This document shows, piece by piece, positions 1 to 64,000 of a DNA stretch of 64,000 nt. The stretch covers positions 1 through 64,000 of the forward strand of contig CALXUY010000005.1 in NCBI GenBank assembly GCA_944391805.1. The letters run 5' to 3'. Both the position numbers and the translations under genes were made by a program. How positions within the stretch are numbered: the first letter of the stretch is position 1; every line of letters starts with the position of its first letter. The notes below the pieces were generated by a model, which saw nothing but the letters and a program-made list of their open reading frames with translations, searched no databases and was not told where the DNA came from. Origin of the DNA: an uncultured Clostridia bacterium (lineage in GTDB: Bacteria; Bacillota; Clostridia; Oscillospirales; CAG-272).

Positions 1-46
1 TTAATCTATATTATTTACAATTCACAATAGGAATACAGCGTGAAAC

Positions 47-165
47 CGCGCGGCGTGTGTCGGCGGCTACTGGTCGCGCGGCTGGTTCACCGGGCCGTGT
101 TACTGGCATTGCTATGACGCCCCGTCGGTGGGCGGCGTCACTGCCCACGCGCGTCTTTCTTATAT
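47..165 (+). repeat. DGR variable-repeat-like copy
   Basis: This 119-base block aligns without gaps to the template repeat at 222-340. I count 32 differences; 20 fall on the 27 adenines of the template and 12 on the other 92 bases. Adenine-directed change is the hallmark of diversity-generating retroelement mutagenesis. In the frame that fits a C-type-lectin-like target it reads GGYWSRGWFTGPCYWHCYDA, against GGNWNNGSNAGPCYWNCNNA in the template. That frame meets a TGA at 41-43 just upstream, and it does not close soon after the repeat, so the copy is not the end of an obvious intact target gene in this window. It may be a decayed or displaced variable repeat. Confidence 0.75.
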
Positions 166-221
166 AAAACCAAATGCAGGAAAACTGTTTCCCTTATACT
201 TTGGGGGTACGGCGTGCAGAG

Positions 222-340
222 CGCGCGGCGCAGGTCGGCGGCAACTGGAACAACGGCTCGAACGCCGGGCCATGTTACTGGAATTGCAACAACGCCCCGT
301 CGAGTACGAACGTCAACAACCGCGCGCGTCTATCTTATAT
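222..340 (+). repeat. DGR template repeat (TR)
   Basis: The block is rich in AAC/AAT codons in one frame (GGNWNNGSNAG, then NCNNAPSSTNVNN), as is typical of template repeats for the C-type-lectin/formylglycine-enzyme-like fold of DGR targets. It lies 114 bases upstream of the reverse transcriptase start and 56 bases after the variable-repeat-like copy. An inverted repeat, TTGCCGCTTGGCAA, follows at about 374-387 and may belong to the template RNA. By analogy with known DGRs the block is transcribed and reverse-transcribed with errors at A, and the cDNA replaces the variable repeat. Confidence 0.85.
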
Positions 341-454
341 TGCCTGTCAAATTTCCCTTGCACGCTGTATTCCTTGCCGCTTGGCAAAAATCAATCGCTA
401 CGGTCGGGGCAAGTAAATCATTGAAAACCCTGAAGATATAAGAAAGAAGGAAAC

Positions 455-1642
455 ATGAAACGGGAAGGCCATCTGTTTGAAAAGATTTGCGACCTTGATA
501 ATATATTCCGGGCAATCGAAAATGCTGCGAAAGGAAAGAAGCATCGGCGCGTCGTGCGCAACGTGATGGAGCATAAGCAGGAAGCCGCGGAAGCAATACG
601 GGATATGCTGGTGACAAAGCAATACCGACCTAAGCCATACCGAACATTCGTTATCAAAGACGGAGCGACGCAGAAGGAGCGGACAATCTTCTGCCCGGCG
701 TTTTACCCGGATCAGATTATCCACTGGGCGCTGATACAAATCACGCAGACGGTGCTCCAACGCGGCATGTACGTATTCTGCTGCGGCAGCATTCCCGGCC
801 GCGGAATCGGTTACGGGAAACGGTATATCGAGCGATGGATGCGCAGAGACCGCAAAAACACAAAGTACTGCCTGAAGCTGGACATAAAAAAATATTATCC
901 ATCGATCAATCAGGATGTACTGAAAACAGTGTTTCGCAGAAAAATCAAGGATGCAGACGTGCTTTGGCTGATCGACGTCATTATCGACAGTCATCGCCAA
1001 GGACTTCCAATCGGAAATTACACCTCGCAGTGGTGGGCAAATTTCTATCTGGAGGGACTGGATCACTATATCAAGGAAAAGCTGCACGTCAAATATTATC
1101 TGCGGTATATGGATGACATGGTGCTGTTCGGACGCAACAAAAAAGAATTGCACCGGGTACGCCGGCAGATCGCGGAATATATCGCGCCGCTTTCTCTGAC
1201 GCTGAAAGAAAACTGGCAGGTGTTCCGGGTGGATTCCCGCCCGGTCGATATGCTCGGCTTCCGCTTTTACAGAAACAAAACGACATTGCGGAGAAAAAAC
1301 GCGCTCCGCATCCGGCGGCGAATCTCCAAAATGCGGAAGAAGAAAACCATTCCGGTGCGGGACGCACGTGCCGTCCTGTCTTATCTCGGCTGGATTCGTC
1401 ACAGCAATTCGCGCACATATTATGCCAAATATATCAGGCCATACATCAATATCAAAAAGCTGAAGGAGGCAATCAGAAATGAGGACAGAAAGCAACATCA
1501 GACCGGAGGCGGCGGAAATCGAGATTACCGCAAACGGGATCGCGGAAGTCATCCTGCGGGAGAACATTACAGAGGAAACGCGGGAGGGCGCGACAATGTA
1601 CCAGTACGACGAATACCGGATGCCGGTACCGTATCGGGATAA
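455..1642 (+). CDS. DGR-type reverse transcriptase
   Basis: Makes mutagenized cDNA from the template repeat. The 395-residue protein shows the retroelement RT motifs in order: KLDIKKYYPSI (motif with the first catalytic Asp), the DGR-characteristic LPIGNYTSQ in motif 4, and YMDDMVLF with the catalytic YxDD, followed by a basic C-terminal region. The IGxxxSQ motif separates DGR and group II-like RTs from retrons. The start has an AAGAAGGAAAC site before ATG. The last ~55 residues overlap the next gene in another frame, which starts at 1479 with its own good ribosome site; conserved RT sequence ends near residue 340, so the tail is probably an unselected extension. No Avd accessory gene is visible between TR and RT. 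Confidence 0.9.
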   Translation: MKREGHLFEKICDLDNIFRAIENAAKGKKHRRVVRNVMEHKQEAAEAIRDMLVTKQYRPKPYRTFVIKDGATQKERTIFCPAFYPDQIIHWALIQITQTVLQRGMYVFCCGSIPGRGIGYGKRYIERWMRRDRKNTKYCLKLDIKKYYPSINQDVLKTVFRRKIKDADVLWLIDVIIDSHRQGLPIGNYTSQWWANFYLEGLDHYIKEKLHVKYYLRYMDDMVLFGRNKKELHRVRRQIAEYIAPLSLTLKENWQVFRVDSRPVDMLGFRFYRNKTTLRRKNALRIRRRISKMRKKKTIPVRDARAVLSYLGWIRHSNSRTYYAKYIRPYINIKKLKEAIRNEDRKQHQTGGGGNRDYRKRDRGSHPAGEHYRGNAGGRDNVPVRRIPDAGTVSG

Positions 1643-1964
1643 CCTGCTGGAAAATGTACAGAAAACACTGGATGCGTGGATGACATCGGCCAGAAATGCA
1701 GAATATGCCAGACTGGCCGCGGAGGTACGTGCCAAACGCGACGCGCTGCTGGCAGAAACGGACAAGGAGATGTGCCTTGACCGATTGGGGTTAACATCCC
1801 CGGAAGGCTCCGCGTTTACCGCATGGATTGGCTTTTTGAAAACCATTGCATCCGCTGTCTTTGGCCCTATGGCGAAATACCGCCAAGCCCTTCGTGACAT
1901 CCCACAGCAAGAGGGGTTCCCATACGATGTGACTTTTCCGGTTCCGCCGGAGAAAGGAGACTAA
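1479..1964 (+). CDS. XkdW/tail-fibre-assembly-like phage protein
   Basis: 161 residues, preceded by AAGGAGG at 1463-1469. The C-terminal stretch YRQALRDIPQQEGFPYDV followed by a PVPP motif is the recurring signature of small tail-fibre assembly chaperones and XkdW-like proteins encoded beside receptor-binding proteins. Family knowledge suggests a role in folding or attaching the fibre; the exact partner is unknown. It overlaps the RT gene by 164 bases and ends 1 base before the next ATG, so it is translated with the DGR operon. Its presence suggests that the DGR target is a receptor-binding or virion-surface protein encoded nearby, probably to the left of the window. Confidence 0.6.
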   Translation: MRTESNIRPEAAEIEITANGIAEVILRENITEETREGATMYQYDEYRMPVPYRDNLLENVQKTLDAWMTSARNAEYARLAAEVRAKRDALLAETDKEMCLDRLGLTSPEGSAFTAWIGFLKTIASAVFGPMAKYRQALRDIPQQEGFPYDVTFPVPPEKGD

Positions 1965-2501
1965 ATGCGAATCAAGGATAGTTACAATTATGCGTCCCCA
2001 CAATACAGTCGATTGTATGAACCTTCCCGCGCGGTCAGCAAGGCTTACGGGGAGGGGAACAAATGGCTGGACCAACTCAAGGAATATGTATATATCGTGC
2101 AGGGGATGCCGAATCTTTCCCGTCTCATTCACGAGAATGCGCATAAGCAACTGGAGTATCTCGATGAATTTGGCGATGTTCTGCACCAGCGCCATCTTAT
2201 GCAGTTTTATCCGACAGTGGAGGAACTCGCGCTGGAGGACGAGGTTTCGGATGTCGACGGTGTATTCAACTTACTGATTCGAACGTTTGACCACATACAG
2301 GAAGCACTGATGTCATTTCGCAACGCAGCCAATCAAGCCAATCTGTTGCCGCTTGCGCTGAAAACAGAAGAACTGATGGTGAAGAACTCCAACGATTATA
2401 CGGTGTTTCTGGAACTGTGGGCGCGATGGGACACAGATGGTGGAAGCAAAACCTCGTTTGATGGGCTTTGCGAAGAATATCTGGAAGGGAAGGAGGACTG
2501 A
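1965..2501 (+). CDS. Phage protein of unknown function, helical
   Basis: 178 residues, no recognised family. The start follows AGAAAGGAGACTAA directly after the preceding stop. Most of the protein reads as long amphipathic helices (for example around LSRLIHENAHKQLEYLDEF and FNLLIRTFDHIQEALMSF), a layout resembling ferritin/Dps-like four-helix proteins, but I see no clear metal-binding set, so no enzymatic role is claimed. It lies between the DGR operon and the head protease, where a portal-associated or capsid-internal protein would fit. Confidence 0.55.
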   Translation: MRIKDSYNYASPQYSRLYEPSRAVSKAYGEGNKWLDQLKEYVYIVQGMPNLSRLIHENAHKQLEYLDEFGDVLHQRHLMQFYPTVEELALEDEVSDVDGVFNLLIRTFDHIQEALMSFRNAANQANLLPLALKTEELMVKNSNDYTVFLELWARWDTDGGSKTSFDGLCEEYLEGKED

Positions 2502-2507
2502 TTCTGT

Positions 2508-3863
2508 GTGAAAAAATTCAAAACCATATCCGAACATAACAAAATTGCCTCGGTACCCGGAACGCTGAAGGTTTTGTCCACCTACGACGACCGGATGCAG
2601 GATGTGGAACTGTGGTTTCTCAACGAAAAGAAAACCAGAAATAAAGGAACCTACCGAAACATGGAGCGTCACCTGCCGATGTTTGCGGGCATTCCGATTC
2701 TTGCAGCCTATGTGGACGGAGAGCTTGGTAGGGACAGCGGGCACAACTTTACCGAAGTAAAAGCCGAAAACGGAGATACATACGCATCGTTTCTCCAAAA
2801 AGGCGCCGAGCATATTTATGGGTATATCCCATCTGTAGATGACCTGCGTATTGACGTCCGCGACGGAACCGAATGGCTTGTTGCAAGGGGAAAGATTTGG
2901 AAATGGTATGCGCGCGAACTGATTGAAAAGCTCAAAAAGCAAGGGCTGGACGGCCAGCAGGTCAGTGTGGAAACGCTGATTGAAAAAATGAGCTCCGACG
3001 AGGACGGTGACGAGGTATACGAAGAGTATATCCCACTCGGCGTCACCATTTTGGGCGATGGCGTGACAGAGGCTGTCGCAGGAGCGTACATTCGTACCTT
3101 GTCTGTGAACGGGGTAGAGGAGCTACGGAAAAACACAAAACTCTATGTGGCGTCCGTCTATTCCGATACACAGGAAAAAAATAAAAAAGATAAAGGAGAA
3201 AAACCAACGATGAAGATCAAATTGAAAGATCTGGAGCCTCATTTCGCCGGGTTCAAGGTACTCGCTGTGAATGAGGACAACGTGGCGCTGCTTTCAGATA
3301 ACGGCGTGCCCTACCTCTCCACCGCATCCAAAAACGGTGATGAAATTGTGGTAGGCGCGAAGCTGGAGGCAAACGCCGTGATCACCTTTTCCGATGGGGA
3401 TCGGTCGATGGAACTGCAAATGGATGCCGTCACCGACGCCTTGACCCGGCAGTGCGAGGCACTGAAGGCCGATCTGGAGAAGGAAAAAACCAACCGGGAG
3501 GCCGTGGAAAAATCTCTCGACACGATGCAGAAGCAGGAGCGTCAGCGCCGTGTGGAAAGCGTGAAGGAAATCATTCAAAAACGCTTTGAGGAAATCAGCA
3601 AGTCCAATCCCAATGTTAATTTTGTTGGGAATGAGTGCGACGGGCTGATGACCGAGGAGAAAATTTCCGAATATGCCGCGCTGGAGGACTGTAACGGTCG
3701 CTTCTATGGGGCAGAGAAGGCAAAAGGGGATGTGGACGCGCTTTGCATGGACAAGCTGCTTGCCTCTCAAAAGACCATTCGAAAAATGGCATGGGACATC
3801 GCTACCCATGAAAATGAACCCAGCGACAAAATCGATTCCGCAATCGCAAATATTTTGAAGTGA
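2508..3863 (+). CDS. Prohead protease fused to scaffold
   Basis: 451 residues from a GTG start after AAGGAGG. The N-terminal part (about 1-210) has the look of a capsid maturation protease (phrases such as RHLPMFAGIPILAAYVD, GEWLVARGKI-like strands and IPLGVTILGDGV). The C-terminal part (about 235-451) is acidic and coiled-coil rich (ALKADLEKEKTNREAVEKSL), like scaffolding proteins. Protease-scaffold fusions in this position precede the decoration and capsid genes, as C/Nu3 do in lambda. A second in-frame start at 3210 probably produces the scaffold alone. The catalytic residues cannot be assigned with confidence by eye. Confidence 0.65.
   Translation: MKKFKTISEHNKIASVPGTLKVLSTYDDRMQDVELWFLNEKKTRNKGTYRNMERHLPMFAGIPILAAYVDGELGRDSGHNFTEVKAENGDTYASFLQKGAEHIYGYIPSVDDLRIDVRDGTEWLVARGKIWKWYARELIEKLKKQGLDGQQVSVETLIEKMSSDEDGDEVYEEYIPLGVTILGDGVTEAVAGAYIRTLSVNGVEELRKNTKLYVASVYSDTQEKNKKDKGEKPTMKIKLKDLEPHFAGFKVLAVNEDNVALLSDNGVPYLSTASKNGDEIVVGAKLEANAVITFSDGDRSMELQMDAVTDALTRQCEALKADLEKEKTNREAVEKSLDTMQKQERQRRVESVKEIIQKRFEEISKSNPNVNFVGNECDGLMTEEKISEYAALEDCNGRFYGAEKAKGDVDALCMDKLLASQKTIRKMAWDIATHENEPSDKIDSAIANILK
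3210..3863 (+). CDS. Candidate nested scaffold protein (internal start)
   Basis: An in-frame ATG at 3210 is preceded by AAAGGAG at 3192-3198, stronger than the site of the full-length gene. It would give a 217-residue product that begins MKIKLKDLEPHFAG exactly where the protease part ends, after a Lys-rich linker. In lambda the scaffold Nu3 is made in the same way inside gene C. This is inferred from the ribosome site and the domain boundary; expression has not been shown. Confidence 0.6.
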   Translation: MKIKLKDLEPHFAGFKVLAVNEDNVALLSDNGVPYLSTASKNGDEIVVGAKLEANAVITFSDGDRSMELQMDAVTDALTRQCEALKADLEKEKTNREAVEKSLDTMQKQERQRRVESVKEIIQKRFEEISKSNPNVNFVGNECDGLMTEEKISEYAALEDCNGRFYGAEKAKGDVDALCMDKLLASQKTIRKMAWDIATHENEPSDKIDSAIANILK

Positions 3864-3879
3864 AAAGGAGAACACAACA

Positions 3880-4512
3880 ATGGCTTATACCGCAAACACG
3901 ATGTTTGAAGTGATTGTGTCCAACAGCGTACACAATCAGACCCAGAACGTGCCCGGCATGTACGGCACCTACTCGGGCAGCTTTGCCCCCGCCGACTGCG
4001 ACGCTGGCAGGCTTGTTGTAAAGAACAGTCTGATCCCTTTGCGTGGCTATGAAGATCTCACCCCGCCGATTCTCAACGGCAACACGTGGTACTTTGTGGA
4101 TGCCGCAAACGGTACCTCCGGGGGAGCCTATGGCGACCACACCGGCATTTATGTTGCCAATACCTATGATGTGAACAAGGTCACAGGCGGCGATTTGAGC
4201 TACAACCTCGGTAGTGATACGCTGGGTCTTGGCATTCCCAGCGGAGAACGGGAAAATTTCTTTGAACTGATGATCGGTGAGACCTATGCTTGGGGAAGCG
4301 GAAACTTTACCGGCGGCACCGCACCGACGTCTACCAACAAATACTGCACCATTGCCAATGGTCTACTGACCGCATCGTCTACGGTTCCCGCAGCGGGCAC
4401 CGGCGTTTACTTTGAGTTTCTCTATTCAAAACCGGTGAATGAAGGTGTATGGCTGGGGCAGACCGGATATGTACTCGTCGCAAAGCGAACCGCTGAAGCG
4501 GCATCTGAATAA
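3880..4512 (+). CDS. Putative head decoration protein
   Basis: 210 residues, start after AAAAGGAGAACACAACA. Rich in Gly, Ser, Thr and Asn, beta-strand-like, with no charged helices or signal peptide, as expected of a virion surface protein. It lies between the scaffold and the capsid candidate, the position of gpD in lambda. Assignment rests on position and composition; I recognise no specific motif. Confidence 0.5.
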   Translation: MAYTANTMFEVIVSNSVHNQTQNVPGMYGTYSGSFAPADCDAGRLVVKNSLIPLRGYEDLTPPILNGNTWYFVDAANGTSGGAYGDHTGIYVANTYDVNKVTGGDLSYNLGSDTLGLGIPSGERENFFELMIGETYAWGSGNFTGGTAPTSTNKYCTIANGLLTASSTVPAAGTGVYFEFLYSKPVNEGVWLGQTGYVLVAKRTAEAASE

Positions 4513-4534
4513 TGAATAGGGAGGAATTTGAAAA

Positions 4535-5776
4535 ATGGCACTGAAACTGAACTCGGTCAACAGAGACCTTTTTGTGGCAAAGAGCGCGAACGATTCCAAA
4601 GTCCGCGTGAACGGCGTCGGGGATATTTCCCGCAACGAGCTCATCGCAACTGGACGGCTGCTCTATTGCGAATATGCGGGGAGGCGTCTGAACGCGATGC
4701 CGCGCCTTTCCAGTGATAAATATAATTCCATGCTGGACGCGAAGGGTGTGGATTATCAGGAGCTTTCTCAGAAGCATGATGAAAAGAAACTGCTTTTCTG
4801 CGCCGCGCAGGCATATAAAGTGCTTGGCAAAGATGCACCCGACCTCGAAACGGTCAAGAGGGATCGTAATCTGAACGGCGATCTGATCTTTCTGAATACG
4901 ATGGCGGCCATTGAAAACGAGGTTGTGAATCCTCTGATGTTCACTGTGTTTGATGATTTTACATCCGGTGGATTGATTCAGTGGTACTCGGCTCCGGGCG
5001 GCGGCACGGTGGAGATCGACGTCAAATCCAACGATGTATTCCTGTGGCAGGATTCCGCGCCAGGCTCTTCCAACAGTACACCCAAGAATTACATGCGTCC
5101 AAAGACTGTCACAATGACCCCGAAAACCTATACCTGCAATTTCACGATTAAGGGATTTCAGGATTGGGTAAACGGAGACGCCGGCTATCATTATGCGGCA
5201 ATGGGCTTTGGCCTAATGAACAAGTGTTACGCCATGATGATGCAGGAAATGAAAGGTGCGGTTCAAAAAGGATTGATTCTTGACGATTTGACTGCGCCTT
5301 CTTACAGCTCATCCAACTGGGCACGGATCAGTACTCTGGTTGCAATGACCAATGGTGTGAGGAGAGATGATTTGATTGCCTACGGCAGCATTGGAGCGCT
5401 CTCGCAGGTGCTTCCTGTGGACGGCACGACCGGAGCGATTACCGGGCTGCAGTACGGTCTCGGCAAAGAGTGGTTTGAGAGAGGCTATCTCCCGAACGCG
5501 GCAGGCGTGCAGCTCTTTGAAGTAGTTCCGGTCATTGTACCAGGCACGCAGAACAGCACGCTCCAGACCATTGATTTCGGAGACGATATTTACATCACCG
5601 CCAAGGCAGGCTACGGCTATGCGCCCATCTTCGGCGTATTTGCGGAGGGAACGCCCTTTACCATCTCCATGTCTCCCGCACAGACCGCAGACCGCACGAT
5701 CAATGTCAATATGACCGCGCTGTTTGACATCAAGCCGATGTTTATAAACAAGGTCGGCTTGATTCAGGGCTCATGA
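4535..5776 (+). CDS. Major capsid protein (candidate)
   Basis: 413 residues, start after AGGGAGGAATTTGAAAA. It follows the scaffold and decoration-like genes immediately, has the size usual for HK97-fold capsid proteins, lacks transmembrane segments, and has an N-terminal charged helical region followed by mixed alpha/beta sequence. No diagnostic motif can be named, so the call rests mainly on gene order (protease, scaffold, decoration, capsid). The next genes are short connector-sized proteins, which agrees. Confidence 0.65.
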   Translation: MALKLNSVNRDLFVAKSANDSKVRVNGVGDISRNELIATGRLLYCEYAGRRLNAMPRLSSDKYNSMLDAKGVDYQELSQKHDEKKLLFCAAQAYKVLGKDAPDLETVKRDRNLNGDLIFLNTMAAIENEVVNPLMFTVFDDFTSGGLIQWYSAPGGGTVEIDVKSNDVFLWQDSAPGSSNSTPKNYMRPKTVTMTPKTYTCNFTIKGFQDWVNGDAGYHYAAMGFGLMNKCYAMMMQEMKGAVQKGLILDDLTAPSYSSSNWARISTLVAMTNGVRRDDLIAYGSIGALSQVLPVDGTTGAITGLQYGLGKEWFERGYLPNAAGVQLFEVVPVIVPGTQNSTLQTIDFGDDIYITAKAGYGYAPIFGVFAEGTPFTISMSPAQTADRTINVNMTALFDIKPMFINKVGLIQGS

Positions 5777-5811
5777 TAAAAAAATAACCAGAAAAAGGAC
5801 GGAATCGGGAA

Positions 5812-6429
5812 ATGGCAGAAAAAGAAAAGAAAGAAAATTTCTCAAGAGACGAAGTGCAGAAGATGATTGCGGAAGCCGTTGCAAAGGCGCTTGCCGAATC
5901 AAAGACCGGGAACGTGATTCATGTGAAAACGGACGAATATGTCACGGTTACCTATATCGGTCCGATGGCTCCTGGAACCGTATTTGATTTAGGGGATTGG
6001 GGAAAGATCAACCGGTCCGGCGGTACCCTGAAAATTCCCAAGGAGAAATTCTTGCAGGGAATTGATTACCGGATGGAAAAACGGCTGGAGAAGCGGAAAC
6101 TGATTGTACTGAACGGGCTGACCGAGGAGGAGATGGAGCGTTACGGAGTGAAATACAGAGCCGGCGAGCTGATGACCGAGCGGATTTATGCCAATCTGTG
6201 TAAACTGCCGCCGCAGGATCTGATTTCGATTTTCGGTAATCTATGTGAGTGGCATAAGAAAACCTTTGCCAATACCATTGAATCCGACTACTTCGAGAAA
6301 GGCAGTTCGACAATCGACGTAGACACGCTGAAAACGCTGAACAACATGTCCAGAAGCGTGGACAAAAAAGGATTGTTCCGCCATATGCTGGATGACATCG
6401 GTCAAAAACTTTCCAGCGAGGAAGGCTGA
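5812..6429 (+). CDS. Phage protein after capsid, unknown
   Basis: 205 residues. The first 35 residues are a charged helix (EKKENFSRDEVQKMIAEAVA), then comes a small beta domain with YVTVTYIGPMAPGTVFDLG, then a helical C-terminus. The genes before and after suggest a head-completion or capsid-associated role, but no family is recognised. Confidence 0.55.
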   Translation: MAEKEKKENFSRDEVQKMIAEAVAKALAESKTGNVIHVKTDEYVTVTYIGPMAPGTVFDLGDWGKINRSGGTLKIPKEKFLQGIDYRMEKRLEKRKLIVLNGLTEEEMERYGVKYRAGELMTERIYANLCKLPPQDLISIFGNLCEWHKKTFANTIESDYFEKGSSTIDVDTLKTLNNMSRSVDKKGLFRHMLDDIGQKLSSEEG

Positions 6430-6449
6430 TATGGAAAGGAAGGTGCGAC

Positions 6450-7178
6450 GTGACACCGATTCTGAAAGTCCTGACCGAATACTGTGCGCCGTACATCGAC
6501 GATATTCGGCTCAATGAACTGTCCGTGACCGACCCGCCGCTTTACGCAAGAAAACTCTGGGGGTATCTTTACCCCCAGATGGCGCGGTTCAATATCCCGA
6601 CAGACATGCCCGAATACCTCTATGGAACAGCACAAAATCCCAAGCTGACCGAACCGCAATTTGCAAGCAGCTCCTACACGGTTCAAACCGACGCGACCGA
6701 ACCGATTGTTGTAAACCTTGGTGCGGATTATGTCGGCTATGAGCTGTTTGCCTGCCGGATTCTCACGTATTCGGCAACAGGAACTGTCACCGCAACTCCA
6801 ACCGACATTGCCCAATATCAGTCAGAAACAGGAACCGTTACCATTGCGGCGGATGCGGAAAACCCGATTTCAAAAGGCACTGTATTTGATTTTGATTTCT
6901 ATACCGACGGGTATTTTGCAAACGATCTATCTCCTGGAATTATGACGGTGCTCGGCATGTGCTTTGAGATCGGATGGACAACCCGCTTTGAAAACGATTA
7001 TCTTTCTTATGTGGACAAGGTGGAGGATCAGTCCTTTTATGAGCAGAACCGGGCAAACCGTATGCGTTCCGGGAATGAGCGCTTGGAGCAGATGGAGAGA
7101 AAACTGGCCGGAGCGATGCGACGGCTGGAGCAGGTGGTGTACGAAAAACAAATCAATCCGCCGCAGCCGTCTATATAA
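6450..7178 (+). CDS. Putative head-tail connector component
   Basis: 242 residues from a GTG start with AAGGAAGG upstream. The central part is beta-rich (EFAC-like strands, TATGTVTATPTDIAQY), and the C-terminus ends in a coiled-coil-like helix (RLEQMERKLAGAMRRLEQVV). Position two genes after the capsid candidate fits the connector/neck block of siphoviruses. Specific function is not recognised. Confidence 0.5.
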   Translation: MTPILKVLTEYCAPYIDDIRLNELSVTDPPLYARKLWGYLYPQMARFNIPTDMPEYLYGTAQNPKLTEPQFASSSYTVQTDATEPIVVNLGADYVGYELFACRILTYSATGTVTATPTDIAQYQSETGTVTIAADAENPISKGTVFDFDFYTDGYFANDLSPGIMTVLGMCFEIGWTTRFENDYLSYVDKVEDQSFYEQNRANRMRSGNERLEQMERKLAGAMRRLEQVVYEKQINPPQPSI

Positions 7179-7207
7179 TATTCATTTTCAAGGAAAGGAA
7201 CAAAGCA

Positions 7208-7774
7208 ATGAAACCCTTCGAAATTACAGAACATATGCTGCTCACCGCCAAAACCTACATCCCAATTGCCGAAAAGCAGGCAATGGCAGAAGCGATTGCG
7301 GAAAAATGCTTGGAGGAAGTCTCTGCGCCGCGAGCAAACGCACAGCCATACCGTGCGCTTACGCTGCCGATGCTGGTGTCCGAAAATTTTGTAATGAAAC
7401 GGCTTTGCCTTGCAAAGGTTTTTCTGGAATATTATTTCGGCCTTGAAACGCCGAATCCGTTTGATGAGGCGGCATACGACAGTTATTTCTTCGGAGATCT
7501 GATGTATGAATTGGAGAAATTCAGGAAAAAGGAGCAGACGCGGGACATTTCGGTGCGGATACTGAATGACTATCGGGAGCTTTGCCGTATGGTGGACTGT
7601 GCGATCAACCGAGAAAAGCTCAATCACAATGACGCGGCCCTCCGCGTGGTGGACGGCTTTTCGGTGATGTTTTCGCCGGAAAATCTGAAAAACATCTCGG
7701 CGGCATTGGAGAGAATCAAAGCGGAACAGCAACCGAGTGGAGAGGTGGAGCAGGCGACACGGGAGGAGAACTGA
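7208..7774 (+). CDS. Phage connector-region protein, unknown
   Basis: 188 residues, start after AAGGAAAGGAACAAAGCA. Mostly alpha-helical and acidic; contains FEITEHMLLTAKTYIPIAEK near the N-terminus and LEYYFGLETPNPFDEAAYD in the middle. It ends 1 base before the next ATG, so the two are translationally coupled. Head-tail joining or neck function is possible from position only. Confidence 0.5.
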   Translation: MKPFEITEHMLLTAKTYIPIAEKQAMAEAIAEKCLEEVSAPRANAQPYRALTLPMLVSENFVMKRLCLAKVFLEYYFGLETPNPFDEAAYDSYFFGDLMYELEKFRKKEQTRDISVRILNDYRELCRMVDCAINREKLNHNDAALRVVDGFSVMFSPENLKNISAALERIKAEQQPSGEVEQATREEN

Positions 7775-7775
7775 A

Positions 7776-8492
7776 ATGACAGACCCCAACAGCCAATGGT
7801 ATCCGTATATCCGGGTGCAGAACTCGTATTTCGACCTCTCCGAGGCGGTTTTGATTCCGAAGAAGATCTGTAATTATCTTCTGGACGCTCCGTCGGAGGG
7901 CTATGTTCCGCCGGACAATAATCGATATTCCCGCTGCCGGTTCTGGAAGTATCTGTACTATGACAGTGCCAATCCCCTCAATGAACAGCTTCCCAGCATC
8001 TCGCAGAAAATGTCGGTGCTGTTTGACCCGTCCGCGCCGGAAAATCCTCCAACGGCAAAGGGATACCGGTTGATTCCGCAGATATGGACAAAGCCGTCAC
8101 AGACCGACGCACAAACGCGGGTATATGTCTATCTCGGCAGAACCGTTCCGTCGCAGGACGATCTGAAAATTGCCGTGTCGGTATGCTTTTACATCTGGAC
8201 GCATTATACCTATGAGCTGAACACGCGCACGGATGCATACAGCCGCGCGGTAGCAATTGAGCAGGCGCTCATAGAGGCTTTTCACGGCGTGAACATGGAC
8301 GGGATCGGGACATTCTTCCTGTCCAAGTCCAAGCACTCGGATTGCGGAAGCAGGGCTGTGTATGACGGAGATACGAATGTGGGAAGGGAATTGACATTGG
8401 CGTTGGAGCTTGCTACAACCGAACCGCAAAGCGCATCGGATTTTGACAACATGCCGTATCTTTCAACGAACGGAACGATCAGATTGGCGTGA
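7776..8492 (+). CDS. Phage neck/tail-completion-like protein
   Basis: 238 residues. The start at 7776 (MTDPNSQWYPYIRVQN) is chosen over an upstream in-frame start because GGGAGGAG lies just before it and the preceding gene ends there. Contains an aromatic-rich N-terminal half and a segment typical of tail-terminator-sized proteins (RVYVYLGRTVPSQDDLKIAVS). Its position between connector genes and tail genes suggests a tail completion or neck role; not proven. Confidence 0.5.
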   Translation: MTDPNSQWYPYIRVQNSYFDLSEAVLIPKKICNYLLDAPSEGYVPPDNNRYSRCRFWKYLYYDSANPLNEQLPSISQKMSVLFDPSAPENPPTAKGYRLIPQIWTKPSQTDAQTRVYVYLGRTVPSQDDLKIAVSVCFYIWTHYTYELNTRTDAYSRAVAIEQALIEAFHGVNMDGIGTFFLSKSKHSDCGSRAVYDGDTNVGRELTLALELATTEPQSASDFDNMPYLSTNGTIRLA

Positions 8493-8511
8493 GAAACAGG
8501 AGGAACCCATT

Positions 8512-8688
8512 GTGAAAAAGATTTTCGGCAAAATTCTGATTGGGCAGGATGAATTGGAATATCTTTTGAGCCAGACCTATGAGCTGGGATTTTCCGATGG
8601 AGAGAAAATATCAAACGCGAAGCTGCAAAGCAGGGAAACGGCGGAGTTTACCATCAATGGGAAAAATCGATCCTTCCGGGGGACGTGA
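8512..8688 (+). CDS. Small phage protein, 58 residues
   Basis: GTG start at 8512 preceded by AGGAGG at about 8499-8504, giving VKKIFGKILIGQDELEYLLS at the N-terminus. Basic-acidic, no membrane segment. The stop at 8686-8688 overlaps the GTG of a possible upstream start of the next gene, indicating tight coupling. Function unknown. Confidence 0.5.
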   Translation: MKKIFGKILIGQDELEYLLSQTYELGFSDGEKISNAKLQSRETAEFTINGKNRSFRGT

Positions 8689-8690
8689 CG

Positions 8691-10217
8691 ATGGGCAGCA
8701 GCGAACAGTACATCAAAAACGCCGCGGCATTTGCGCAGCCGTCAGGAGGTATCCGTACCAATGCGCCGTCCCAGTATGCCGGAAGGCAGAAGCAGTATCT
8801 TGCTGAACGTTCCGCTTTGTTTGACGCGGAGAGGGCATATCTCTCCAGCGATTATGTGAACGCCGATGTGCAGGGGCTGACAGCCGATTTCTATGAATGG
8901 ACAAACACAAACATCCGTATGTCGGATATCATCCGCCCAAGCGCATCCCTGACACGAAAGAACGATGACGTCAAGCAGATATTGTTGCCGGAGCTGGCGG
9001 TGGACTATCTGCCAATCGGCGCAAAAATTCAGGCAATGGGAAGCACATGGATTTGTATCAATCCATCCAATATTTCCAGCGCACGAGCGACTGCCATCGT
9101 ATATCGGTGCAATACAGCCTACAACAGCTATGACTGTTATGGGAATGTGGTATCGGAGCCAATCGTGATCGAAAAATCAAATATGCTTGGAAACGACAAT
9201 GAATCCCCGGAGAATCTGATTCTGATGGACGGCTACTTCCACGTCATCTGCCAACTCAATGACAATACGCGCAGGCTTGGGCAAAATAAAAGAATCATTC
9301 TCGGCACCAAGGCCTATTACATCACAGGGTTTACCGATTTCATTCGGGAGTTTACGAATGATCGGGACAGCGTCCATTTACTGGATTTCACCGTGAGAAT
9401 TGAGGAGCCAACAGAGGCAGACGACGTCACCGTCAACTTTATCGCGGGTGGAAATACACAGAGCTTTGAGGCCATTATCGGTGGCGCGGAAAGCGTGCAG
9501 GTTGGAGAATTGACAACCTATACTGCCCAGTTCGTCTCAAACGGAGAAATCATGCATCCCACAGAGGATTGCCCGATCACATGGGAATGGACTTCATCCG
9601 ACCACTCCGTTGCCACAGTGGATGTATTCGGGAACGTGTCCGGCATTGCCGAAGGAAGTGCGCAGATCACCGCGACACTGGCGCAGAATCCGAATGTCAG
9701 CGCAACGGCTTCGATTACGGTGAGCACTGCCGGAATGACCGAAAACGTGTCGTTTATCGGGTATGTGCAATCCTCCGTGCGGCAATATACCTCTGCGGTA
9801 TACACAGCATTTTATTTTCGGAATGGTGAACGGATGCCAAACGGCGTGACATTCAGCTTTTCCGGCGCAGACCCGTCCTGCTATCTGGTTCTGTACGGCA
9901 CAAACGATGATCTGGCAAATTCCACGGTCAGCGTGGATCTTGGAGACATGCTGCTCAAACAGTACTTTGCCGGGGAAAGCTACAACGGCTCCGAGCTGTC
10001 GCTGGATGACGGTGTGCTCTACCAAACCAGTGACCCAACAAAATACAATCCGGTGCGGACAAAACTGGTTGACGGAGTTCTGTACGCCGTGACAGATGAG
10101 CTTGGATTTAACCAGGTCATGATTACGGCGGTTAAACCAAGTCCGGTTCCGTTGACCATTACCGCATCCTATGGAGGTGTTTCCAAGTCGATTATCGTTG
10201 ATCTGGAGGGATATTGA
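8691..10217 (+). CDS. Phage structural protein with BIg2-type Ig domain
   Basis: 508 residues. ATG at 8691 is preferred; a GTG at 8685 is an alternative. The N-terminal ~230 residues form an unrecognised structural domain. Residues about 245-355 read as a bacterial Ig-like (BIg2) domain: ITWEWTSSDHSVATVDVFG then GNVSGIAEGSAQITAT, the classic pattern S-S-x-x-x-V-A-x-V-D-x-x-G-x-V-x-G. A further beta-rich region follows. BIg2 domains in virions decorate tails and neck whiskers and may bind host surface sugars. It lies before the tail tube candidate and is probably a neck or tail protein. Confidence 0.6.
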   Translation: MGSSEQYIKNAAAFAQPSGGIRTNAPSQYAGRQKQYLAERSALFDAERAYLSSDYVNADVQGLTADFYEWTNTNIRMSDIIRPSASLTRKNDDVKQILLPELAVDYLPIGAKIQAMGSTWICINPSNISSARATAIVYRCNTAYNSYDCYGNVVSEPIVIEKSNMLGNDNESPENLILMDGYFHVICQLNDNTRRLGQNKRIILGTKAYYITGFTDFIREFTNDRDSVHLLDFTVRIEEPTEADDVTVNFIAGGNTQSFEAIIGGAESVQVGELTTYTAQFVSNGEIMHPTEDCPITWEWTSSDHSVATVDVFGNVSGIAEGSAQITATLAQNPNVSATASITVSTAGMTENVSFIGYVQSSVRQYTSAVYTAFYFRNGERMPNGVTFSFSGADPSCYLVLYGTNDDLANSTVSVDLGDMLLKQYFAGESYNGSELSLDDGVLYQTSDPTKYNPVRTKLVDGVLYAVTDELGFNQVMITAVKPSPVPLTITASYGGVSKSIIVDLEGY

Positions 10218-10218
10218 T

Positions 10219-10497
10219 ATGCCGACACAATGCCAATATGCAAAACGGTATCGCACGCACGGTTATTTGGTATGTGCGCGTATGGAAAAGCCGGGGGTGG
10301 ATTATAGCCTTGCGCAAAACGCATGGACGGCCTTCTGCCTCCATCAGCATCATTGCCGGTATACCGGCCTTTCGGAAAACACCACAGATTTCCGTGATTG
10401 CAATATACGGATACAAAAGAGCAGCGAGGAGGCGGAGGGCGTACAGAATGGACAAAACGGAACGCATCCGAAAAATACGCACCGGAGAACCCATTGA
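10219..10497 (+). CDS. Small Cys-rich phage protein
   Basis: 92 residues from ATG at 10219, two bases after the stop of the previous gene. Five cysteines in the first two thirds (CQYAKRY, LVCARM, AFCLHQHHCRY, RDCNIR) resemble the small metal-binding-like proteins often found among tail genes of Firmicutes phages. The last 50 bases overlap the next gene. The high Cys/His content suggests zinc binding, which is inference. Confidence 0.5.
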   Translation: MPTQCQYAKRYRTHGYLVCARMEKPGVDYSLAQNAWTAFCLHQHHCRYTGLSENTTDFRDCNIRIQKSSEEAEGVQNGQNGTHPKNTHRRTH

Positions 10498-11251
10498 AGC
10501 GTTCGGCCTGCTGTTTTACCCGATCTCCATGTGGCACTATGAGGAGTATATGGCTTGCGCCGATACGTGGAAAATGCGACTGAGCGCATTGCCTTACCCC
10601 TATTGCACAATGGATTATATGAACGCAATGCTTGCGATGGATATGGATGCGGCGCAAAACCAAAAAGGAACAAACGGATACTTTGCCCGCGTACTGAAAC
10701 TGTTTTCGCTTGCAACCAAGACGGATGGAAACGAGCTGTTGCAGGCAGACAGAATATCGATCAACCGCAACGGCAAAATCCCGCTGATTGAGCAAATGAC
10801 GGTCATACAGAACGGAAAAAGCACCACCGTTACTCCCGGACAGTTTGCGGCGATTCGCAGGATCGTTGCAGAGCAAAACGGGCTGGAGCTGCCTGATGAA
10901 GCGGACAATGCGGATTTGGCTGAACAACCTCGATTGACTGCGGGAGATTCCAGATTCAAGGAAAAATTCAATATGGATGATATGATTTCTTCCGTTGCCT
11001 ATCTGTCGCACGTCCGGGATGTGGAAATTCTCGATTGGACGGTGCGGGAATTTGAGAATCGGCGCAGAGCGATAGACAGGGACAAGCATTACATGCTCTA
11101 TGCGTCGGCCGAGCTTTCCGGGATGGTGAAGTTTCCAGACGGAAATCCGGCACAGTCCTGGCTTCTGGACACGATTGACACCCACAAGGGCACTGTCCCG
11201 CTTTCAAAAATCGCCCAGAATATGGGCATACAAAACAAAAAAGGAGAGTAA
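10448..11251 (+). CDS. Phage tail-region protein, unknown
   Basis: 267 residues. The start at 10448 (MDKTERIRKIRTGEP) is chosen because GAGGAGGCGGAGGG lies upstream; the reading frame is open further up without coding character. The N-terminal part contains FGLLFYPISMWHYEEYMACA, then a helical middle and a basic C-terminus. It lies directly before the tail tube candidate. Possibly a tail assembly factor; no catalytic motif is visible. Confidence 0.5.
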   Translation: MDKTERIRKIRTGEPIEAFGLLFYPISMWHYEEYMACADTWKMRLSALPYPYCTMDYMNAMLAMDMDAAQNQKGTNGYFARVLKLFSLATKTDGNELLQADRISINRNGKIPLIEQMTVIQNGKSTTVTPGQFAAIRRIVAEQNGLELPDEADNADLAEQPRLTAGDSRFKEKFNMDDMISSVAYLSHVRDVEILDWTVREFENRRRAIDRDKHYMLYASAELSGMVKFPDGNPAQSWLLDTIDTHKGTVPLSKIAQNMGIQNKKGE

Positions 11252-11254
11252 AAA

Positions 11255-12373
11255 ATGACTGCTTTTAACTTCGGAAATCCGAACCTGTTCGTCAAGGGGC
11301 AGGTAGAACAGATCATGCGCGACCCTGCCACGGGAAACATCATCGCGTATGACAACCTTTCGTCCGACGGTGCAGTAAACTATACGTTTAATGCACAGGA
11401 AATCGCAGCCGGGTTTGGCAATGGTCTGGCCGCCATTATCCCGGACACCACCCGCCTGACCGGCACGTATACATCGCAGGGCTTCTCACTGGTACACCGA
11501 GCGCTGGTGACTGGCGGAACGCTTTCGTATAACGCGGTAGTTCCGGTATGCGAATCTGTTACCGTTTCCTCCGGGACTGCGCTGACAGTTACCGGTACCC
11601 CGTCGAAAGAGTACGGACAGCCCGCTTCTGACACCAACGTATGGTGCACCGTGAGGGAGAGCGGCGTGGCGCAGTATTCCGGCACGAATTATGGGATTGA
11701 CCCCGACACCAAGACGGTGGTCGGATTTTCTGCGGTAGCCGGCAAGACATATGAGGTTTTCTATTTTTCCGAGAATGCCTCCGCGCAGGCGCTGGCCATT
11801 CCGGCCGCCGGAGCGCCGGCTGTTGTACATCTGACGCAGAAGTACGGTATTTACGCCAAGCAGAACAATTCGATTACCCAGTCCACTCTGTGGGGATACC
11901 TGTACCTTGTTGTCCCGAAGGCAACCCTGAACGGGGACGCCGGAATCGACGGCAACCAGACCACCAACACAACCACCCAGTTTGGCTGGAGCGCAATCAC
12001 GGATGACAGCTTGCCCGGAATGGTTTGCAACGATTGCGCCGCGCCGATTTCCAACATGGCCTATTATGTGATTGTACCCTGCGCCGGCTCTACTTCGCAG
12101 GTTCAGGCGCTTGTGGTGGTTGGCGGTGCTGTGACGGTTGGTACGTCAGAGACCGCACAAATCCCTGTGAAGTATCTGATGCCTGACGGCTCCACCGTTC
12201 AGCCGGTTTATACCGATCTCTCTTATGAATCGGATAACAATTCCACCGCTACGGTGAATGAGAACGGGCAGGTGACGGGTGGAAGTTCGCCCGGAGAGAC
12301 TGAAGTGACCATTACACTGACCCGATCTGGATTGTCTACATTAACCACGTATTGCAACGTCACTGTATCGTGA
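11255..12373 (+). CDS. Major tail (tube) protein with C-terminal Ig-like domain (candidate)
   Basis: 372 residues, start after AAAGGAGTAAAA-like site. Beta-rich, Gly/Thr-rich, no helices of note. Residues about 295-372 form a BIg2-like domain (LSYESDNNSTATVNENGQV, then TGGSSPGETEVTITL), as found at the C-terminus of many siphovirus tube proteins, where it projects from the tail surface. It is encoded two genes before the tape measure, the expected position for a tube protein. Confidence 0.65.
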   Translation: MTAFNFGNPNLFVKGQVEQIMRDPATGNIIAYDNLSSDGAVNYTFNAQEIAAGFGNGLAAIIPDTTRLTGTYTSQGFSLVHRALVTGGTLSYNAVVPVCESVTVSSGTALTVTGTPSKEYGQPASDTNVWCTVRESGVAQYSGTNYGIDPDTKTVVGFSAVAGKTYEVFYFSENASAQALAIPAAGAPAVVHLTQKYGIYAKQNNSITQSTLWGYLYLVVPKATLNGDAGIDGNQTTNTTTQFGWSAITDDSLPGMVCNDCAAPISNMAYYVIVPCAGSTSQVQALVVVGGAVTVGTSETAQIPVKYLMPDGSTVQPVYTDLSYESDNNSTATVNENGQVTGGSSPGETEVTITLTRSGLSTLTTYCNVTVS

Positions 12374-12390
12374 CATTTTGACATTTGCGC

Positions 12391-12425
12391 CCGGGGCGCG
12401 GGCAATCATTGTATGCTCGCGTCCC
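12391..12425 (+). promoter_or_regulatory. RNA hairpin between tail tube and next gene
   Basis: A 12-pair stem (CGGGGCGCGGGC with GCTCGCGTCCCG, two G-U pairs, 11-base loop) lies between the tail tube stop and the next ribosome site. There is no T run, so it is more likely a transcript-stabilising or attenuating hairpin that sets the excess of tube protein over downstream products. Confidence 0.4.
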
Positions 12426-12444
12426 GTTTTCAGGAGGATGCATG

Positions 12445-13032
12445 ATGGCAGATTTCTTTGAGTTTACCGTCACGGAAATTGGTCTGCAAGAGGACGTTGA
12501 CAAAGCGTTATCCGGCATCGATTCAGCAATTGCTCCTGCTCTTGGCGACGTTGGAAATGGCATGATAGAAAACCTCCAACGACATATTCAGGAGGACTGG
12601 TACGAGCCGTGGGGACCGCCAAGAATGTACCAAAGACGGACAGACAATCCCTCTCTTGGCACACCGCTTGGAAGTCCGGCAAATATGGATGTTTCGGTGT
12701 CAGGGCGCAGTCTCACATTCTCGTATGAACCAACCGGGGAGCACGAAAATCCTGACTGGAGCACCGTGAACGGGGATGCTTTGATTAAGATCATACAGGA
12801 GAACGATGGGTGGAAGTACCCGCCTTTTGTGGATCAAAAAGGAAGAATGATATTCCCCCGTCCGTTCTGGGATAACTTTGTGCGCGAGCAGGAAGCGCAT
12901 GGGATTATGGAACGGTTTACCACCGCCATGCGAAATGCGAAAGACCCGTTTGTCGTTGTACCGGAAGGCGGAGCAATGGATGTTATCGGGATGGACGAAT
13001 CATTGTTAAGCCCGCAGATCGGCCCGTTTTAA
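12445..13032 (+). CDS. Phage tail-region protein, unknown
   Basis: 195 residues. ATG at 12445 has AGGAGG 7 bases upstream; ATG at 12442 is possible. Contains GMIENLQRHIQEDWYEPWGPP and GWKYPPFVDQKGRMIFPRPFW, a pattern seen in phage virion-morphogenesis/tail-completion proteins of the HK97 gp10-like type (helical N-terminus, conserved R-x-F-x-x-P-R-P). Lies between tail tube and tape measure, where assembly chaperones or completion proteins are encoded. Confidence 0.5.
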   Translation: MADFFEFTVTEIGLQEDVDKALSGIDSAIAPALGDVGNGMIENLQRHIQEDWYEPWGPPRMYQRRTDNPSLGTPLGSPANMDVSVSGRSLTFSYEPTGEHENPDWSTVNGDALIKIIQENDGWKYPPFVDQKGRMIFPRPFWDNFVREQEAHGIMERFTTAMRNAKDPFVVVPEGGAMDVIGMDESLLSPQIGPF

Positions 13033-13046
13033 ATTTAGGAGGACAC

Positions 13047-16000
13047 ATGGCGAAAATCATATTGAACGTAGAGCTGAAAAGCGCGAATGTCGATGCGCAG
13101 CTCAAAACTCTGAAAAGCGGAATCGACAGCGTTGCGCAATCGCTGAAAAATATTACTGTAAACAAGGATTTGACCGCGCAGCTCAACGCGCTCACCAAGT
13201 ACTATAATGCGGTTGCCAGCGCGGCGCAAAAAGCAACCACGGCAACCGAAAAGCGGCAGCTTGCCGAGCAAAGGCTGGCAACCGAGGTTGCGCGTACAAA
13301 TACGCAGCAGGCAAAATATGCGGCACAGGTGGAAAAGCTGAATCAAGTGCACCTGAAATCCGTCAACAATGTGGATCGTTTGCAGAAACAGTACGCCTCG
13401 TTGCTGCTGACCATGAAGAACGCCAGCAAAAATTATCCGCGCGGTACGTTTACCGACTACACCAAGCAGGTTACAGATAATCTGAATGCTGTCAAAGCAC
13501 TGAACGCGCAGATCGCCTCACAGAACGGCAATATCATGCCGGAGCAACAGAAGCAGCTTGAGGCTCTGTCCGCGCAGTTCTCCAAATTGTCAACAGAAAT
13601 CGGAACCGTGCGCGCCGAAGGCAAAAAGGCAGAAACCCAGTTTGGCAGCATGGTTACCGGGTTCATGAAGTGGACGGCAGCGGCAACCCTTGTGATGCAG
13701 GCCATTAACCTTATAAAGGCCGGGTTTGCCAGTCTGAATGAAACGTTGGTCAATACCGAAAAACGGGTGATTGCAATTCGCCGGGTTCTGAATGAGGACA
13801 TTTCGAGCGAAAATATTTCGAATGATCTTTACAATCTGGCAATTGAGTATGGGCAGACCTTTGACAATGTTGCGGATATTGCCGAGAACTTTGCAAAGAC
13901 CGGCATGGATTGGACGGAAAGTATTCAGGCAGCCGAAGCCGCGCTGCTGGCTTTGAACGTTGCTGAATTGGATTCCGAAGATGCCAGTGAGGGTTTAATT
14001 GCCATTATGGTGCAGTTCGGGAAAGAGGCCAGCGAACTGACGGATATTATTGACAAGCTCAATAAAACAGCCGACCGATTCCCGGTTTCCACCGAAGAAA
14101 TCCTGCTTGCGCTGGAAAAGACCGGTTCTTATGCCAAGCAGGCAAAGATGTCGTTGGAAGAAACCGTGGCGGTGATTACCGCACTTTCCAGCGCGACCAA
14201 TGCCAGTGGGCAGCAGTTGGGCACGGCGATCAAGTCTTTGCTTGCCTATACGACAAGGAGTGCGTCTCTGGACACATACGCCGCGCTGTCACCGGATATG
14301 GCGGCGGTTGTTGCGGATTACCGTAAGGGAGCAGTATCCATTCTTGAGGTATGGGAAGGTCTCTCCAAAGAAATGCAGCACCTGACAAAGGAGCAGGGAG
14401 ATATGCTTGCCCAATATGCGGAAAGTGCAGAAGGACAGGCACTGGAGGATGCACTCGGCGAAGAACTTGGAGAGGTCTATGACGATATGACCGGCGTATA
14501 CGACACTGCCGGAACCTATCGGAAAAACTACTTCATTGCATTGATGAGTAATTTCAATGAAGTGTCCGAGGCGCTGGAAGAAATGAAAGGCGCAGTCGGG
14601 TACTCACAGGAAGAAAATCTGCAATATCTGAACACATACGAGGCCAAGCTCAACAGTCTGACTGCACAGTGGGAGAAGATGCTGAATTCCGAGCAGGGCT
14701 TTTTGGATTTCAAAAAAGACTTGGTGGACATGGGTTCACGGCTTTTGGACATTGTGGCCGCACTTGGCGGAATCGATACGATTGTACGGACTATCATTGC
14801 TGCGGTTGCGCCGTATATCGCGGCCAAGACATGGATCAGTCTGGCGGCGCATTTCAAGGCGCTGGGAGCTGCGATCAAAGGCGTGGCGATGAACGCGAAA
14901 ACCGCCGGCATGGCACTGAATACTATGCTTGGCGTCATCGGCGCGATATTAGCGGTGATCACCTTGGTCGATGGCGCGATCGAGGGCGCCAAGCTCGCGA
15001 GACAGGAGACAATCAGCGAAGGGGCGGATGCACTGGCTGAATTTGGGCAGGAGCTTGACAATATTCGGGAAAAGTATGATGCGCTTTCCGAATCCATCTC
15101 CAATTACAAAAATGTTCTTGATAGCGGAACTTCTTCAGAATCAGAAAGAGAAAGTGCTCTGGAAGGTCTCAAAAAAATTCAGGATGATCTGATTAAGAGC
15201 AACAACGAATATGCAGGTTCTCTGGACCTCATTAACGGAAGCCTGGATGACCAGATTGAAAAACTGGACCAAATTAAACTGAAGGAAATTCAGTCGCAGG
15301 TGGCGGAGTTCAGTAAGAAAAACGCAGATGCTGCTGTGAAGTCCGAACAGTACCTGAACAAAGAGATTTATCAATGGACTTTTTTGGAAGAAAATAGCCC
15401 ATATGGCGGCGAAAAAAGACTTTTGAATTATCTTAAAGAAAATGGATTTACCACGAATGATAAAATTTTCGCAGATATTTTTTTTGGAGATAATTGGTTT
15501 GATAACTTAACCGGCGCCCTTTCAGCAGCGGTTGGTCTTTCTTCAGGAAATACAGGGCTGAAAATGTCAAATTATCTTGAAGGCGGCTATACCCCGAAAG
15601 AATGGTTGGATCTTTTTAACGGGCTGTTAGAGACTATCCAAAATGATACGGAAATTTCCGATACTGACCGCGAATATCTGACTGATCAAGTACAGGCGGC
15701 TATCAATGAATTAACTGGAGAAGGTTCCACTTATTCCGATGCCATGAAATTTCTGTATGGGGATAAGGAATCGGACGTGTTTACGGAGTGGCTTTCCAAA
15801 GAGCAGCGGAATATCGTAGCGAACGGAACACCTGAACAGATTCAGGCGCTATATGAAGAATTTCTGGAAAGCATAAAGGAAGTATCAGAAGAAACCGATA
15901 AACCGGTCGAGGATACCGTCAAGTGGGAAAACTCCATTGAACATGTTTCCGATGAATACGACGAAATCGTAAGCAAAATGAAGGAGCTGCGCAGCGAAAG

Positions 16001-16685
16001 CCAGAAGGTTTTGGAAATTGAGCAGGCCAGACAGGATTTGCTCAACAAAGGCAATGGGGAAGTGCAAATCGCACGTGTTGTGAATGCAGAGACAGGTCAG
16101 TTTGAACTTCAAGTCAACAGGGAGGTGAGCAAGGATGTTCTGGAAAACGCGGAGGACGCCGCCTTTGAAGAAATTTATATGGAATTGGAGAGCGGCGAAG
16201 CGACCAATCAAAGTATCCTTGACATTCTGGATACTTGGGACAAAGCTGGCCTCCCGGAAGAAAGCATCGAAAGCATCAAAGACCTTATCTTGCAGGCTAC
16301 CGGGGTTGATCTTGACAAGCCTGTCCTGAAGGATGGCGTACCGGTTTATGATAACGGTGGAATCCTGAAAGGAGTAGGCGGGATCAAAGCCACCGAAAAA
16401 GACGAACTGGTGCTGCCTCCATGGTTGACCGAGCAGATTCTGCGCCCGATTCCATACGCGGAAACGCAGGCGGCAGTCGAGCGCGCAATGATGGAAATGA
16501 TCAAGCCCATCATCCCGCCCCCAAGCGTAGGAATGGTTTATACCTATCAGGGAGGGAATACGACAAGAGATAGCTATAACAACACCGATAACCGTAACTT
16601 TTATATTAACGGCGTTCCGATTCCTGCCCGGACAGCGGAAACGCATACATTGTTGGAAATCGTTGAGGGAATGTCCCTCGTCTGA
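13047..16685 (+). CDS. Tail tape measure protein
   Basis: 1212 residues, start after AGGAGG. Residues 1-220 are a long alanine-rich coiled coil, a hydrophobic segment lies near 205-225, and residues 230-480 carry the TP901-type tape-measure core (TENISNDLYNLAIEYGQ-like helices, then ALEKTGSYAKQAKMSLEETV and ALSSATNASGQQLGTAIKSL). A cluster of hydrophobic helices follows at about 575-650 (ALGGIDTIVRTIIAAVAPYI). The protein fixes tail length and is ejected during infection. A protein of this size predicts a tail of roughly 180 nm at 0.15 nm per residue, using general knowledge of tape measures. Confidence 0.9.
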   Translation: MAKIILNVELKSANVDAQLKTLKSGIDSVAQSLKNITVNKDLTAQLNALTKYYNAVASAAQKATTATEKRQLAEQRLATEVARTNTQQAKYAAQVEKLNQVHLKSVNNVDRLQKQYASLLLTMKNASKNYPRGTFTDYTKQVTDNLNAVKALNAQIASQNGNIMPEQQKQLEALSAQFSKLSTEIGTVRAEGKKAETQFGSMVTGFMKWTAAATLVMQAINLIKAGFASLNETLVNTEKRVIAIRRVLNEDISSENISNDLYNLAIEYGQTFDNVADIAENFAKTGMDWTESIQAAEAALLALNVAELDSEDASEGLIAIMVQFGKEASELTDIIDKLNKTADRFPVSTEEILLALEKTGSYAKQAKMSLEETVAVITALSSATNASGQQLGTAIKSLLAYTTRSASLDTYAALSPDMAAVVADYRKGAVSILEVWEGLSKEMQHLTKEQGDMLAQYAESAEGQALEDALGEELGEVYDDMTGVYDTAGTYRKNYFIALMSNFNEVSEALEEMKGAVGYSQEENLQYLNTYEAKLNSLTAQWEKMLNSEQGFLDFKKDLVDMGSRLLDIVAALGGIDTIVRTIIAAVAPYIAAKTWISLAAHFKALGAAIKGVAMNAKTAGMALNTMLGVIGAILAVITLVDGAIEGAKLARQETISEGADALAEFGQELDNIREKYDALSESISNYKNVLDSGTSSESERESALEGLKKIQDDLIKSNNEYAGSLDLINGSLDDQIEKLDQIKLKEIQSQVAEFSKKNADAAVKSEQYLNKEIYQWTFLEENSPYGGEKRLLNYLKENGFTTNDKIFADIFFGDNWFDNLTGALSAAVGLSSGNTGLKMSNYLEGGYTPKEWLDLFNGLLETIQNDTEISDTDREYLTDQVQAAINELTGEGSTYSDAMKFLYGDKESDVFTEWLSKEQRNIVANGTPEQIQALYEEFLESIKEVSEETDKPVEDTVKWENSIEHVSDEYDEIVSKMKELRSESQKVLEIEQARQDLLNKGNGEVQIARVVNAETGQFELQVNREVSKDVLENAEDAAFEEIYMELESGEATNQSILDILDTWDKAGLPEESIESIKDLILQATGVDLDKPVLKDGVPVYDNGGILKGVGGIKATEKDELVLPPWLTEQILRPIPYAETQAAVERAMMEMIKPIIPPPSVGMVYTYQGGNTTRDSYNNTDNRNFYINGVPIPARTAETHTLLEIVEGMSLV

Positions 16686-16708
16686 AACACAGAAAGGAAT
16701 TTTGAGCT

Positions 16709-19700
16709 ATGGCATTGTTTCAACCCTCCAATATCACACCATCCTCTTTTGCCGGAATCGGAGGCGGCGTGGTTGCCGCGAGCAGCCTTGTCAGTGTCAC
16801 ATGGCAGATCAACGGAAATTCCCCCATGACCGGCTTTCGGATTCAGATATTGGATGTAGACGATTCAAACACACAGGTGCATGACACCGGATATATTGCA
16901 AGCGGACAGCAATACAGCACGGATGCACAGGGCAATCCCGCATTCTACTCCTATGAGCCTTCCGGCGCGACTTGGAGTTCATGGGGGCTTACCGATGGCA
17001 ATTCCTATTTGCTCAAAATCACGCAGTATTGGGGAAGTGGGCAGAGCAACTTTGTGGAGCAGTATTCGCCTTCGCATTTTATTACCAGAACAGCTCCAAG
17101 CCTTACCATTACTGATTTTGTGAAGCCGGTGGCAACCATCAGCCAAACCTTTACCGCGTCTTATACGCAGGCGCAGGGTGACCCGATCAATTGGGTACGC
17201 TGGCAGTTTGCAAGAGTGGTGAACGGCACAAGAGAGATGATTGATGATACCGGTGAGATCAATACCAGCGTGCTTTCCTACACTACCGACGGGATGCAGA
17301 GCGGGAGTTCATACGCAATCAACTGCATTGTGGAAACCTCCAGCGGCGTTGTCACGCCGGATATTTGGCAGGAATTTACGGTATCTTACACAGATGCCGA
17401 GACAAGCGGCGGTCTTTCAATTGATTGTTCGGATAAAGTATCCAATCTGTTGGAGTGGAACCAATTTGCCGATTATTCCAGTATCCCCGGAATTGCCGAG
17501 GGCAGTATCAATTATGCCGATGATGGGTTGAGTTTGGGAGAAAGTGCCTCGGTAACGTGGAATATGCCGGAGAACGGAGCCATTGAGCCGTCTTATGGTT
17601 TTGCATGGAAGGGAAGCATCAATACCAACGGTCTTGTTAATTTAATCAACAAACAATATTCAGTTGTACCGCAAGGAATCACATTATTTCGATTCAGCCC
17701 CAATGGTGAATATGAGTTTGTATATGGACCAAGGGCATCAGGATCTGAATCCGGCGCTTATGTGACGTACGCAAGCATGATTTTCAGTGTGGACGCCGAC
17801 ATCAACCTTCCGTTTCTTGTGACGGATGCTGCCTTTTCACCGGATAACAGATGTCTTGCAGTTCTTATGTACGACAGTGAAACACTTGCAACCCAGATTC
17901 AACTGTACGCCATCTCGCACCATGGATATACTCTCAATTTTAGCTTGATTACATCGTTATCGCCATCTATTGAACAGAGCCGCGGTGTTTCTTTCAGCAA
18001 TGACGGCTCACTGTTGGTATGTACCTCAAGGAATTTATTAACTGTATGGAAAGTAAATGCATCGCTTTGGCCTTCCAGCGAATATTTGGGCGATACATAT
18101 CAGTACGCAGGACGTTGGCAGGGACGAATCCGATTCAATTCAGATGACAGCAAGATGCTTTCGTTTGCGTTTGATGCATCCACCAATTCGAGAAAGTCTG
18201 TTGTATTCTCAATCAATAACGCATCCATTACAAACTGGACACAGACCAGTATCAATATTACAACTGAAGATAATTTGAGCGATGCATTTTTCAATTCTTC
18301 AACCGGAAATATTGTGTTGGTTGGTACATACGGAAGTATTCAGGTATACACTCCAACCGGAACAAAAGTCGGAGAATCCTCAACCAGCCTTGGCATGGTC
18401 AGAGGCGCTTCCATTTCTCCGAGCGGGGAAATTCTTTTGGTATCGCTTCCTTCCGGCATAAATGCATTCAGAAGTAACGGAAACAATTACAATCTTGTGC
18501 ATGAATATAACACCGGTGACACAGCTTATGTTGAGTTTTCACCGACTGGAACATCGTTTGCATATGGCACGATGAGTTTGGAGACGTGGAAATATATCAT
18601 TGAGGAATCGGGTTCGTTACTTTTCCTGTATGGAAAGGGAGACAGCAGTCATTCGGCAAATGCCATTCGCTTGATGATGAATGGGGCAGAAATATCCCTT
18701 TCAATTGCCAAAAGAGCTTCGTCAGGCGGCACCGACGTTGAGTTTTACGAAGCCACTATGAGTATTCTGGATTTGATCGAAACAGACGTTTTGTTGGAAC
18801 AAAATGCACAGGTAGACGCTGTCATTTCCATCAGAGGCGAGTCCGGTTCAAATGTAAATCTTATCGGATATTTTTCAAATGGAGACTCTAAACTATCGGC
18901 ATTATCTCCGACACTTACGCCGGCGGATCTTCCGGAAATTGCTACAGTGACCTTGTATGGAGCGCAGTTCTGCCGTTGGCTGACATTTTCCAAGAACTCA
19001 AATGTGCTGTATAACTACAACTATGTACCGCCGGATTGGGAGGATGGAACAACCCTGCTGCTGACGCATTTTGACTGGAGTACATTGGACGCGGGTAATG
19101 TTGCGCCGGACAATTTGAGCGCGGACCTGTACCGTGAAAATCTGAACGACGGAACGTTGGAAAAACTATTCTCGGTTCCGGCGGATGTTTCCAAGCTGCG
19201 GGATTATGGATGGATTACAGGGCAGGAATATCGCTATATCATGTACAATGTGGAGGATGGTACCTATTCAGCTCCGATTGCGTCCGAGAGTACCTGCCGC
19301 GTTTCCAAGGCATATATCCTGCTCGAAGCCTCACAAGACACGGAAAATCCGAATGCGTATCATGTCGTGAGATATTGGCGATTCTCGAACAATATTTCCA
19401 GCGGAGCAGTCAGCAACAACAACTCGCCCAATTTTCAAACCAACTTCACGCGGTACCGACTGCCGCAGCCGGCAACCAGAATGGGACGGAGCGGAACCCT
19501 GCAAACTTTGCTGTCCAATGTCAATCCCTATACCAACCGATATGCCGATACCGCGCAGGAGATGGAGGAACTGTTTGCCGCCTCTGCAAGCCGGAATCAG
19601 TTTTTCCTGAAGGATATGAAGGGAAACCTGTATATGATTCAGATTTCCGCCCCGGTTACACAGACCATTGATGAAAAGTCTACTGCCCAACATGTTACAG

Positions 19701-20014
19701 TATCGCTTTCATGGGAGGAGATCGGAGACTGTACGGGGGTATCCCTGATACAGCTTCCGACAGATGATGGATGGGGGCTGATAGACAACAGCGGTATTCT
19801 GTCCGTCAGACTGTATGTAGACCTGGATACCGGCCTGTTAATGGCGCAGTATCCGGAGGGATATACGGCAACACAGTTTTCGGTCACACAGAACACGTCC
19901 GATACGCCGGTTGACGCAATTGTATTGAGCGCCGTCACTGACAGCTCGTATGAGCAGCCCGAATTTGTGTTGGACGATGGCCGCCTGTATGTATCGATTC
20001 AAACGCAGAACTGA
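16709..20014 (+). CDS. Large tail protein with embedded WD40-like propeller
   Basis: 1101 residues. Residues 1-220 read as two fibronectin-III-like modules. A beta-sandwich-like region starts at about 235 (SVTWNMPENGAIEPSYGFAW). Residues about 325-630 then contain seven repeats of 40-50 residues with the WD40/YVTN-like core F-S-P-x-G-x-x-L-x-V: FSPNGEYEFVY, FSPDNRCLAVL, FSNDGSLLVCT, FNSDDSKMLSF, FNSSTGNIVLV, ISPSGEILLVS, FSPTGTSFAYG, several followed by V-W/V-Y strands (LLTVWKVN, SIQVYTPTG). Sandwich-like sequence resumes afterwards (GSLLFLYGKGD). The gene follows the tape measure and precedes baseplate-like genes, so it is probably a tail-tip or distal tail adhesin. Confidence 0.7.
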   Translation: MALFQPSNITPSSFAGIGGGVVAASSLVSVTWQINGNSPMTGFRIQILDVDDSNTQVHDTGYIASGQQYSTDAQGNPAFYSYEPSGATWSSWGLTDGNSYLLKITQYWGSGQSNFVEQYSPSHFITRTAPSLTITDFVKPVATISQTFTASYTQAQGDPINWVRWQFARVVNGTREMIDDTGEINTSVLSYTTDGMQSGSSYAINCIVETSSGVVTPDIWQEFTVSYTDAETSGGLSIDCSDKVSNLLEWNQFADYSSIPGIAEGSINYADDGLSLGESASVTWNMPENGAIEPSYGFAWKGSINTNGLVNLINKQYSVVPQGITLFRFSPNGEYEFVYGPRASGSESGAYVTYASMIFSVDADINLPFLVTDAAFSPDNRCLAVLMYDSETLATQIQLYAISHHGYTLNFSLITSLSPSIEQSRGVSFSNDGSLLVCTSRNLLTVWKVNASLWPSSEYLGDTYQYAGRWQGRIRFNSDDSKMLSFAFDASTNSRKSVVFSINNASITNWTQTSINITTEDNLSDAFFNSSTGNIVLVGTYGSIQVYTPTGTKVGESSTSLGMVRGASISPSGEILLVSLPSGINAFRSNGNNYNLVHEYNTGDTAYVEFSPTGTSFAYGTMSLETWKYIIEESGSLLFLYGKGDSSHSANAIRLMMNGAEISLSIAKRASSGGTDVEFYEATMSILDLIETDVLLEQNAQVDAVISIRGESGSNVNLIGYFSNGDSKLSALSPTLTPADLPEIATVTLYGAQFCRWLTFSKNSNVLYNYNYVPPDWEDGTTLLLTHFDWSTLDAGNVAPDNLSADLYRENLNDGTLEKLFSVPADVSKLRDYGWITGQEYRYIMYNVEDGTYSAPIASESTCRVSKAYILLEASQDTENPNAYHVVRYWRFSNNISSGAVSNNNSPNFQTNFTRYRLPQPATRMGRSGTLQTLLSNVNPYTNRYADTAQEMEELFAASASRNQFFLKDMKGNLYMIQISAPVTQTIDEKSTAQHVTVSLSWEEIGDCTGVSLIQLPTDDGWGLIDNSGILSVRLYVDLDTGLLMAQYPEGYTATQFSVTQNTSDTPVDAIVLSAVTDSSYEQPEFVLDDGRLYVSIQTQN

Positions 20015-20030
20015 AAAGGAGGGAACAGAT

Positions 20031-20336
20031 ATGTCTATTCTGGATGACAGCGATCAGCTCAAGCGCGCACTCAAGCCCATCATTCTGGATATTATCAAGA
20101 ATGATTCCGACTTCAAGTCCTGCTTTCGTGTATACAAAGCCACGGTAGTATCTGTGCCAAGCACTGTCCTTGGAGTGACCGGATGCCTTGTCAAAATTGC
20201 AGGGGATGAGAATACAATGTGGCTGCCGTACACTCCTGACGTTGCAGATGTGTCGGTTGGAGATGCGGTCTGGGTTGCCGTGATCTTCAACTCATGGCGC
20301 AACGCCATTGTGTGGCAGAAAATTGATTTTTCGTGA
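20031..20336 (+). CDS. Small tail-tip/baseplate-like protein
   Basis: 101 residues, start after AAAAGGAGGGAACAGAT. C-terminal two thirds look like an OB-type beta barrel (YKATVVSVPSTVLGVTGCLV, WLPYTPDVADVSVGDAVWVA), a form used in phage baseplate hub parts. No membrane segment. Overlaps the upstream end of the next gene region by 4 bases if the GTG at 20333 is used. Confidence 0.5.
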   Translation: MSILDDSDQLKRALKPIILDIIKNDSDFKSCFRVYKATVVSVPSTVLGVTGCLVKIAGDENTMWLPYTPDVADVSVGDAVWVAVIFNSWRNAIVWQKIDFS

Positions 20337-20353
20337 CTGGAGGGAGAAGCACA

Positions 20354-21664
20354 TTGACAAATCGGTACGCACAGTATCTCCAAGCACTAAAAAGCGGGAA
20401 AGGATTTCAGAAGCTATCAAAGCTGGAATTCCTCCAGCCGGACGGTTCCGTGGCGTTTTCGCTTGGAAATACCTTCAAGCGGGGCTATATGACAACTCAT
20501 GATTCCCGTGCCTTTATCCAAGGAGGGACATTGAACGTGTCCTTGCAGAACGGTGAGCGCAGAAAAGCCACTGTAACACTTGCCAATCTGGACGATGCGT
20601 TCGACTACAACATCAATAAAATCTGGTTCGGGCAGCAGGTAAGACTTCTGATGGGATTGGTGTTGCCGGACGGAACCGACTTCTATCTACCGCAGGGCGT
20701 TTTCTATATCAAAGATCCGCAAGCCGTCTTTCAGCCCGATTCCCGAACGGTCACGTTTCCGCTGGTAGATAAATGGAACTACCTCAATGGCAGCTTGTTC
20801 GGAACATTGGAGGCAAACTATGTTGTAGCAGAAGGTCAAAATATCTTCGACGAAATCAAAAAGATTCTGACCTTCTCCAAAATCAATCTGGTATCCGCAA
20901 CGACCGATCCGCAGTTACAAATTGACAGTACCGCGCCGGTATTCACGGATTATTACGATGACAAAACCTACTCGGCGACGAACAGCGATGGCTCTATTAC
21001 CTCGGATATTCCGATGCTGCAAACGCCATATTCCATCAGGGAGGCATCCGGTGGTACATTCGGCAATCTGGTTCTCACGATGAATGACCTGATTGCCGGT
21101 ATCATCGGATACGACCAGACCGGCGCGCTGCGGATTGAGGCATCACAGGATGACATCTTTGATGAGGAGAAAGCCGTGCTTTGGAGCTTTACTCCAAACA
21201 ACAGCCTGTTGTTCAGCATATCGGAGACGCAAAAGAACAGCGAGGTATGCAACCAAGTGCTCGTTATCGGAGAAGGGAGTTCCGGGGAGATTGTGTGGGC
21301 TTCGGCGGAGAATTATGATCCTGCAAGCGATACGAATATCAATATCATTGGTCGGCGGCCTTACAAGCTGGAGGGGGCAACCTTTTGGAATGTGCAGCAG
21401 TGCGTGGATCTGGCAACATGGAATCTGAAGCGAAAGACGATTCTGCGCAAGTCCGTGTCCATTCAATGCCAGCAGATGTTCCATCTGATTGAGAACGGGC
21501 TGGTATCGATTGTGCGCACGGACAAGCAGGGAAGCCCGGTGGAAAAGCATGTGATTCAATCGTTCAGCCTGCCCATCGGGGAAACCGGAGCGATGTCCAT
21601 CACTGCCGTCAGTGCAAACGATATTCCGCAATTCACATCAACGACATCTTCGGGAACGGCTTAA
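20354..21664 (+). CDS. Baseplate hub/tail-tip protein
   Basis: 436 residues. TTG at 20354 is chosen because GGAGGGAG lies 8 bases upstream; a GTG at 20333 is in frame. The protein has the arrangement of siphovirus hub proteins: an N-terminal beta domain (SLQNGERRKATVTLANLDD, FGQQVRLLMGL), a middle with PQGVFYIKDP, and a C-terminal domain with the recurring NQVLVIGEGSS and VSIQCQQMFHLIENGLVSIV. Likely forms part of the tail-tip ring; no lytic or protease motif is visible. Confidence 0.6.
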   Translation: MTNRYAQYLQALKSGKGFQKLSKLEFLQPDGSVAFSLGNTFKRGYMTTHDSRAFIQGGTLNVSLQNGERRKATVTLANLDDAFDYNINKIWFGQQVRLLMGLVLPDGTDFYLPQGVFYIKDPQAVFQPDSRTVTFPLVDKWNYLNGSLFGTLEANYVVAEGQNIFDEIKKILTFSKINLVSATTDPQLQIDSTAPVFTDYYDDKTYSATNSDGSITSDIPMLQTPYSIREASGGTFGNLVLTMNDLIAGIIGYDQTGALRIEASQDDIFDEEKAVLWSFTPNNSLLFSISETQKNSEVCNQVLVIGEGSSGEIVWASAENYDPASDTNINIIGRRPYKLEGATFWNVQQCVDLATWNLKRKTILRKSVSIQCQQMFHLIENGLVSIVRTDKQGSPVEKHVIQSFSLPIGETGAMSITAVSANDIPQFTSTTSSGTA

Positions 21665-21705
21665 AAAACAAAAATAAATACTGAAACTGTAAAGGAGAAA
21701 AAACA

Positions 21706-22089
21706 ATGAACTGGCAAGAAATCATCATCAAAATCATCACTATGGTGTTGGGAGCACTGCTTTCCTACGCGGTCGCGCGCCTTTCGTCCATGATCAATTC
21801 CAAAATCAAGGACGAAAAGCTGAAAAACTGTCTGCAAACCTCTTTGCAGATCGTCACAGGCGCGGTCAAAAAGACCTACCAGACCTACGTGGACGGCATC
21901 AAGGGAACCGATGCATGGACAGCAGAGGCGCAGAAACAGGCCCTTACAATGGCGCTGGAAACCTGCAAATCTGAGCTTTCCGATGACTTTAAGAAGTACA
22001 TCACAAGCCACTTCGGCGACCTTGACGAATGGCTGACCTCGCAGATTGAAGCAGCTCTGTATGATGTGAAGCAGGCAAAAGCATCTTGA
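21706..22089 (+). CDS. Phage holin, LLH family
   Basis: 127 residues: one N-terminal membrane helix (IIIKIITMVLGALLSYAVA) followed by a charged helical domain (KNCLQTSLQIVTGAVKKTYQ...), the layout of the LL-H holin family. Holins permeabilise the membrane and time lysis. It lies after the tail genes as expected, but no endolysin gene is adjacent in the window. The stop codon overlaps the promoter of the toxin gene that follows. Confidence 0.75.
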   Translation: MNWQEIIIKIITMVLGALLSYAVARLSSMINSKIKDEKLKNCLQTSLQIVTGAVKKTYQTYVDGIKGTDAWTAEAQKQALTMALETCKSELSDDFKKYITSHFGDLDEWLTSQIEAALYDVKQAKAS

Positions 22090-22114
22090 CAAACCACCCC
22101 CTCCATGCTATAAT
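22086..22114 (+). promoter_or_regulatory. Consensus promoter of the toxin mRNA
   Basis: TTGACA at 22086-22091, a 17-base spacer and TATAAT at 22109-22114. It overlaps the last codons of the holin gene and drives the toxin transcript from about 22121. The transcript begins with a stem (AAGGCCGTCGGGA with TCCCGGCGGCCTT, 22117-22146), a 5' cap-like hairpin typical of type I toxin mRNAs. Confidence 0.8.
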
Positions 22115-22242
22115 GAAAAGGCCGTCGGGATTTTCCCGGCGGCCTTGGAGATTGCCATAACGGTGGCGGTTGCTTCCTCCTTGACCGGAGGAACTAATAT
22201 TTCTTTTACTTCCTCTGGATTTGACCGGAGGGAGGTGATGGC

Positions 22243-22344
22243 GTGAATTACATAACCTTTGAACAGCTCATGCAGTTCTCCGGGATTGTGTTATCGTTGA
22301 TTACAACGATATTTGTTATTCTGTCATTCCACAAAAAGAAATAA
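22243..22344 (+). CDS. Holin-like type I toxin peptide
   Basis: 33 residues from GTG at 22243 after GGAGGGAGGTGATG. The peptide has a short polar N-terminus (VNYITFEQLMQFSG), one membrane helix (IVLSLITTIFVILSF) and a basic tail HKKK, as in the putative holin-like toxin (Hol-Tox) peptides of Firmicutes. Family members of this kind insert in the membrane and are held off by an antisense RNA. An antisense promoter lies 3' (see next). Two near-repeats of TTGACCGGAGG in the leader (about 22182 and 22221) may control access to the ribosome site. Confidence 0.75.
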   Translation: MNYITFEQLMQFSGIVLSLITTIFVILSFHKKK

Positions 22345-22419
22345 CCGCCTCTACGCTTTCCCGAGCAAGGCGGTTATCGCTTTGAATTGAGGGGGCAACC
22401 GTCATCGGCGATCTCCTCG
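22335..22419 (-). ncRNA. Antisense antitoxin RNA (candidate)
   Basis: A minus-strand promoter at 22426-22454 would start an RNA near 22419. It runs towards the toxin and ends at the hairpin ATAACCGCC...GGCGGTTAT (about 22342-22376) followed on the minus strand by TTCTTTTTG. The RNA of about 85 bases would overlap the 3' end of the toxin mRNA, the arrangement of type I systems such as TxpA/RatA and BsrG/SR4. The same hairpin can terminate the toxin mRNA. Confidence 0.65.
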
Positions 22420-22425
22420 TATTTT

Positions 22426-22454
22426 ATTATACACCAACTTGAGCGGTATGTCAA
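22426..22454 (-). promoter_or_regulatory. Consensus promoter of the antitoxin RNA
   Basis: On the minus strand TTGACA (22449-22454), a 17-base spacer and TATAAT (22426-22431), a perfect consensus promoter directed at the toxin gene. There is no open reading frame downstream of it that could explain it otherwise. Confidence 0.8.
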
Positions 22455-22500
22455 GGTGTTTTTATCAAAAAGACTTGATAGAGCGATACCTAATTGTATG

Positions 22501-23169
22501 TTAATTATATAGTTGGTCATATAGTTCATTAAAGCCACTGGTATTTATATCGAACGAATATGTGTCCAAACTATATCCGCTCCTCGACAAATGAAATTTT
22601 AATATCTGTGGCGTTTTTAGCAAATCTAAAACTTCTGTTTTATTTTCTTCATCGTCAATAAATATTCTTTCGCTGTATTGATTTCCGACAAGACGATGCA
22701 CTTCTCCGTTTCCGTCCAATATTTTGATATAATACTTATCACTTCCATATGTATTAACTATATTATCCCCATATTCCCAAAGTAAGATCCCAATAGATGT
22801 AGAGGTTACCTGTACGGCGACAAATAATTCGGAACCATTTGTTGCACTATTACTAAATTCACCCTCCGAAAATCCAATCAAATATTTTACTCCAATTGGT
22901 CGGTCAAATTCATCCTCAAATTCTCCATCTCCCCATAATGTATAAGTGTTTCCGCAACGCTTACAGGTGCCAAATACTACGGTATGCCCAAGCGCATCTC
23001 CAAAAGTTTCTCCACATTTTGAGCATGTTTTTGGTTCCGTACAGGTTGCCGGTTCCCAATCGTGGGCACAGGTAGTTTGGCGGGGAGTATTATAGTACGA
23101 ATTTTCTACGCAAGAGCAAAAACCGCATAATATAGATGCAACCAATAATGCTACTACTATTCGCTTCAT
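22501..23169 (-). CDS. Lipoprotein with Cys/His zinc-ribbon-like segment
   Basis: 222 residues. Signal peptide with lipobox ILCGFCSC (Cys at about residue 20), then a segment with CAHDWEPATCTEPKTCSKCG and GTCKRCGNTY, a Cys-rich unit common in Clostridia surface lipoproteins, then a beta-rich domain. Exported and membrane-anchored. AT-rich and opposite in direction to the phage structural genes, as expected of lysogenic-conversion cargo. Function unknown. Confidence 0.6.
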   Translation of the reverse strand: MKRIVVALLVASILCGFCSCVENSYYNTPRQTTCAHDWEPATCTEPKTCSKCGETFGDALGHTVVFGTCKRCGNTYTLWGDGEFEDEFDRPIGVKYLIGFSEGEFSNSATNGSELFVAVQVTSTSIGILLWEYGDNIVNTYGSDKYYIKILDGNGEVHRLVGNQYSERIFIDDEENKTEVLDLLKTPQILKFHLSRSGYSLDTYSFDINTSGFNELYDQLYN

Positions 23170-23187
23170 TTCAAACTACCTCAATCC

Positions 23188-23667
23188 TTAAAAACGGTCT
23201 TTGTAAAGCGCGTTTCTGATTTCTTCCAACAGCTCTAATTTTTTTGCATAATAAAAGAACGGGAGCATTGCAATTAGTCCAATTAAAAGGCAAACAATAG
23301 CTACCAATATGAAGACAAAATCATAATGAATAACCCACCTCCCAATATATGTATTCATAGTAAAGCCGGTTATCAGTGCCGCAATAGCCATCAAGCATCC
23401 AAATCCCAAAAATACGATCCCGATTCCACGTAAAATTTTGGGTATTGGCGTTGGTTTTAAATTTGCAACCAAATGTCGTGTGCTTGATAATTGAGGTATA
23501 TTCTGCTGTGAATATACCTGATTCGCTGGGTAGGGTGTCTGCTGCGGTTGGTAGGCGCTCTGGCTTGGTGCAGAAACGTAGCCATGATTCTTTCTCTTTT
23601 TTGGTTGCTTTGGTTGTTTTGCCTTTCTTGGCCCAAGCCCTCCAAACTGGCTTTCTTCCCATCCCAT
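23188..23667 (-). CDS. Two-helix membrane protein, prophage cargo
   Basis: 159 residues: a basic, Gln/Pro-rich N-terminal region (about 1-75, with KAKQPKQPKKRKNHGY), two hydrophobic helices (about 82-102 and 115-138) and a short C-terminal helix. No enzymatic motif. It sits 18 bases upstream of the lipoprotein on the same strand and probably forms a bicistronic cargo unit with it. Confidence 0.5.
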   Translation of the reverse strand: MGWEESQFGGLGPRKAKQPKQPKKRKNHGYVSAPSQSAYQPQQTPYPANQVYSQQNIPQLSSTRHLVANLKPTPIPKILRGIGIVFLGFGCLMAIAALITGFTMNTYIGRWVIHYDFVFILVAIVCLLIGLIAMLPFFYYAKKLELLEEIRNALYKDRF

Positions 23668-23786
23668 GCTCTGTTCCTCTCTTTCTACAATTGTTGGATT
23701 TGTAAAATAGTTACATTGAGTTTATTTTAATATTAATATTTATCTACAAAATACATATCGGTTTAATTATACCTTTACTTCTATTA

Positions 23787-23808
23787 TTTGTCAATATATT
23801 TTGACAAA
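23787..23808. promoter_or_regulatory. Inverted repeat upstream of integrase
   Basis: TTTGTCAA and TTGACAAA, a perfect 8-base inverted repeat with a 6-base spacer, lies in the AT-rich region between the divergent cargo and integrase genes. A repressor operator is a plausible reading. Confidence 0.35.
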
Positions 23809-23874
23809 ATTTGCGGAGAAAAGTTTTCGACAAAAACAGACATGCCGCTTGTTCTGCGGTCTCCCAAAAAACTA

Positions 23875-23903
23875 TTGACTTTTTCGGTTCCCTATACTAT
23901 AAT
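23875..23903 (+). promoter_or_regulatory. Integrase promoter
   Basis: TTGACT (23875-23880), a 17-base spacer and TATAAT (23898-23903), 30 bases before the integrase ATG; AGAGGAGAA precedes the start. Confidence 0.75.
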
Positions 23904-23932
23904 TTATGTAGGGAGAGAGAGGAGAACTGAAA

Positions 23933-25069
23933 ATGGTTGAGTACTATATTTCGTCAACGAAATGCTCTATCCAAGAGCGAAAAACAAAAAAGCACGGCAC
24001 CGTATATGACGTCGTGTTTCGTATCGTAACAATGGATGGGAAGGAAATACAAAAGAAATTATCCGGGTTTTTAACAAAAAAAGCTGCCAAAGAAGCTCAT
24101 GCAACCTTCATCACCGATAAATGTACGCTGGTGAAAAATAATCCCATTAAAAAGAAATCTCAAGAAACAATCAAATTGGTTCCGACAGTAGCCGATCTCA
24201 TACCAAAATATATTTTATCTCTCCATAATCAGAATAAAGACAGCTCAATATATGGGAAAATTCGACTGTACAATTCAATCATCATTCCGATGTTGGGAGA
24301 GTGCAAAATAACAGACTTGACAAAAGAGAGGCTGTACCAATGGCAGGATGAACTGTGGTCATCCCAAAATCCGGCTACAGGGAAAAGCTATTCGACAGAG
24401 TATCTGGAAAGGATACGGGGGCACTTCGGGGCTTTTTTGTCATGGTGCGAAAGCCGCCATGGATACCCGAACCATCTGAAGGAGGTTGCAAAGCCCAAAA
24501 AACGCATTTCCAAAACCAAAATGCAGATTTGGACAAGAGAGGAATTTGAGAAGTTCATCGCGGTTGTGGACAACCCCACACATCACACAATCTTTACCAT
24601 GCTGTTTTTTACCGGGAGGCGCAGAGGGGAGGTTCTGGCGCTCCACTATGATGATGTACAGGAGAACCAGATTATTTTCAACAAGACCTATACGAGAAAG
24701 ACCATAGACGGATCGCCATACAAAATCACAACATCCAAAAACGAAAAAATCGGAGCGACGCCCATTTGCCAGACGTTAAAGGATGAACTTACCCGGTATC
24801 AAGGTCAGATGCCATTTTTCTTTGGGGGAGAGAAACCAATCCACGAAAATACGATTTCTCACGCATTTGAATCTTACATAAAAAAGGCCGGGGTGAAAAG
24901 GATCAGAATGCATGACCTTCGGCATTCGTTTGTATCTATGCTGATCCATTTGGGCGCAAACTTTATGGTAGTTGCCGATCTGATCGGCGATACCGTGGAG
25001 CAGGTGACACAAACATATGGGCATGTTTATGATAGCGATAAATTCAGAATTATCGAAATGCTGAACTGA
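23933..25069 (+). CDS. int: Tyrosine recombinase (prophage integrase)
   Basis: 378 residues. The N-terminal part (1-65) is an arm-binding-like AP2-type domain, then a SAM-like core-binding domain (about 80-170), then the catalytic domain. Catalytic residues visible: Arg in FTGRRRGEVLAL, His-Arg in HDLRHSFVSML and Tyr in QTYGHVYD. The third histidine usually in LGH is Asp here (LIGDTVEQ), a change seen in some Firmicutes integrases. It catalyses site-specific integration and excision at the adjacent attachment site. Confidence 0.92.
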   Translation: MVEYYISSTKCSIQERKTKKHGTVYDVVFRIVTMDGKEIQKKLSGFLTKKAAKEAHATFITDKCTLVKNNPIKKKSQETIKLVPTVADLIPKYILSLHNQNKDSSIYGKIRLYNSIIIPMLGECKITDLTKERLYQWQDELWSSQNPATGKSYSTEYLERIRGHFGAFLSWCESRHGYPNHLKEVAKPKKRISKTKMQIWTREEFEKFIAVVDNPTHHTIFTMLFFTGRRRGEVLALHYDDVQENQIIFNKTYTRKTIDGSPYKITTSKNEKIGATPICQTLKDELTRYQGQMPFFFGGEKPIHENTISHAFESYIKKAGVKRIRMHDLRHSFVSMLIHLGANFMVVADLIGDTVEQVTQTYGHVYDSDKFRIIEMLN

Positions 25070-25073
25070 TTTT

Positions 25074-25140
25074 TTTAGTAACAAAATCAGTATTTCTAAA
25101 AGGTATATTGGCACATTATTTTTATTATAATGTTACTAAA
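25074..25140. repeat. Inverted repeat beside integrase (possible arm sites)
   Basis: TTTAGTAACA at 25074-25083 and TGTTACTAAA at 25131-25140 are a perfect 10-base inverted pair, 47 bases apart, between the integrase stop and the attachment core. Position fits integrase or excisionase arm sites. The rest of 25141-25225 is AT-rich with no gene. Confidence 0.35.
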
Positions 25141-25210
25141 TTGTTTCTACGCCGAAAAATATACTATATATTGATTATCATACAACTATATAATACAATA
25201 TATTGTGTTA

Positions 25211-25234
25211 TGGAACCTCCAATTGTCTCCACCA
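25211..25234 (+). other. Right attachment site; tmRNA 3'-end-like core
   Basis: TGTCTCCACCA ends at 25234. tmRNA genes end in a 7-base acceptor strand plus ACCA, often TCTCCACCA, and are common phage targets. The sequence before it does not form a proper T arm, as expected if only the core came with the phage, and an intact ssrA would then lie at the left prophage end. A terminator follows 12 bases later, as expected behind a truncated RNA gene end. A tRNA ending is less likely but not excluded. Confidence 0.5.
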
Positions 25235-25245
25235 GATTACATACG

Positions 25246-25300
25246 GCCCCTGAAATTTGGCAGAATTGCTGAGTTTCAGGGGCTGTTTTGTTTGCCTTTT
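25246..25300 (+). terminator. Terminator after the attachment site
   Basis: GCCCCTGAAA (25246-25255) pairs with TTTCAGGGGC (25274-25283), followed by TGTTTTGTTTGCCTTTT. Before integration it probably ended the target RNA gene. Confidence 0.7.
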
Positions 25301-25399
25301 ATAAACTAAATACGAACAATCAAGCCACAGGAAGCACGAATACTTTATATGAAAACTTTTTTGGGGGTATACCGTATCCGACCGGCCGTATGCAAAAAG

Positions 25400-25443
25400 T
25401 AAACCGACTGCACGCGGCTTTATGCCGCCGGTGCGGTCGGTTT
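25400..25443 (-). terminator. Terminator of the topoisomerase gene
   Basis: An imperfect GC-rich stem (AAACCGACTGCACGCGGC with GCCGCCGGTGCGGTCGGTTT) lies just after the topoisomerase stop on the minus strand, followed there by TACTTTTTGC. Confidence 0.6.
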
Positions 25444-25462
25444 GCATACCATGCGTCCGCGT

Positions 25463-27460
25463 TCACACGTCGATGTCCTTCATATATTCCTTTCCGTGCT
25501 CGGTGATGAAGCGCTTGCGCGCGGGGAGGTTGTCCCCGAGCAGCGTGTCGAAAATGACCTCGGTTCGCACCGCGTCCGCGGGGGAGACCGAGATGAGGCG
25601 GCGGGTTTCGGGATTCATGGTGGTTTTCCACATCATGTCCGGCTCATTCTCGCCCAGTCCCTTGGAGCGCTGCAGGGTATATTTCTTGTTTCCCAGCTTC
25701 TTGAGAATCGCTGCCTTTTCAAACTCGTCAAAGGCGAACAGGGTTTCGTCCTTTGTGGTGATCTCAAACAGAGGGGATTCGGCAATGAAAACCTTGTGCT
25801 CTGCCAACAGGGTGGGGAGCAGGCGGTAAAACAGTGTGAGCAGCAGGGTGCGGATCTGAAAGCCGTCCTCGTCGGCGTCGGTACAGATGATGATTTTCGA
25901 CCACCGCAGGTTCTGAATGTCAAAGGAATTGATGTCGGTTTTGGTTTTTCCCTTGATCTCCACGCCGCAGCCGATCACGCGCAGCAGGTCGGTGATGATG
26001 TCGTTCTTAAAAATTTTTCCGTAGTCGCTTTTCAGGCAGTTCAGTGTTTTGCCGCGCACCGGAATGATGGCCTGAAACTCCGCGTCCCGCCCCAGCTTGC
26101 AGGAGGTCAGCGCCGAATCGCCCTCCACAATATACAGCTCGGCCTTGGTCGGATCCTTGGTGCGGCAGTTGACAAACTTTTCCACCCGGTTTGCGGCGTC
26201 CATGCTGCCCGAGAGCTTCTTTTTGATGTCCACCCGGGCCTTTTCTGCCGATTCCCGGCTGCGCTTGTTCACCAGCACCTGCCGCGCGAGCTGCTCGGCC
26301 TCCTTGGGATTTTCGATGAAGTAAATTTCAAGCTGCTTGCGCAGGAACTCGTTGAGCGCATCGCAGATAAAGGTGTTGTTAATCGACTTTTTGGTCTGGT
26401 TTTCATAAGAGGTCATCGTGGAAAAGCTGTTGATGACCAGCGCCAGACTGTCCGCAATATCATTGAAGGTGATCTTGCTTTCGTTTTTGGTATACAGGCT
26501 CTGCGCCTTGAGGTATTTGTCAATGGCATAGGTAAAGGCCAGCCGGACCGCTCGGTCGGGCGAGCCGCCGTGCTCCAGAAAGCTGGAGTTGTGGTAATAC
26601 TCCAGGAAGCTGACCGTGTTGGAGAAGCAGAAGGCAACGTCGGCCTTGAACTTGTATTCCTCCTTGTCCGCCCGGTCGCGTCCCTGCGTTTCGAGATGCC
26701 AGGAGACCGGAACCGTGAGCGAAGATGTGCCGACCAGCTCCGCGAGATAGTCGGTGATGCCGTTCTCGTAGCAGAAGCTCTGCTCGTTGAAGCTGCCGTC
26801 CTCCTGCTCGAGGAACAGCACAAAGCGGATCCCGGCATTGACCACCGACTGCCGGCGCAGGATATCCTCAAAAAACGAGTGGGGAATGTTGATGTCGGTG
26901 AACACCTCGAGGTCTGGCTTCCAGTGCACAACGGTTCCGGTGCGCCCGGCCTCCTTTTTGCCCAGCGGACGCTCCTGCAGCTCGCCCTGTACCTCCCCCC
27001 GCCGGAAGGAGATGCTGCGCTCGGTGGCGCCATCATAGGAGTGAACCGTCATATATTCCGAGCTGTACTGCGTGGCGCAGGCTCCCAGTCCGTTCAGGCC
27101 AAGCGAGTATTCGTAGGCGGATTTGCCTGAGTTGTTCTCGTATTTTCCGCCGGCGTACAGCTCACAGTAAATCAGATCCCAGTTCCATCTTCCCTCGGCC
27201 TCGTTCCAGCCGAGGGGCACGCCCCGCCCGAAGTCCTCCACCTCAATGCTGCGGTCGTTGAACACCCGGATGCGGATCTCGCTGCCGTGTCCTTCCCGCG
27301 CCTCGTCCACGGCATTGGAAAGGATTTCAAAAAAGGAATGCTCACACCCCTCCAAACCGTCCGAGCCGAAAATTACGGCGGGGCGCTTGCGCACACGGTC
27401 CGCACCCTTGAGCGCCTTGATGCTTTGGTTGTCGTATTGTTGCGGTTTTTTTGCTGGCAT
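25463..27460 (-). CDS. Type IIA DNA topoisomerase subunit B (ParE/GyrB-like)
   Basis: 665 residues from ATG at 27460 (MPAKKPQQYDN), chosen because GGAAG lies just upstream. GHKL ATPase motifs: SNAVDEA, FGRGVPLG, GLNGLGAC. TOPRIM motifs: IVEGDSA, CTDADEDGF and the QRSKGLGE segment before the end. It supplies ATP hydrolysis and metal-dependent DNA cleavage in a gyrase or topoisomerase IV heterotetramer. A partner A subunit, usually next in line, is not in this window: downstream lie a terminator and the prophage. Whether it is the housekeeping ParE or a paralogue cannot be decided here. Confidence 0.9.
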   Translation of the reverse strand: MPAKKPQQYDNQSIKALKGADRVRKRPAVIFGSDGLEGCEHSFFEILSNAVDEAREGHGSEIRIRVFNDRSIEVEDFGRGVPLGWNEAEGRWNWDLIYCELYAGGKYENNSGKSAYEYSLGLNGLGACATQYSSEYMTVHSYDGATERSISFRRGEVQGELQERPLGKKEAGRTGTVVHWKPDLEVFTDINIPHSFFEDILRRQSVVNAGIRFVLFLEQEDGSFNEQSFCYENGITDYLAELVGTSSLTVPVSWHLETQGRDRADKEEYKFKADVAFCFSNTVSFLEYYHNSSFLEHGGSPDRAVRLAFTYAIDKYLKAQSLYTKNESKITFNDIADSLALVINSFSTMTSYENQTKKSINNTFICDALNEFLRKQLEIYFIENPKEAEQLARQVLVNKRSRESAEKARVDIKKKLSGSMDAANRVEKFVNCRTKDPTKAELYIVEGDSALTSCKLGRDAEFQAIIPVRGKTLNCLKSDYGKIFKNDIITDLLRVIGCGVEIKGKTKTDINSFDIQNLRWSKIIICTDADEDGFQIRTLLLTLFYRLLPTLLAEHKVFIAESPLFEITTKDETLFAFDEFEKAAILKKLGNKKYTLQRSKGLGENEPDMMWKTTMNPETRRLISVSPADAVRTEVIFDTLLGDNLPARKRFITEHGKEYMKDIDV

Positions 27461-27499
27461 GATGCAGATCTTCCTTTCATAATGCAATCGTTACTCTTC

Positions 27500-27527
27500 A
27501 TTATACCAGAAAAAACAGCGTTTGAAA
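27500..27527 (-). promoter_or_regulatory. Promoter of the topoisomerase gene
   Basis: On the minus strand TTTCAA, 16 bases, then TATAAT (27500-27505), about 40 bases before the start codon. Confidence 0.55.
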
Positions 27528-27579
27528 AGAGGGAATTTACATTTTTTCATGCAGAAATCATTTTTTTATCAAATTTCTA

Positions 27580-27608
27580 TTGCAAGTTCCGCAAAAATAG
27601 AATATAAT
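27580..27608 (+). promoter_or_regulatory. murD promoter
   Basis: TTGCAA (27580-27585), 17-base spacer, TATAAT (27603-27608). The TTG start of murD is 42 bases downstream, behind GGAAAGGATG. Confidence 0.75.
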
Positions 27609-27649
27609 AAAGGGGAATCGATTTTTTCGGAAAGGATGCGGTATCCATT

Positions 27650-29056
27650 TTGACCATTCGGGATCGGATCGAAAAGCGTTTCAAACGCCCGTGCAGCGTC
27701 ATCGGGCTGGGCATTTCCAATCTGCCCCTGATTGATTTTCTGTTGGCGCACGGCGTGCGGGTCTGCGCGCGTGACCGCAAGAGCAGGGAAGCGCTGGGAG
27801 GAATTGCCGAACGGCTGGAGGCGGCCGGCGTTGCGCTGCGGCTGGGGGAGGATTACCTTGGGGAGCTGAACGAGCCGGTGATTTTCCGCTCGCCCGGACT
27901 GCGCCCGGATGTGCCGGAGCTGGTGCACGCCCGTGAGCGCGGCGCGGAGGTGCTCTCGGAAATGGAGCTGTTCTTTGAGCTGACGCCGGCCACCGTCATC
28001 GGCGTGACCGGCAGCGACGGCAAAACCACCTCCACCACCCTGACCTGCCGCCTGCTGGAGGCCGAGCGCGCGCTGCACGGCGGCGGAAGGGTTTGGCTGG
28101 GGGGCAACATCGGCGAGCCGCTGCTGCCGCATGTGGAGCAGATGCGCCCGGAGGATGTTGCGGTTGTGGAGCTTTCCAGCTTTCAGCTCATGGACATGGA
28201 GCACTCCCCCGCGCGCGCCGCCATTACCAATCTCTCGCCCAATCATCTCGACTGGCACCGGGATATGGCGGAATACACACAGGCAAAAACCAACATCTTC
28301 CGCCATGCGGAAAACCGGATGCTGGTCACCAACGCCGAGAATCCGCCGGCTCTGGAGCTGGCGCGGCAGTGCCGCTCGCCGGTGACGCTGTTTTCCTCTA
28401 CGCGGCAGGCAGAGGCGCTTCCGCCGCACACCGGAGGCAGTGTGTTCCTGCGGGACGGATGGATTGTGTTGGCCGAGGGGGGGGAGGAGCGGCGCGTGCT
28501 GGAGGCGGCCGATATTCTGCTGCCCGGGCGGCACAATCTCGAAAATTACATGACCGCCATCGCGCTGACATGGGGCATGGTGTCACCCGAGGCCATCCGG
28601 CAGGTGGCCGTTTCCTTCCGCGGCGTGCCCCATCGGCTTGAGCGCATCCGCACCGTGCGCGGGGTGACCTATTACAACAGCTCCATCGATTCCAGCCCCT
28701 CCCGCACGGCGGCCGCACTCTCTGCGCTGAGCGGGAAGCCGATTGTCATCTGCGGCGGATATGACAAGCACATCCCGTTCGCCCCGCTGGCCCGGGCGCT
28801 CAAGGCACGCGCCAAGGCTGCCGTGCTCACCGGCGCCACCCGGGAGCGGATCCGGGAGGCACTGGAGGCAGAGCCGGGCGAGCTGCCGGTTTACATCGAG
28901 CCGGATTTTGCCGGAGCCGTGGAGCTGGCGCATGAGCTGGCCGCACCCGGCGATACGGTTCTGCTCTCGCCGGCCTGTGCGAGCTTTGATGCGTTCCGCA
29001 ATTTTGAGGAGCGCGGGGAATGCTTTTGCCGCATTGTCGAGTCGTTTCCTGATTGA
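27650..29056 (+). CDS. murD: UDP-N-acetylmuramoyl-L-alanine--D-glutamate ligase
   Basis: Adds D-glutamate to UDP-MurNAc-L-Ala in cytoplasmic peptidoglycan precursor synthesis. 468 residues, TTG start. Mur ligase signatures: ATP-binding GVTGSDGKTTSTT, the conserved ITNLSPNHLDWHRDMAEY (carbamylated-Lys region follows in AKTNIF), and NLENYMTAI in the C-terminal half, plus YNSSIDSSPSRTAAAL. The N-terminal Rossmann part starts SVIGLGISNLPLIDF. Unusually it is not in a dcw cluster; the gene stands between the topoisomerase (divergent) and a DUF975 gene. Confidence 0.93.
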   Translation: MTIRDRIEKRFKRPCSVIGLGISNLPLIDFLLAHGVRVCARDRKSREALGGIAERLEAAGVALRLGEDYLGELNEPVIFRSPGLRPDVPELVHARERGAEVLSEMELFFELTPATVIGVTGSDGKTTSTTLTCRLLEAERALHGGGRVWLGGNIGEPLLPHVEQMRPEDVAVVELSSFQLMDMEHSPARAAITNLSPNHLDWHRDMAEYTQAKTNIFRHAENRMLVTNAENPPALELARQCRSPVTLFSSTRQAEALPPHTGGSVFLRDGWIVLAEGGEERRVLEAADILLPGRHNLENYMTAIALTWGMVSPEAIRQVAVSFRGVPHRLERIRTVRGVTYYNSSIDSSPSRTAAALSALSGKPIVICGGYDKHIPFAPLARALKARAKAAVLTGATRERIREALEAEPGELPVYIEPDFAGAVELAHELAAPGDTVLLSPACASFDAFRNFEERGECFCRIVESFPD

Positions 29057-29100
29057 AGTCCGAAGATCACAAAAATCACTGCAAGGAAAGGAACCAGAAA

Positions 29101-30045
29101 ATGAACGATCAAATCTATCAGACTCCCATTAAGCGCCGCTCCACCGCTGCTGACTTCCGCCTGCGCGCCCGCACCGCCTTGGCCGGCCGCTGGGGACTTG
29201 CCATCGGCGTATTCGTGCTGTTAACCATTCTCTGCGCCTTCTCAACTGTCACAGTGAATTTTCAAATAACTGTGCCAGTCGGCTTCCGGACGCTGCGTGA
29301 GCTGCTGCAGTATCTGCTGGAACATGTGTTCACTCCGGGGAGAGTGGCGCTGATGCTTGTCTTTTCCCTGTTTCAGCTGGCATATACGGTGTTTGTAGCC
29401 GCTCCGCTGAAGGTAGGTTATGCCAGCTTTCAGCTCGGGCTGCTGGACAAAAAGCCGGAGACCGGTGTGGGAGATCTGTTCTTCTGCTTCCGGAGCGCGA
29501 ACCGCAGGTACTGGAAGGCGGTTGGCGCCATGGCGTTGATCGACGTCCTGTGCTATGCAATCGGCCTGCTGGTGAGCATTGTGATAGGAGTCGCCATCGT
29601 CGGCTTCGGCGGTCTTACGATGCTGCAAAATTATATCAACGGTGCAGCGCTTGCAGCAGGCTTTTTGCTGCTTCTGTTTTTGGTATTTTGCCTCCTTGCC
29701 GCATATGTGGCTGTGGTTATCGTCATCCGTTACCAATACAGCCTTTGCGCTTACATCGTCATCGAGTATCCGGAGCTGGGCGTGCTGGACATTCTGCGCA
29801 ATTCCCGGATGCTGATGAAGGGGAACAAAGGGCGGATGTTCTGTATGCACCTCAGCTTTATCGGCTGGTTTCTGCTGACCTGCTGCTGCACCTGCGGTCT
29901 GGGGAGTATTGTGCTCATGCCCTATGTGGAAATGGCAAATACCGCGTTTTACGATGAGGTGTCGCAGCGCTCTGCCGCAAAAGAGGTGGAGTTCCCAAGC
30001 ATCAATCCCGACGATTATAATCCCGACGATTACATCGGGGGCTGA
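29101..30045 (+). CDS. DUF975 family membrane protein
   Basis: 314 residues, start after AAGGAAAGGAACCAGAAA. About six hydrophobic helices (around 30-50, 90-115, 150-180, 195-225, 265-285) and the DUF975 hallmark FRLRARTALAGRWGLAIGVF near the N-terminus and LRNSRMLMKGNKGRMF near the C-terminus. It ends with NPDDYNPDDYIGG. Integral membrane protein of unknown function, common in Firmicutes. Follows murD by 44 bases and may share its transcript. Confidence 0.8.
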   Translation: MNDQIYQTPIKRRSTAADFRLRARTALAGRWGLAIGVFVLLTILCAFSTVTVNFQITVPVGFRTLRELLQYLLEHVFTPGRVALMLVFSLFQLAYTVFVAAPLKVGYASFQLGLLDKKPETGVGDLFFCFRSANRRYWKAVGAMALIDVLCYAIGLLVSIVIGVAIVGFGGLTMLQNYINGAALAAGFLLLLFLVFCLLAAYVAVVIVIRYQYSLCAYIVIEYPELGVLDILRNSRMLMKGNKGRMFCMHLSFIGWFLLTCCCTCGLGSIVLMPYVEMANTAFYDEVSQRSAAKEVEFPSINPDDYNPDDYIGG

Positions 30046-30183
30046 TATTCCGGAGCATGCCGGGAGAAGTTTATTGTACGGGCTTCAGCTTTACCAACTG
30101 TATCTGCAACCTGACGGGATGTCCGCAGTGTGAACCCTGCGGACATCCCGGATATTGAATGTCTCAAAGAAAGGACAATTTCG

Positions 30184-31443
30184 ATGCAATTTTGTGATTC
30201 GATCCGTTCGCTGTGTGATGAGGCCGAGGCCGCGCTGGCCCCCCGCTTTGCCGACATCGACCGCACCGCCTTTGAAAATACACAGAAGGTGATGGACGCC
30301 TTCCGCCGTCACCGGGTCTCGGATTCCATGTTCCAGACCACCAGCGGCTACGGAAACGGCGACCGCGGGCGTGATGTGCTGGACGAGGTGTGGGCGGAGG
30401 TCATGGGAGCCGAGGCCGCGTTTGTCCGCCATAGCATTGTCAGCGGCACCCATGCGCTCACCATCGGGCTGTTCGGCCTGTTGCGCCCGGGAGATGTGAT
30501 GTATTCGGTGGCGGGCAAGCCGTATGACACGCTGGAGGAGGTCATCGGCCTCGGCGGAAGTCAAGGCAACGGCTCGCTGCGGGATTTCGGCGTGGGCTAT
30601 CTGCAAACCGATCTCAACGCGGACGGCAGCTTCCGGATGGAGGAGATCCGAAGCTGCCTTCAGGACAAGCCGCAGATCAGGGTGGTGTTCATCCAGCGCT
30701 CCAAGGGCTACCTCAACCGCAAGACACTCAGCGTGGAGCAGATCGGAGAGGCCATCCGGGCGGTCAAGGCGATTCGTCCGGATGTCTGGACGGTGGTGGA
30801 CAACTGCTACGGGGAGTTTGTGGAGACGGCAGAACCGACACAGGCGGGAGCGGATCTGATTATCGGCTCATTGATCAAGAACCCGGGAGGCGGCATGGCC
30901 GAGACCGGCGGATACCTCGCGGGGACAAGCCGTGCCGTGGAGCTGGCTGGCTACCGGCTGACCTCGGTCGGCATCGGCACCGAGCAGGGCGCGAGCATGG
31001 GGCAGAACAAGCTGATGTACAAGGGGCTGTTTTATGCGCCGCACACCGTGGCGCAGGCCCTCAAAACCGCGCATCTGGCGGCATATGTGTTTGAAAAGCT
31101 GGGATACGAGGTCGAGCCGCGCTGGGATGAGAAACGGTATGATATCATTCAGTCGGTCATCACCCGCAGCGAGCAAAAGCTCTGCGCCTTCTGCCGGGGC
31201 ATTCAGCAGGGGTCGCCGGTGGACGCATTTGTGACTCCGGAGCCTTGGGCGATGCCGGGCTATAGCGACCGTGTGATTATGGCTGCCGGAGGATTTACAC
31301 AGGGCAGCTCGATCGAGCTGTCGGCCGACGGTCCGCTCCGCGAGCCGTACACCGCCTATTTCCAAGGGGGGGTGACCTATGAGAGCGGCAAAATCGGCAT
31401 TCTCTGCGCCGCGCAGAATCTGCTGGAGAGCCATTCGGAATAG
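30184..31443 (+). CDS. PLP-dependent lyase, methionine gamma-lyase/YnbB family
   Basis: 419 residues from ATG at 30184 (MQFCDSIRSL), with AAGAAAGGAC upstream. Belongs to the fold-I family annotated as methionine gamma-lyase or 'aluminum resistance' protein: N-terminal TTSGYGNGDRGRDVLDEVWA, FVRHSIVSGTHAL, the cofactor Asp in VVDNCYGEF, and the PLP lysine in IIGSLIKNPGGGMAETGGY. The real substrate of this group is uncertain. Stands alone between the DUF975 gene and a lipoprotein. Confidence 0.85.
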   Translation: MQFCDSIRSLCDEAEAALAPRFADIDRTAFENTQKVMDAFRRHRVSDSMFQTTSGYGNGDRGRDVLDEVWAEVMGAEAAFVRHSIVSGTHALTIGLFGLLRPGDVMYSVAGKPYDTLEEVIGLGGSQGNGSLRDFGVGYLQTDLNADGSFRMEEIRSCLQDKPQIRVVFIQRSKGYLNRKTLSVEQIGEAIRAVKAIRPDVWTVVDNCYGEFVETAEPTQAGADLIIGSLIKNPGGGMAETGGYLAGTSRAVELAGYRLTSVGIGTEQGASMGQNKLMYKGLFYAPHTVAQALKTAHLAAYVFEKLGYEVEPRWDEKRYDIIQSVITRSEQKLCAFCRGIQQGSPVDAFVTPEPWAMPGYSDRVIMAAGGFTQGSSIELSADGPLREPYTAYFQGGVTYESGKIGILCAAQNLLESHSE

Positions 31444-31546
31444 CCCGGCCGTGCGAACCGAGGCCGGCTGCCGCAAAACGGCAGACTGTAGACCAAAGCA
31501 ACGGTTTTCGCACCTGACGCTCGATATAAAATTTACAGAATATTGA

Positions 31547-31574
31547 AGATATTTGCAGAAATATCTGTTATAAT
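31547..31574 (+). promoter_or_regulatory. Promoter with overlapping palindrome
   Basis: TATAAT at 31569-31574 precedes the lipoprotein gene. A perfect inverted repeat, AGATATTT-GCAG-AAATATCT (31547-31566), lies directly upstream of it, over the -35/spacer region, which has no good -35 box (TTGAAG is 20 bases away). This is the layout of a repressor- or activator-controlled promoter. Confidence 0.5.
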
Positions 31575-31661
31575 ACAAGAATACGGGAAAATCGGAATCG
31601 CCGCCGGGCAGAAGTTTCGGCCGACGGACGCAGTTCCCGGAAGAAAGGATGAAATTAGCAG

Positions 31662-32765
31662 ATGAAGCATATTGCCCGTTTGTCGGCTTGCCTGTTGAGC
31701 CTTGCCCTTTTGCTCGGCTTTTCCTCTTGTGCGACACAGGGGGAGACCGCGCCGACCGGTATGATGATCGCCTCCTGCGCCGGGGCGGACTACCGGCTGT
31801 ATGTCCCCAACACATGGGTGCTCAATACCTCGTATGGGGTATCCGGCGCATATCGGGATCTCGAGAGACAGTCCACGGTCAGCGTCAATCGCTATCCGAT
31901 CACCGAGGAGCTGCGCGCCGAGATGAACGAGGCAATGCCGGGGGAGGGGAAGAACCCCGAGGAGATGGCCGACCGTATCGGATGGTTTGCCGAGCAGTAT
32001 TGCCAGGCGCCGGTCCGGGAACGGGCGCTGGACCGGAAGCTGGATTTTGTGGAGGATGAGTGCATCCCGTTCACACTCGACGGCGTGAACGCCCGGCAGT
32101 ACCGTTACAGCGGCCTTGTCAACGGCACAACGCTGCAATTCCGGCAGATCATTGCCGAGCGGGACGAAGCGTTTTATGTGTTCACCTTTACAGCCACAAC
32201 CGAAATGTACGAGATGTACGCGCGGGATGTGGACACCATGCTGACCTACTTTCTGTTCGCCGACCCTTACGTGCCGTACGATTATGCCAAGCAGCTCGAT
32301 GACGGAGCCGATGCGCCTGCCGGCATGAAGGCCGCCTTTGGGGACGATGTTGCCTATTGCCTCTATGTGCCCGAAAGCTGGGAAATTCTCATGGACGATG
32401 CGATATACGGCGCGCGGGTCGCGTCCGACGGCACCAGTGTCAGCGTGGTTCCCTATATGCCAATGGATGTGGAGCAGATCAGCGTGCAGGAGTATTTTGA
32501 CCGCAGCCGCGAGCTGATGGTGGAAATGGCGGGGGAGGATGGCTTTGAGCTGATTTCCGACACCGAAAAGGTGAATCTCGGGGAGCGGCAGGCCACGGTT
32601 TACGAGTTCCGGATGCGTGTGGGCGGAACCACCTACCGCTACCGTCAGTATATCGCCGCCTATAAGAGCATGATTTACTGTCTGACCTACACCGCGCAGG
32701 AGAGCGCGTATGACGCGCATCTGGAGGAGCTGAATTCCATTGTGGAGGCGTTTGCGTTCCGCTGA
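31662..32765 (+). CDS. Lipoprotein with two PsbP-like domains
   Basis: 367 residues, start after AAGAAAGGATGAAATTAGCAG. Signal peptide with lipobox GFSSC. The mature part repeats one module twice: YRLYVPNTWVLNTSYG...VSVNRYPI and, about 185 residues later, YCLYVPESWEILMDDA...VSVVPYMP, each ending in RQYRYSGLVNGTT- or TYRYRQYIAAY-like strands. This matches PsbP/MOG1-like modules. Exported, membrane-anchored; the binding partner is unknown. Confidence 0.65.
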   Translation: MKHIARLSACLLSLALLLGFSSCATQGETAPTGMMIASCAGADYRLYVPNTWVLNTSYGVSGAYRDLERQSTVSVNRYPITEELRAEMNEAMPGEGKNPEEMADRIGWFAEQYCQAPVRERALDRKLDFVEDECIPFTLDGVNARQYRYSGLVNGTTLQFRQIIAERDEAFYVFTFTATTEMYEMYARDVDTMLTYFLFADPYVPYDYAKQLDDGADAPAGMKAAFGDDVAYCLYVPESWEILMDDAIYGARVASDGTSVSVVPYMPMDVEQISVQEYFDRSRELMVEMAGEDGFELISDTEKVNLGERQATVYEFRMRVGGTTYRYRQYIAAYKSMIYCLTYTAQESAYDAHLEELNSIVEAFAFR

Positions 32766-32784
32766 CCAGCCATAGGAGCTTCCC

Positions 32785-32821
32785 GGGGGAGAGCCGTTTG
32801 TTCAGGAGCGGCTCTTCCCCC
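32785..32821 (+). terminator. Terminator after the PsbP-like lipoprotein
   Basis: GGGGGAGAGCCG and CGGCTCTTCCCCC form a stem of about 12 pairs with one bulge; the following T run is weak (CTTGTG). Confidence 0.5.
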
Positions 32822-32920
32822 TTGTGTCGGATATGGCAGCATACATTTCAGGAAAGAGAGGATCGGCCGGTTCCGCCTGTGCCGCGGTGCTCCTGCGGAA
32901 TCGGTCCGGCAGCATGTTTT

Positions 32921-34081
32921 ATGAAGGAAATCTATCTGGATCACAGCGCCACCACCCCGCTGAGCGAAGGGGTAAAGGGGAGAATGCGGGAGGTGATGGA
33001 GATCTACGGAAACCCGTCCTCGCTGCACGCGCTGGGAAACGAGGCGCACGAGGTGCTGGAGCATGCCCGCCGGCAGGTCTGCCGGACGCTTGGCGTGCGC
33101 CGTCCGGCCCCCGGAGAGCTGATTTTTACCTCCTGCGGAAGCGAGTCGGATAATCTGGCAGTGCTGGGCAGTGCGTTCGCCAAGCCGAGGCGGAAGGGGA
33201 TGCGCATCATCACCACCGATTCCGAGCATCCCGGTGTGGAGAGTGCCATGAAGGCGCTCGAGACACAGGGCTTTGAGGTCATCCGCATCCGCACCAGAGG
33301 CGGGGAGCTGGACTGGGAGCAATACGACGAGGCGCTTGGCAGCCGGGTGTTTCTGGTCTCGATGATGATGGTCAACAACGAAACCGGAGCGCTGTACGAC
33401 GTCGGCCGCGCCTTTTCCATGGCCAAAGCCCGGAACCCGGATATTGTGACCCATACCGATGCGGTGCAGGGCTACCTCAAGGGACGATGGACGCCGGGCG
33501 CGCTGTCGGCCGATCTGGTGACGCTGAGCGCGCACAAAATTCACGGTCCCAAGGGTGTGGGCGCGCTGTATGTCTCTCCCGAAGCGCTGCGCCGGCGGGA
33601 TATTGTGCCCTGCCTGCTGGGCGGGGGGCAGGAGGCAGGCTTCCGTTCCGGCACCGAAAACCTGATCGGCATTGCCGGCTTCGGGCAGGCTGCAGAGGAG
33701 GGCTATACGCAGCTTTCCGCCAATATTGAGGCTATGCAGGCCCTGCGCGCACAGGCCATTGCGCTGCTCGGCGAGCTGCCGGTGACGCTCAACCTGCCGT
33801 CCGGGCGCTGCGCACCGCACATCCTCAACTTCACACTTCCGGGAATCCGCAGCGAGACCATGCTGCATGAGCTTTCCCGCAACGGCATCTGCGTTTCCAA
33901 CGGCTCTGCCTGTTCCTCACATCACGCGCATCCGAGCACCGCGCTGATCGCCTTCGGGCTGACGCCGGAGCAGGCCGGCTGCTCCATCCGGGTCAGCTTC
34001 TCGGCCTCCAACACTCCGCAGGAGGTCACGGCGTTGGCCGAACGTCTGCGGGATGCGATCGGCCGTCTGGTACGGGCATAA
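32921..34081 (+). CDS. Cysteine desulfurase, NifS/IscS family
   Basis: 386 residues from ATG at 32921. Removes sulfur from cysteine to give alanine and a persulfide for Fe-S cluster or thiolation pathways. Motifs: YLDHSATTPLSEGV at the N-terminus, HTDAVQGYLKG, the PLP lysine in LSAHKIHGPKGVGALYV, GTENLIGIAGF, and the catalytic loop SNGSACSSHHAHPS with the active cysteine. The ribosome site is weak. No scaffold gene (iscU) is adjacent. Confidence 0.9.
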   Translation: MKEIYLDHSATTPLSEGVKGRMREVMEIYGNPSSLHALGNEAHEVLEHARRQVCRTLGVRRPAPGELIFTSCGSESDNLAVLGSAFAKPRRKGMRIITTDSEHPGVESAMKALETQGFEVIRIRTRGGELDWEQYDEALGSRVFLVSMMMVNNETGALYDVGRAFSMAKARNPDIVTHTDAVQGYLKGRWTPGALSADLVTLSAHKIHGPKGVGALYVSPEALRRRDIVPCLLGGGQEAGFRSGTENLIGIAGFGQAAEEGYTQLSANIEAMQALRAQAIALLGELPVTLNLPSGRCAPHILNFTLPGIRSETMLHELSRNGICVSNGSACSSHHAHPSTALIAFGLTPEQAGCSIRVSFSASNTPQEVTALAERLRDAIGRLVRA

Positions 34082-34221
34082 GCCCGGCCGGAGAGCGCGG
34101 CAGGAAGCAGGGCAGGGAATACGGAAATATTGCATCATGGCACCGGACACACTGCGGTTGCCTTCGATACCCGTGCGTGCAGGCAATGCGTACCATGTTC
34201 TGCGCTGATTCCATATCAAAA

Positions 34222-34264
34222 GGAGCCGTTCCCGATGCCTGTCAGAGGCATCGGGAACGGCTCC
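34222..34264 (+). terminator. Perfect 18-bp hairpin after the cysteine desulfurase
   Basis: GGAGCCGTTCCCGATGCC (34222-34239) pairs perfectly with 34247-34264 around a 7-base loop, with no T run. It lies in the 398-base gap (34082-34479) between convergent genes. It probably stops transcription from both sides or stabilises an RNA. Nothing else is recognised in this gap. Confidence 0.55.
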
Positions 34265-34479
34265 GGAATGCAGATCCACCAACATACTGTTACAAATATG
34301 CTGCACACAGGCCCACGAGGCGCGCACGTGCGAATAAGCCCTATGGCTGTCCGCATCCGCCGGTGCGGGAACCCCACTTTCGGAGAGCTCCCGCACGCAT
34401 AGCGGACCCTTGGCCTGACTCCGATTTTGCTGCTGTCTGAACCGCCCGGCTTACCGGAGGGGTCAGATGCGGTGCTTCC

Positions 34480-35562
34480 TCAATCGAAATAGTGCTGGCG
34501 GTACAGCAGTTCCGCAATGAGCACCGCTCCGCCGGCAGCGCCCCGCAGGGTGTTGTGCGAAAGCCCTACAAACTTGTAGTCGAACAGACTGTCCTCGCGC
34601 AGCCGTCCGACCGAAACTCCCATGCCGCCCTCCATATCGCGGTCAAGGCGGGTCTGCGGGCGGTCATCCTCCTCAAAATAGGTGATGAACTGCTTGGGCG
34701 CGTGCGGCAAACCGAGGCTCTGGGGCAGGCCGGAGAACTCGCTCCAATCCTTCAGGATCTGCTCCTTTGTCGGCTTTTGCTTGAATTTGACAAATACGGC
34801 GGCAGTGTGGCCGTCCGTCACCGGAACCCGGATGCATTGGGTGGTAATCAGCGGGCTTTCGGCCTTGACGATACTGCCGTTTTCCACCCGCCCCCAGATG
34901 CGCAGCGGCTCCTGCTCGCTCTTCTCCTCCTCGCCTCCGATGTAGGGAATCACGTTGTCCAGCATTTCGGGCCATTCTCTGAAGGTCTTTCCCGCGCCGG
35001 AAATGGCCTGATAGGTGGTGGCAACCACCTGCTCAATCCCGTATTTGCGCAATGGCGTCAGGGGCGGAACATAGGATTGAATCGAGCAGTTGGGCTTGAC
35101 GGCGATGAACCCCCGCCGGGTGCCCAGCCGCCGCCGCTGTGCGGCGATGACCTCGAGGTGCTCGGGGTTGATTTCCGGAATCACCATCGGCACATCCGGC
35201 GTCCAGCGGTGCGCCGAGTTGTTGGAAACCACCGGAATTTCCGCCCTTGCATAGCGCTCCTCCAGCTCCCGGATCTCGTCTTTTTTCATATTGACCGCGC
35301 AGAACACAAAGGAGCAGCGCGCCCCCACTGCCTCCACATCGGCCGCATCCAGCACCTCCATGTGTCGAAAGGCCTCTGGAATCGGCGTGCTCATCTTCCA
35401 GCGGTCGCCAACTGCCTTTTCATAGGACATTCCGGCCGAGCGTGCGGAGGCCGCAAGGACCGAAACCTCAAAATAGGGGTGGCCGTCCAGCAATGTCAGA
35501 AACCGCTGCCCCACCATTCCGGTCGCGCCGATCACGCCGACCTTCAATTTGCTGCTATCCAT
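34480..35562 (-). CDS. asd: Aspartate-semialdehyde dehydrogenase
   Basis: Reduces aspartyl phosphate to aspartate semialdehyde for lysine/diaminopimelate, threonine and methionine synthesis. 360 residues. NADP motif VGVIGATGMVGQRF at the N-terminus, the catalytic cysteine in AVKPNCSIQSY, SGAGKTFREWPEML, and VPVTDGHTAAVFVKF. This is the archaeal/fungal-type length and motif set, which occurs in several Clostridia. Stands alone on the minus strand. Confidence 0.92.
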   Translation of the reverse strand: MDSSKLKVGVIGATGMVGQRFLTLLDGHPYFEVSVLAASARSAGMSYEKAVGDRWKMSTPIPEAFRHMEVLDAADVEAVGARCSFVFCAVNMKKDEIRELEERYARAEIPVVSNNSAHRWTPDVPMVIPEINPEHLEVIAAQRRRLGTRRGFIAVKPNCSIQSYVPPLTPLRKYGIEQVVATTYQAISGAGKTFREWPEMLDNVIPYIGGEEEKSEQEPLRIWGRVENGSIVKAESPLITTQCIRVPVTDGHTAAVFVKFKQKPTKEQILKDWSEFSGLPQSLGLPHAPKQFITYFEEDDRPQTRLDRDMEGGMGVSVGRLREDSLFDYKFVGLSHNTLRGAAGGAVLIAELLYRQHYFD

Positions 35563-35610
35563 CCATCATACCTGCCTTTCCATTGTATCACGCAATTGAT
35601 TCTCACGCTT

Positions 35611-35639
35611 ATTATATCGCACATGTGCGGAAAATGCAA
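35611..35639 (-). promoter_or_regulatory. asd promoter
   Basis: Minus strand TTGCAT (35634-35639), 17-base spacer, TATAAT (35611-35616), about 48 bases before the asd start. Confidence 0.65.
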
Positions 35640-35825
35640 GAGTTTCTTGCCACAATTCCAAAAAATTGACGGGTTGTTTGGCGAAGTCCGCGGAAAAATG
35701 ACCGGATTTGTGCATAACGACTTGCAAAATCCGGTACAGATCGCCGGAAGCCCGTCTTTTCCCGGGAATGGAAAAGCACCGTATGCAAACCCAAGAAAGG
35801 AAGGCGCAAGTGCGCCGCATGAAAT

Positions 35826-36974
35826 ATGAAACAATTACAACTGGTTGCCACCTGTCTGTTTGGACTGGAAAAGCTGCTCGGAGAGGAAATTGACGCGTTG
35901 GGACTGCACCGAACCGGCACCATGGACGGCCGCGTGCTGTTTGAAGGGGATTGCGCGGACGTTGCCCGCGCCAATCTGACGCTGCGCTGCGCCGAACGGG
36001 TTCTGGTGCGTGTGGGAGCCTTTCCGGCGCGCAGCTTTGACGAGCTGTTTGAGGGCACCCGCGCCCTGCCGTGGGAGGAATGGATCGGGCGGATGGATGG
36101 CTTTCCGGTCAAGGGGCACGCCATCAAAAGCCGGCTGCATTCGGTGCCCGATTGCCAGAGCATTATCAAAAAAGCCATTGTCAGCCGTCTGTCCGACGCA
36201 TACCGGCTGCGATGGCTTCCAGAGACCGGTGTGAAATATCAGATAGAGTTTTTTCTGTTCAAGGACATGGCCTCGCTGATGATTGATACCAGCGGGACAG
36301 CGCTCCATAAACGGGGCTATCGGCCGGACGCCGGAGCGGCTCCCCTGCGGGAAACGCTGGCCGCGGCGCTTGCGCTGATCTCCCGACCGCGCGAGGACGT
36401 GCTGTTCTGGGATCCGATGTGCGGCAGCGGAACCATTGCCATTGAGGCGGCGATGATTCTCTCCAATCGCGCGCCCGGACTTGGGCGGAGCTTTGCTGCG
36501 GAGCAGTTTGCGCAGATTCCGCCCCCACTCTGGAGAGATGCCCGGGAGCAGGCGGAAGCCGCAGTCCGGCGGGATGCACAATATGAGGTCTGGGCCTCCG
36601 ACATCGACGGGGAGGTCCTCGACGTTGCCTATGAAAACGCCCTGCGCGCCGGCGTAGAGGAGCATATGCGTCTGTTCGAGGCCGATGTGCGTAGCATCGA
36701 GAAGCCGGATCGCCGAGGCACGATTGTCTGTAATCCGCCCTATGGCGAGCGGCTGATGACCCCCGGAGAGGCAGAGCAGTTATACCGAGAGATGGGAAAG
36801 CGGTTTTCCTCGTTTTCCCCATGGCAAATCTATATTCTCGCCGCGCACCCGGAGTTTGAACGGCTGTACGGTATGCGCGCCGATAAGGTGCGCAGGCTGT
36901 ACAACGGCATGATTCCGTGCGGCTACTACCAGTATTTCAAACCTCGGCATACGGAAGCCCGTGTGTTCTTTTGA
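35826..36974 (+). CDS. THUMP-domain class I rRNA methyltransferase (RlmL/YpsC-like)
   Basis: 382 residues. N-terminal ferredoxin-like plus THUMP region (1-160), then a Rossmann methyltransferase with SAM motif I DPMCGSGTIAIEA and catalytic motif NPPYGERL, typical of N2-guanine methyltransferases of the UPF0020 family. Acts on 23S rRNA in the cytoplasm in known relatives. Starts 9 bases after an alternative upstream ATG; a weak GGAAGGCGCAA-like site lies ahead. Confidence 0.88.
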   Translation: MKQLQLVATCLFGLEKLLGEEIDALGLHRTGTMDGRVLFEGDCADVARANLTLRCAERVLVRVGAFPARSFDELFEGTRALPWEEWIGRMDGFPVKGHAIKSRLHSVPDCQSIIKKAIVSRLSDAYRLRWLPETGVKYQIEFFLFKDMASLMIDTSGTALHKRGYRPDAGAAPLRETLAAALALISRPREDVLFWDPMCGSGTIAIEAAMILSNRAPGLGRSFAAEQFAQIPPPLWRDAREQAEAAVRRDAQYEVWASDIDGEVLDVAYENALRAGVEEHMRLFEADVRSIEKPDRRGTIVCNPPYGERLMTPGEAEQLYREMGKRFSSFSPWQIYILAAHPEFERLYGMRADKVRRLYNGMIPCGYYQYFKPRHTEARVFF

Positions 36975-37021
36975 CATTTTACCGGTTTTTTTGCCGAATC
37001 CTCCAAATTCGGAATTAGGGA

Positions 37022-37050
37022 TTGACGAACGGCATATCTTGTGTTAAAAT
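37022..37050 (+). promoter_or_regulatory. Promoter of the large lipoprotein gene
   Basis: TTGACG (37022-37027), 17-base spacer, TAAAAT (37045-37050), 30 bases before the ATG at 37080; GGAGG lies between. Confidence 0.7.
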
Positions 37051-37079
37051 ATAGTATCTTACACTGGAGGTATGTTCAT

Positions 37080-38660
37080 ATGAAAAAGCATTTTCGGTTC
37101 CTGTCAGCACTTGCACTGGTTCTGGTGGCCTGCTCGCTGCTATCGGCCTGCAGCGGCGCAAAGCAGTCCTCCCCCAAGGGCATTTTTGCCGACGACGTGC
37201 AGTTTGACGAGACGCCGACCATGAAGACCGTGCAAAAGGGAAGCATTGAAGGAAATTACATGAGAGCTTATGGCGATCTGGCTGTCGTTATTGACGGCAA
37301 GAGCCCAACCACACGCTACCGGGTTTACAATTATGTCACCGATACCGTGGTGCTGGAATGGGAGGATTCCGAATCCGAAAAGCTGGTAGAAGATCAGATC
37401 GGCCTGCTTGTGGTGGATGATGAGACCATTTTCTGGCTGAACAAGGAAACGAAAGGGGACGATTCCACTTCAAACACCACTGTTTTTTATGACGATCAGG
37501 GCAGGGAAATCTGCAATTTTCCAAAGATTACATCCGCCACCGCGGTTGCCGACATGATGATGGCCGAAAATCGCTACTATCGCATGGAGGACGGAACATT
37601 TACGCTCAAATTCGAGCACAGTCTGCTTGCTGCAGAGCTTCCGGAATTCACCGCATGGAATGAGGATTATTATTACAGCATTCAGGAAGACGGCTTCATG
37701 ATTTATGACGAATACGGCAGGCTTGCCGGCTCCTATGTGTTCCCGTCAAACGGCACCAATGCCGTCTCCGTCATTTTGAGCAACGGTGATATTCTGCTTC
37801 AGTATCAGGAAGCGCTGCCGTCGGACGCCACAACATATGATATTTTCCGGCAGGGAAGCGCGATCGAGAAATATAATCTCGTGTCCCTGATCTACAATAC
37901 CGGAAAGGGCACCACCAAAAAGGTCAATTTGGATTATATGATCACTTATAATCTGGCGCGGAATGTGGAGAATGTTCTGGTGAACGGGGATGATTTCGGC
38001 GATATGCACAAAAGCATTGACAATATGGCCATGATCATTCCGATTGAAGATAAAATCCTGATGACTGATCAGATGCAAACGGTTTCCCTGAACAACAGCG
38101 GCAACATCCAGAAGGTGCTCAACGCCACGATCGAAAATCAGTCATTAATGCCCGCCATTCCGGTGATGGAGGATCGCTATCTGGTGAGCAATCTCGGAGG
38201 CATGAGCTTTCTGGTCGACGGCAAGGGAGAGATGATCGGAGAGGTCACCAATGCGGATATGGAGAATTCCAACAACGTATTTGTGCTGACTGCCGGACGG
38301 GTATACGACATCGATCTGAAATACGTGATTGATTATTCGATGGATGGTTACGAGCTGTACGAAGTGCTGGACAATCTGCTTCTGTTTACCAAAACAGAGA
38401 AGGAGGACTACCGCGACGTGACCTCTTACTATCGGATGACCAAGGACATGTCCGCCCCTGAGAAGCTGGAATTTGAGGTAGTGGACTGCGGCGAAGGCTA
38501 TTATGCGCTCAAAGAGAATGACAAGAGCTACATTTACTACAATGACTGTGGAGAGGAAATTTTCAGGAGTGAAACCAAGCTGACTTACATCGGCACATCC
38601 GTGGATGCGTCCACCATGCTGTTTAGAGAAGACAAACTGTTCTACCGCTTTATGAAATGA
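37080..38660 (+). CDS. Large lipoprotein, beta-propeller-like
   Basis: 526 residues. Signal peptide with lipobox LLSAC. The mature part is almost wholly beta-strand sequence with recurring turns (YRVYNYVTDTVVLEW, TTVFYDDQGREICNF, GFMIYDEYGRLAGSYVF, MSFLVDGKGEMIGEV), a pattern of PQQ/YVTN-like propellers. Extracytoplasmic, membrane-anchored; no known family. The stop is followed by an imperfect 20-base tandem repeat of TTTATGAAATGATCCGC and then a terminator. Confidence 0.6.
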   Translation: MKKHFRFLSALALVLVACSLLSACSGAKQSSPKGIFADDVQFDETPTMKTVQKGSIEGNYMRAYGDLAVVIDGKSPTTRYRVYNYVTDTVVLEWEDSESEKLVEDQIGLLVVDDETIFWLNKETKGDDSTSNTTVFYDDQGREICNFPKITSATAVADMMMAENRYYRMEDGTFTLKFEHSLLAAELPEFTAWNEDYYYSIQEDGFMIYDEYGRLAGSYVFPSNGTNAVSVILSNGDILLQYQEALPSDATTYDIFRQGSAIEKYNLVSLIYNTGKGTTKKVNLDYMITYNLARNVENVLVNGDDFGDMHKSIDNMAMIIPIEDKILMTDQMQTVSLNNSGNIQKVLNATIENQSLMPAIPVMEDRYLVSNLGGMSFLVDGKGEMIGEVTNADMENSNNVFVLTAGRVYDIDLKYVIDYSMDGYELYEVLDNLLLFTKTEKEDYRDVTSYYRMTKDMSAPEKLEFEVVDCGEGYYALKENDKSYIYYNDCGEEIFRSETKLTYIGTSVDASTMLFREDKLFYRFMK

Positions 38661-38686
38661 TCCGCGCGTTTATGAAATGATCCGCA

Positions 38687-38722
38687 CGCCGGGTGGGAGC
38701 CTTTTCCCATCCGGCGTTTCTT
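38687..38722 (+). terminator. Terminator after the large lipoprotein
   Basis: ACGCCGGGTGGGA pairs with TCCCATCCGGCGT (one G-U), followed by TTCTTGT. Confidence 0.75.
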
Positions 38723-38834
38723 GTATAACGAAAGCCACGCGATGAGAACATGTCTGATCCGCCATGATTGCTGCATATTCCCGCTCTGATTCGCATATGG
38801 TGCAGAGAAGCGCTATGAGGCAGAGGAGGGAACC

Positions 38835-39428
38835 ATGAGAAAACCGAAAATGCATGTTCGTGTCGCTCCGGCGGCGGTAACGCTGTTTTTGGGAATGCTG
38901 CTGACCGATCGCAGCCTGCTCTGTCTCGCCGCCCTGCTGGCCGCCGTGTTCCATGAGGCGGGGCATCTGTGTGCCGCGAGACTGATGCGGATCCCGATGA
39001 AATCGCTTCAGCTTGACCTGCTTGGCGCGCGGCTGGATGCGGCAGGACGAATGCTGTCTTACGGTGAGGAATGGATTCTTTGCATGGCAGGGCCCCTGTT
39101 CAGCCTGCTGCTGGCGGCGCTTCCCGCTCCCTTTTGGGGAAGCTCGCTGTTTGCGAGGCAACTTTCCAATGCCTCTCTGCTGCTTGGTGCCCTGAATCTG
39201 CTGCCCATTCGCAGCTTCGATGGGGGACGGATGCTTTCGGCATTTCTGTCGGTCACCATAGGGGAACGCAATGCCGAACGCATTCTCACATGCAGCTCCT
39301 TTTTGTTCCTGTTCCTGCTCTGGTGCTTTTCGGTGTACTGCCTGCTGCGGGTAGGTGACGGGCTCTCTTTGATGTGTTTCTCCATGAGCTTGTTTTCCCG
39401 CTTTTTTGATGCCGCGGGAAGTGTATAA
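38835..39428 (+). CDS. M50 site-2 protease, SpoIVFB-like
   Basis: 197 residues with about five membrane helices. Zinc motif FHEAGH at about residue 36 and the third ligand in RSFDGGRM (about residue 133). Family members cleave membrane-bound precursors; SpoIVFB activates pro-sigma-K in sporulation. No SpoIVFA partner is adjacent, so the substrate is open. Start after AGAGGAGGGAACC. Confidence 0.82.
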   Translation: MRKPKMHVRVAPAAVTLFLGMLLTDRSLLCLAALLAAVFHEAGHLCAARLMRIPMKSLQLDLLGARLDAAGRMLSYGEEWILCMAGPLFSLLLAALPAPFWGSSLFARQLSNASLLLGALNLLPIRSFDGGRMLSAFLSVTIGERNAERILTCSSFLFLFLLWCFSVYCLLRVGDGLSLMCFSMSLFSRFFDAAGSV

Positions 39429-39439
39429 AAACCGGGAAA

Positions 39440-39620
39440 GACATGTAATGCCAGTATTATGGGTTCTACTGGTGGCGACCACCAACAAGTCATGACCACC
39501 AGCCGTGCTGATGGCTTGAGGAAGCTCCCTTGGGGCATGTCACAGGCTGAGCCTATAGGCTCTTCGAAAAGTCTGCCCACCGCACGACTTTCACAGGCAT
39601 ACCCCTAAAGAGGCAATATG
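39440..39620. other. Gene-free region with inverted repeats
   Basis: No open frame is convincing. It contains CTGGTGG...CCACCAG type inverted repeats (about 39469-39506) and a perfect 14-base palindrome, GAGCCTATAGGCTC (about 39548-39561). It abuts the left end of an insertion sequence, so it may be the remnant of an older mobile element or a structured RNA. I recognise no RNA family. Confidence 0.35.
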
Positions 39621-39693
39621 GTGCATTCCTAAAAAAGTGGACAAAAGAGCAGAAATATGGTATAATAGTAGACACAAGCAAGGAGGGAAAAAG

Positions 39694-39972
39694 ATGTCAA
39701 CAACCAAATACGATGAAGACTTCAAAAAGTCACTGGTAACGCTACACCAAAACGGGAAAACGCAGGCGTAGCTCTGCCGGGAATACGGCGTTTCGGAGTC
39801 CGCGCTATGCAAATGGGTGAAGCAGTACGCAACCGTGCAGACCGACGACGGCGAGGTCTTGACCGCCAAACAGGTGAAAGAGCTTCAGAAGCGAAACGCC
39901 CAGCTGGAGGAGGAAAACCTGATCCTAAAAAAAGCGATTGCCATCTTCACGCCACACTCCGGGAACGACTGA
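39694..39972 (+). pseudogene. IS3 orfA with internal amber stop
   Basis: 92 sense positions from ATG after AAGGAGGG. Helix-turn-helix region (LCREYGVSESALCKWVKQY) and a leucine-zipper end (LQKRNAQLEEENLILKKA). Codon 26 is TAG (39769-39771) where relatives have glutamine (KTQA-Q-LCREYG), a C to T change. Unless the stop is read through, no full OrfA and no OrfAB transposase can be made, so the copy is probably inactive. A run of seven A at 39927-39933 before G is the usual -1 frameshift site. Confidence 0.75.
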
Positions 39973-40832
39973 ACGCCGTACATCTGCTCCGGTATCAGCA
40001 TCAGATCAAAACGCTCTGCCGTGTGCTGCGGGTCAACAGAAGCACTTACTACAAGCACTTTTCTCAGGCCCCGGCTCCGCGTGTTTCTGAAAACCAGCGG
40101 ATCAAATCAGCGATACTGCGGATTTATGCGGCATACGACAAGCGATTCGGAGCTTACAAGGTACAGCGCATTCTTGCGCGTGAATATGGCATCAGCATCA
40201 GTGTCGGGAGAGTGTACCGCCTGATGCGCTCGATGGAGCTGCCCAAAATGTCAACAGACAGGCCAAAGCATCGCCCGTCCCATCCGTCCCGTACGGAGGA
40301 CAATGCCTGCCGCAATCATCTGAAGCAGCGGTTTTCTCAGGACGCTCCGAATCTGGTCTGGGTCAGCGATTTTACCTATATCAAAGCGGGAGGAAAATGG
40401 TGCTATCTCTGCGTCGTCATCGACCTGTTATCCCGCAAGATTGTCTCGTGGCCGCTCTCGGACAAGGCGGATACCGCTCTGGTCATGAATGCCTTTCGGA
40501 AAGCCTATGAAAAGAGGGGGAGACCTCAGGGACTGATGTTTCATTCCGATCGCGGAACGCAGTATACAGCCGAGCCTTTCAGAAAACTTCTGGACGAGCT
40601 CCATGTGGTCCAGTCCTTTTCCAAGAAGGGGTATCCTTTCGACAACGCGGTCTGCGAGAGCTTTTTCAGACAATTCAAGCGGGAGGAGGCGGATCGGAGG
40701 ACTTACCGTTCCAGGCAGGAGCTTTATCTGGCCGTTTTTGAATATATCGAGGGCTTCTACAATTCACACAGACCTCATGCGTCTCTTGGCTGGCTGACCC
40801 CGGATCAGGTCGAGGCTGTCTTTGGCAGTTAA
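39930..40832 (+). CDS. IS3 orfB, integrase-type transposase
   Basis: Frame -1 relative to orfA, about 300 residues. N-terminal HTH-like part (RVLRVNRSTYYKHF), then the rve/RNase H-like domain with DDE residues: Asp in WVSDFTYI, Asp in FHSDRGTQY and Glu in NAVCESFFRQFKREE, 35 residues apart as in the IS3 family. Catalyses IS excision as a circle and insertion, normally as an OrfAB fusion. The domain is intact; it lacks a clear start of its own. Confidence 0.85.
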   Translation, partial: KSDCHLHATLRERLNAVHLLRYQHQIKTLCRVLRVNRSTYYKHFSQAPAPRVSENQRIKSAILRIYAAYDKRFGAYKVQRILAREYGISISVGRVYRLMRSMELPKMSTDRPKHRPSHPSRTEDNACRNHLKQRFSQDAPNLVWVSDFTYIKAGGKWCYLCVVIDLLSRKIVSWPLSDKADTALVMNAFRKAYEKRGRPQGLMFHSDRGTQYTAEPFRKLLDELHVVQSFSKKGYPFDNAVCESFFRQFKREEADRRTYRSRQELYLAVFEYIEGFYNSHRPHASLGWLTPDQVEAVFGS

Positions 40833-40994
40833 TTTACTTTGTATTTTCTTTCTCATTTCCTGTCCACTTTTTTGACTATAGGCCACACCTTTCGAGCATG
40901 AAAAACAGGGGAGAGTGCGCTGACCGTTGCGGCAATATCATGGCCGAAACCGACCGAAAAGGCCGCGGATCAAAAATTTTTTTTGCAAAACCTC

Positions 40995-41023
40995 TTGACA
41001 AAACGCCCGAAATGCGATATACT
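40995..41023 (+). promoter_or_regulatory. Promoter of the T-box/trpB2 transcript
   Basis: TTGACA (40995-41000), 17-base spacer, TATACT (41018-41023). Transcription would begin near 41030, at the base of T-box stem I. The 110 bases between the IS end and this promoter hold no gene. Confidence 0.8.
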
Positions 41024-41030
41024 GTTATAA

Positions 41031-41310
41031 ACCGATGAGAAAGTGGAGTAACAGCAGATCAGTTGCCACTCAGAGAGCCGCAGGCGGTGGAATTGCGGCG
41101 GGAAGCGCTGCTGCGAATGGGCTTTTGAGGGTGAACCGAACGCTGCCGGAGGCGGTCAGTAGGCTTCAACGGGGTGCGCTCCCGTTATCGTCAGCGCCGC
41201 ATATTATGGTATGCGCAGAGAGAGGAGAGGCCGGTGAAGGGCGGATCCGATCTGGGTGGTACCGCAGGAATGCTTTCCTGCCCCAGTTGCATGGGGCGGG
41301 TTTTTTGTTT
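41031..41310 (+). promoter_or_regulatory. T-box riboswitch, tryptophan type
   Basis: Leader with a long stem I (AGAGAGCC and GGTGGAA features), the T-box antiterminator sequence GGGTGGTACCGC (41254-41265) and a competing terminator CCTGCCCC...GGGGCGGG-TTTTTT (41277-41306). A TGG at 41118-41120 in the specifier position (CGAATGGGC) matches tRNA-Trp. Uncharged tRNA-Trp stabilises the antiterminator and turns on the tryptophan synthase gene downstream. The specifier assignment rests on position and the nature of the downstream gene. Confidence 0.85.
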
Positions 41311-41367
41311 TTTCCTGCATTGTGCGAAAAAATCAGTGTTCCGACGGAACAGAAAGGAAAACCGCTT

Positions 41368-42738
41368 ATGTCTGATCAAAAAATTCCCTACAAAATTTAC
41401 CTGGATGAAACCGAGATGCCTCTGTCCTGGTACAACGTGCGCGCCGATATGAAAAACAAGCCGGCGCCGCTGCTCAATCCCGGCACGCACCGGCCGATGA
41501 CGGCCGGGGAGCTTGCCCCGGTGTTCTGCGACGAGCTGATCGCGCAGGAGCTGGACGACGACACCGCCTATTTCCCGATTCCCGAAGAGATCCGCAATTT
41601 TTACCGGATGTACCGTCCCTCTCCGCTGGTGCGGGCCTACTGCCTGGAGGAAAAGCTGCAGACGCCGGCGAAGATTTACTACAAGTTCGAGGGCAGCAAC
41701 ACCAGCGGCAGCCACAAGCTCAACTCCGCGATTGCGCAGGCCTACTATGCCAAAAAGCAGGGGCTGAAGGGGGTCACCACCGAGACCGGCGCCGGCCAGT
41801 GGGGTACCGCGCTTTCCATGGCCTGCGCCTATCTGGGGCTGGACTGCAAGGTGTTCATGGTAAAGGTTTCGTATGAACAGAAGCCCTTCCGCCGGGAGGT
41901 CATGCGCACCTATGGCGCATCTGTGACTCCCTCTCCCTCGACCGAAACCGAGGTGGGCAGAAGGATTCTGCAGGAGCATCCCGGCACCACCGGCAGCCTT
42001 GGCTGTGCCATTTCCGAGGCGGTGGAGGCTGCCGAAAGCCGGGAGGGCTACCGCTATGTGCTGGGCAGTGTGCTCAATCAGGTGCTGCTGCACCAGTCGA
42101 TCATCGGTCTGGAGACCAAGGCCGCGCTGGACAAATACGGCGTGAAGCCGGATATTATCATCGGCTGCGCCGGGGGCGGCTCCAACCTCGGCGGCCTGAT
42201 CTCCCCGTTTATGGGCGAGCAGCTTCGCGGAGAGGCCAGCTATCGCTTTATCGCGGTAGAGCCTGCCTCCTGCCCCAGCTTTACCAGAGGAAAGTTCGCA
42301 TATGACTTCTGCGATACCGGCAGGGTCTGCCCGCTGGCAAAAATGTACACGCTGGGCAGCAATTTCATTCCGGCAGCCAATCATGCAGGGGGGCTGCGCT
42401 ACCACGGTATGAGCCCCGTACTCTCCCAGCTCTACCACGACGGGCTGATGGAGGCCGTTTCGGTCAGGCAGACCGAGGTGTTTGAGGCTGCCGAGCAGTT
42501 CGCGCGCGTGGAGGGCATTCTGCCCGCGCCCGAAAGCGCGCACGCCATCAAGGTTGCCATCGATGAGGCGCTGCGCTGCAAGGAAAGCGGAGAGGAGAAA
42601 ACCATTGTGTTCGGCCTGACCGGCACCGGATATTTTGATATGACGGCGTATGAAAAGTTCCACGACGGGAAAATGACCGACTATATCCCAACCGACGAGG
42701 AGATCCGGAAAACCGTCGACCAGCTCCCGCGGGTGTAA
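41368..42738 (+). CDS. trpB: Tryptophan synthase beta chain, TrpB2 type
   Basis: 456 residues from ATG at 41368 after AGAAAGGAAAACC. PLP enzyme condensing indole with serine. Motifs: GSNTSGSHKLNSAIAQ (PLP lysine), TETGAGQWGTALS, and the phosphate loop CAGGGSNLGGL. The longer N-terminus (YLDETEMPLSWYNVRADM) is that of the TrpB2 subfamily, which is often found without TrpA. No other trp genes are adjacent. Regulated by the T-box upstream. Confidence 0.93.
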   Translation: MSDQKIPYKIYLDETEMPLSWYNVRADMKNKPAPLLNPGTHRPMTAGELAPVFCDELIAQELDDDTAYFPIPEEIRNFYRMYRPSPLVRAYCLEEKLQTPAKIYYKFEGSNTSGSHKLNSAIAQAYYAKKQGLKGVTTETGAGQWGTALSMACAYLGLDCKVFMVKVSYEQKPFRREVMRTYGASVTPSPSTETEVGRRILQEHPGTTGSLGCAISEAVEAAESREGYRYVLGSVLNQVLLHQSIIGLETKAALDKYGVKPDIIIGCAGGGSNLGGLISPFMGEQLRGEASYRFIAVEPASCPSFTRGKFAYDFCDTGRVCPLAKMYTLGSNFIPAANHAGGLRYHGMSPVLSQLYHDGLMEAVSVRQTEVFEAAEQFARVEGILPAPESAHAIKVAIDEALRCKESGEEKTIVFGLTGTGYFDMTAYEKFHDGKMTDYIPTDEEIRKTVDQLPRV

Positions 42739-42881
42739 ATCAAGCCGGGAGCTACGGCTGTTCTCCTTCTGGGGTTCCGGTGTTGACCGCAGCAATGGGC
42801 GAAACTCCGGCTTGCTGTACGGAGGAAGTGCGCGCTGTGAGGATGCCGGAGCCTGTTTGAGAACAGGGGATTGCTCAAAAA

Positions 42882-42926
42882 AACCGTTCCTGCGGGGATT
42901 TTGCCCCGGGGAGCGGTTCTTTTTTT
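42882..42926 (+). terminator. Terminator after trpB2
   Basis: AACCGTTCC pairs with GGAGCGGTT around an inner GGGG/CCCC stem, followed by CTTTTTTTG. The rest of the 600-base gap to 43347 holds only the next promoter and leader. Confidence 0.8.
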
Positions 42927-43205
42927 GCGCGGAATGCAATATGTTCGTATCAGGCGTGCCGGGCGGTCGGACCGGAGAAGCCCGTTACGAATGGTTCCCG
43001 GCCGCGGTTACATATGAGGCCGGAGGGACAAAATAGGACGGCGGAAGCGCAAAACTTTGGAGCCGCAGATATATATGCGGCGGGAACAGGAGACATACCG
43101 GTTGGCCGGGAAGGATAGCAGATACGGTAGCAACCCGGCAATTCTTTTTGGAATGGAAATTTTTGGGAAATTTGCCCGGATCTGACGCGAAAAAACAGTC
43201 GGCGC

Positions 43206-43265
43206 TTGACAGAACGGCGCTTTTGTGGTACAATATACGGGAAAGCTCCCCTGTGAGAGCTTTCC
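43206..43265 (+). promoter_or_regulatory. Promoter and leader hairpin of the glycosyltransferase
   Basis: TTGACA (43206-43211), 17 bases, TACAAT (43229-43234). The transcript start is followed by a hairpin GGAAAGCTC...GAGCTTTCC (about 43240-43265). Confidence 0.65.
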
Positions 43266-43347
43266 GTCTGTCGGCTGCCGGATGGCAGACCGACCAAAAT
43301 CTGCTGCAATGGAGGACAGGAGCCGTTTTTCGGTTCCGCATTGACAG

Positions 43348-44470
43348 ATGAACATTCTGATTCTTTCCTGTAACACGGGAGAAGGGCACAATGCGGCGGC
43401 GCGCGCGATCCGGGAGCATGCCGAGCGCAGCGGCAACCGTGCGGAGATTGTGGATTATCTGAACTTTTTCAACGAGAAGGTCAATCGCCTGACCTGTGAG
43501 ACCTATACGGGTGTGGTGCGGCACGTGCCGGCCGCATTCGGCGCGTTTTATCATTTCGGCATGATGGTCAGCCGGATGATGCCGGGAGAAACCCGCTCCA
43601 TTCTGTATCACGGCTCGCGTATTGCCGCGAGAAAGCTGTGGGCATATCTGCAGGAGCACCCGGCTGACGCGGTGATCTGTACGCATATGCTGGCGGCAGA
43701 GGCGGTGGCGTGGCTGCGCAATCACGGCTATGCCGTCATCGGTGGTGGTGGCGACCGACTACACCTGCTACCCCTTTCTGCGCGAGGCGGCGCTGGACTA
43801 CTATATCGTTCCGCACCCGGATGTTGCGCGGAAGTGCATGGAACGCGGTATCCCGAGAGAGAAGCTGCTGGCGCTCGGCATTCCGGTCAGCGGTCGGTTT
43901 TCGGCACTGCCGGATCAAACCACCGCCAAACGGATGCTGGGGTTGCCCGACGTGCCGCTCTATCTGGTTATGGGGGGCAGCATGGGAGCGGGAAGGCTCC
44001 GCACCTTTACCCGCCGCCTGCTCCCGCGCATCGGGGATGGGCTGATGGTTGTGGTATGCGGCAGGAACGATGCGCTGCGGGAGTCGCTGGAGCGGCAGTT
44101 TGCCGGCAGAGAGAACGTGCGCATTCTCGGGTTTACCGAGGACGTCCCGGTGTTTATGGCGGCCTGCGACTGCCTCTATACCAAGCCCGGCGGGCTGACC
44201 TCTACCGAGACACTGGTCTCGGGCGCGCCTGTGGTGCATACAAAGCCCATTCCGGGCTGTGAGAGCGATAACTTCCGCTTTTTTGCCGAAAACGGGCTGA
44301 GCGTGCCGGCGAAACGCATCCGCCGGCAGATTGCGCTGGGCATTGAGCTGGCGCAGGATCCCGAAAAGCGGCGGCGGATGCGGGTAAACCAGAGCGCCTG
44401 CGCCAGACCGCAGGCCGCTTCCTCCATCTTAGAACTGGTCGGGCAGAATGTGGGCAGAGGAGCCTGCTGA
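43348..44470 (+). pseudogene. MGDG-synthase-type glycosyltransferase, frameshifted
   Basis: Two overlapping frames together give one family member of about 374 residues. The first (from 43348) has LILSCNTGEGHNAAARAI, the lipid-side motif of MGDG synthase/UgtP proteins, through NHGYAV. The second frame continues at about 43738 with SVVVATDYTCYPFL and the GT28 donor region (VMGGSMGAGRL, LGFTEDVPVFMAACDCLYTKPGGLTST). The switch lies within GCCGTCATCGGTGGTGGTGG (about 43730-43749); one base too many would explain it. If real, glycolipid synthesis by this enzyme is lost; a sequencing error or slippage at the GGT repeats is the alternative. Confidence 0.8.
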
Positions 44471-44753
44471 AAATGCCTGCGTGCTGAAGGTTTTGCGTAG
44501 CATCACTTCGTGAGCTTGCAGCCAAGGGGGATTTCGACCTCTGCGGAGGGAAAGTTTTGCAAAGCAGAAAATCAAACAGCCGCCCCGGCGGCTTTTGCCA
44601 TCTGCCGCCATTTTGAGAAAAGAAAATGTGCTTTGCGCATTGGCGAAAACTTTAGCCAAACTGACGAAAGCCTTTGATTAGTCTACAGTCTGGGGAAACC
44701 TTATCCCAAAAGGTTTCCCCACAGACGGACCGCGCCTTCTTATTTTGTCTGAA

Positions 44754-44800
44754 GGGCCTCCGGAGCTTCGATTGCCGAAGCTCCGGAGGCCCCTTTTTGT
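44754..44800. terminator. Bidirectional terminator
   Basis: A perfect 17-bp stem (44754-44770 with 44776-44792, loop ATTGC) followed by CTTTTTG on the plus strand. It separates the convergent glycosyltransferase and GH127-like genes. The gap 44471-44753 shows no other feature. Confidence 0.8.
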
Positions 44801-44822
44801 GCTGCGCCGGTTTGGGCAGGGA

Positions 44823-46544
44823 TTATTTTTTCTGCCCGGAGAGCTGCGTTGGCCCCTTGTCGGGCGCGCCGGTAAACTCGATGTCCTCGGGGAGCGGGTA
44901 ATATTTGGGCTTGGTATTGTCGCGCTGATAAAGGCGGATGTGGTCGCCTGCCGGCTGCAGGTCCACCATGTCAGGTCCGCGCCAAAGCTCGGTGTACTCG
45001 GTTCCGGTCACGGTCTCCCTGCGCTCCACGGTTTCGAGCGGGAAGCGCAGCTCCAGCGTGTCGCCGGCGTGCAGTCCGGAGATGTACAGAACGGCGCCGT
45101 CCTGTGTGCATTCCCCGGTGACGGGCCTGCCGTTGCGCAGCAGCAGCGGATCCGTACCCATCCATCCGTAAAGGCGGAATCCGGCGGCGGGAAGATCGGC
45201 CTTGGCGGTCAGGCGGATCGAGCCCTCATTGGGCAGATCGTGCGTAAGCACCCAGCGGTCGGTCTCCTTGTCGATGTGCAGGTTCACGGCGGTGACGCCG
45301 TTTTCCTCGGTCACGGCCTGGTCCCAGAGAATGCCGAGCGCAATCGGCCCGGTGCCCACGCAGCAGCCGGCGATCGACCGGAAGCGCACAAGCGAGATCG
45401 AGTTGGGCTCGGAGCCGCCGGTATACCCTCCGAGCAGGCGCTCCCGCAGGTGGTGATAGGTTTTGCCGTCCGCGTCCGGGCGGTCGTCGTCCGATACGAT
45501 GTAGCCGGTGTATTTGATCTGGCTTTCCGAGAGATGGTTGCGGCCGAAGCGGTTGATGTCGTCCCAGTATTCGGTGTATCCACAGAGAATCAGCTCATGC
45601 GCGCAGAGAATCATGTCCTTGATGCAGCAGGTTTCGCAGTGCTCCTCCTCAGGGCGGTGCCACTGTGCGTATTCCGGCACCCAACCGAAGTCGGAGGAGA
45701 TCGAGCGCACATAACGGTAAATGCTGCGCCCGGCTTGGATGTAGCGCTCGGTTCCGGTCACCCGCCCGAGGTAGACCAGTCCGGCGGCTGTCCATGCCGA
45801 GGAGTGCACATGGCCGAAAAACTCATACCTGTAGTTGAAATAGCGGGAGGGACCGAGCAGATGGTTGGCCAGCCCCTGTGCCAGATCCAGCGCGACCTCG
45901 TCCCCTGCGATGACATAGCGGTCAACCAGCGCATGCAGCATGACGGCATTGCGGATGCATTGCTCACCCCGGCCGGTGTAGCGTGTCAGATCAAAGCCGC
46001 CCTCCTTGAGGTAGACGTCGTTCGGGAACTCATAGATGGGGAGCGGCTCATAGGAGTCGCCGGACCAGAAGGTTTTGACCTTGCGCTCGATGACAAGCGA
46101 CCGCATTCCCCGCACCAGCTCGGCGGCGCGCTGCTCGGCCTCGGCGTCCCCGGGGTTTTTGCGCACCATGCGGTTGAGCGCCGGCAGAATATAGCCCATC
46201 TCATGAAAGGATGCGTGCACGGTATGCGTCCACGGGTATTTTTTGTGGAAGCGCAGACCGTGCTCCCCCCAGTTGGAGAGCACCTGTCCCCGCAGCCCCT
46301 CCCACAGCTCGCGGGAGTGCGGGGCGTCCCCGAGGATCCCGCGCAGGCTGTCCACCGCCTCAAACCATGAGCCGACCAGCTCGGCGTCGTCCACCCGGCA
46401 GTGCTCGGCCTCGGCCGGCTTTTTGTGGGGCAGTGTGAGCCAGAAGGGGAGGTAGTCGTAGGCACGGTCGGTCATGCCGTCAATGTAGTTCAGGACGCGC
46501 TCCGCGTCGCCCCGCAGATCGTATGCTTGATACTGTTTTTCCAT
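44823..46544 (-). CDS. GH127-like alpha/alpha-barrel glycosidase (uncertain)
   Basis: 573 residues, no signal peptide. Helical pairs over residues 60-380, including HASFHEMGYILPALNRMVRK, RGEQCIRNAVMLHALVDRY and EEEHCETCCIKDMILCAHEL; the latter Glu plus Cys cluster resembles the zinc/Cys site of GH127 beta-L-arabinofuranosidases (DUF1680 relatives). A C-terminal beta domain follows. The first gene of the pair is the AraC regulator 5 bases upstream, so the enzyme is probably under its control. Cytoplasmic. The exact family is not certain. Confidence 0.55.
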   Translation of the reverse strand: MEKQYQAYDLRGDAERVLNYIDGMTDRAYDYLPFWLTLPHKKPAEAEHCRVDDAELVGSWFEAVDSLRGILGDAPHSRELWEGLRGQVLSNWGEHGLRFHKKYPWTHTVHASFHEMGYILPALNRMVRKNPGDAEAEQRAAELVRGMRSLVIERKVKTFWSGDSYEPLPIYEFPNDVYLKEGGFDLTRYTGRGEQCIRNAVMLHALVDRYVIAGDEVALDLAQGLANHLLGPSRYFNYRYEFFGHVHSSAWTAAGLVYLGRVTGTERYIQAGRSIYRYVRSISSDFGWVPEYAQWHRPEEEHCETCCIKDMILCAHELILCGYTEYWDDINRFGRNHLSESQIKYTGYIVSDDDRPDADGKTYHHLRERLLGGYTGGSEPNSISLVRFRSIAGCCVGTGPIALGILWDQAVTEENGVTAVNLHIDKETDRWVLTHDLPNEGSIRLTAKADLPAAGFRLYGWMGTDPLLLRNGRPVTGECTQDGAVLYISGLHAGDTLELRFPLETVERRETVTGTEYTELWRGPDMVDLQPAGDHIRLYQRDNTKPKYYPLPEDIEFTGAPDKGPTQLSGQKK

Positions 46545-46549
46545 ATGCT

Positions 46550-47506
46550 TCAGGTTTCCTTGTGTTGATTGATATATTCGGAGGGAAGAACTCCGGTGTA
46601 TTTCTTGAACATGTGCGAGAAATGATTCTGATTGTTAAAGCCGAACATGGCGGCCAGCCCCGCAACCGTGGTGTGGTTGCCCATGTCAATGTAGTCCTTC
46701 GCCTTTTGAATGCGGTAGAGGTTGAGATAGTCCTTAAAGGTTTTGTAAAAGCATTTTTTGAACAGACGGCAGAAGTGCTCGGTGCTGTAGAGGCAGTAGG
46801 CCGCCACATCGGTGGTGCTGATGTCCTGGTCAAGGTTTTTCTCGATATATTCGGTCACCTTGGTCATGAAATCAAACTGATAGGGTTGGCTGCCTGTGCT
46901 CTCGTTCTGCAGATTTCCGCGGATGATGTGGGAATAGAACATGATGAGGTTGCTGTACACCGCAAAATGCCACCCCGGCGTGCCCTGCAGGCAGAGCTCC
47001 ACCATGTTGTCGATGCACTGGCAGAGCGCGGCGCTGCACGGGTGGGAGGACGGGATGAAGTTCTGAAAGCGGATGCTGCGCAGATCGGCAAAAAAGCGGT
47101 TGTTCAGATTGCTCTCGCTGGGGAACAGGTAGAGCGGCTGAAACATGATACAGGTGCGCGAAAAATCGGCCGATGGATCCGAGAGGAAGATGCCGTGCGC
47201 CTCAAAGGGGTTGACGATGACGATGTCGTTTTCCTTTGCCACAACCGTACGGTTGTTGAGGATAATGGCTGCCTGCCCCCGGTTGATGCGCAAAATTTCG
47301 ATCCCCTCATGAAAGTGATAGCGGGTGAATACGTAGGCAGGGTAAAACTCATCGCTGACCGATTTGAGCATGATTTTTCCGTTCGGCTGAAACACGTCGT
47401 TGAGCTTGACCACCTCGCGGCGCACCCCGTCGTGCATATCGTCCCGCAGGATGCAGATGGGCAGGATGGTAAAGCTCTCAGAATCGATACTTTTGTAATT
47501 GTTCAT
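46550..47506 (-). CDS. AraC-family transcriptional regulator
   Basis: 318 residues from ATG at 47506 (MNNYKSIDSESF) after AAAGGAGCCGA. N-terminal cupin-like sensor domain (FTRYHFHEGIEILRINRGQA, VVAKENDIVIVNPFEAHGIF) and C-terminal double HTH of AraC type (STTDVAAYCLYSTEHFCRLFK; VAGLAAMFGFNNQNHFSHMFK). Such proteins bind sugars or derived ligands. Operon with the GH127-like gene; likely regulator of the surrounding saccharide genes. Confidence 0.9.
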   Translation of the reverse strand: MNNYKSIDSESFTILPICILRDDMHDGVRREVVKLNDVFQPNGKIMLKSVSDEFYPAYVFTRYHFHEGIEILRINRGQAAIILNNRTVVAKENDIVIVNPFEAHGIFLSDPSADFSRTCIMFQPLYLFPSESNLNNRFFADLRSIRFQNFIPSSHPCSAALCQCIDNMVELCLQGTPGWHFAVYSNLIMFYSHIIRGNLQNESTGSQPYQFDFMTKVTEYIEKNLDQDISTTDVAAYCLYSTEHFCRLFKKCFYKTFKDYLNLYRIQKAKDYIDMGNHTTVAGLAAMFGFNNQNHFSHMFKKYTGVLPSEYINQHKET

Positions 47507-47790
47507 TCGGCTCCTTTCGGAACGGCGGGGACGCGGCGCCCCGCCGAAATGAATATGGAATCTTGATAGGTAGTATTGCCGTATTCGGCATTTGTTGCCC
47601 TGAAAACCGGCATTGCATCGGCTGCCGGAAATGCCGCGTATGTGAGTCGGCCCGGAGGCTGGAAGGGATGGGATGTATTGCCCCGCCGGAGAGAATGCCC
47701 CCGCAGCAAGCGCCCCATACCAGGGGAGGTACGGTGTGTTCAATTGCGGATTACACAATCATCTCAGGCAAAGGGCATACAGACCGGCGC

Positions 47791-49767
47791 TCATGCGGCC
47801 GATTGGCCGGCGTCGGCGGCAGCCGATGCCTCGGAGAGCAGCTCGGCCAGCAGCGGCTCCAGCCGGCGTGCCAAGCGCTCCATGCCCTCGGCGTTGAGGT
47901 GGAAGCGGTCGTTTGCTGCCTGACTGTACAGCTCCCGGAAATCGGCGCTGTTCATATCCACCCCCGAGACCTCGGTGTCGCCGGCGTCCAGCAGGCGCAC
48001 GCGGGGGTTCTGGGCGTAATTCGCCTCATAGCAGGCGATGATGCGGTTGGCGTATTCGGTGTAGCCGTAGGGGCTGCCGCCGGTCAGCTTCCATGGCGTC
48101 ACAAACACAATTGTGGCGTTGGGGTAGGTTTCGAGCAGCTCCTGCACCATCCGGTTCCATGCGCCCGAGAAGGTGGCGGGGTCGAGCGAATCGACATCCC
48201 CGAGCGGTACGCCCTGCCCGCAGTCGTTCGGGCCGCCCTCAACAAAAATCAGGTCGACCTCCTCCGCGTCCGCGCGGCTCAGCTCGGTTGCCCAGCGATC
48301 CACCATCGGCGCGCGGTTGGTGACGTAATTCGAGACCGTACTGCCGTTGCGGCCGGCATTCTGAAAATCCCAGCCGTATTTGTCGGCCAGAAGCTGGAGC
48401 CAGACCTTGTCGCTGCCCAGCTTGTCGCCGGCAAACAGACTGTCGCCGATGGCCAGCACGCGCAGCGCGTCCAGCTCATCGTAGGAGACCTCGAACAGCC
48501 CGGTCAGGAAGGGCTCAATCGCCTGCCGCATCAGCAGCATTCCCTCCCGGTTGAGGTGGCTGGCGTCGTTTTCGGATTCACAGTAGCTTTTGCGGAAGTC
48601 GGCGTCGTTGACGTCAATGCCCGACACCTCGGGATCGCAGGCCCGGAAGAGCGCGACCCGCGGGTGGCTGCCGAAGCTGTGCGCAACCGTCTCGCAGAAC
48701 CGTTCGGCGTAGTCGGCTATGGTGCCGACGTAGCCGTTGGCTTCGCTGCCCGGGTTTTCATGGTTGAAGGGGGAGATGCAGACGACGGTGGCGTTCGGGA
48801 ATGTCTCGAGCAGGTAGGAAACCGTGACGTTGACAGCTCCGCTGAAGGTTTTGGTGTCGGTGGAATCCAGCTCGCCAAAGGGAACCCGCTGCCCGCGGTC
48901 GTTGGTGCCGCCCTCAAACAGAATCAGATCAACCGCATCGGCATCTGCGGTATTCAGTGTTTCGAGGCGCGCGACCATCGGGTTGCGATCGGTGGTATAG
49001 TCGGAAATCGTGCAGCCTCCGCGGGAGTAGTTGGTGTAGCTCCAGCCATAGGTCTTTGCCATCAGGTTGACCCATACGTCCTCCTGCGGGAGCTCCTTTC
49101 CGGTGAAGTAGCTGTCCGCAAAGCCGTAAACCGTCAGGCCGGAAAGCGGATACAGGGGATCTGCCTCCGGGGCTTCCGGCGTGTCGGGGTCGTCCGTGCC
49201 GGTGCCGGGGGCATCCGGGTTATCCGGCTCGGGCTCGGGCAGCTCTGCCTGGAGGGTGATGGATACGGGGAGCGAAAGTATGGCGCTCCCGGCCGGCAGT
49301 ACGGAATCCAGGAAGTATTCCAGCCCCGCGATCACCGCGTCGTCGCAGCCGCCGGCAATCACCAGCTTGGTGCCGATGACCTGAATCGTAAACTGATCCT
49401 CGCCCAGACCTGCGGCGGCCTCCTCGCTCTCCTCGCGGTTGGTGCCGCCCACCAGAATCTCGCGCTCGGCCTCCTCATAGCGGCCGGGGACCAACAGATC
49501 GTCACTGTACGCGGCAGGTGTGGCGCCCCGTTCGCTGAGTGTCTGGTAAAACGCATCGCAGGCGTCGCACAGCGCCTCCGCGGAGAAGGCGGGCAGCACC
49601 AGCGCATAGTCGCGGAGGTCGATTTCCGTCGGGTCTGTCAGTTCAGGCGGAGTCGAAATATCAATTTTGGAAGAAGTTGATGTATCAGGGGAATCGGAGC
49701 CTTTACAGGAACAAAACAACAGGGCAGATAAAATAAGGAAGGAAACGATTTGTAATAATCTGTTCAT
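47791..49767 (-). CDS. Lipoprotein with two SGNH esterase domains
   Basis: 658 residues from ATG at 49767 after GAAAGGAT. Lipobox LLFCSC. Residues about 50-175 form a domain with REILVGGTNREESEEA and IVIAGG-like strands that also occurs in the GH31 protein next door. Then two SGNH hydrolase domains: first with VYGFADSYFTGKEL (block I, Gly replaced by Ala), GTNDRGQ and DASHLNREG; second with AIGDSLFAGDKLG, GPNDCGQG and DRFHLNAEG (intact Ser, Asp, His). SGNH enzymes deacetylate sugars or esters. Extracellular, membrane-anchored. Confidence 0.85.
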   Translation of the reverse strand: MNRLLQIVSFLILSALLFCSCKGSDSPDTSTSSKIDISTPPELTDPTEIDLRDYALVLPAFSAEALCDACDAFYQTLSERGATPAAYSDDLLVPGRYEEAEREILVGGTNREESEEAAAGLGEDQFTIQVIGTKLVIAGGCDDAVIAGLEYFLDSVLPAGSAILSLPVSITLQAELPEPEPDNPDAPGTGTDDPDTPEAPEADPLYPLSGLTVYGFADSYFTGKELPQEDVWVNLMAKTYGWSYTNYSRGGCTISDYTTDRNPMVARLETLNTADADAVDLILFEGGTNDRGQRVPFGELDSTDTKTFSGAVNVTVSYLLETFPNATVVCISPFNHENPGSEANGYVGTIADYAERFCETVAHSFGSHPRVALFRACDPEVSGIDVNDADFRKSYCESENDASHLNREGMLLMRQAIEPFLTGLFEVSYDELDALRVLAIGDSLFAGDKLGSDKVWLQLLADKYGWDFQNAGRNGSTVSNYVTNRAPMVDRWATELSRADAEEVDLIFVEGGPNDCGQGVPLGDVDSLDPATFSGAWNRMVQELLETYPNATIVFVTPWKLTGGSPYGYTEYANRIIACYEANYAQNPRVRLLDAGDTEVSGVDMNSADFRELYSQAANDRFHLNAEGMERLARRLEPLLAELLSEASAAADAGQSAA

Positions 49768-49810
49768 CTTTGTTAAATCCTTTCTGCAAAGTTTCAAAAA
49801 ATTCGTTTTT

Positions 49811-49920
49811 ATCATAGCATTTTTGAGCTACATTGTCAATTGCCCAAAGCGATGTTGTCAATTTAGTTCACAAGAATGTCAACATGGATATAGACAATTG
49901 TTTTGGGGAAATGATATAAT
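49811..49920. promoter_or_regulatory. Divergent promoter region with repeated TTGTCAATT
   Basis: Minus strand: TTGACA (49834-49839), 17 bases, TATGAT (49811-49816) for the SGNH lipoprotein. Plus strand: TAGACA (49891-49896), 18 bases, TATAAT (49915-49920) for the GH31 gene. TTGTCAATT occurs at 49833 and 49855, 22 bases apart, about two helical turns, as for direct half-sites of AraC proteins. Confidence 0.6.
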
Positions 49921-50018
49921 AAAGCGTAGATGACACACCTTTGTTTTTGCAGTTTGAACAGGAAACGAATTCTATTATATCATAAACGCAACGCAATGTA
50001 AACCGGAGGAACCGAAGG

Positions 50019-52619
50019 ATGATGAGAAACAAAGGGAAAACACATAAAACACGGATGGTCAGGCTGATTTCGGTGCTGCTGGCGCTGCTTACATTGATGC
50101 TGGTTGCCTGTACAAAATCCGGCACCAACGATGGAGAGGAGAGCGGAACCCGGCAGCCCGAGCAGACGCAGCCCCCGGCGCCGGGCACCGACAATCTGAT
50201 TCTGGCACAGGACGGAGAGAGCGACTTCCGGATTGTAACGCCGCTGGGCGCCTCGGAAGCGCTGCAGAACGCGGCGCTGCAGATCCGCACCCGGTTTGAG
50301 GCCGTGGCGGATGTGCGGATCCCGATGGCGTCCGACTCGGAGCCGGCGGCCGAATGCGAAATTCTCGTGGGCGAGGTCAGCCGCATGGAGCGGATGGAGG
50401 TCTACTCCGAGCAGGGGTTGTCGGAATCCGACTTTGCCATTGTGGTCAAGGGCAGCAAAATTGTGATTCTCGGCGGCTCCGAGACGTCTACGATTGCAGC
50501 GGTTGACTATTTTCTCGCAACCTCACTCGCAATTGACGAGGACGAAAAACAGATCGGCATTCTGCCGGATTACATCCATGCCAGCCGGGCAGAGGGAGAC
50601 GGAAACATGACCGTTACGGAAGTCAACGAAAGCTATGTCTATTTTACCATCAATGCGGGCAGCGGCTCCGAGGTGTTCTGCCGGCTCAATTACGCTGGGA
50701 ATCACGGCTGGCGGCTGCTTGCCAACGCTTCCTCGCAGACTGAGTTTGACGAGACCGGCGCCTCGCAGCAGCTCTCGGAGTTCCTCGGAGAGGAGCCGGT
50801 GCAGACCGTGGAGAGCATCACCTGGGAGCAGACCGAGGGCGGGCTGATTCTGCGCGCCGGAGACGGCAGCCGCGTGGAGCTGACCTGCGAGCCCTTCCTG
50901 ATGGAGTGCTACTCTCCCTCGGGCAAGCTGGCGGCCACCGTCACCGACGTGCGCGCCAGCCAGACCGGCTCGGGCATCACCGGCCGGCTTGAGCAGGGCG
51001 AGGCCATTTTCGGCACCGGGGAGCGCTTTGACACCGCAAATCAGCGCGGCAAGCGCCTGGAGCTCTACGCGCTTGACCAGTGGAACGTCATCGGGGGCAA
51101 CGGATACATGCCGATTCCGGTATTTGCCAGCTCCCGCGGCTCGGGCATCTTTGTCAACCGCTATGAGCCGATGACGGCCGATCTTGGCGCGCGGGACAGC
51201 GACCTGTGGCAGATCGATGTGCAGAAGGCAGGGATGGACTGCTACATCTTTGCCAGCGACCTGATCTCGGATGTGCTCTACGGCTACAGCCTGCTCAGCG
51301 GCTTTGCCGACATGCCGGAGGATTGGACCTTTGGCGTTTTGGTCTGCCGGTACAGCCCGGATTTCTCCACCAAAGAGGGGATCTACGCGATGATCGACAA
51401 GATGGAGGAATACGACCTCCCGTGGACCGGCGTGATCATCGAGGGCTGGAGCATTTACGAGGAGCAGTATTACGACGACCTCAAGGAGGTGGTGGATTAT
51501 GTCCATTCCCTCGGCAAAAAGGTGCTGGCCTACTGCGTGATGGGGACGGTTTACACCCAGTACCTGACCCTGCCCAACGAGGATTATCTGGTACACATCG
51601 CCTCCAATGGCTCCACGCGCATTCCGACGGTGTCCAGCGATATACAGAATCCGGACGCCTCCTCCAGCAACACCCGGCTCTACCTCGACCTGACCAATCC
51701 CGCCGCGTGCGAGTGGTTTTTCGGCGAGGTGTGGGGACGCCTGATTTATGACATCGGCATCGACGGGGCGAAAATCGATTTCTGCGAGCTCTTCCCCGAG
51801 TCGATTGAGCTGGATTTCTATGACGGGGAAACCTCCGGCGCGCACCATTGGTATCCGACCTACTTCAACTCTCTGTTTTACAAGCTGCTCTCCGAAAAGG
51901 AGGACGGAGGCATGAACTTCTCCAGAGGCGGCGGCATCGGCTCCCAGCGCAACCCCTTCATGTGGGCGGGGGACCAGACCCGTGAGTTCACGCGCCTCGA
52001 GGCAGCGCTCTCGGCTGTGCTCAGCTCGGGGCTTTCGGGGGTTCCGTTCATGACCTACGATATGGCAGGCTACCGCCCCAGCTCCCAGAGCGGGGTCAAG
52101 GATGACGAGGCCACCGTATTCATCCGGGGGACCCAGATGACGGCCTTCACCGCCTGCATCCAGACGCACGGCAATGTGACCCGTCCTTACGATTTTGACG
52201 AGCAGACCGTGGACATCTACCGCGCCTACACCAAGCTGCACGAGCTGCTGGTGCCCTATATCCGGGAGTATGCGGAGATCGCCTGCGAAACCGGTATGCC
52301 GCTGGTGCGTCACCTGGTGCTGGCGTACCAGAATGACACCAATGTCTACAACATCGACGACGAGTTCCTGTTCGGGGACGGCCTGCTGGTGGCTCCGGTG
52401 CTGGACGACTCGACCTCGCGCGACGTTTATCTGCCCGAGGGGCGCTGGAAGAACCTGTTTACCGGAGAGGTGTACGAGGTCGGCGCAGAGGGCAGAACCC
52501 TGACCGACGTACAGGTGCCCATTGAGCAGATCCCTGTGTACATCAATCTTGATCACACCTCTGCGACGCTGGACGATCTGCTGGTGCAGGCCGAGGAGAT
52601 TCTCGAGACCCTGCGCTGA
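50019..52619 (+). CDS. GH31-family glycosidase lipoprotein
   Basis: 866 residues, start after CGGAGGAACCGAAGG. Lipobox LMLVAC. An N-terminal domain (about 55-190, REMV-like AECEILVGEVSRMERMEV and IVVKGSKIVILGGSE) matches the one in the SGNH lipoprotein. Then a GH31 beta-sandwich and (beta/alpha)8 barrel: GEAIFGTGERFDT, nucleophile Asp in GIDGAKIDFCEL, acid/base Asp in FMWAGDQT. GH31 enzymes act on alpha-glucosides or alpha-xylosides; substrate unknown. Anchored outside the cell, upstream of the LRR and binding-protein genes. Confidence 0.88.
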   Translation: MMRNKGKTHKTRMVRLISVLLALLTLMLVACTKSGTNDGEESGTRQPEQTQPPAPGTDNLILAQDGESDFRIVTPLGASEALQNAALQIRTRFEAVADVRIPMASDSEPAAECEILVGEVSRMERMEVYSEQGLSESDFAIVVKGSKIVILGGSETSTIAAVDYFLATSLAIDEDEKQIGILPDYIHASRAEGDGNMTVTEVNESYVYFTINAGSGSEVFCRLNYAGNHGWRLLANASSQTEFDETGASQQLSEFLGEEPVQTVESITWEQTEGGLILRAGDGSRVELTCEPFLMECYSPSGKLAATVTDVRASQTGSGITGRLEQGEAIFGTGERFDTANQRGKRLELYALDQWNVIGGNGYMPIPVFASSRGSGIFVNRYEPMTADLGARDSDLWQIDVQKAGMDCYIFASDLISDVLYGYSLLSGFADMPEDWTFGVLVCRYSPDFSTKEGIYAMIDKMEEYDLPWTGVIIEGWSIYEEQYYDDLKEVVDYVHSLGKKVLAYCVMGTVYTQYLTLPNEDYLVHIASNGSTRIPTVSSDIQNPDASSSNTRLYLDLTNPAACEWFFGEVWGRLIYDIGIDGAKIDFCELFPESIELDFYDGETSGAHHWYPTYFNSLFYKLLSEKEDGGMNFSRGGGIGSQRNPFMWAGDQTREFTRLEAALSAVLSSGLSGVPFMTYDMAGYRPSSQSGVKDDEATVFIRGTQMTAFTACIQTHGNVTRPYDFDEQTVDIYRAYTKLHELLVPYIREYAEIACETGMPLVRHLVLAYQNDTNVYNIDDEFLFGDGLLVAPVLDDSTSRDVYLPEGRWKNLFTGEVYEVGAEGRTLTDVQVPIEQIPVYINLDHTSATLDDLLVQAEEILETLR

Positions 52620-52721
52620 AGTTACCGCACGGCGCCGTGCGTGCCGCTGGAGCCGCGCTGTCTGCGCGGGCTTCGGCAGCGGCGGAGCCTTACGTTCGAT
52701 TCCGATACAGGAGGGTAGCGA

Positions 52722-55115
52722 ATGAAACATAAAATCAGGATCAGAACCATATGCGCCATTGTCATTCCGGTGGTGGTTGTGGCCGCACTGACAGTCACCG
52801 GGCTGCTGCTGACGCGCGGCTCGGCGGGCGAGGCCAGCTGGACCTACAATCTCTTTACCGGTAAGCTGACCCTCTCGGGCGCCGGCACGGCCGAGGGCAA
52901 TGACTGGCTGAATCTCTGGGAGGGGAGCATCCGTTCGGTGGAAATTTCGGACGGTGTGACCTCGGTTCCCGAGCAGGCCTTTTACGGCTGTACCGCTTTG
53001 ACCGAGGTCAGCGTGGGCGGGGATGTGACGACCGTCGGCGCCGGCGCGTTTTACAACTGCACCGCACTCGAGCGCATCTCCTTCCCGCAGACCACCACGG
53101 AGATCGGCCGCATGGCCTTCTGGGGCTGTACCTCTCTCGTTGAGGTCAGCATTCCGGGCGTGCGGCGGCTGGGGGACAGCGCGTTTGAGGGGGCTTCCCG
53201 ACTGGAGATCATCGGGCTTCCCGAGAGCCTGCGGGTGCTGGGCAACCGTGCCTTTGCGGGCTGTACCTCCCTCGGCGAGGTCAGCTTTGCCGGCGCGGTC
53301 AACCGACTGGACAGCATTGGAGAGGATGTGTTCGAGGGCTGCGCCTCGCTGCAGACCGTGCGCATTCCGGTGGTGGGCGCCGGAGCCGCCGGCAAGGAGA
53401 TGGCGGAGCGGCTGGAGCTGCCCGACGGCGTTGCGGCCTTCAGCTTCCGGCTGGAGGATGGCATGGAGGAGATTTCAGCCGGCATGTTCGAGGGGGTAAC
53501 CGATCTGGAGAGCATCGTCCTGCCGGACAGCGTCACCTCGATCGGAGCGAATGCCTTCCGGAACTGCACCGCTCTGCGTGAGATTGTCCTGCCCGACGGC
53601 GTCACTTCCATCGGCGCGAGCGCTTTTGAAAACTGCACCGCTCTGGAGGGAATCACGCTTCCCGGGGAGCTGTCGACGATCGGATCGGCCGCCTTCCGGA
53701 ACTGCAGCGCGCTGCAGGGCGTTACTCTGCCGGCCCGTGTGATCGAGGTCGGCGCCAGTGCCTTTGCAGGCTGTGCGAGCCTTTCGGCTCTGCAGGTCGA
53801 GAGCAATGTCCGCTACCTGAACAGCACGGCCTTTGACGGCTGCCCGATCCGGTCGTTTACATACGGCGGAGGCGTCACGATGTTCGCCGCCTTCCGGCTT
53901 TCGGATTTCGGGCTGCTCGAAACGGTCACGCTCGGGGAGGGCATCGGCTCGGTGCCGGGCGCGCTGTTCGACGGCTGCTCCGCGCTGCGCGAGGTCATTC
54001 TGCCCTCGAGCGTCACCCGGGTGGAGGCCTATGCCTTCCGCGACTGCGTGTCGCTGGCCGCCGTCTCTCTGCCGGACGGTCTGACCTCTCTTGGCACCGG
54101 GGCGTTTGCGGGCTGCCGCTCTCTGCAGGCACTGCTTCTGCCGGACGGGGTGCGCAGCATCGGGGAGAGCCTGTGCGAGGGCTGCACCTCTCTGGCGGAG
54201 ATCCGCATTCCGGACGGCGTCACGGCCGTTCCCGCCCGCGCCTTTGCCGATTGCCGTGCGCTGAAGGCGGCGGTGCTGCCCGACAGCGTGACCACGGTTG
54301 GGGAGAGTACCTTTGCCGGCTGCACCGCGCTGGAGCAGGTTACTCTGAGCGGACAGATCACCGAGCTGCCCGAGAGCCTGTTCCGCGATACGCCGAAGCT
54401 GAGCGGCATTGCACTGCCGCAGACGCTGTATACCATTGGCGCCGGCTGTTTTGCCGGCAGTGGCCTGACCTCCATCGAGTTGCCCGACAGCGTGAATCTG
54501 ATCGGAGCCTCCGCGTTTCAGAACTGCGAGGAGCTGGCGTCCGTGCGGCTCCCGTCCGGGCTGACCGAGGTGGCGCGCTATCTGTTTGCGGGCTGCACAT
54601 CGCTGACGGCAATCACGCTTCCCGGCACCCTGCAGAGCATTGGCGACCACGCCTTTTACCGCTCCGGGCTGACATCGGTGACGGTTGACGGCGCGGTAGA
54701 GGAAATCGGGGCGTATACCTTTGCCGGCTGTGCCGCGCTGGAGCGGGTCACACTTTCGCCGGCGGTCGAAACGATCGGCGCGCATGCCTTTGAGGGCTGC
54801 GCCAGCCTGACCGGGGTGGAAATGCCCGGTGTGCGGACGATCTCCGAATACGCCTTCCGCTTCTGCACCGCCCTGCAGCGCATTGCGCTGCCCGAGAGCC
54901 TGACGGTGCTCGAAAACGACACCTTTACCGGCTGTACGGCGCTGGAGGAGGTGACGCTTGGCGCTTCGCTTACGGAAATCGAACGCTTTGCGTTTTATGA
55001 CTGCGCGGCGCTGACTACCCTGCGCTGGCGGGGTACGCAGTCGGCATGGCTGCAGGTGACCGTTGGAGAATTCAATGCGGCGCTCGAGCGCGCCGAGGTG
55101 ATTTTTCAGGCGTGA
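52722..55115 (+). CDS. BspA-like leucine-rich repeat surface protein
   Basis: 797 residues, start after CAGGAGGGTAGCGA. N-terminal membrane anchor or uncleaved signal (AIVIPVVVVAALTVTGLLL), then a short beta region, then more than 25 LRR_5-type repeats of 22-24 residues with the pattern I-x-L-P-x-x-V-x-x-I-G-x-x-A-F-x-x-C-x-x-L (for example IVLPDSVTSIGANAFRNCTA). BspA-like proteins bind host or bacterial surfaces. No C-terminal sorting signal is visible. Follows the GH31 gene by 102 bases (a GCACGGCGCCGTGC palindrome between). Confidence 0.88.
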   Translation: MKHKIRIRTICAIVIPVVVVAALTVTGLLLTRGSAGEASWTYNLFTGKLTLSGAGTAEGNDWLNLWEGSIRSVEISDGVTSVPEQAFYGCTALTEVSVGGDVTTVGAGAFYNCTALERISFPQTTTEIGRMAFWGCTSLVEVSIPGVRRLGDSAFEGASRLEIIGLPESLRVLGNRAFAGCTSLGEVSFAGAVNRLDSIGEDVFEGCASLQTVRIPVVGAGAAGKEMAERLELPDGVAAFSFRLEDGMEEISAGMFEGVTDLESIVLPDSVTSIGANAFRNCTALREIVLPDGVTSIGASAFENCTALEGITLPGELSTIGSAAFRNCSALQGVTLPARVIEVGASAFAGCASLSALQVESNVRYLNSTAFDGCPIRSFTYGGGVTMFAAFRLSDFGLLETVTLGEGIGSVPGALFDGCSALREVILPSSVTRVEAYAFRDCVSLAAVSLPDGLTSLGTGAFAGCRSLQALLLPDGVRSIGESLCEGCTSLAEIRIPDGVTAVPARAFADCRALKAAVLPDSVTTVGESTFAGCTALEQVTLSGQITELPESLFRDTPKLSGIALPQTLYTIGAGCFAGSGLTSIELPDSVNLIGASAFQNCEELASVRLPSGLTEVARYLFAGCTSLTAITLPGTLQSIGDHAFYRSGLTSVTVDGAVEEIGAYTFAGCAALERVTLSPAVETIGAHAFEGCASLTGVEMPGVRTISEYAFRFCTALQRIALPESLTVLENDTFTGCTALEEVTLGASLTEIERFAFYDCAALTTLRWRGTQSAWLQVTVGEFNAALERAEVIFQA

Positions 55116-55257
55116 AATCCGGCTTTGACACCTGTCCGGGGACGCCGGCGGGGGCTGAACGGCGAGGGGACCGGAACCACTTGCCCGACAGGCCCGCGCG
55201 CGATGCACGCCCGGTCAACCATAAAAACCATTATTGAAGAAAGAGAGGAAGAACAGA

Positions 55258-56772
55258 ATGAAAAGCAAACTGCTTGGCAAATCGCTTTGCATGCTTCTGG
55301 TGCTGGTGACGCTGCTCACCCTTGCGGCCTGCGGGGAAAAGGACCGCCCGATGGGGAACGAGACGACGCCCTCCGGAAACAACCAATCCACCGATGAGGG
55401 CGGAAGCAGCGACAGCGGCGAGACGACCGAGGAGCCGTCCCTGCTGCCCGATCCGGTGGATCTGGAGAACTACGACTTTATTGTGAATGTCAGAAGCGCC
55501 GAAACCGGTAACGGCGGCTTCCCGTGTGAGGATTTCTGGGTGGAGTCCATCAGCTCCGACCGGATTGAGACTGCGGTTTTTACGCGCAATCAGCTCATTG
55601 AGGAGACCTTCAACGTCAACATCATACAGGAGCTTTCGCAGGAGGACCAGAGGACCCAGATCCGCAACGCTTACTTCGGCGGAACCGCCTTTGAGAGCGC
55701 CATTGTGCTGGCCTCCGACGCGCTGACGCTGGCCTCCGAGAGCCTGCTCGAGGATCTGACGCAGCAAAACAACATCAACCTCGAAATGCCCTATTGGGAC
55801 GCCAACAGCGTGGAGCAGCTTTCGCTGGGCGGCAGCCTCTTCTTTGTCAGCGGCGACAGCAACATCAACACGATGGACAACGCGGTTGTCACCATCTTCA
55901 ACAAGGATCTGCTCGAGCAGTACCCCGACCTCGAGTCTCCCTACGACATGGTGGACAGCGGAAGATGGACCATGGCAAACATGATGGAAATGGCGAATAT
56001 CGTCACCGTTGACCTCAACAGCGACGGAGCCATTACCACCGCCGACCAGGTTGGCTATTATTCCTATGCCGCCTCGGGTACCTACTACTATTACGCGGCA
56101 GGCTCGCGTGTAAGCACCAACGATGAAACCGGCTACCCCGTGATCACCGCCGGCGAGACCGTGACCCGGAATGTGGTGGATTATCTGTTCAGAATTCTCA
56201 ACCCCGCGCAGAACCCCAACACCGTCAGAGGCGCCAGCGCCGAACGGCAGGACATGTTTGAGACCAACCGTGTGCTGTTTACCGATATGACGCTGTGGGA
56301 TGTGCGCAAGCAGATCCGGCCGCTGAACATCGACTACGGCATTGTGCCGCCTCCGATGTACAGCGAGGCACAGGACCGCTACTACTCGTTGGTGTACTTC
56401 CAGGATTGCGTGCACCTCTGGACGCTCCCCAAGACCTATACCGACAAGGACAAGGCAGCCCTGATGATGGAGGTGTTTGCCGCCTATTCCACCGACACCA
56501 CGATGAACGCCTATTACAACGATGTGCTGAGCTACTATGCGGCAAGAGACCCCAAGTCGATTGAAATGCTGGACATTGTGAGAAACTCCCAGACCTATGA
56601 CATCGCGCTGGGCTACGATTGGGGCGGATTTATGATTTTCCTGCGCAACATCAGCAATCCGGACTTTGCCAACAGCTATGCCAGCAAGTGTGAGAATGAC
56701 ATCGCACGCGCCACCGAGCAGATGAATCAGGTGCTGGAGGCCTTCAAGAACCCGACCGAACCAACAGAATAG
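55258..56772 (+). CDS. Extracellular sugar-binding lipoprotein (orphan)
   Basis: 504 residues from ATG at 55258 after AGAGAGGAAGAACAGA. Lipobox TLAAC. The mature part has the layout of large solute-binding proteins of ABC sugar importers (linker rich in Ser/Asp/Glu, then FIVNVRSAETG..., ELSQEDQRTQIRNAYF, PYWDANSVEQLSLGG, DKDKAALMMEVFAAYS). No permease or ATPase gene is nearby. It may feed a shared transporter or act as a sensor component. Confidence 0.75.
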   Translation: MKSKLLGKSLCMLLVLVTLLTLAACGEKDRPMGNETTPSGNNQSTDEGGSSDSGETTEEPSLLPDPVDLENYDFIVNVRSAETGNGGFPCEDFWVESISSDRIETAVFTRNQLIEETFNVNIIQELSQEDQRTQIRNAYFGGTAFESAIVLASDALTLASESLLEDLTQQNNINLEMPYWDANSVEQLSLGGSLFFVSGDSNINTMDNAVVTIFNKDLLEQYPDLESPYDMVDSGRWTMANMMEMANIVTVDLNSDGAITTADQVGYYSYAASGTYYYYAAGSRVSTNDETGYPVITAGETVTRNVVDYLFRILNPAQNPNTVRGASAERQDMFETNRVLFTDMTLWDVRKQIRPLNIDYGIVPPPMYSEAQDRYYSLVYFQDCVHLWTLPKTYTDKDKAALMMEVFAAYSTDTTMNAYYNDVLSYYAARDPKSIEMLDIVRNSQTYDIALGYDWGGFMIFLRNISNPDFANSYASKCENDIARATEQMNQVLEAFKNPTEPTE

Positions 56773-56996
56773 CACGCCCACCGGCGCGCGGCAGAACCTG
56801 TCGCGCGCCATACGGGTAAGGGCGGCTTTGCGGCCGGCATACGGTTTTATGAATCCCATGAGCCGTTTGTGCACACGGCCGAAGGTATAAACGCCGGCGC
56901 CGGAGGCTGCCCGGGAAAATATCAGGAATCCGCCTTGCATGTGAAAATCGCATGTAACGGAGACAATAAAACAATATGAAAAGGAGAGACAAAAAA

Positions 56997-59969
56997 ATGA
57001 AACACACGACCTCCCGGCTCATCGCCCTTGTCCTTGCGGTTCTCCTGACCCTGCCGCTGGCCTTGTTCAGTGGAGTCGCGGCCATGCCCGACGACTACAC
57101 CTACATCTGCCAGCCCGAGGATTTTGAGAGCTACGAGGCAGGCGCGTCGCTTGTTACGGACGACTTCAACGGCATTCCTCCCGAGTACAGTGTGGTCGAA
57201 GAGGATGGAAACACCTTCTTCCGCCTGCCGGACACCGAGGCCAACGACGACAAGGCGCTGATTCTCAAGTGCCAGGGAACCTCCAGCATTTCCACCAAGC
57301 TGGTGTTTGAGGGCAGCTACCGCTACAGCCACAAAGCTGCCGCCGACGGGGAGGGGCAGTTCATCTGCCAGCTCCGCGATGTTGAGGGCGGCTGGTATAC
57401 CCTGCTGCGCATCAAGACCTACGACGGCTCGGTTTCGGTGCAAAAGGGCAACACCAGCGAGTATCAATTCCTCAACTACAAGCTGAATCCCGGCGAATGG
57501 TACCACATTGTGTCGGTGTTCGACCCTGCCGAGGCAACGGTGGATGTTTACATCAACGGTGCGCTTGCAGGCGAGGGGCTGACCTTTGGCATACAGAATT
57601 TTATGCTGGGAACCAACCAGTTTATTGCCTGCAAAACCGGTAAGGGCAATGTTCCTGCGTCCAACCCGGTTTCGATGGATTTTGACAACGGCTGCATCTA
57701 CGAGATGCCCGATGAAGTCAGCGTCACGGTGGACGGCAAGGCCACAACCATGGCCTTCGGCGCAATGGTGGACCTCTCGCGCGAGGGATATTTGCTGACC
57801 AAGGCCGAGGTCACCTGCAACGGCGTGACCCGCGTCACCGCCAACACGCAGGTGCCGGTTCTGGGCGACACCGTCATCACAACCTCCTATGTCGAATCCA
57901 GCTTCGATTACCTCAGCTATGTGGATTTTGAAACCGTAGGCACCGGCACGCCCAGTCTTTCGGGCTGGTTTACGCAAACCCCTTCCACCGGCTATGAGGT
58001 GAAGGCGGAGAACGGCAACCAATATGTCACGATGTCTCTGGGTGCCAAGGACGATGCCTTTATCGTCAACAACCCCGCCACCAAGGCCGAGAACGGCAGG
58101 CTGGTGATCGAGGTGAGCTACCGCTACCATGCGCAGACCGGCGCCGCCTCCGACGGGGCCGACCAGTGGATCTGTCAGCTCCGCCCCAACTGGACCAGTC
58201 TGGTGCGCATCAAGAGCTACAATGGCGACGTGTTTGTCGGCACCGGCAGCCCAACCTTCCGTCTTTCGCCCGACGTCTGGTATCATCTGACCATGGTGGT
58301 GGACCCCGCCAACGATACGGTTGACCTTTATGTCAACGGCGAGCTGAAGGTGGAGGGCGCCAAGCTCTCGGGCGACATTCAGGACCTGTCCGCCGGACAG
58401 CTCATCATCGCCAAGGTGAGCAGCAGCGCCACGGCCGGCGCCACGCTGGATGTGGACAACATCAGGCTTTATTATGTGCCCGAGACGGTCAGCGTGACCG
58501 TGGACGGCCAGACCACACAGATGGAATTCGGCGCAATGGTGAATCTTGCGCGCGAGGGATACCTGCTGACAAAGGCCACGGTGACTTGCGGCGGCACAAC
58601 CCGGATCACCACCGACACGCAGATTCCCGCCATTGGGGATCTTGTAATTGAAACCTCCTATCTGCGGACCAACACCGATTACCTCAATTATGTGGACTTT
58701 GAGGCGGTGGAACCCGGTACCCCGGACCTCTCGGCTTGGTTCACGCAAACGCCCACAGCCGGCTATGAGGTGAAGGAGGAGGACGGAAATCAGTATGTTT
58801 CCATGCCGCTCGGCACCTATGACGACGCCTTTATTCTCAACAACCCCGCCACCAGCGCGGAGAGCGGCAAGCTGGTGATTGAGTTGAGCTATCGCTACCA
58901 CAGCCAGAGCAACTCCAATGCCGGAGACTGGGTCTGCCAGCTCCGCCCGAGCTGGACCAATCTGGTGCGCATCAAGAGCTATAACGGAGCGGTGTTCCTC
59001 TGCGATACCAATACCGAGAGCTTCCGCCTTGCGGCCGACGTCTGGAACTACCTGACAATGGTAGTGGATCCCGAAACCGACACGCTGGACATCTATCTCA
59101 ACGGCGAGCTGATGGCCGAGAACCAGAGACTGGGCGGCAACACAGAGGCAGGAAAGGATATTGAAAATCTCTCCGCCGGTCAGGTTATTATCGCCAAGGT
59201 GGCCAGCAGAAACGAAACTGACGTTTCGCTGGACATCGACAACATCCGGTTCTACTATGCGCAGGAGTGCACCGTGACGGTGGACGGAAGCGAGCAGAAG
59301 GTGGAGCTGGGCGGCACCGTGACGCTGGAAGACGATGTGGCATTTGCCATCGTTACCGACCAGAACGGCTCCAGTGTGAACACAAGCGGCAGCATCCGCA
59401 TCCTGGGCGATACCAGCATTATCACATCCAACAATGTGATTTACACCATGCCGGGCGCGTCGATCCGCACCGGAACGCCCACCGGCCTGCGCTTCCAGAC
59501 CGTGCTGCACCAGGGAGCCATCGATGCGCTGCTGGCCGCCGGAAATGTCTCCGATATCCGCGTCGGCACGCTGATTGCGCCCACACAGTACGTGCAGCAG
59601 GCGGGTGCCTTTACCAAAGAGGCGCTGGAGGCCGAGGGCTTTGCCGTGCCCTATCTGGATGTGCAGGCCACGGTTGGCGAGTGGTTTGCCACCTATGAGG
59701 GCGGTATGTACAGCATTGCCGGCAGCATTGCAAATATCAAGGAGAACCACTATAATCTCCGGTTCTCGGGCATGGGATACATCGAAATCACTCTGACAAG
59801 CGGGGAAACGATCACGCTTTACAGTCAGTATTCCGAGGCCGACCATTCGAGAAGTGTGGCGGAGGTGGCCGCGGCGGCTCTGGCAGACCCGGACAACGGT
59901 CTGACCGAGGAGCAGCTTGCACAGATCAAAGTATTTGCGGACGCATACATTGCGCCCGAAGGAAACTGA
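56997..59969 (+). CDS. Exported triple LamG-like repeat protein
   Basis: 990 residues from ATG at 56997 after AAAAGGAGAGACAAA. Signal peptide ending near FSGVAA. Three repeats of about 260 residues, each a concanavalin-like sandwich with YRY-x-x-K/H...WICQLRP..LVRIKSYNG and WYHLTMVVDP..DLYVNGEL strands, and each followed by a linker of the type VTVDGKATTMAFGAMV. A distinct C-terminal domain (about 820-990, RTGTPTGLRFQTVLHQG) is also seen at the end of other Clostridia surface glycosidases. Probably binds carbohydrate. A GGCGCGCGGCA hairpin lies upstream (about 56782-56810). Confidence 0.75.
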   Translation: MKHTTSRLIALVLAVLLTLPLALFSGVAAMPDDYTYICQPEDFESYEAGASLVTDDFNGIPPEYSVVEEDGNTFFRLPDTEANDDKALILKCQGTSSISTKLVFEGSYRYSHKAAADGEGQFICQLRDVEGGWYTLLRIKTYDGSVSVQKGNTSEYQFLNYKLNPGEWYHIVSVFDPAEATVDVYINGALAGEGLTFGIQNFMLGTNQFIACKTGKGNVPASNPVSMDFDNGCIYEMPDEVSVTVDGKATTMAFGAMVDLSREGYLLTKAEVTCNGVTRVTANTQVPVLGDTVITTSYVESSFDYLSYVDFETVGTGTPSLSGWFTQTPSTGYEVKAENGNQYVTMSLGAKDDAFIVNNPATKAENGRLVIEVSYRYHAQTGAASDGADQWICQLRPNWTSLVRIKSYNGDVFVGTGSPTFRLSPDVWYHLTMVVDPANDTVDLYVNGELKVEGAKLSGDIQDLSAGQLIIAKVSSSATAGATLDVDNIRLYYVPETVSVTVDGQTTQMEFGAMVNLAREGYLLTKATVTCGGTTRITTDTQIPAIGDLVIETSYLRTNTDYLNYVDFEAVEPGTPDLSAWFTQTPTAGYEVKEEDGNQYVSMPLGTYDDAFILNNPATSAESGKLVIELSYRYHSQSNSNAGDWVCQLRPSWTNLVRIKSYNGAVFLCDTNTESFRLAADVWNYLTMVVDPETDTLDIYLNGELMAENQRLGGNTEAGKDIENLSAGQVIIAKVASRNETDVSLDIDNIRFYYAQECTVTVDGSEQKVELGGTVTLEDDVAFAIVTDQNGSSVNTSGSIRILGDTSIITSNNVIYTMPGASIRTGTPTGLRFQTVLHQGAIDALLAAGNVSDIRVGTLIAPTQYVQQAGAFTKEALEAEGFAVPYLDVQATVGEWFATYEGGMYSIAGSIANIKENHYNLRFSGMGYIEITLTSGETITLYSQYSEADHSRSVAEVAAAALADPDNGLTEEQLAQIKVFADAYIAPEGN

Positions 59970-59986
59970 ATCAGGAGGATACAGCG

Positions 59987-60106
59987 ATGAAAAAGACTTA
60001 TGAGCCTGCAAGACTGACGGTGACGGTTGTCACCGGGCCGGACATCGTTTGCGCATCGGATCCCTGGCTTTCCGAGCCGGACGAGTGGGGAGACCTGAGC
60101 ATCTGA
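59987..60106 (+). CDS. 39-residue acidic peptide coupled to the LamG protein
   Basis: ATG at 59987 after a strong AGGAGGAT, 17 bases behind the LamG stop. The sequence starts MKKTYEPARLTVTVVTGPDI and ends VCASDPWLSEPDEWGDLSI (one Cys; net acidic C-terminus). I recall similar short K-K-x-Y-x-x-P-x-L-x-V peptides with a D-I-V/I-C-A-S core behind exported proteins of Clostridia, but no function is known to me. A terminator follows at once, so it is the last gene of the unit. Too short for most gene finders. Confidence 0.6.
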   Translation: MKKTYEPARLTVTVVTGPDIVCASDPWLSEPDEWGDLSI

Positions 60107-60124
60107 ACAGGCACTCCGTAACTG

Positions 60125-60157
60125 GGCCGTGGCCGCTGCACTGCAGCGGCCACGGCC
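60125..60157 (+). terminator. Terminator of the LamG/peptide operon
   Basis: GGCCGTGGCCGCTGCA pairs perfectly with TGCAGCGGCCACGGCC around one base, followed by GTTTTG. Confidence 0.85.
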
Positions 60158-60231
60158 GTTTTGTTCCTATGGCAAAACCGGTGCCGGTTTTTGCGGCGGA
60201 TGCGGGTATCCGCGGATTGCTGCTATGGCGG

Positions 60232-60260
60232 TTGACAAATCCGCATATCGCGCATATGCT
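60232..60260 (+). promoter_or_regulatory. Promoter of the vWA gene
   Basis: TTGACA (60232-60237), 17-base spacer, TATGCT (60255-60260); the ATG is 40 bases downstream. Confidence 0.7.
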
Positions 60261-60300
60261 GTACAGAGCCTAACCACACAGGGTCAGAAAGGAACAGAAT

Positions 60301-61677
60301 ATGGGAATTACAGCATCCAATAAAACCGTAAATGCCACACAGATTGAATGCGGAGGAACCTTTCAGGTCACTCTTGCGCTGACAGCCGAGCCGGATATCG
60401 TCACCAACCCCGTTGATATTGTGCTGATCCTCGACCGCTCGGGCAGTATGTCGGGCAGTCCGCTCGCCAATCTCAAAAACGGAGCCAATAAGTTTATCGA
60501 TATCATTTATCAGGGCTCGGGCGGTACCGATGGGCAAATCGGCAACGGCAGCCGCATCGGCATTGTCAGCTTTGCAACCGAGGCTACTCAGAATACCCAG
60601 CTCATCACCTCGGTTGCCGATCTCCATGCAGCGGTCAACAGCCTGTCCGCAGGAGGCAGCACCAACCATGCCGACGCGTTTGAAAAGGCGCTTGACCTGT
60701 TCGACTCGGATTCCACACACGGCAAAATCTTTGTCATGTTTACCGACGGCGTAACCACCGAGGGGGGAGATCCCACACCGGTTGCAATGCAGGCCAAATC
60801 CGAGGGGGTCATTATCTATTGCATCGGACTTCAGGGCAGAGGGGGGCTGGATGAGCAGGCGCTGAACGATTGGTCGAGCGATCCGGATTCGGCCTATGTG
60901 CTCATCACGCCCGATGACGCCGAGCTGGAGCAGGTGTTTGAGGATCTGGCAAAGAACATTGCCAAGCCGGGAGCCACCGACATCGTCATCAACGAGCGGG
61001 TTGCGTCCTGCTTCCGTATCCTCTCCATTCTGGCGCCCAGCAAGGGGAGCGCCAATCTGGTGGACGCCAACTCGCTGCAATGGACCATCGATGAGCTCGG
61101 CGTGACCGACAGTGAGGCGGCAACGCTGACCTTCACGGTACAGCACGTGGGAAGCTGCTCGGGGGAAGTTGAGGTCAACGAGGAGGTCGAATACAGTGAT
61201 AACGAGGGCAATGTGGTGAGTTTTCCGTCCCCGTCCGTAGAGGTGGATTGCGATGTGGACGTGGTTGGCGAGCCTTGCCCGGAGCCGGTTGATCTGAGCA
61301 TTTCCGGCTGTGAGGACAGCATCGACTTTGACGCGGGCGCGTTTGCCATGGGGTCGCTCGGCCGTATGGTGCAGTTGAACGTGACGGTTCGCAGCGTTTG
61401 CCCCAACCGCAGGGTGGCGCTGGCCGTGATCCTGAGCGAGGTAGACGACAATGGCAACGAATGCCAGCGGGGCATCAAATTCTTTACGATCCCCGCGCAT
61501 ACCAGAGGCGGCTGCCAGGACGTCACGGTGCGCTGCATCAAGTTTGTTCTGCCCGAGGACGCCGATGGGGCCAGCACATGCGGCTCCGGCGGACTTTGCC
61601 GGCAGAGAAATCTCCGGGTGCGCATGATCGCCAACTATATCGACAGTGGATTTGTCTGCTGCGACGGGACGGATTGA
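60301..61677 (+). CDS. von Willebrand A protein, leaderless and Cys-rich
   Basis: 458 residues. vWA domain (about 40-215) with MIDAS motif DRSGSMSGS, a Thr in the second loop, and FTDGVTT. Flanked by an N-terminal beta region (NATQIECGGTFQVTLALTAE) and two C-terminal beta domains with about 20 cysteines in all (GSCSGEVEV, SGCEDSIDF, RGGCQDVTVRC, CGSGGLCRQR, FVCCDGTD). No signal peptide or membrane segment is visible. A cytoplasmic or spore-coat role, or export by another route, are options. Stands alone between promoter and terminator. Confidence 0.75.
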   Translation: MGITASNKTVNATQIECGGTFQVTLALTAEPDIVTNPVDIVLILDRSGSMSGSPLANLKNGANKFIDIIYQGSGGTDGQIGNGSRIGIVSFATEATQNTQLITSVADLHAAVNSLSAGGSTNHADAFEKALDLFDSDSTHGKIFVMFTDGVTTEGGDPTPVAMQAKSEGVIIYCIGLQGRGGLDEQALNDWSSDPDSAYVLITPDDAELEQVFEDLAKNIAKPGATDIVINERVASCFRILSILAPSKGSANLVDANSLQWTIDELGVTDSEAATLTFTVQHVGSCSGEVEVNEEVEYSDNEGNVVSFPSPSVEVDCDVDVVGEPCPEPVDLSISGCEDSIDFDAGAFAMGSLGRMVQLNVTVRSVCPNRRVALAVILSEVDDNGNECQRGIKFFTIPAHTRGGCQDVTVRCIKFVLPEDADGASTCGSGGLCRQRNLRVRMIANYIDSGFVCCDGTD

Positions 61678-61696
61678 CCGACTGTCAGGACAGAAA

Positions 61697-61745
61697 ACAA
61701 CAGCGGCAGGCGCGCCGAATGGTGCGCCTGCCGCTGTTGTTTTTC
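61697..61745. terminator. Bidirectional terminator
   Basis: ACAACAGCGGCAGGCGC pairs with GCGCCTGCCGCTGTTGT, followed by TTTTT. Separates the vWA gene from the convergent phosphoesterase gene. Confidence 0.85.
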
Positions 61746-61765
61746 CCAGCTATAACCGGGGAAAA

Positions 61766-62875
61766 TCATCGCTTCAGCCTCACGATATGCTCGTCGAGCA
61801 CCCGCATTTCCATGTCAGTGTAGCGCACCGTCACCGAGTCCTGGCCGATGATCAGCGCCGTCCCCGCGTAGGAGGAGAGATCCTTCCGGTCAATCCGGGA
61901 GCCGATTGCAACCGGAAATTCAGGCGTTACCGTTCCGTGCGTCACGGTTCCGGCCTCCACATAATCCAACCGGTGGCAGTGCCCCGACAGCATCAGATCA
62001 ATTCCGATGCGGTTCAGCTCGGCAGTCCAGCGGTCAAACACCTCGGGGAACGGGGTTTCGATGACCTGAAACGGAATATGGCAGAGCGCCAGCCGCACCG
62101 GTGTGCCCGACTCGGTGAGGCGCTCCTGCCCTGTGCCTTGCTGCGGTATTTCGCGCAGCATTTCGGTCTGCTCCTCCCGGAAGGCAGTGTAGTCGGCTAT
62201 ATCGCCGTATTCGGCATGGTCGTCGGTTTTGTCCTCCCCGGCGTCCAGCACCACGCCCCACAGGCGCCCCAGACGGAAGGGGAAAAAGGTATTCCCGCGG
62301 TCGGTGCCCACGTATTCGGGGAGGTGTTCGGCATAGGCGCCCCGCGTATCATGGTTTCCGCGCATGTAAATCACCGGGATTGTACCGTGGGTAATCGCGG
62401 AGGCAAGTTTGGTCATGGTCAGCACACTGTCGGGGTTCGAGGCGGTGTTGCCGTTGTCGCCGCCCAGAATCAGCAGATCGGGGGCTTCACCGAAATAGCG
62501 GCTGACGGCCACAGGCTCCTCCACGTGCGAGTGGGTGTCGGCCAGCATATAGACGTGAATTTCCCCGTCCGGCAGGGCACGGAAGGGATACTCGGCGGTG
62601 AAAATCTGCTCGGTTTTGGGGAAGTAGGAGTGCCGCTCGGGGATCAGCGCATAGCAAACGGTGTAGCCGCCTGCGCGATCCAGTGCCTCGGTGGGAATGC
62701 ACACATGGTGCGAACAGGTGTCCGAGCGCACCACGCCGCACATCTGGTCGGTGTAGCGGCGCCCCTCCACCAGCACCCATGCGGCGCCCGGCTCCTGTGT
62801 AAAAAATACAATTTCATAATGCTGCCGAACGGCGTAAACCGTTGGGTCATAAAGCAAAAACGGATGTTCCGTCAT
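61766..62875 (-). CDS. Calcineurin-like metallophosphoesterase
   Basis: 369 residues, no signal peptide; start after GGAGGCATTGCG. Residues 1-105 are a beta domain like the purple-acid-phosphatase N-domain; the catalytic part has the set of metal motifs: ADTHSH, LGGDNGN, RGNHDTRG, LCHIPF and SGHCHRLDY. A cytoplasmic two-metal phosphoesterase; substrate unknown. Adjacent and divergent to an AraC gene, which may control it. Confidence 0.88.
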   Translation of the reverse strand: MTEHPFLLYDPTVYAVRQHYEIVFFTQEPGAAWVLVEGRRYTDQMCGVVRSDTCSHHVCIPTEALDRAGGYTVCYALIPERHSYFPKTEQIFTAEYPFRALPDGEIHVYMLADTHSHVEEPVAVSRYFGEAPDLLILGGDNGNTASNPDSVLTMTKLASAITHGTIPVIYMRGNHDTRGAYAEHLPEYVGTDRGNTFFPFRLGRLWGVVLDAGEDKTDDHAEYGDIADYTAFREEQTEMLREIPQQGTGQERLTESGTPVRLALCHIPFQVIETPFPEVFDRWTAELNRIGIDLMLSGHCHRLDYVEAGTVTHGTVTPEFPVAIGSRIDRKDLSSYAGTALIIGQDSVTVRYTDMEMRVLDEHIVRLKR

Positions 62876-62907
62876 CGCAATGCCTCCATCTGCTGCGTTT
62901 TGCCAAC

Positions 62908-62936
62908 AGTATATCCGTTTTGCGGAAATTTGTCAA
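62908..62936 (-). promoter_or_regulatory. Promoter of the phosphoesterase gene
   Basis: Minus strand TTGACA (62931-62936), 17-base spacer, TATACT (62908-62913), 33 bases before the start. Confidence 0.75.
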
Positions 62937-62964
62937 GTCCCTGGCGGCAATCTGCGAAAAAATC

Positions 62965-63009
62965 ACATGAATTTGGGAGATACTGCAATTAAACATGTCA
63001 AATTCATGT
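62965..63009. promoter_or_regulatory. Inverted repeat between divergent promoters
   Basis: ACATGAATTTG (62965-62975) and CAAATTCATGT (62999-63009) are perfect 11-base inverted copies, 23 bases apart, between the divergent promoters of the phosphoesterase and AraC genes. A likely regulator-binding site. Confidence 0.5.
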
Positions 63010-63069
63010 CTAAATCACAAATAAAAAGCATCCAAAACGTTACAAATTTATGCGGATTGGAAAGCGGTC

Positions 63070-63101
63070 TTGACAAATTCCGGCTGTTCTGTTACCATAA
63101 T
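63070..63101 (+). promoter_or_regulatory. Promoter of the AraC gene
   Basis: TTGACA (63070-63075) with TACCAT at 17 bases or CATAAT at 20 bases; a weak -10, as expected of an activated promoter. GGAGGAAAGCG precedes the ATG. Confidence 0.45.
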
Positions 63102-63128
63102 AGCAACGTTTGATTCCGGAGGAAAGCG

Positions 63129-64000
63129 ATGCGCGTCAAATATTATGCGGCAGAGGGAGAAGCACGGGTGTGGGAGAGCGAGAGCCGGGAGGTGTTCCGC
63201 AATCTGGAGGGGCTGCGGCACTATAAGGAGGGCGTTTATTTTTATCCGTCCGAGCCAGAGGAGGCCGTGTGGCTCTGGATGGTGGGGCATGAAAAGGCCG
63301 ATCCGCAAAAGCTGGTCGAGGGCAGGATGTGGCGCTCCCGCTGGCTGCTGCACATCTGCGTGGGAGGCAAGGGATTTTACAACGGCCAGCCCGTGCAGCG
63401 GGGAACCGCGTTTGTAAGCTGGCCGCATCTGGCGCACTCGATGCGTCCGGATCCGGACGACCCGTTTGAGTTTTACTGGATCATGATCCGCGGGCGGGAT
63501 GTGCTGCCCTATGTGCGGGAGTTTGGCTTCCGCTCGGGCGAGCTGATTTTTGATTGCCCGTACATGAACGAGCTGGTTCCGCTGCTTCATGTGATCCTGC
63601 ACAATGACTATGCCAGAACGGATATCAAGGAGTTCAACACCTCCATGAGCCGCATTCTGCTCTCCTATCACAGGTTCAATCGGCAGAATCTTCTGGAAAT
63701 CCGTTCCTCTGGCGAGTGTTACGCAAACTATGTGGATTCGGCCAAAAACCTGCTGTATGATCACAACTATACGCTGTCGGTCAAGCAGCTTTCCGATATG
63801 CTCGGTATCACACCCAAGCATCTTTGCCGGGTTTTCCTCAAAACCGTGGGGGAATCGCCCAAGCAGTATATGATGCGCAAGCGGCTGGAGATGAGCGTGG
63901 ATCTGCTCAAGGGGGGAATGCTGCCAACCGAGGTGGCATTCATGCTCAAATATGCCGATTACGCCTCCTTTTACCGGGCATTTCTGCAAAAATATGGGGT
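63129..64000 (+). CDS. AraC-family regulator, cut by window end
   Basis: At least 290 residues, no stop before the window ends. N-terminal cupin-like ligand domain (about 1-170, RWLLHICVGGKGFYNGQPVQ, SWPHLAHSMRPDPDD), then the two HTH motifs of AraC: LSVKQLSDMLGITPKHLCRVF and LPTEVAFMLKYADYASFYRAF. The reading frame is nearly complete (the second HTH is present), so only a few residues are missing. Probably regulates its neighbours, including the phosphoesterase. Confidence 0.88.
   Translation, partial: MRVKYYAAEGEARVWESESREVFRNLEGLRHYKEGVYFYPSEPEEAVWLWMVGHEKADPQKLVEGRMWRSRWLLHICVGGKGFYNGQPVQRGTAFVSWPHLAHSMRPDPDDPFEFYWIMIRGRDVLPYVREFGFRSGELIFDCPYMNELVPLLHVILHNDYARTDIKEFNTSMSRILLSYHRFNRQNLLEIRSSGECYANYVDSAKNLLYDHNYTLSVKQLSDMLGITPKHLCRVFLKTVGESPKQYMMRKRLEMSVDLLKGGMLPTEVAFMLKYADYASFYRAFLQKYG

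Follow-up and report, generated by a model that had tools for sequence, protein, structure and literature searches.

The nearest functional precedent for the tail protein described here would, by analogy, be evolved Dit (evoDit), which is found in skunaviruses and other Gram-positive siphophages and in which moving the insert alters adsorption, as shown with recombinant phages (PMC10688798, PMC8540738). In evoDit, a conserved tail-tip scaffold houses an internal binding module, which some forms lack, and inserts can be single or double. The family described here shares these properties, with a module whose binding is putative. The two differ in what is inserted and where. In evoDit, a carbohydrate-binding module is carried in the belt or arm of Dit, whereas the inserts found here are a WD40-type propeller, Asp-box repeats or other repeats, and they reside in a different scaffold that has no detected similarity to known families. 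No profile match was returned when this scaffold was compared with the Dit families in Pfam and PHROGs.

Propellers have been described in several virion proteins. The tail-tip receptor-binding protein (RBP; Gp45) of the Staphylococcus aureus siphophage phi11 includes a beta-propeller, as is predicted here, but the phi11 propeller has five blades, is trimeric and forms a platform between a helical stem and a tower, while the one examined here is an insertion (PMC4901313). Predicted WD40 domains are found in the diffocin RBP RtbM and in gp33, the tail fibre of the C. difficile phage phiMMP03, which are aimed at Clostridia like the protein studied here, and recognition of S-layer protein has been proposed for such domains (PMC13324602). 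Compared by description, these belong to contractile systems with the WD40 domain in fibres, and no insertion or exchange site is described for them (PMC13324602). As cited in PMC4901313, PhiKZ gp131C, which is seven-bladed and located at the baseplate periphery, and PRD1 P2 are further virion proteins with propellers, but they represent other phage groups and architectures, and their receptor role is likewise putative. The sequence-only reading of this locus held that WD40-type propellers are rare in virion proteins. That view has to be softened, as propellers have precedents in phage receptor-binding proteins (phi11 RBP, PRD1 P2 and PhiKZ gp131C) and WD40 domains have been predicted in the diffocin RBP and the C. 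difficile phage fibre. WD40-type propellers serving as exchangeable inserts in a single tail scaffold, alternating with Asp-box or other repeats, were not found in the open-access full texts searched. Propellers in phage adhesins and internal binding inserts are each already known, and it is their combination as exchangeable inserts that appears to be new.

The window analysed is a 64,000 bp stretch of a contig from an uncultured Clostridia bacterium (CALXUY010000005.1), and the genes and parts described for the tail region and the retroelement are on its forward strand. An intact open reading frame immediately 3' of the tape measure gene (16709-20014) encodes a tail protein of 1101 aa, P0001, for which no family in Pfam or PHROGs was returned above cut-off. 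The tape measure protein (13047-16685; 1212 aa) matches PhageMin_Tail (2.7e-22) and phrog_4211 (7.5e-51). Downstream, a small 128 aa protein (19950-20336) is encoded between the P0001 gene and the gene for a 443 aa tail protein (20333-21664; phrog_1887, 4.2e-29), followed by a holin (21706-22089; phrog_13712, 2.8e-21, and Holin_LLH in Pfam) and an integrase identified by profile matches (23933-25069). As an integrase gene is present, the phage is temperate, and this gene neighbourhood (tape measure, phrog_1887, holin and integrase) led us to place the 1101 aa protein in the tail-tip module, and the phage among those with long tails. Its host is a gut Clostridia-type bacterium.

The first 235 residues of P0001 (16709-17413) form N-terminal all-beta modules that appear from the predicted strands to be two Ig/FN3-like sandwiches (pLDDT mostly 80-95); the FN3 label comes from their appearance and from the names of structural matches. 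These modules are kept throughout the family, and Pfam and PHROGs searches with them gave no family. They are followed by the first half of an interrupted beta domain (residues 236-305; 17414-17623), which ends in a WKG strand and was matched by a profile in all homologues that have the domain. An inserted seven-bladed WD40-like propeller (residues 316-640; 17654-18628), delimited using a motif matrix, AlphaFold2, structural alignment and interval measurements, separates this half from the second (residues 641-760; 18629-18988), which extends to an L.GxQxC strand. The conserved C-terminal scaffold (residues 761-1023; 18989-19777; SNNNxPxxxxNFTxY ... FLKDxKG) was defined by a homologue profile, and homologues of it weakly match phrog_27355, a family of unknown function. 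The appearance of the interrupted domain had suggested a LamG or lectin fold; insert-free homologues have no Pfam match and the region is poorly modelled, and it is therefore called only a beta domain here.

Seven F-S-x-x-G-like repeats had been reported from the sequence at about 17689-18600. Seven copies of an FSPDG-type motif, 40-53 residues apart, are indeed present at about 17693-18550. The turns are FSPNG in blade 1 (residues 329-333; 17693-17707), FSPDN in blade 2 (376-380; 17834-17848), FSNDG in blade 3 (429-433; 17993-18007), FNSDD in blade 4 (476-480; 18134-18148), NSSTG in blade 5 (529-533; 18293-18307), ISPSG in blade 6 (569-573; 18413-18427) and FSPTG in blade 7 (610-614; 18536-18550), the remainder of which has low confidence in the model. 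All were located using a motif matrix built on the FSPDG sites of four other family members, with the window protein left out. Within the insert this matrix selected exactly seven sites with a summed score of 65.0, which none of 2000 shuffled inserts reached (-10.6 +/- 8.2), and the sites at 476 and 529 are individually weak (1.3 and 3.6 bits).

The Pfam WD40 profile (PF00400) matched the window protein below cut-off (E 0.02; 15.9 bits against 27). Inserts at the same site in two homologues, designated like the others by L numbers, exceeded the Pfam cut-offs, that of L007 for WD40 (2e-10) and PD40 (2e-7) and that of L033 for WD40 (4e-7) and ANAPC4_WD40 (1e-8). A profile made from the four other inserts matched WD40 proteins in the PDB with E values down to 2e-19, and a profile built from the inserts of the window protein and L001 matched it with an E value of 2e-6. 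The comparison with propeller families that had been proposed for this protein thus returned the WD40 family, by way of the homologous inserts, and the window insert itself is best called WD40-like, a divergent member of WD40 at most. Asp-box repeats (SxDxGxTW) were not found in it.

AlphaFold2 gave an unusable model from the single sequence (pLDDT 31) and a model with a mean pLDDT of 73.5 from an alignment of 38 rows, made up of six proteins with the insert and of relatives that have Asp-box repeats or no insert. Because the residues of whole insert-free homologues were scattered over the propeller columns, the insert-free and Asp-box rows were cut into N and C parts, which kept those columns clear. 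The insert-bearing rows had been noticed via their FSPDG motifs, so the fold and motif evidence are partly dependent. Propeller residues 321-600 were mostly modelled at pLDDT 74-92, with a drop to about 60 at 341-370, and residues 608 to approximately 740, comprising blade 7 together with the half of the interrupted domain that follows it, were poorly modelled. When the model was compared with solved structures using VIA-align, 50 entries were returned at Z >=20, with WD40 proteins matching at Z 20-23 over approximately 250-275 residues. Among them were PkwA, a prokaryotic kinase, through its WD40 domain (5yzv_C; model residues 316-619, Z 22.7, 3.2 A over 260 residues), and 7bie_A, a seven-bladed WD40 protein made by design (323-621, Z 22.1). 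The matches span residues 316-622 and leave no blade of the seven-bladed templates uncovered, so the model is best read as a closed propeller of seven four-stranded blades, with blade 7 the least sure. Structure prediction had been named as the way to check the propeller, and the model contains seven repeats, rather than an unclosed ring or fewer than six blades, with low confidence in blade 7.

Sequence searches among solved structures found no match to the family scaffold. Among viral predicted structures (BFVD), those closest to the whole model were A0A8S5U8V0 (E 3e-36), from uncultured siphovirus ctnMR5, and A0A8S5V0A6 (E 7e-42), from uncultured siphovirus ctBeL15. Both are probably members of the same family, and the name of the former, 'translation initiation factor-like', suggests a WD40 match.

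To compare homologues, the interval between two conserved scaffold profiles, one ending at WKG and the other beginning just before L.GxQxC, was measured. It is 83-113 aa in about 20 distinct insert-free homologues and about 380-496 aa, with WD40-type repeats, in six distinct proteins (the window protein, L001, L007, L027, L033 and L041). In L014, L011 and L013 it is 394-684 aa and contains Asp-box repeats, the two longest being double, with BNR above cut-off in L014 and DUF6242 in L013. Intervals of 161-438 aa with other sequence are found in L023, L034, L035, L036, L039 and L051. The propeller is therefore an insertion that is absent from many homologues, and the same domain holds other kinds of insert in relatives. 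The existence of insert-free homologues also bears out the earlier suggestion that it breaks up a scaffold domain. Judged from the sequences, the WD40 inserts begin approximately 10 residues past the first profile, compared with approximately 40 for the L014 Asp-box insert, and the two kinds probably occupy neighbouring loops of one domain. In the short homologues L059, L061-L063, L065 and L066, the entire interrupted beta domain is missing (interval 0-2), and the domain that holds the propeller may itself be optional. A tree built from the C-terminal scaffold requires at least three changes in the WD40 state on its starred branches, and it places L033, which has a WD40 insert, amid close relatives carrying other inserts.

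A second insertion, of approximately 60-100 residues, is present in the N-terminal beta modules after a conserved ITQWW-like strand in a single branch of the family (L023, L033, L034, L036 and L041). Most of the named records are from Clostridia; the contigs containing L035 and L040 are filed as Muribaculaceae and Paludibacteraceae and are probably mis-binned phage contigs. When genome contigs were scanned with the window protein alone, no relative was returned, and the family alignment found 15 loci. A viral scan with the L007 insert alone returned nothing beyond its own copies, and one with the L033 insert returned no match. Against annotated phages, tblastn found no match to the L007 insert and one weak match to the L033 insert, in a hypothetical protein of Pseudomonas phage POR1.

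Comparison of the window with L001 revealed that their DNA is approximately 97% identical across some 13.5 kb, with the exception of three stretches. These are in the tape measure gene (14618-15729; about residues 540-900, replaced in L001), in the propeller (17578-18629) and near 22.2-23.2 kb. At the last of these, approximately 750 bp at about 22437-23198 is missing from L001, and it includes a minus-strand open reading frame (22501-23169) without a PHROGs match. Identity between the two propeller-containing proteins is 92-100% as far as residue 300 and 86-100% past residue 650, and it is only 36-45% in the insert, rising to 64% in its final 50 residues. Synonymous differences (pS) are saturated in the insert (0.66-0.87), compared with 0-0.18 upstream, 0.25-0.45 just after it and 0-0.06 further on. 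Given this jump, rapid point mutation was rejected as the sole explanation for the divergence. As the flanks are near-identical and the synonymous sites of the insert are saturated, a diverged allele appears to have replaced the original one, which points to exchange of the propeller as a cassette. The pattern is repeated in a second pair, L007 and L027, which are related to the window protein at 45-46%. They share flanks of 98.9% and 95.8% identity and diverge in the 3' part of the tape measure gene, the first part of the propeller gene and its propeller. In both pairs, a tape-measure segment has been replaced and so has the propeller of the next gene.

The differences between the window and L001 propellers are unevenly distributed. 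In this one pair of proteins, loops on the canonical WD40 ligand (top) face (BC and DA) are identical at 10 of 56 positions (18%), those on the other (bottom) face at 36 of 71 (51%) and the strands at 80 of 171 (47%). The contrast between the faces is significant (Fisher p 1.7e-4) and was reached by none of 297 label shifts. With the CD loops alone set against the top face it is weaker (p 0.015; 4 of 297 label shifts). In the AB loops, the SPDG turn is kept for structural reasons. In this pair, then, variation concentrates in the loops of the canonical ligand face.

From this variability, the exchange and the analogy with evoDit, we consider that the propeller is probably an exchangeable adhesion module at the tail tip, carried on a conserved all-beta scaffold. 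The scaffold would hold the propeller outwards, and its variable face would bind a component of the host cell surface. Exchange of the cassette by recombination could then change adsorption specificity or add a secondary means of attachment, in the manner of the carbohydrate-binding inserts of evolved Dit. Swapping of the inner tape-measure segment in the same pairs might reflect a phage adapting its surface binding and its DNA injection jointly to the host.

The phage also carries a diversity-generating retroelement. Its reverse transcriptase (455-1642; phrog_1423, 3e-116) follows a variable-like repeat (34-165) and a template-like repeat (208-340), which share 75% identity; of their 31 mismatches, 19 fall on an A of the template. 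In the window, the target gene is truncated by the contig start. In the L001 record, the target is a separate 751 aa protein with a C-type-lectin-like end, preceded by a 664 aa protein of similar make-up, and relatives of the reverse transcriptase are also found in the L007, L027 and L028 records. Only the repeat at 34-165 matches the template, and no match lies within 16709-20014. With the template repeat unmatched in the gene and synonymous sites differing throughout, the retroelement was rejected as the source of propeller variation. As its target in the L001 record is a separate 751 aa protein, the propeller may be a secondary binder, with another protein as the main receptor-binding protein.

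The presence of this other candidate receptor-binding protein also leaves room for a propeller that makes no host contact and is a docking platform within the virion, anchoring another tail component such as the retroelement-diversified lectin-type protein. WD40 domains are typically platforms for protein interactions, and this has been said of phage tail fibres (PMC13324602). However, many homologues have no insert, and propellers differ greatly between near-identical phages whose neighbouring tail genes are also near-identical, which is unexpected of a surface that docks a conserved partner. We therefore regard internal docking as unlikely.

An adhesion module also accounts better for the exchange than would evasion of antibodies, some other selection that has nothing to do with host binding, or neutral mosaicism in an appendage exposed at the surface, and these we consider distinctly improbable. 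Mosaicism is normal in phages, and surface-exposed virion domains of gut phages could meet such pressures, but the exchanged block matches domain boundaries, variation is highest on the canonical ligand face, and the tape-measure segment swapped in the same pairs is invisible to antibodies. Least plausible, and very improbable, is an enzyme (a glycan hydrolase or lyase) that clears surface polysaccharide: other relatives carry the Asp-box/BNR repeats present in sialidase-type propellers and enzymatic propellers do occur in phage tailspikes, e.g. the K1F endosialidase, but the window insert is similar to WD40 propellers, most of which have no catalytic role, and its top structural matches are non-enzymatic WD40 proteins. 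The tailspike is named in PMC12632334.

A broader reading, to which we give about an even chance, is that the interrupted beta domain serves a widespread family of gut-phage tail proteins as a general docking site. Whole WD40 and Asp-box propellers and other repeats would be exchanged there by recombination along with a tape-measure segment, in a natural two-part cassette system for altering host specificity whose diversified binding surface would be the ligand face of WD40. The receptor-binding modules of phages that infect uncultured gut Clostridia are almost unknown. The defined insertion site, the insert-free relatives and the natural pairs, whose differences lie mainly in the insert and a single tape-measure segment, provide a ready-made test of which domain determines host specificity, and a group of tail proteins that today lacks annotation would gain a functional class.

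In the window, two upstream structural proteins (8685-10217 and 11255-12373) contain Big_2 Ig-like domains (2e-8 and 1e-4, the latter just under cut-off). The viral contig L002 includes three successive genes (363-6168), each encoding approximately 640 aa with many propeller repeats of the FSPDGTKMYVxG type, and their products are probably tail or fibre proteins.
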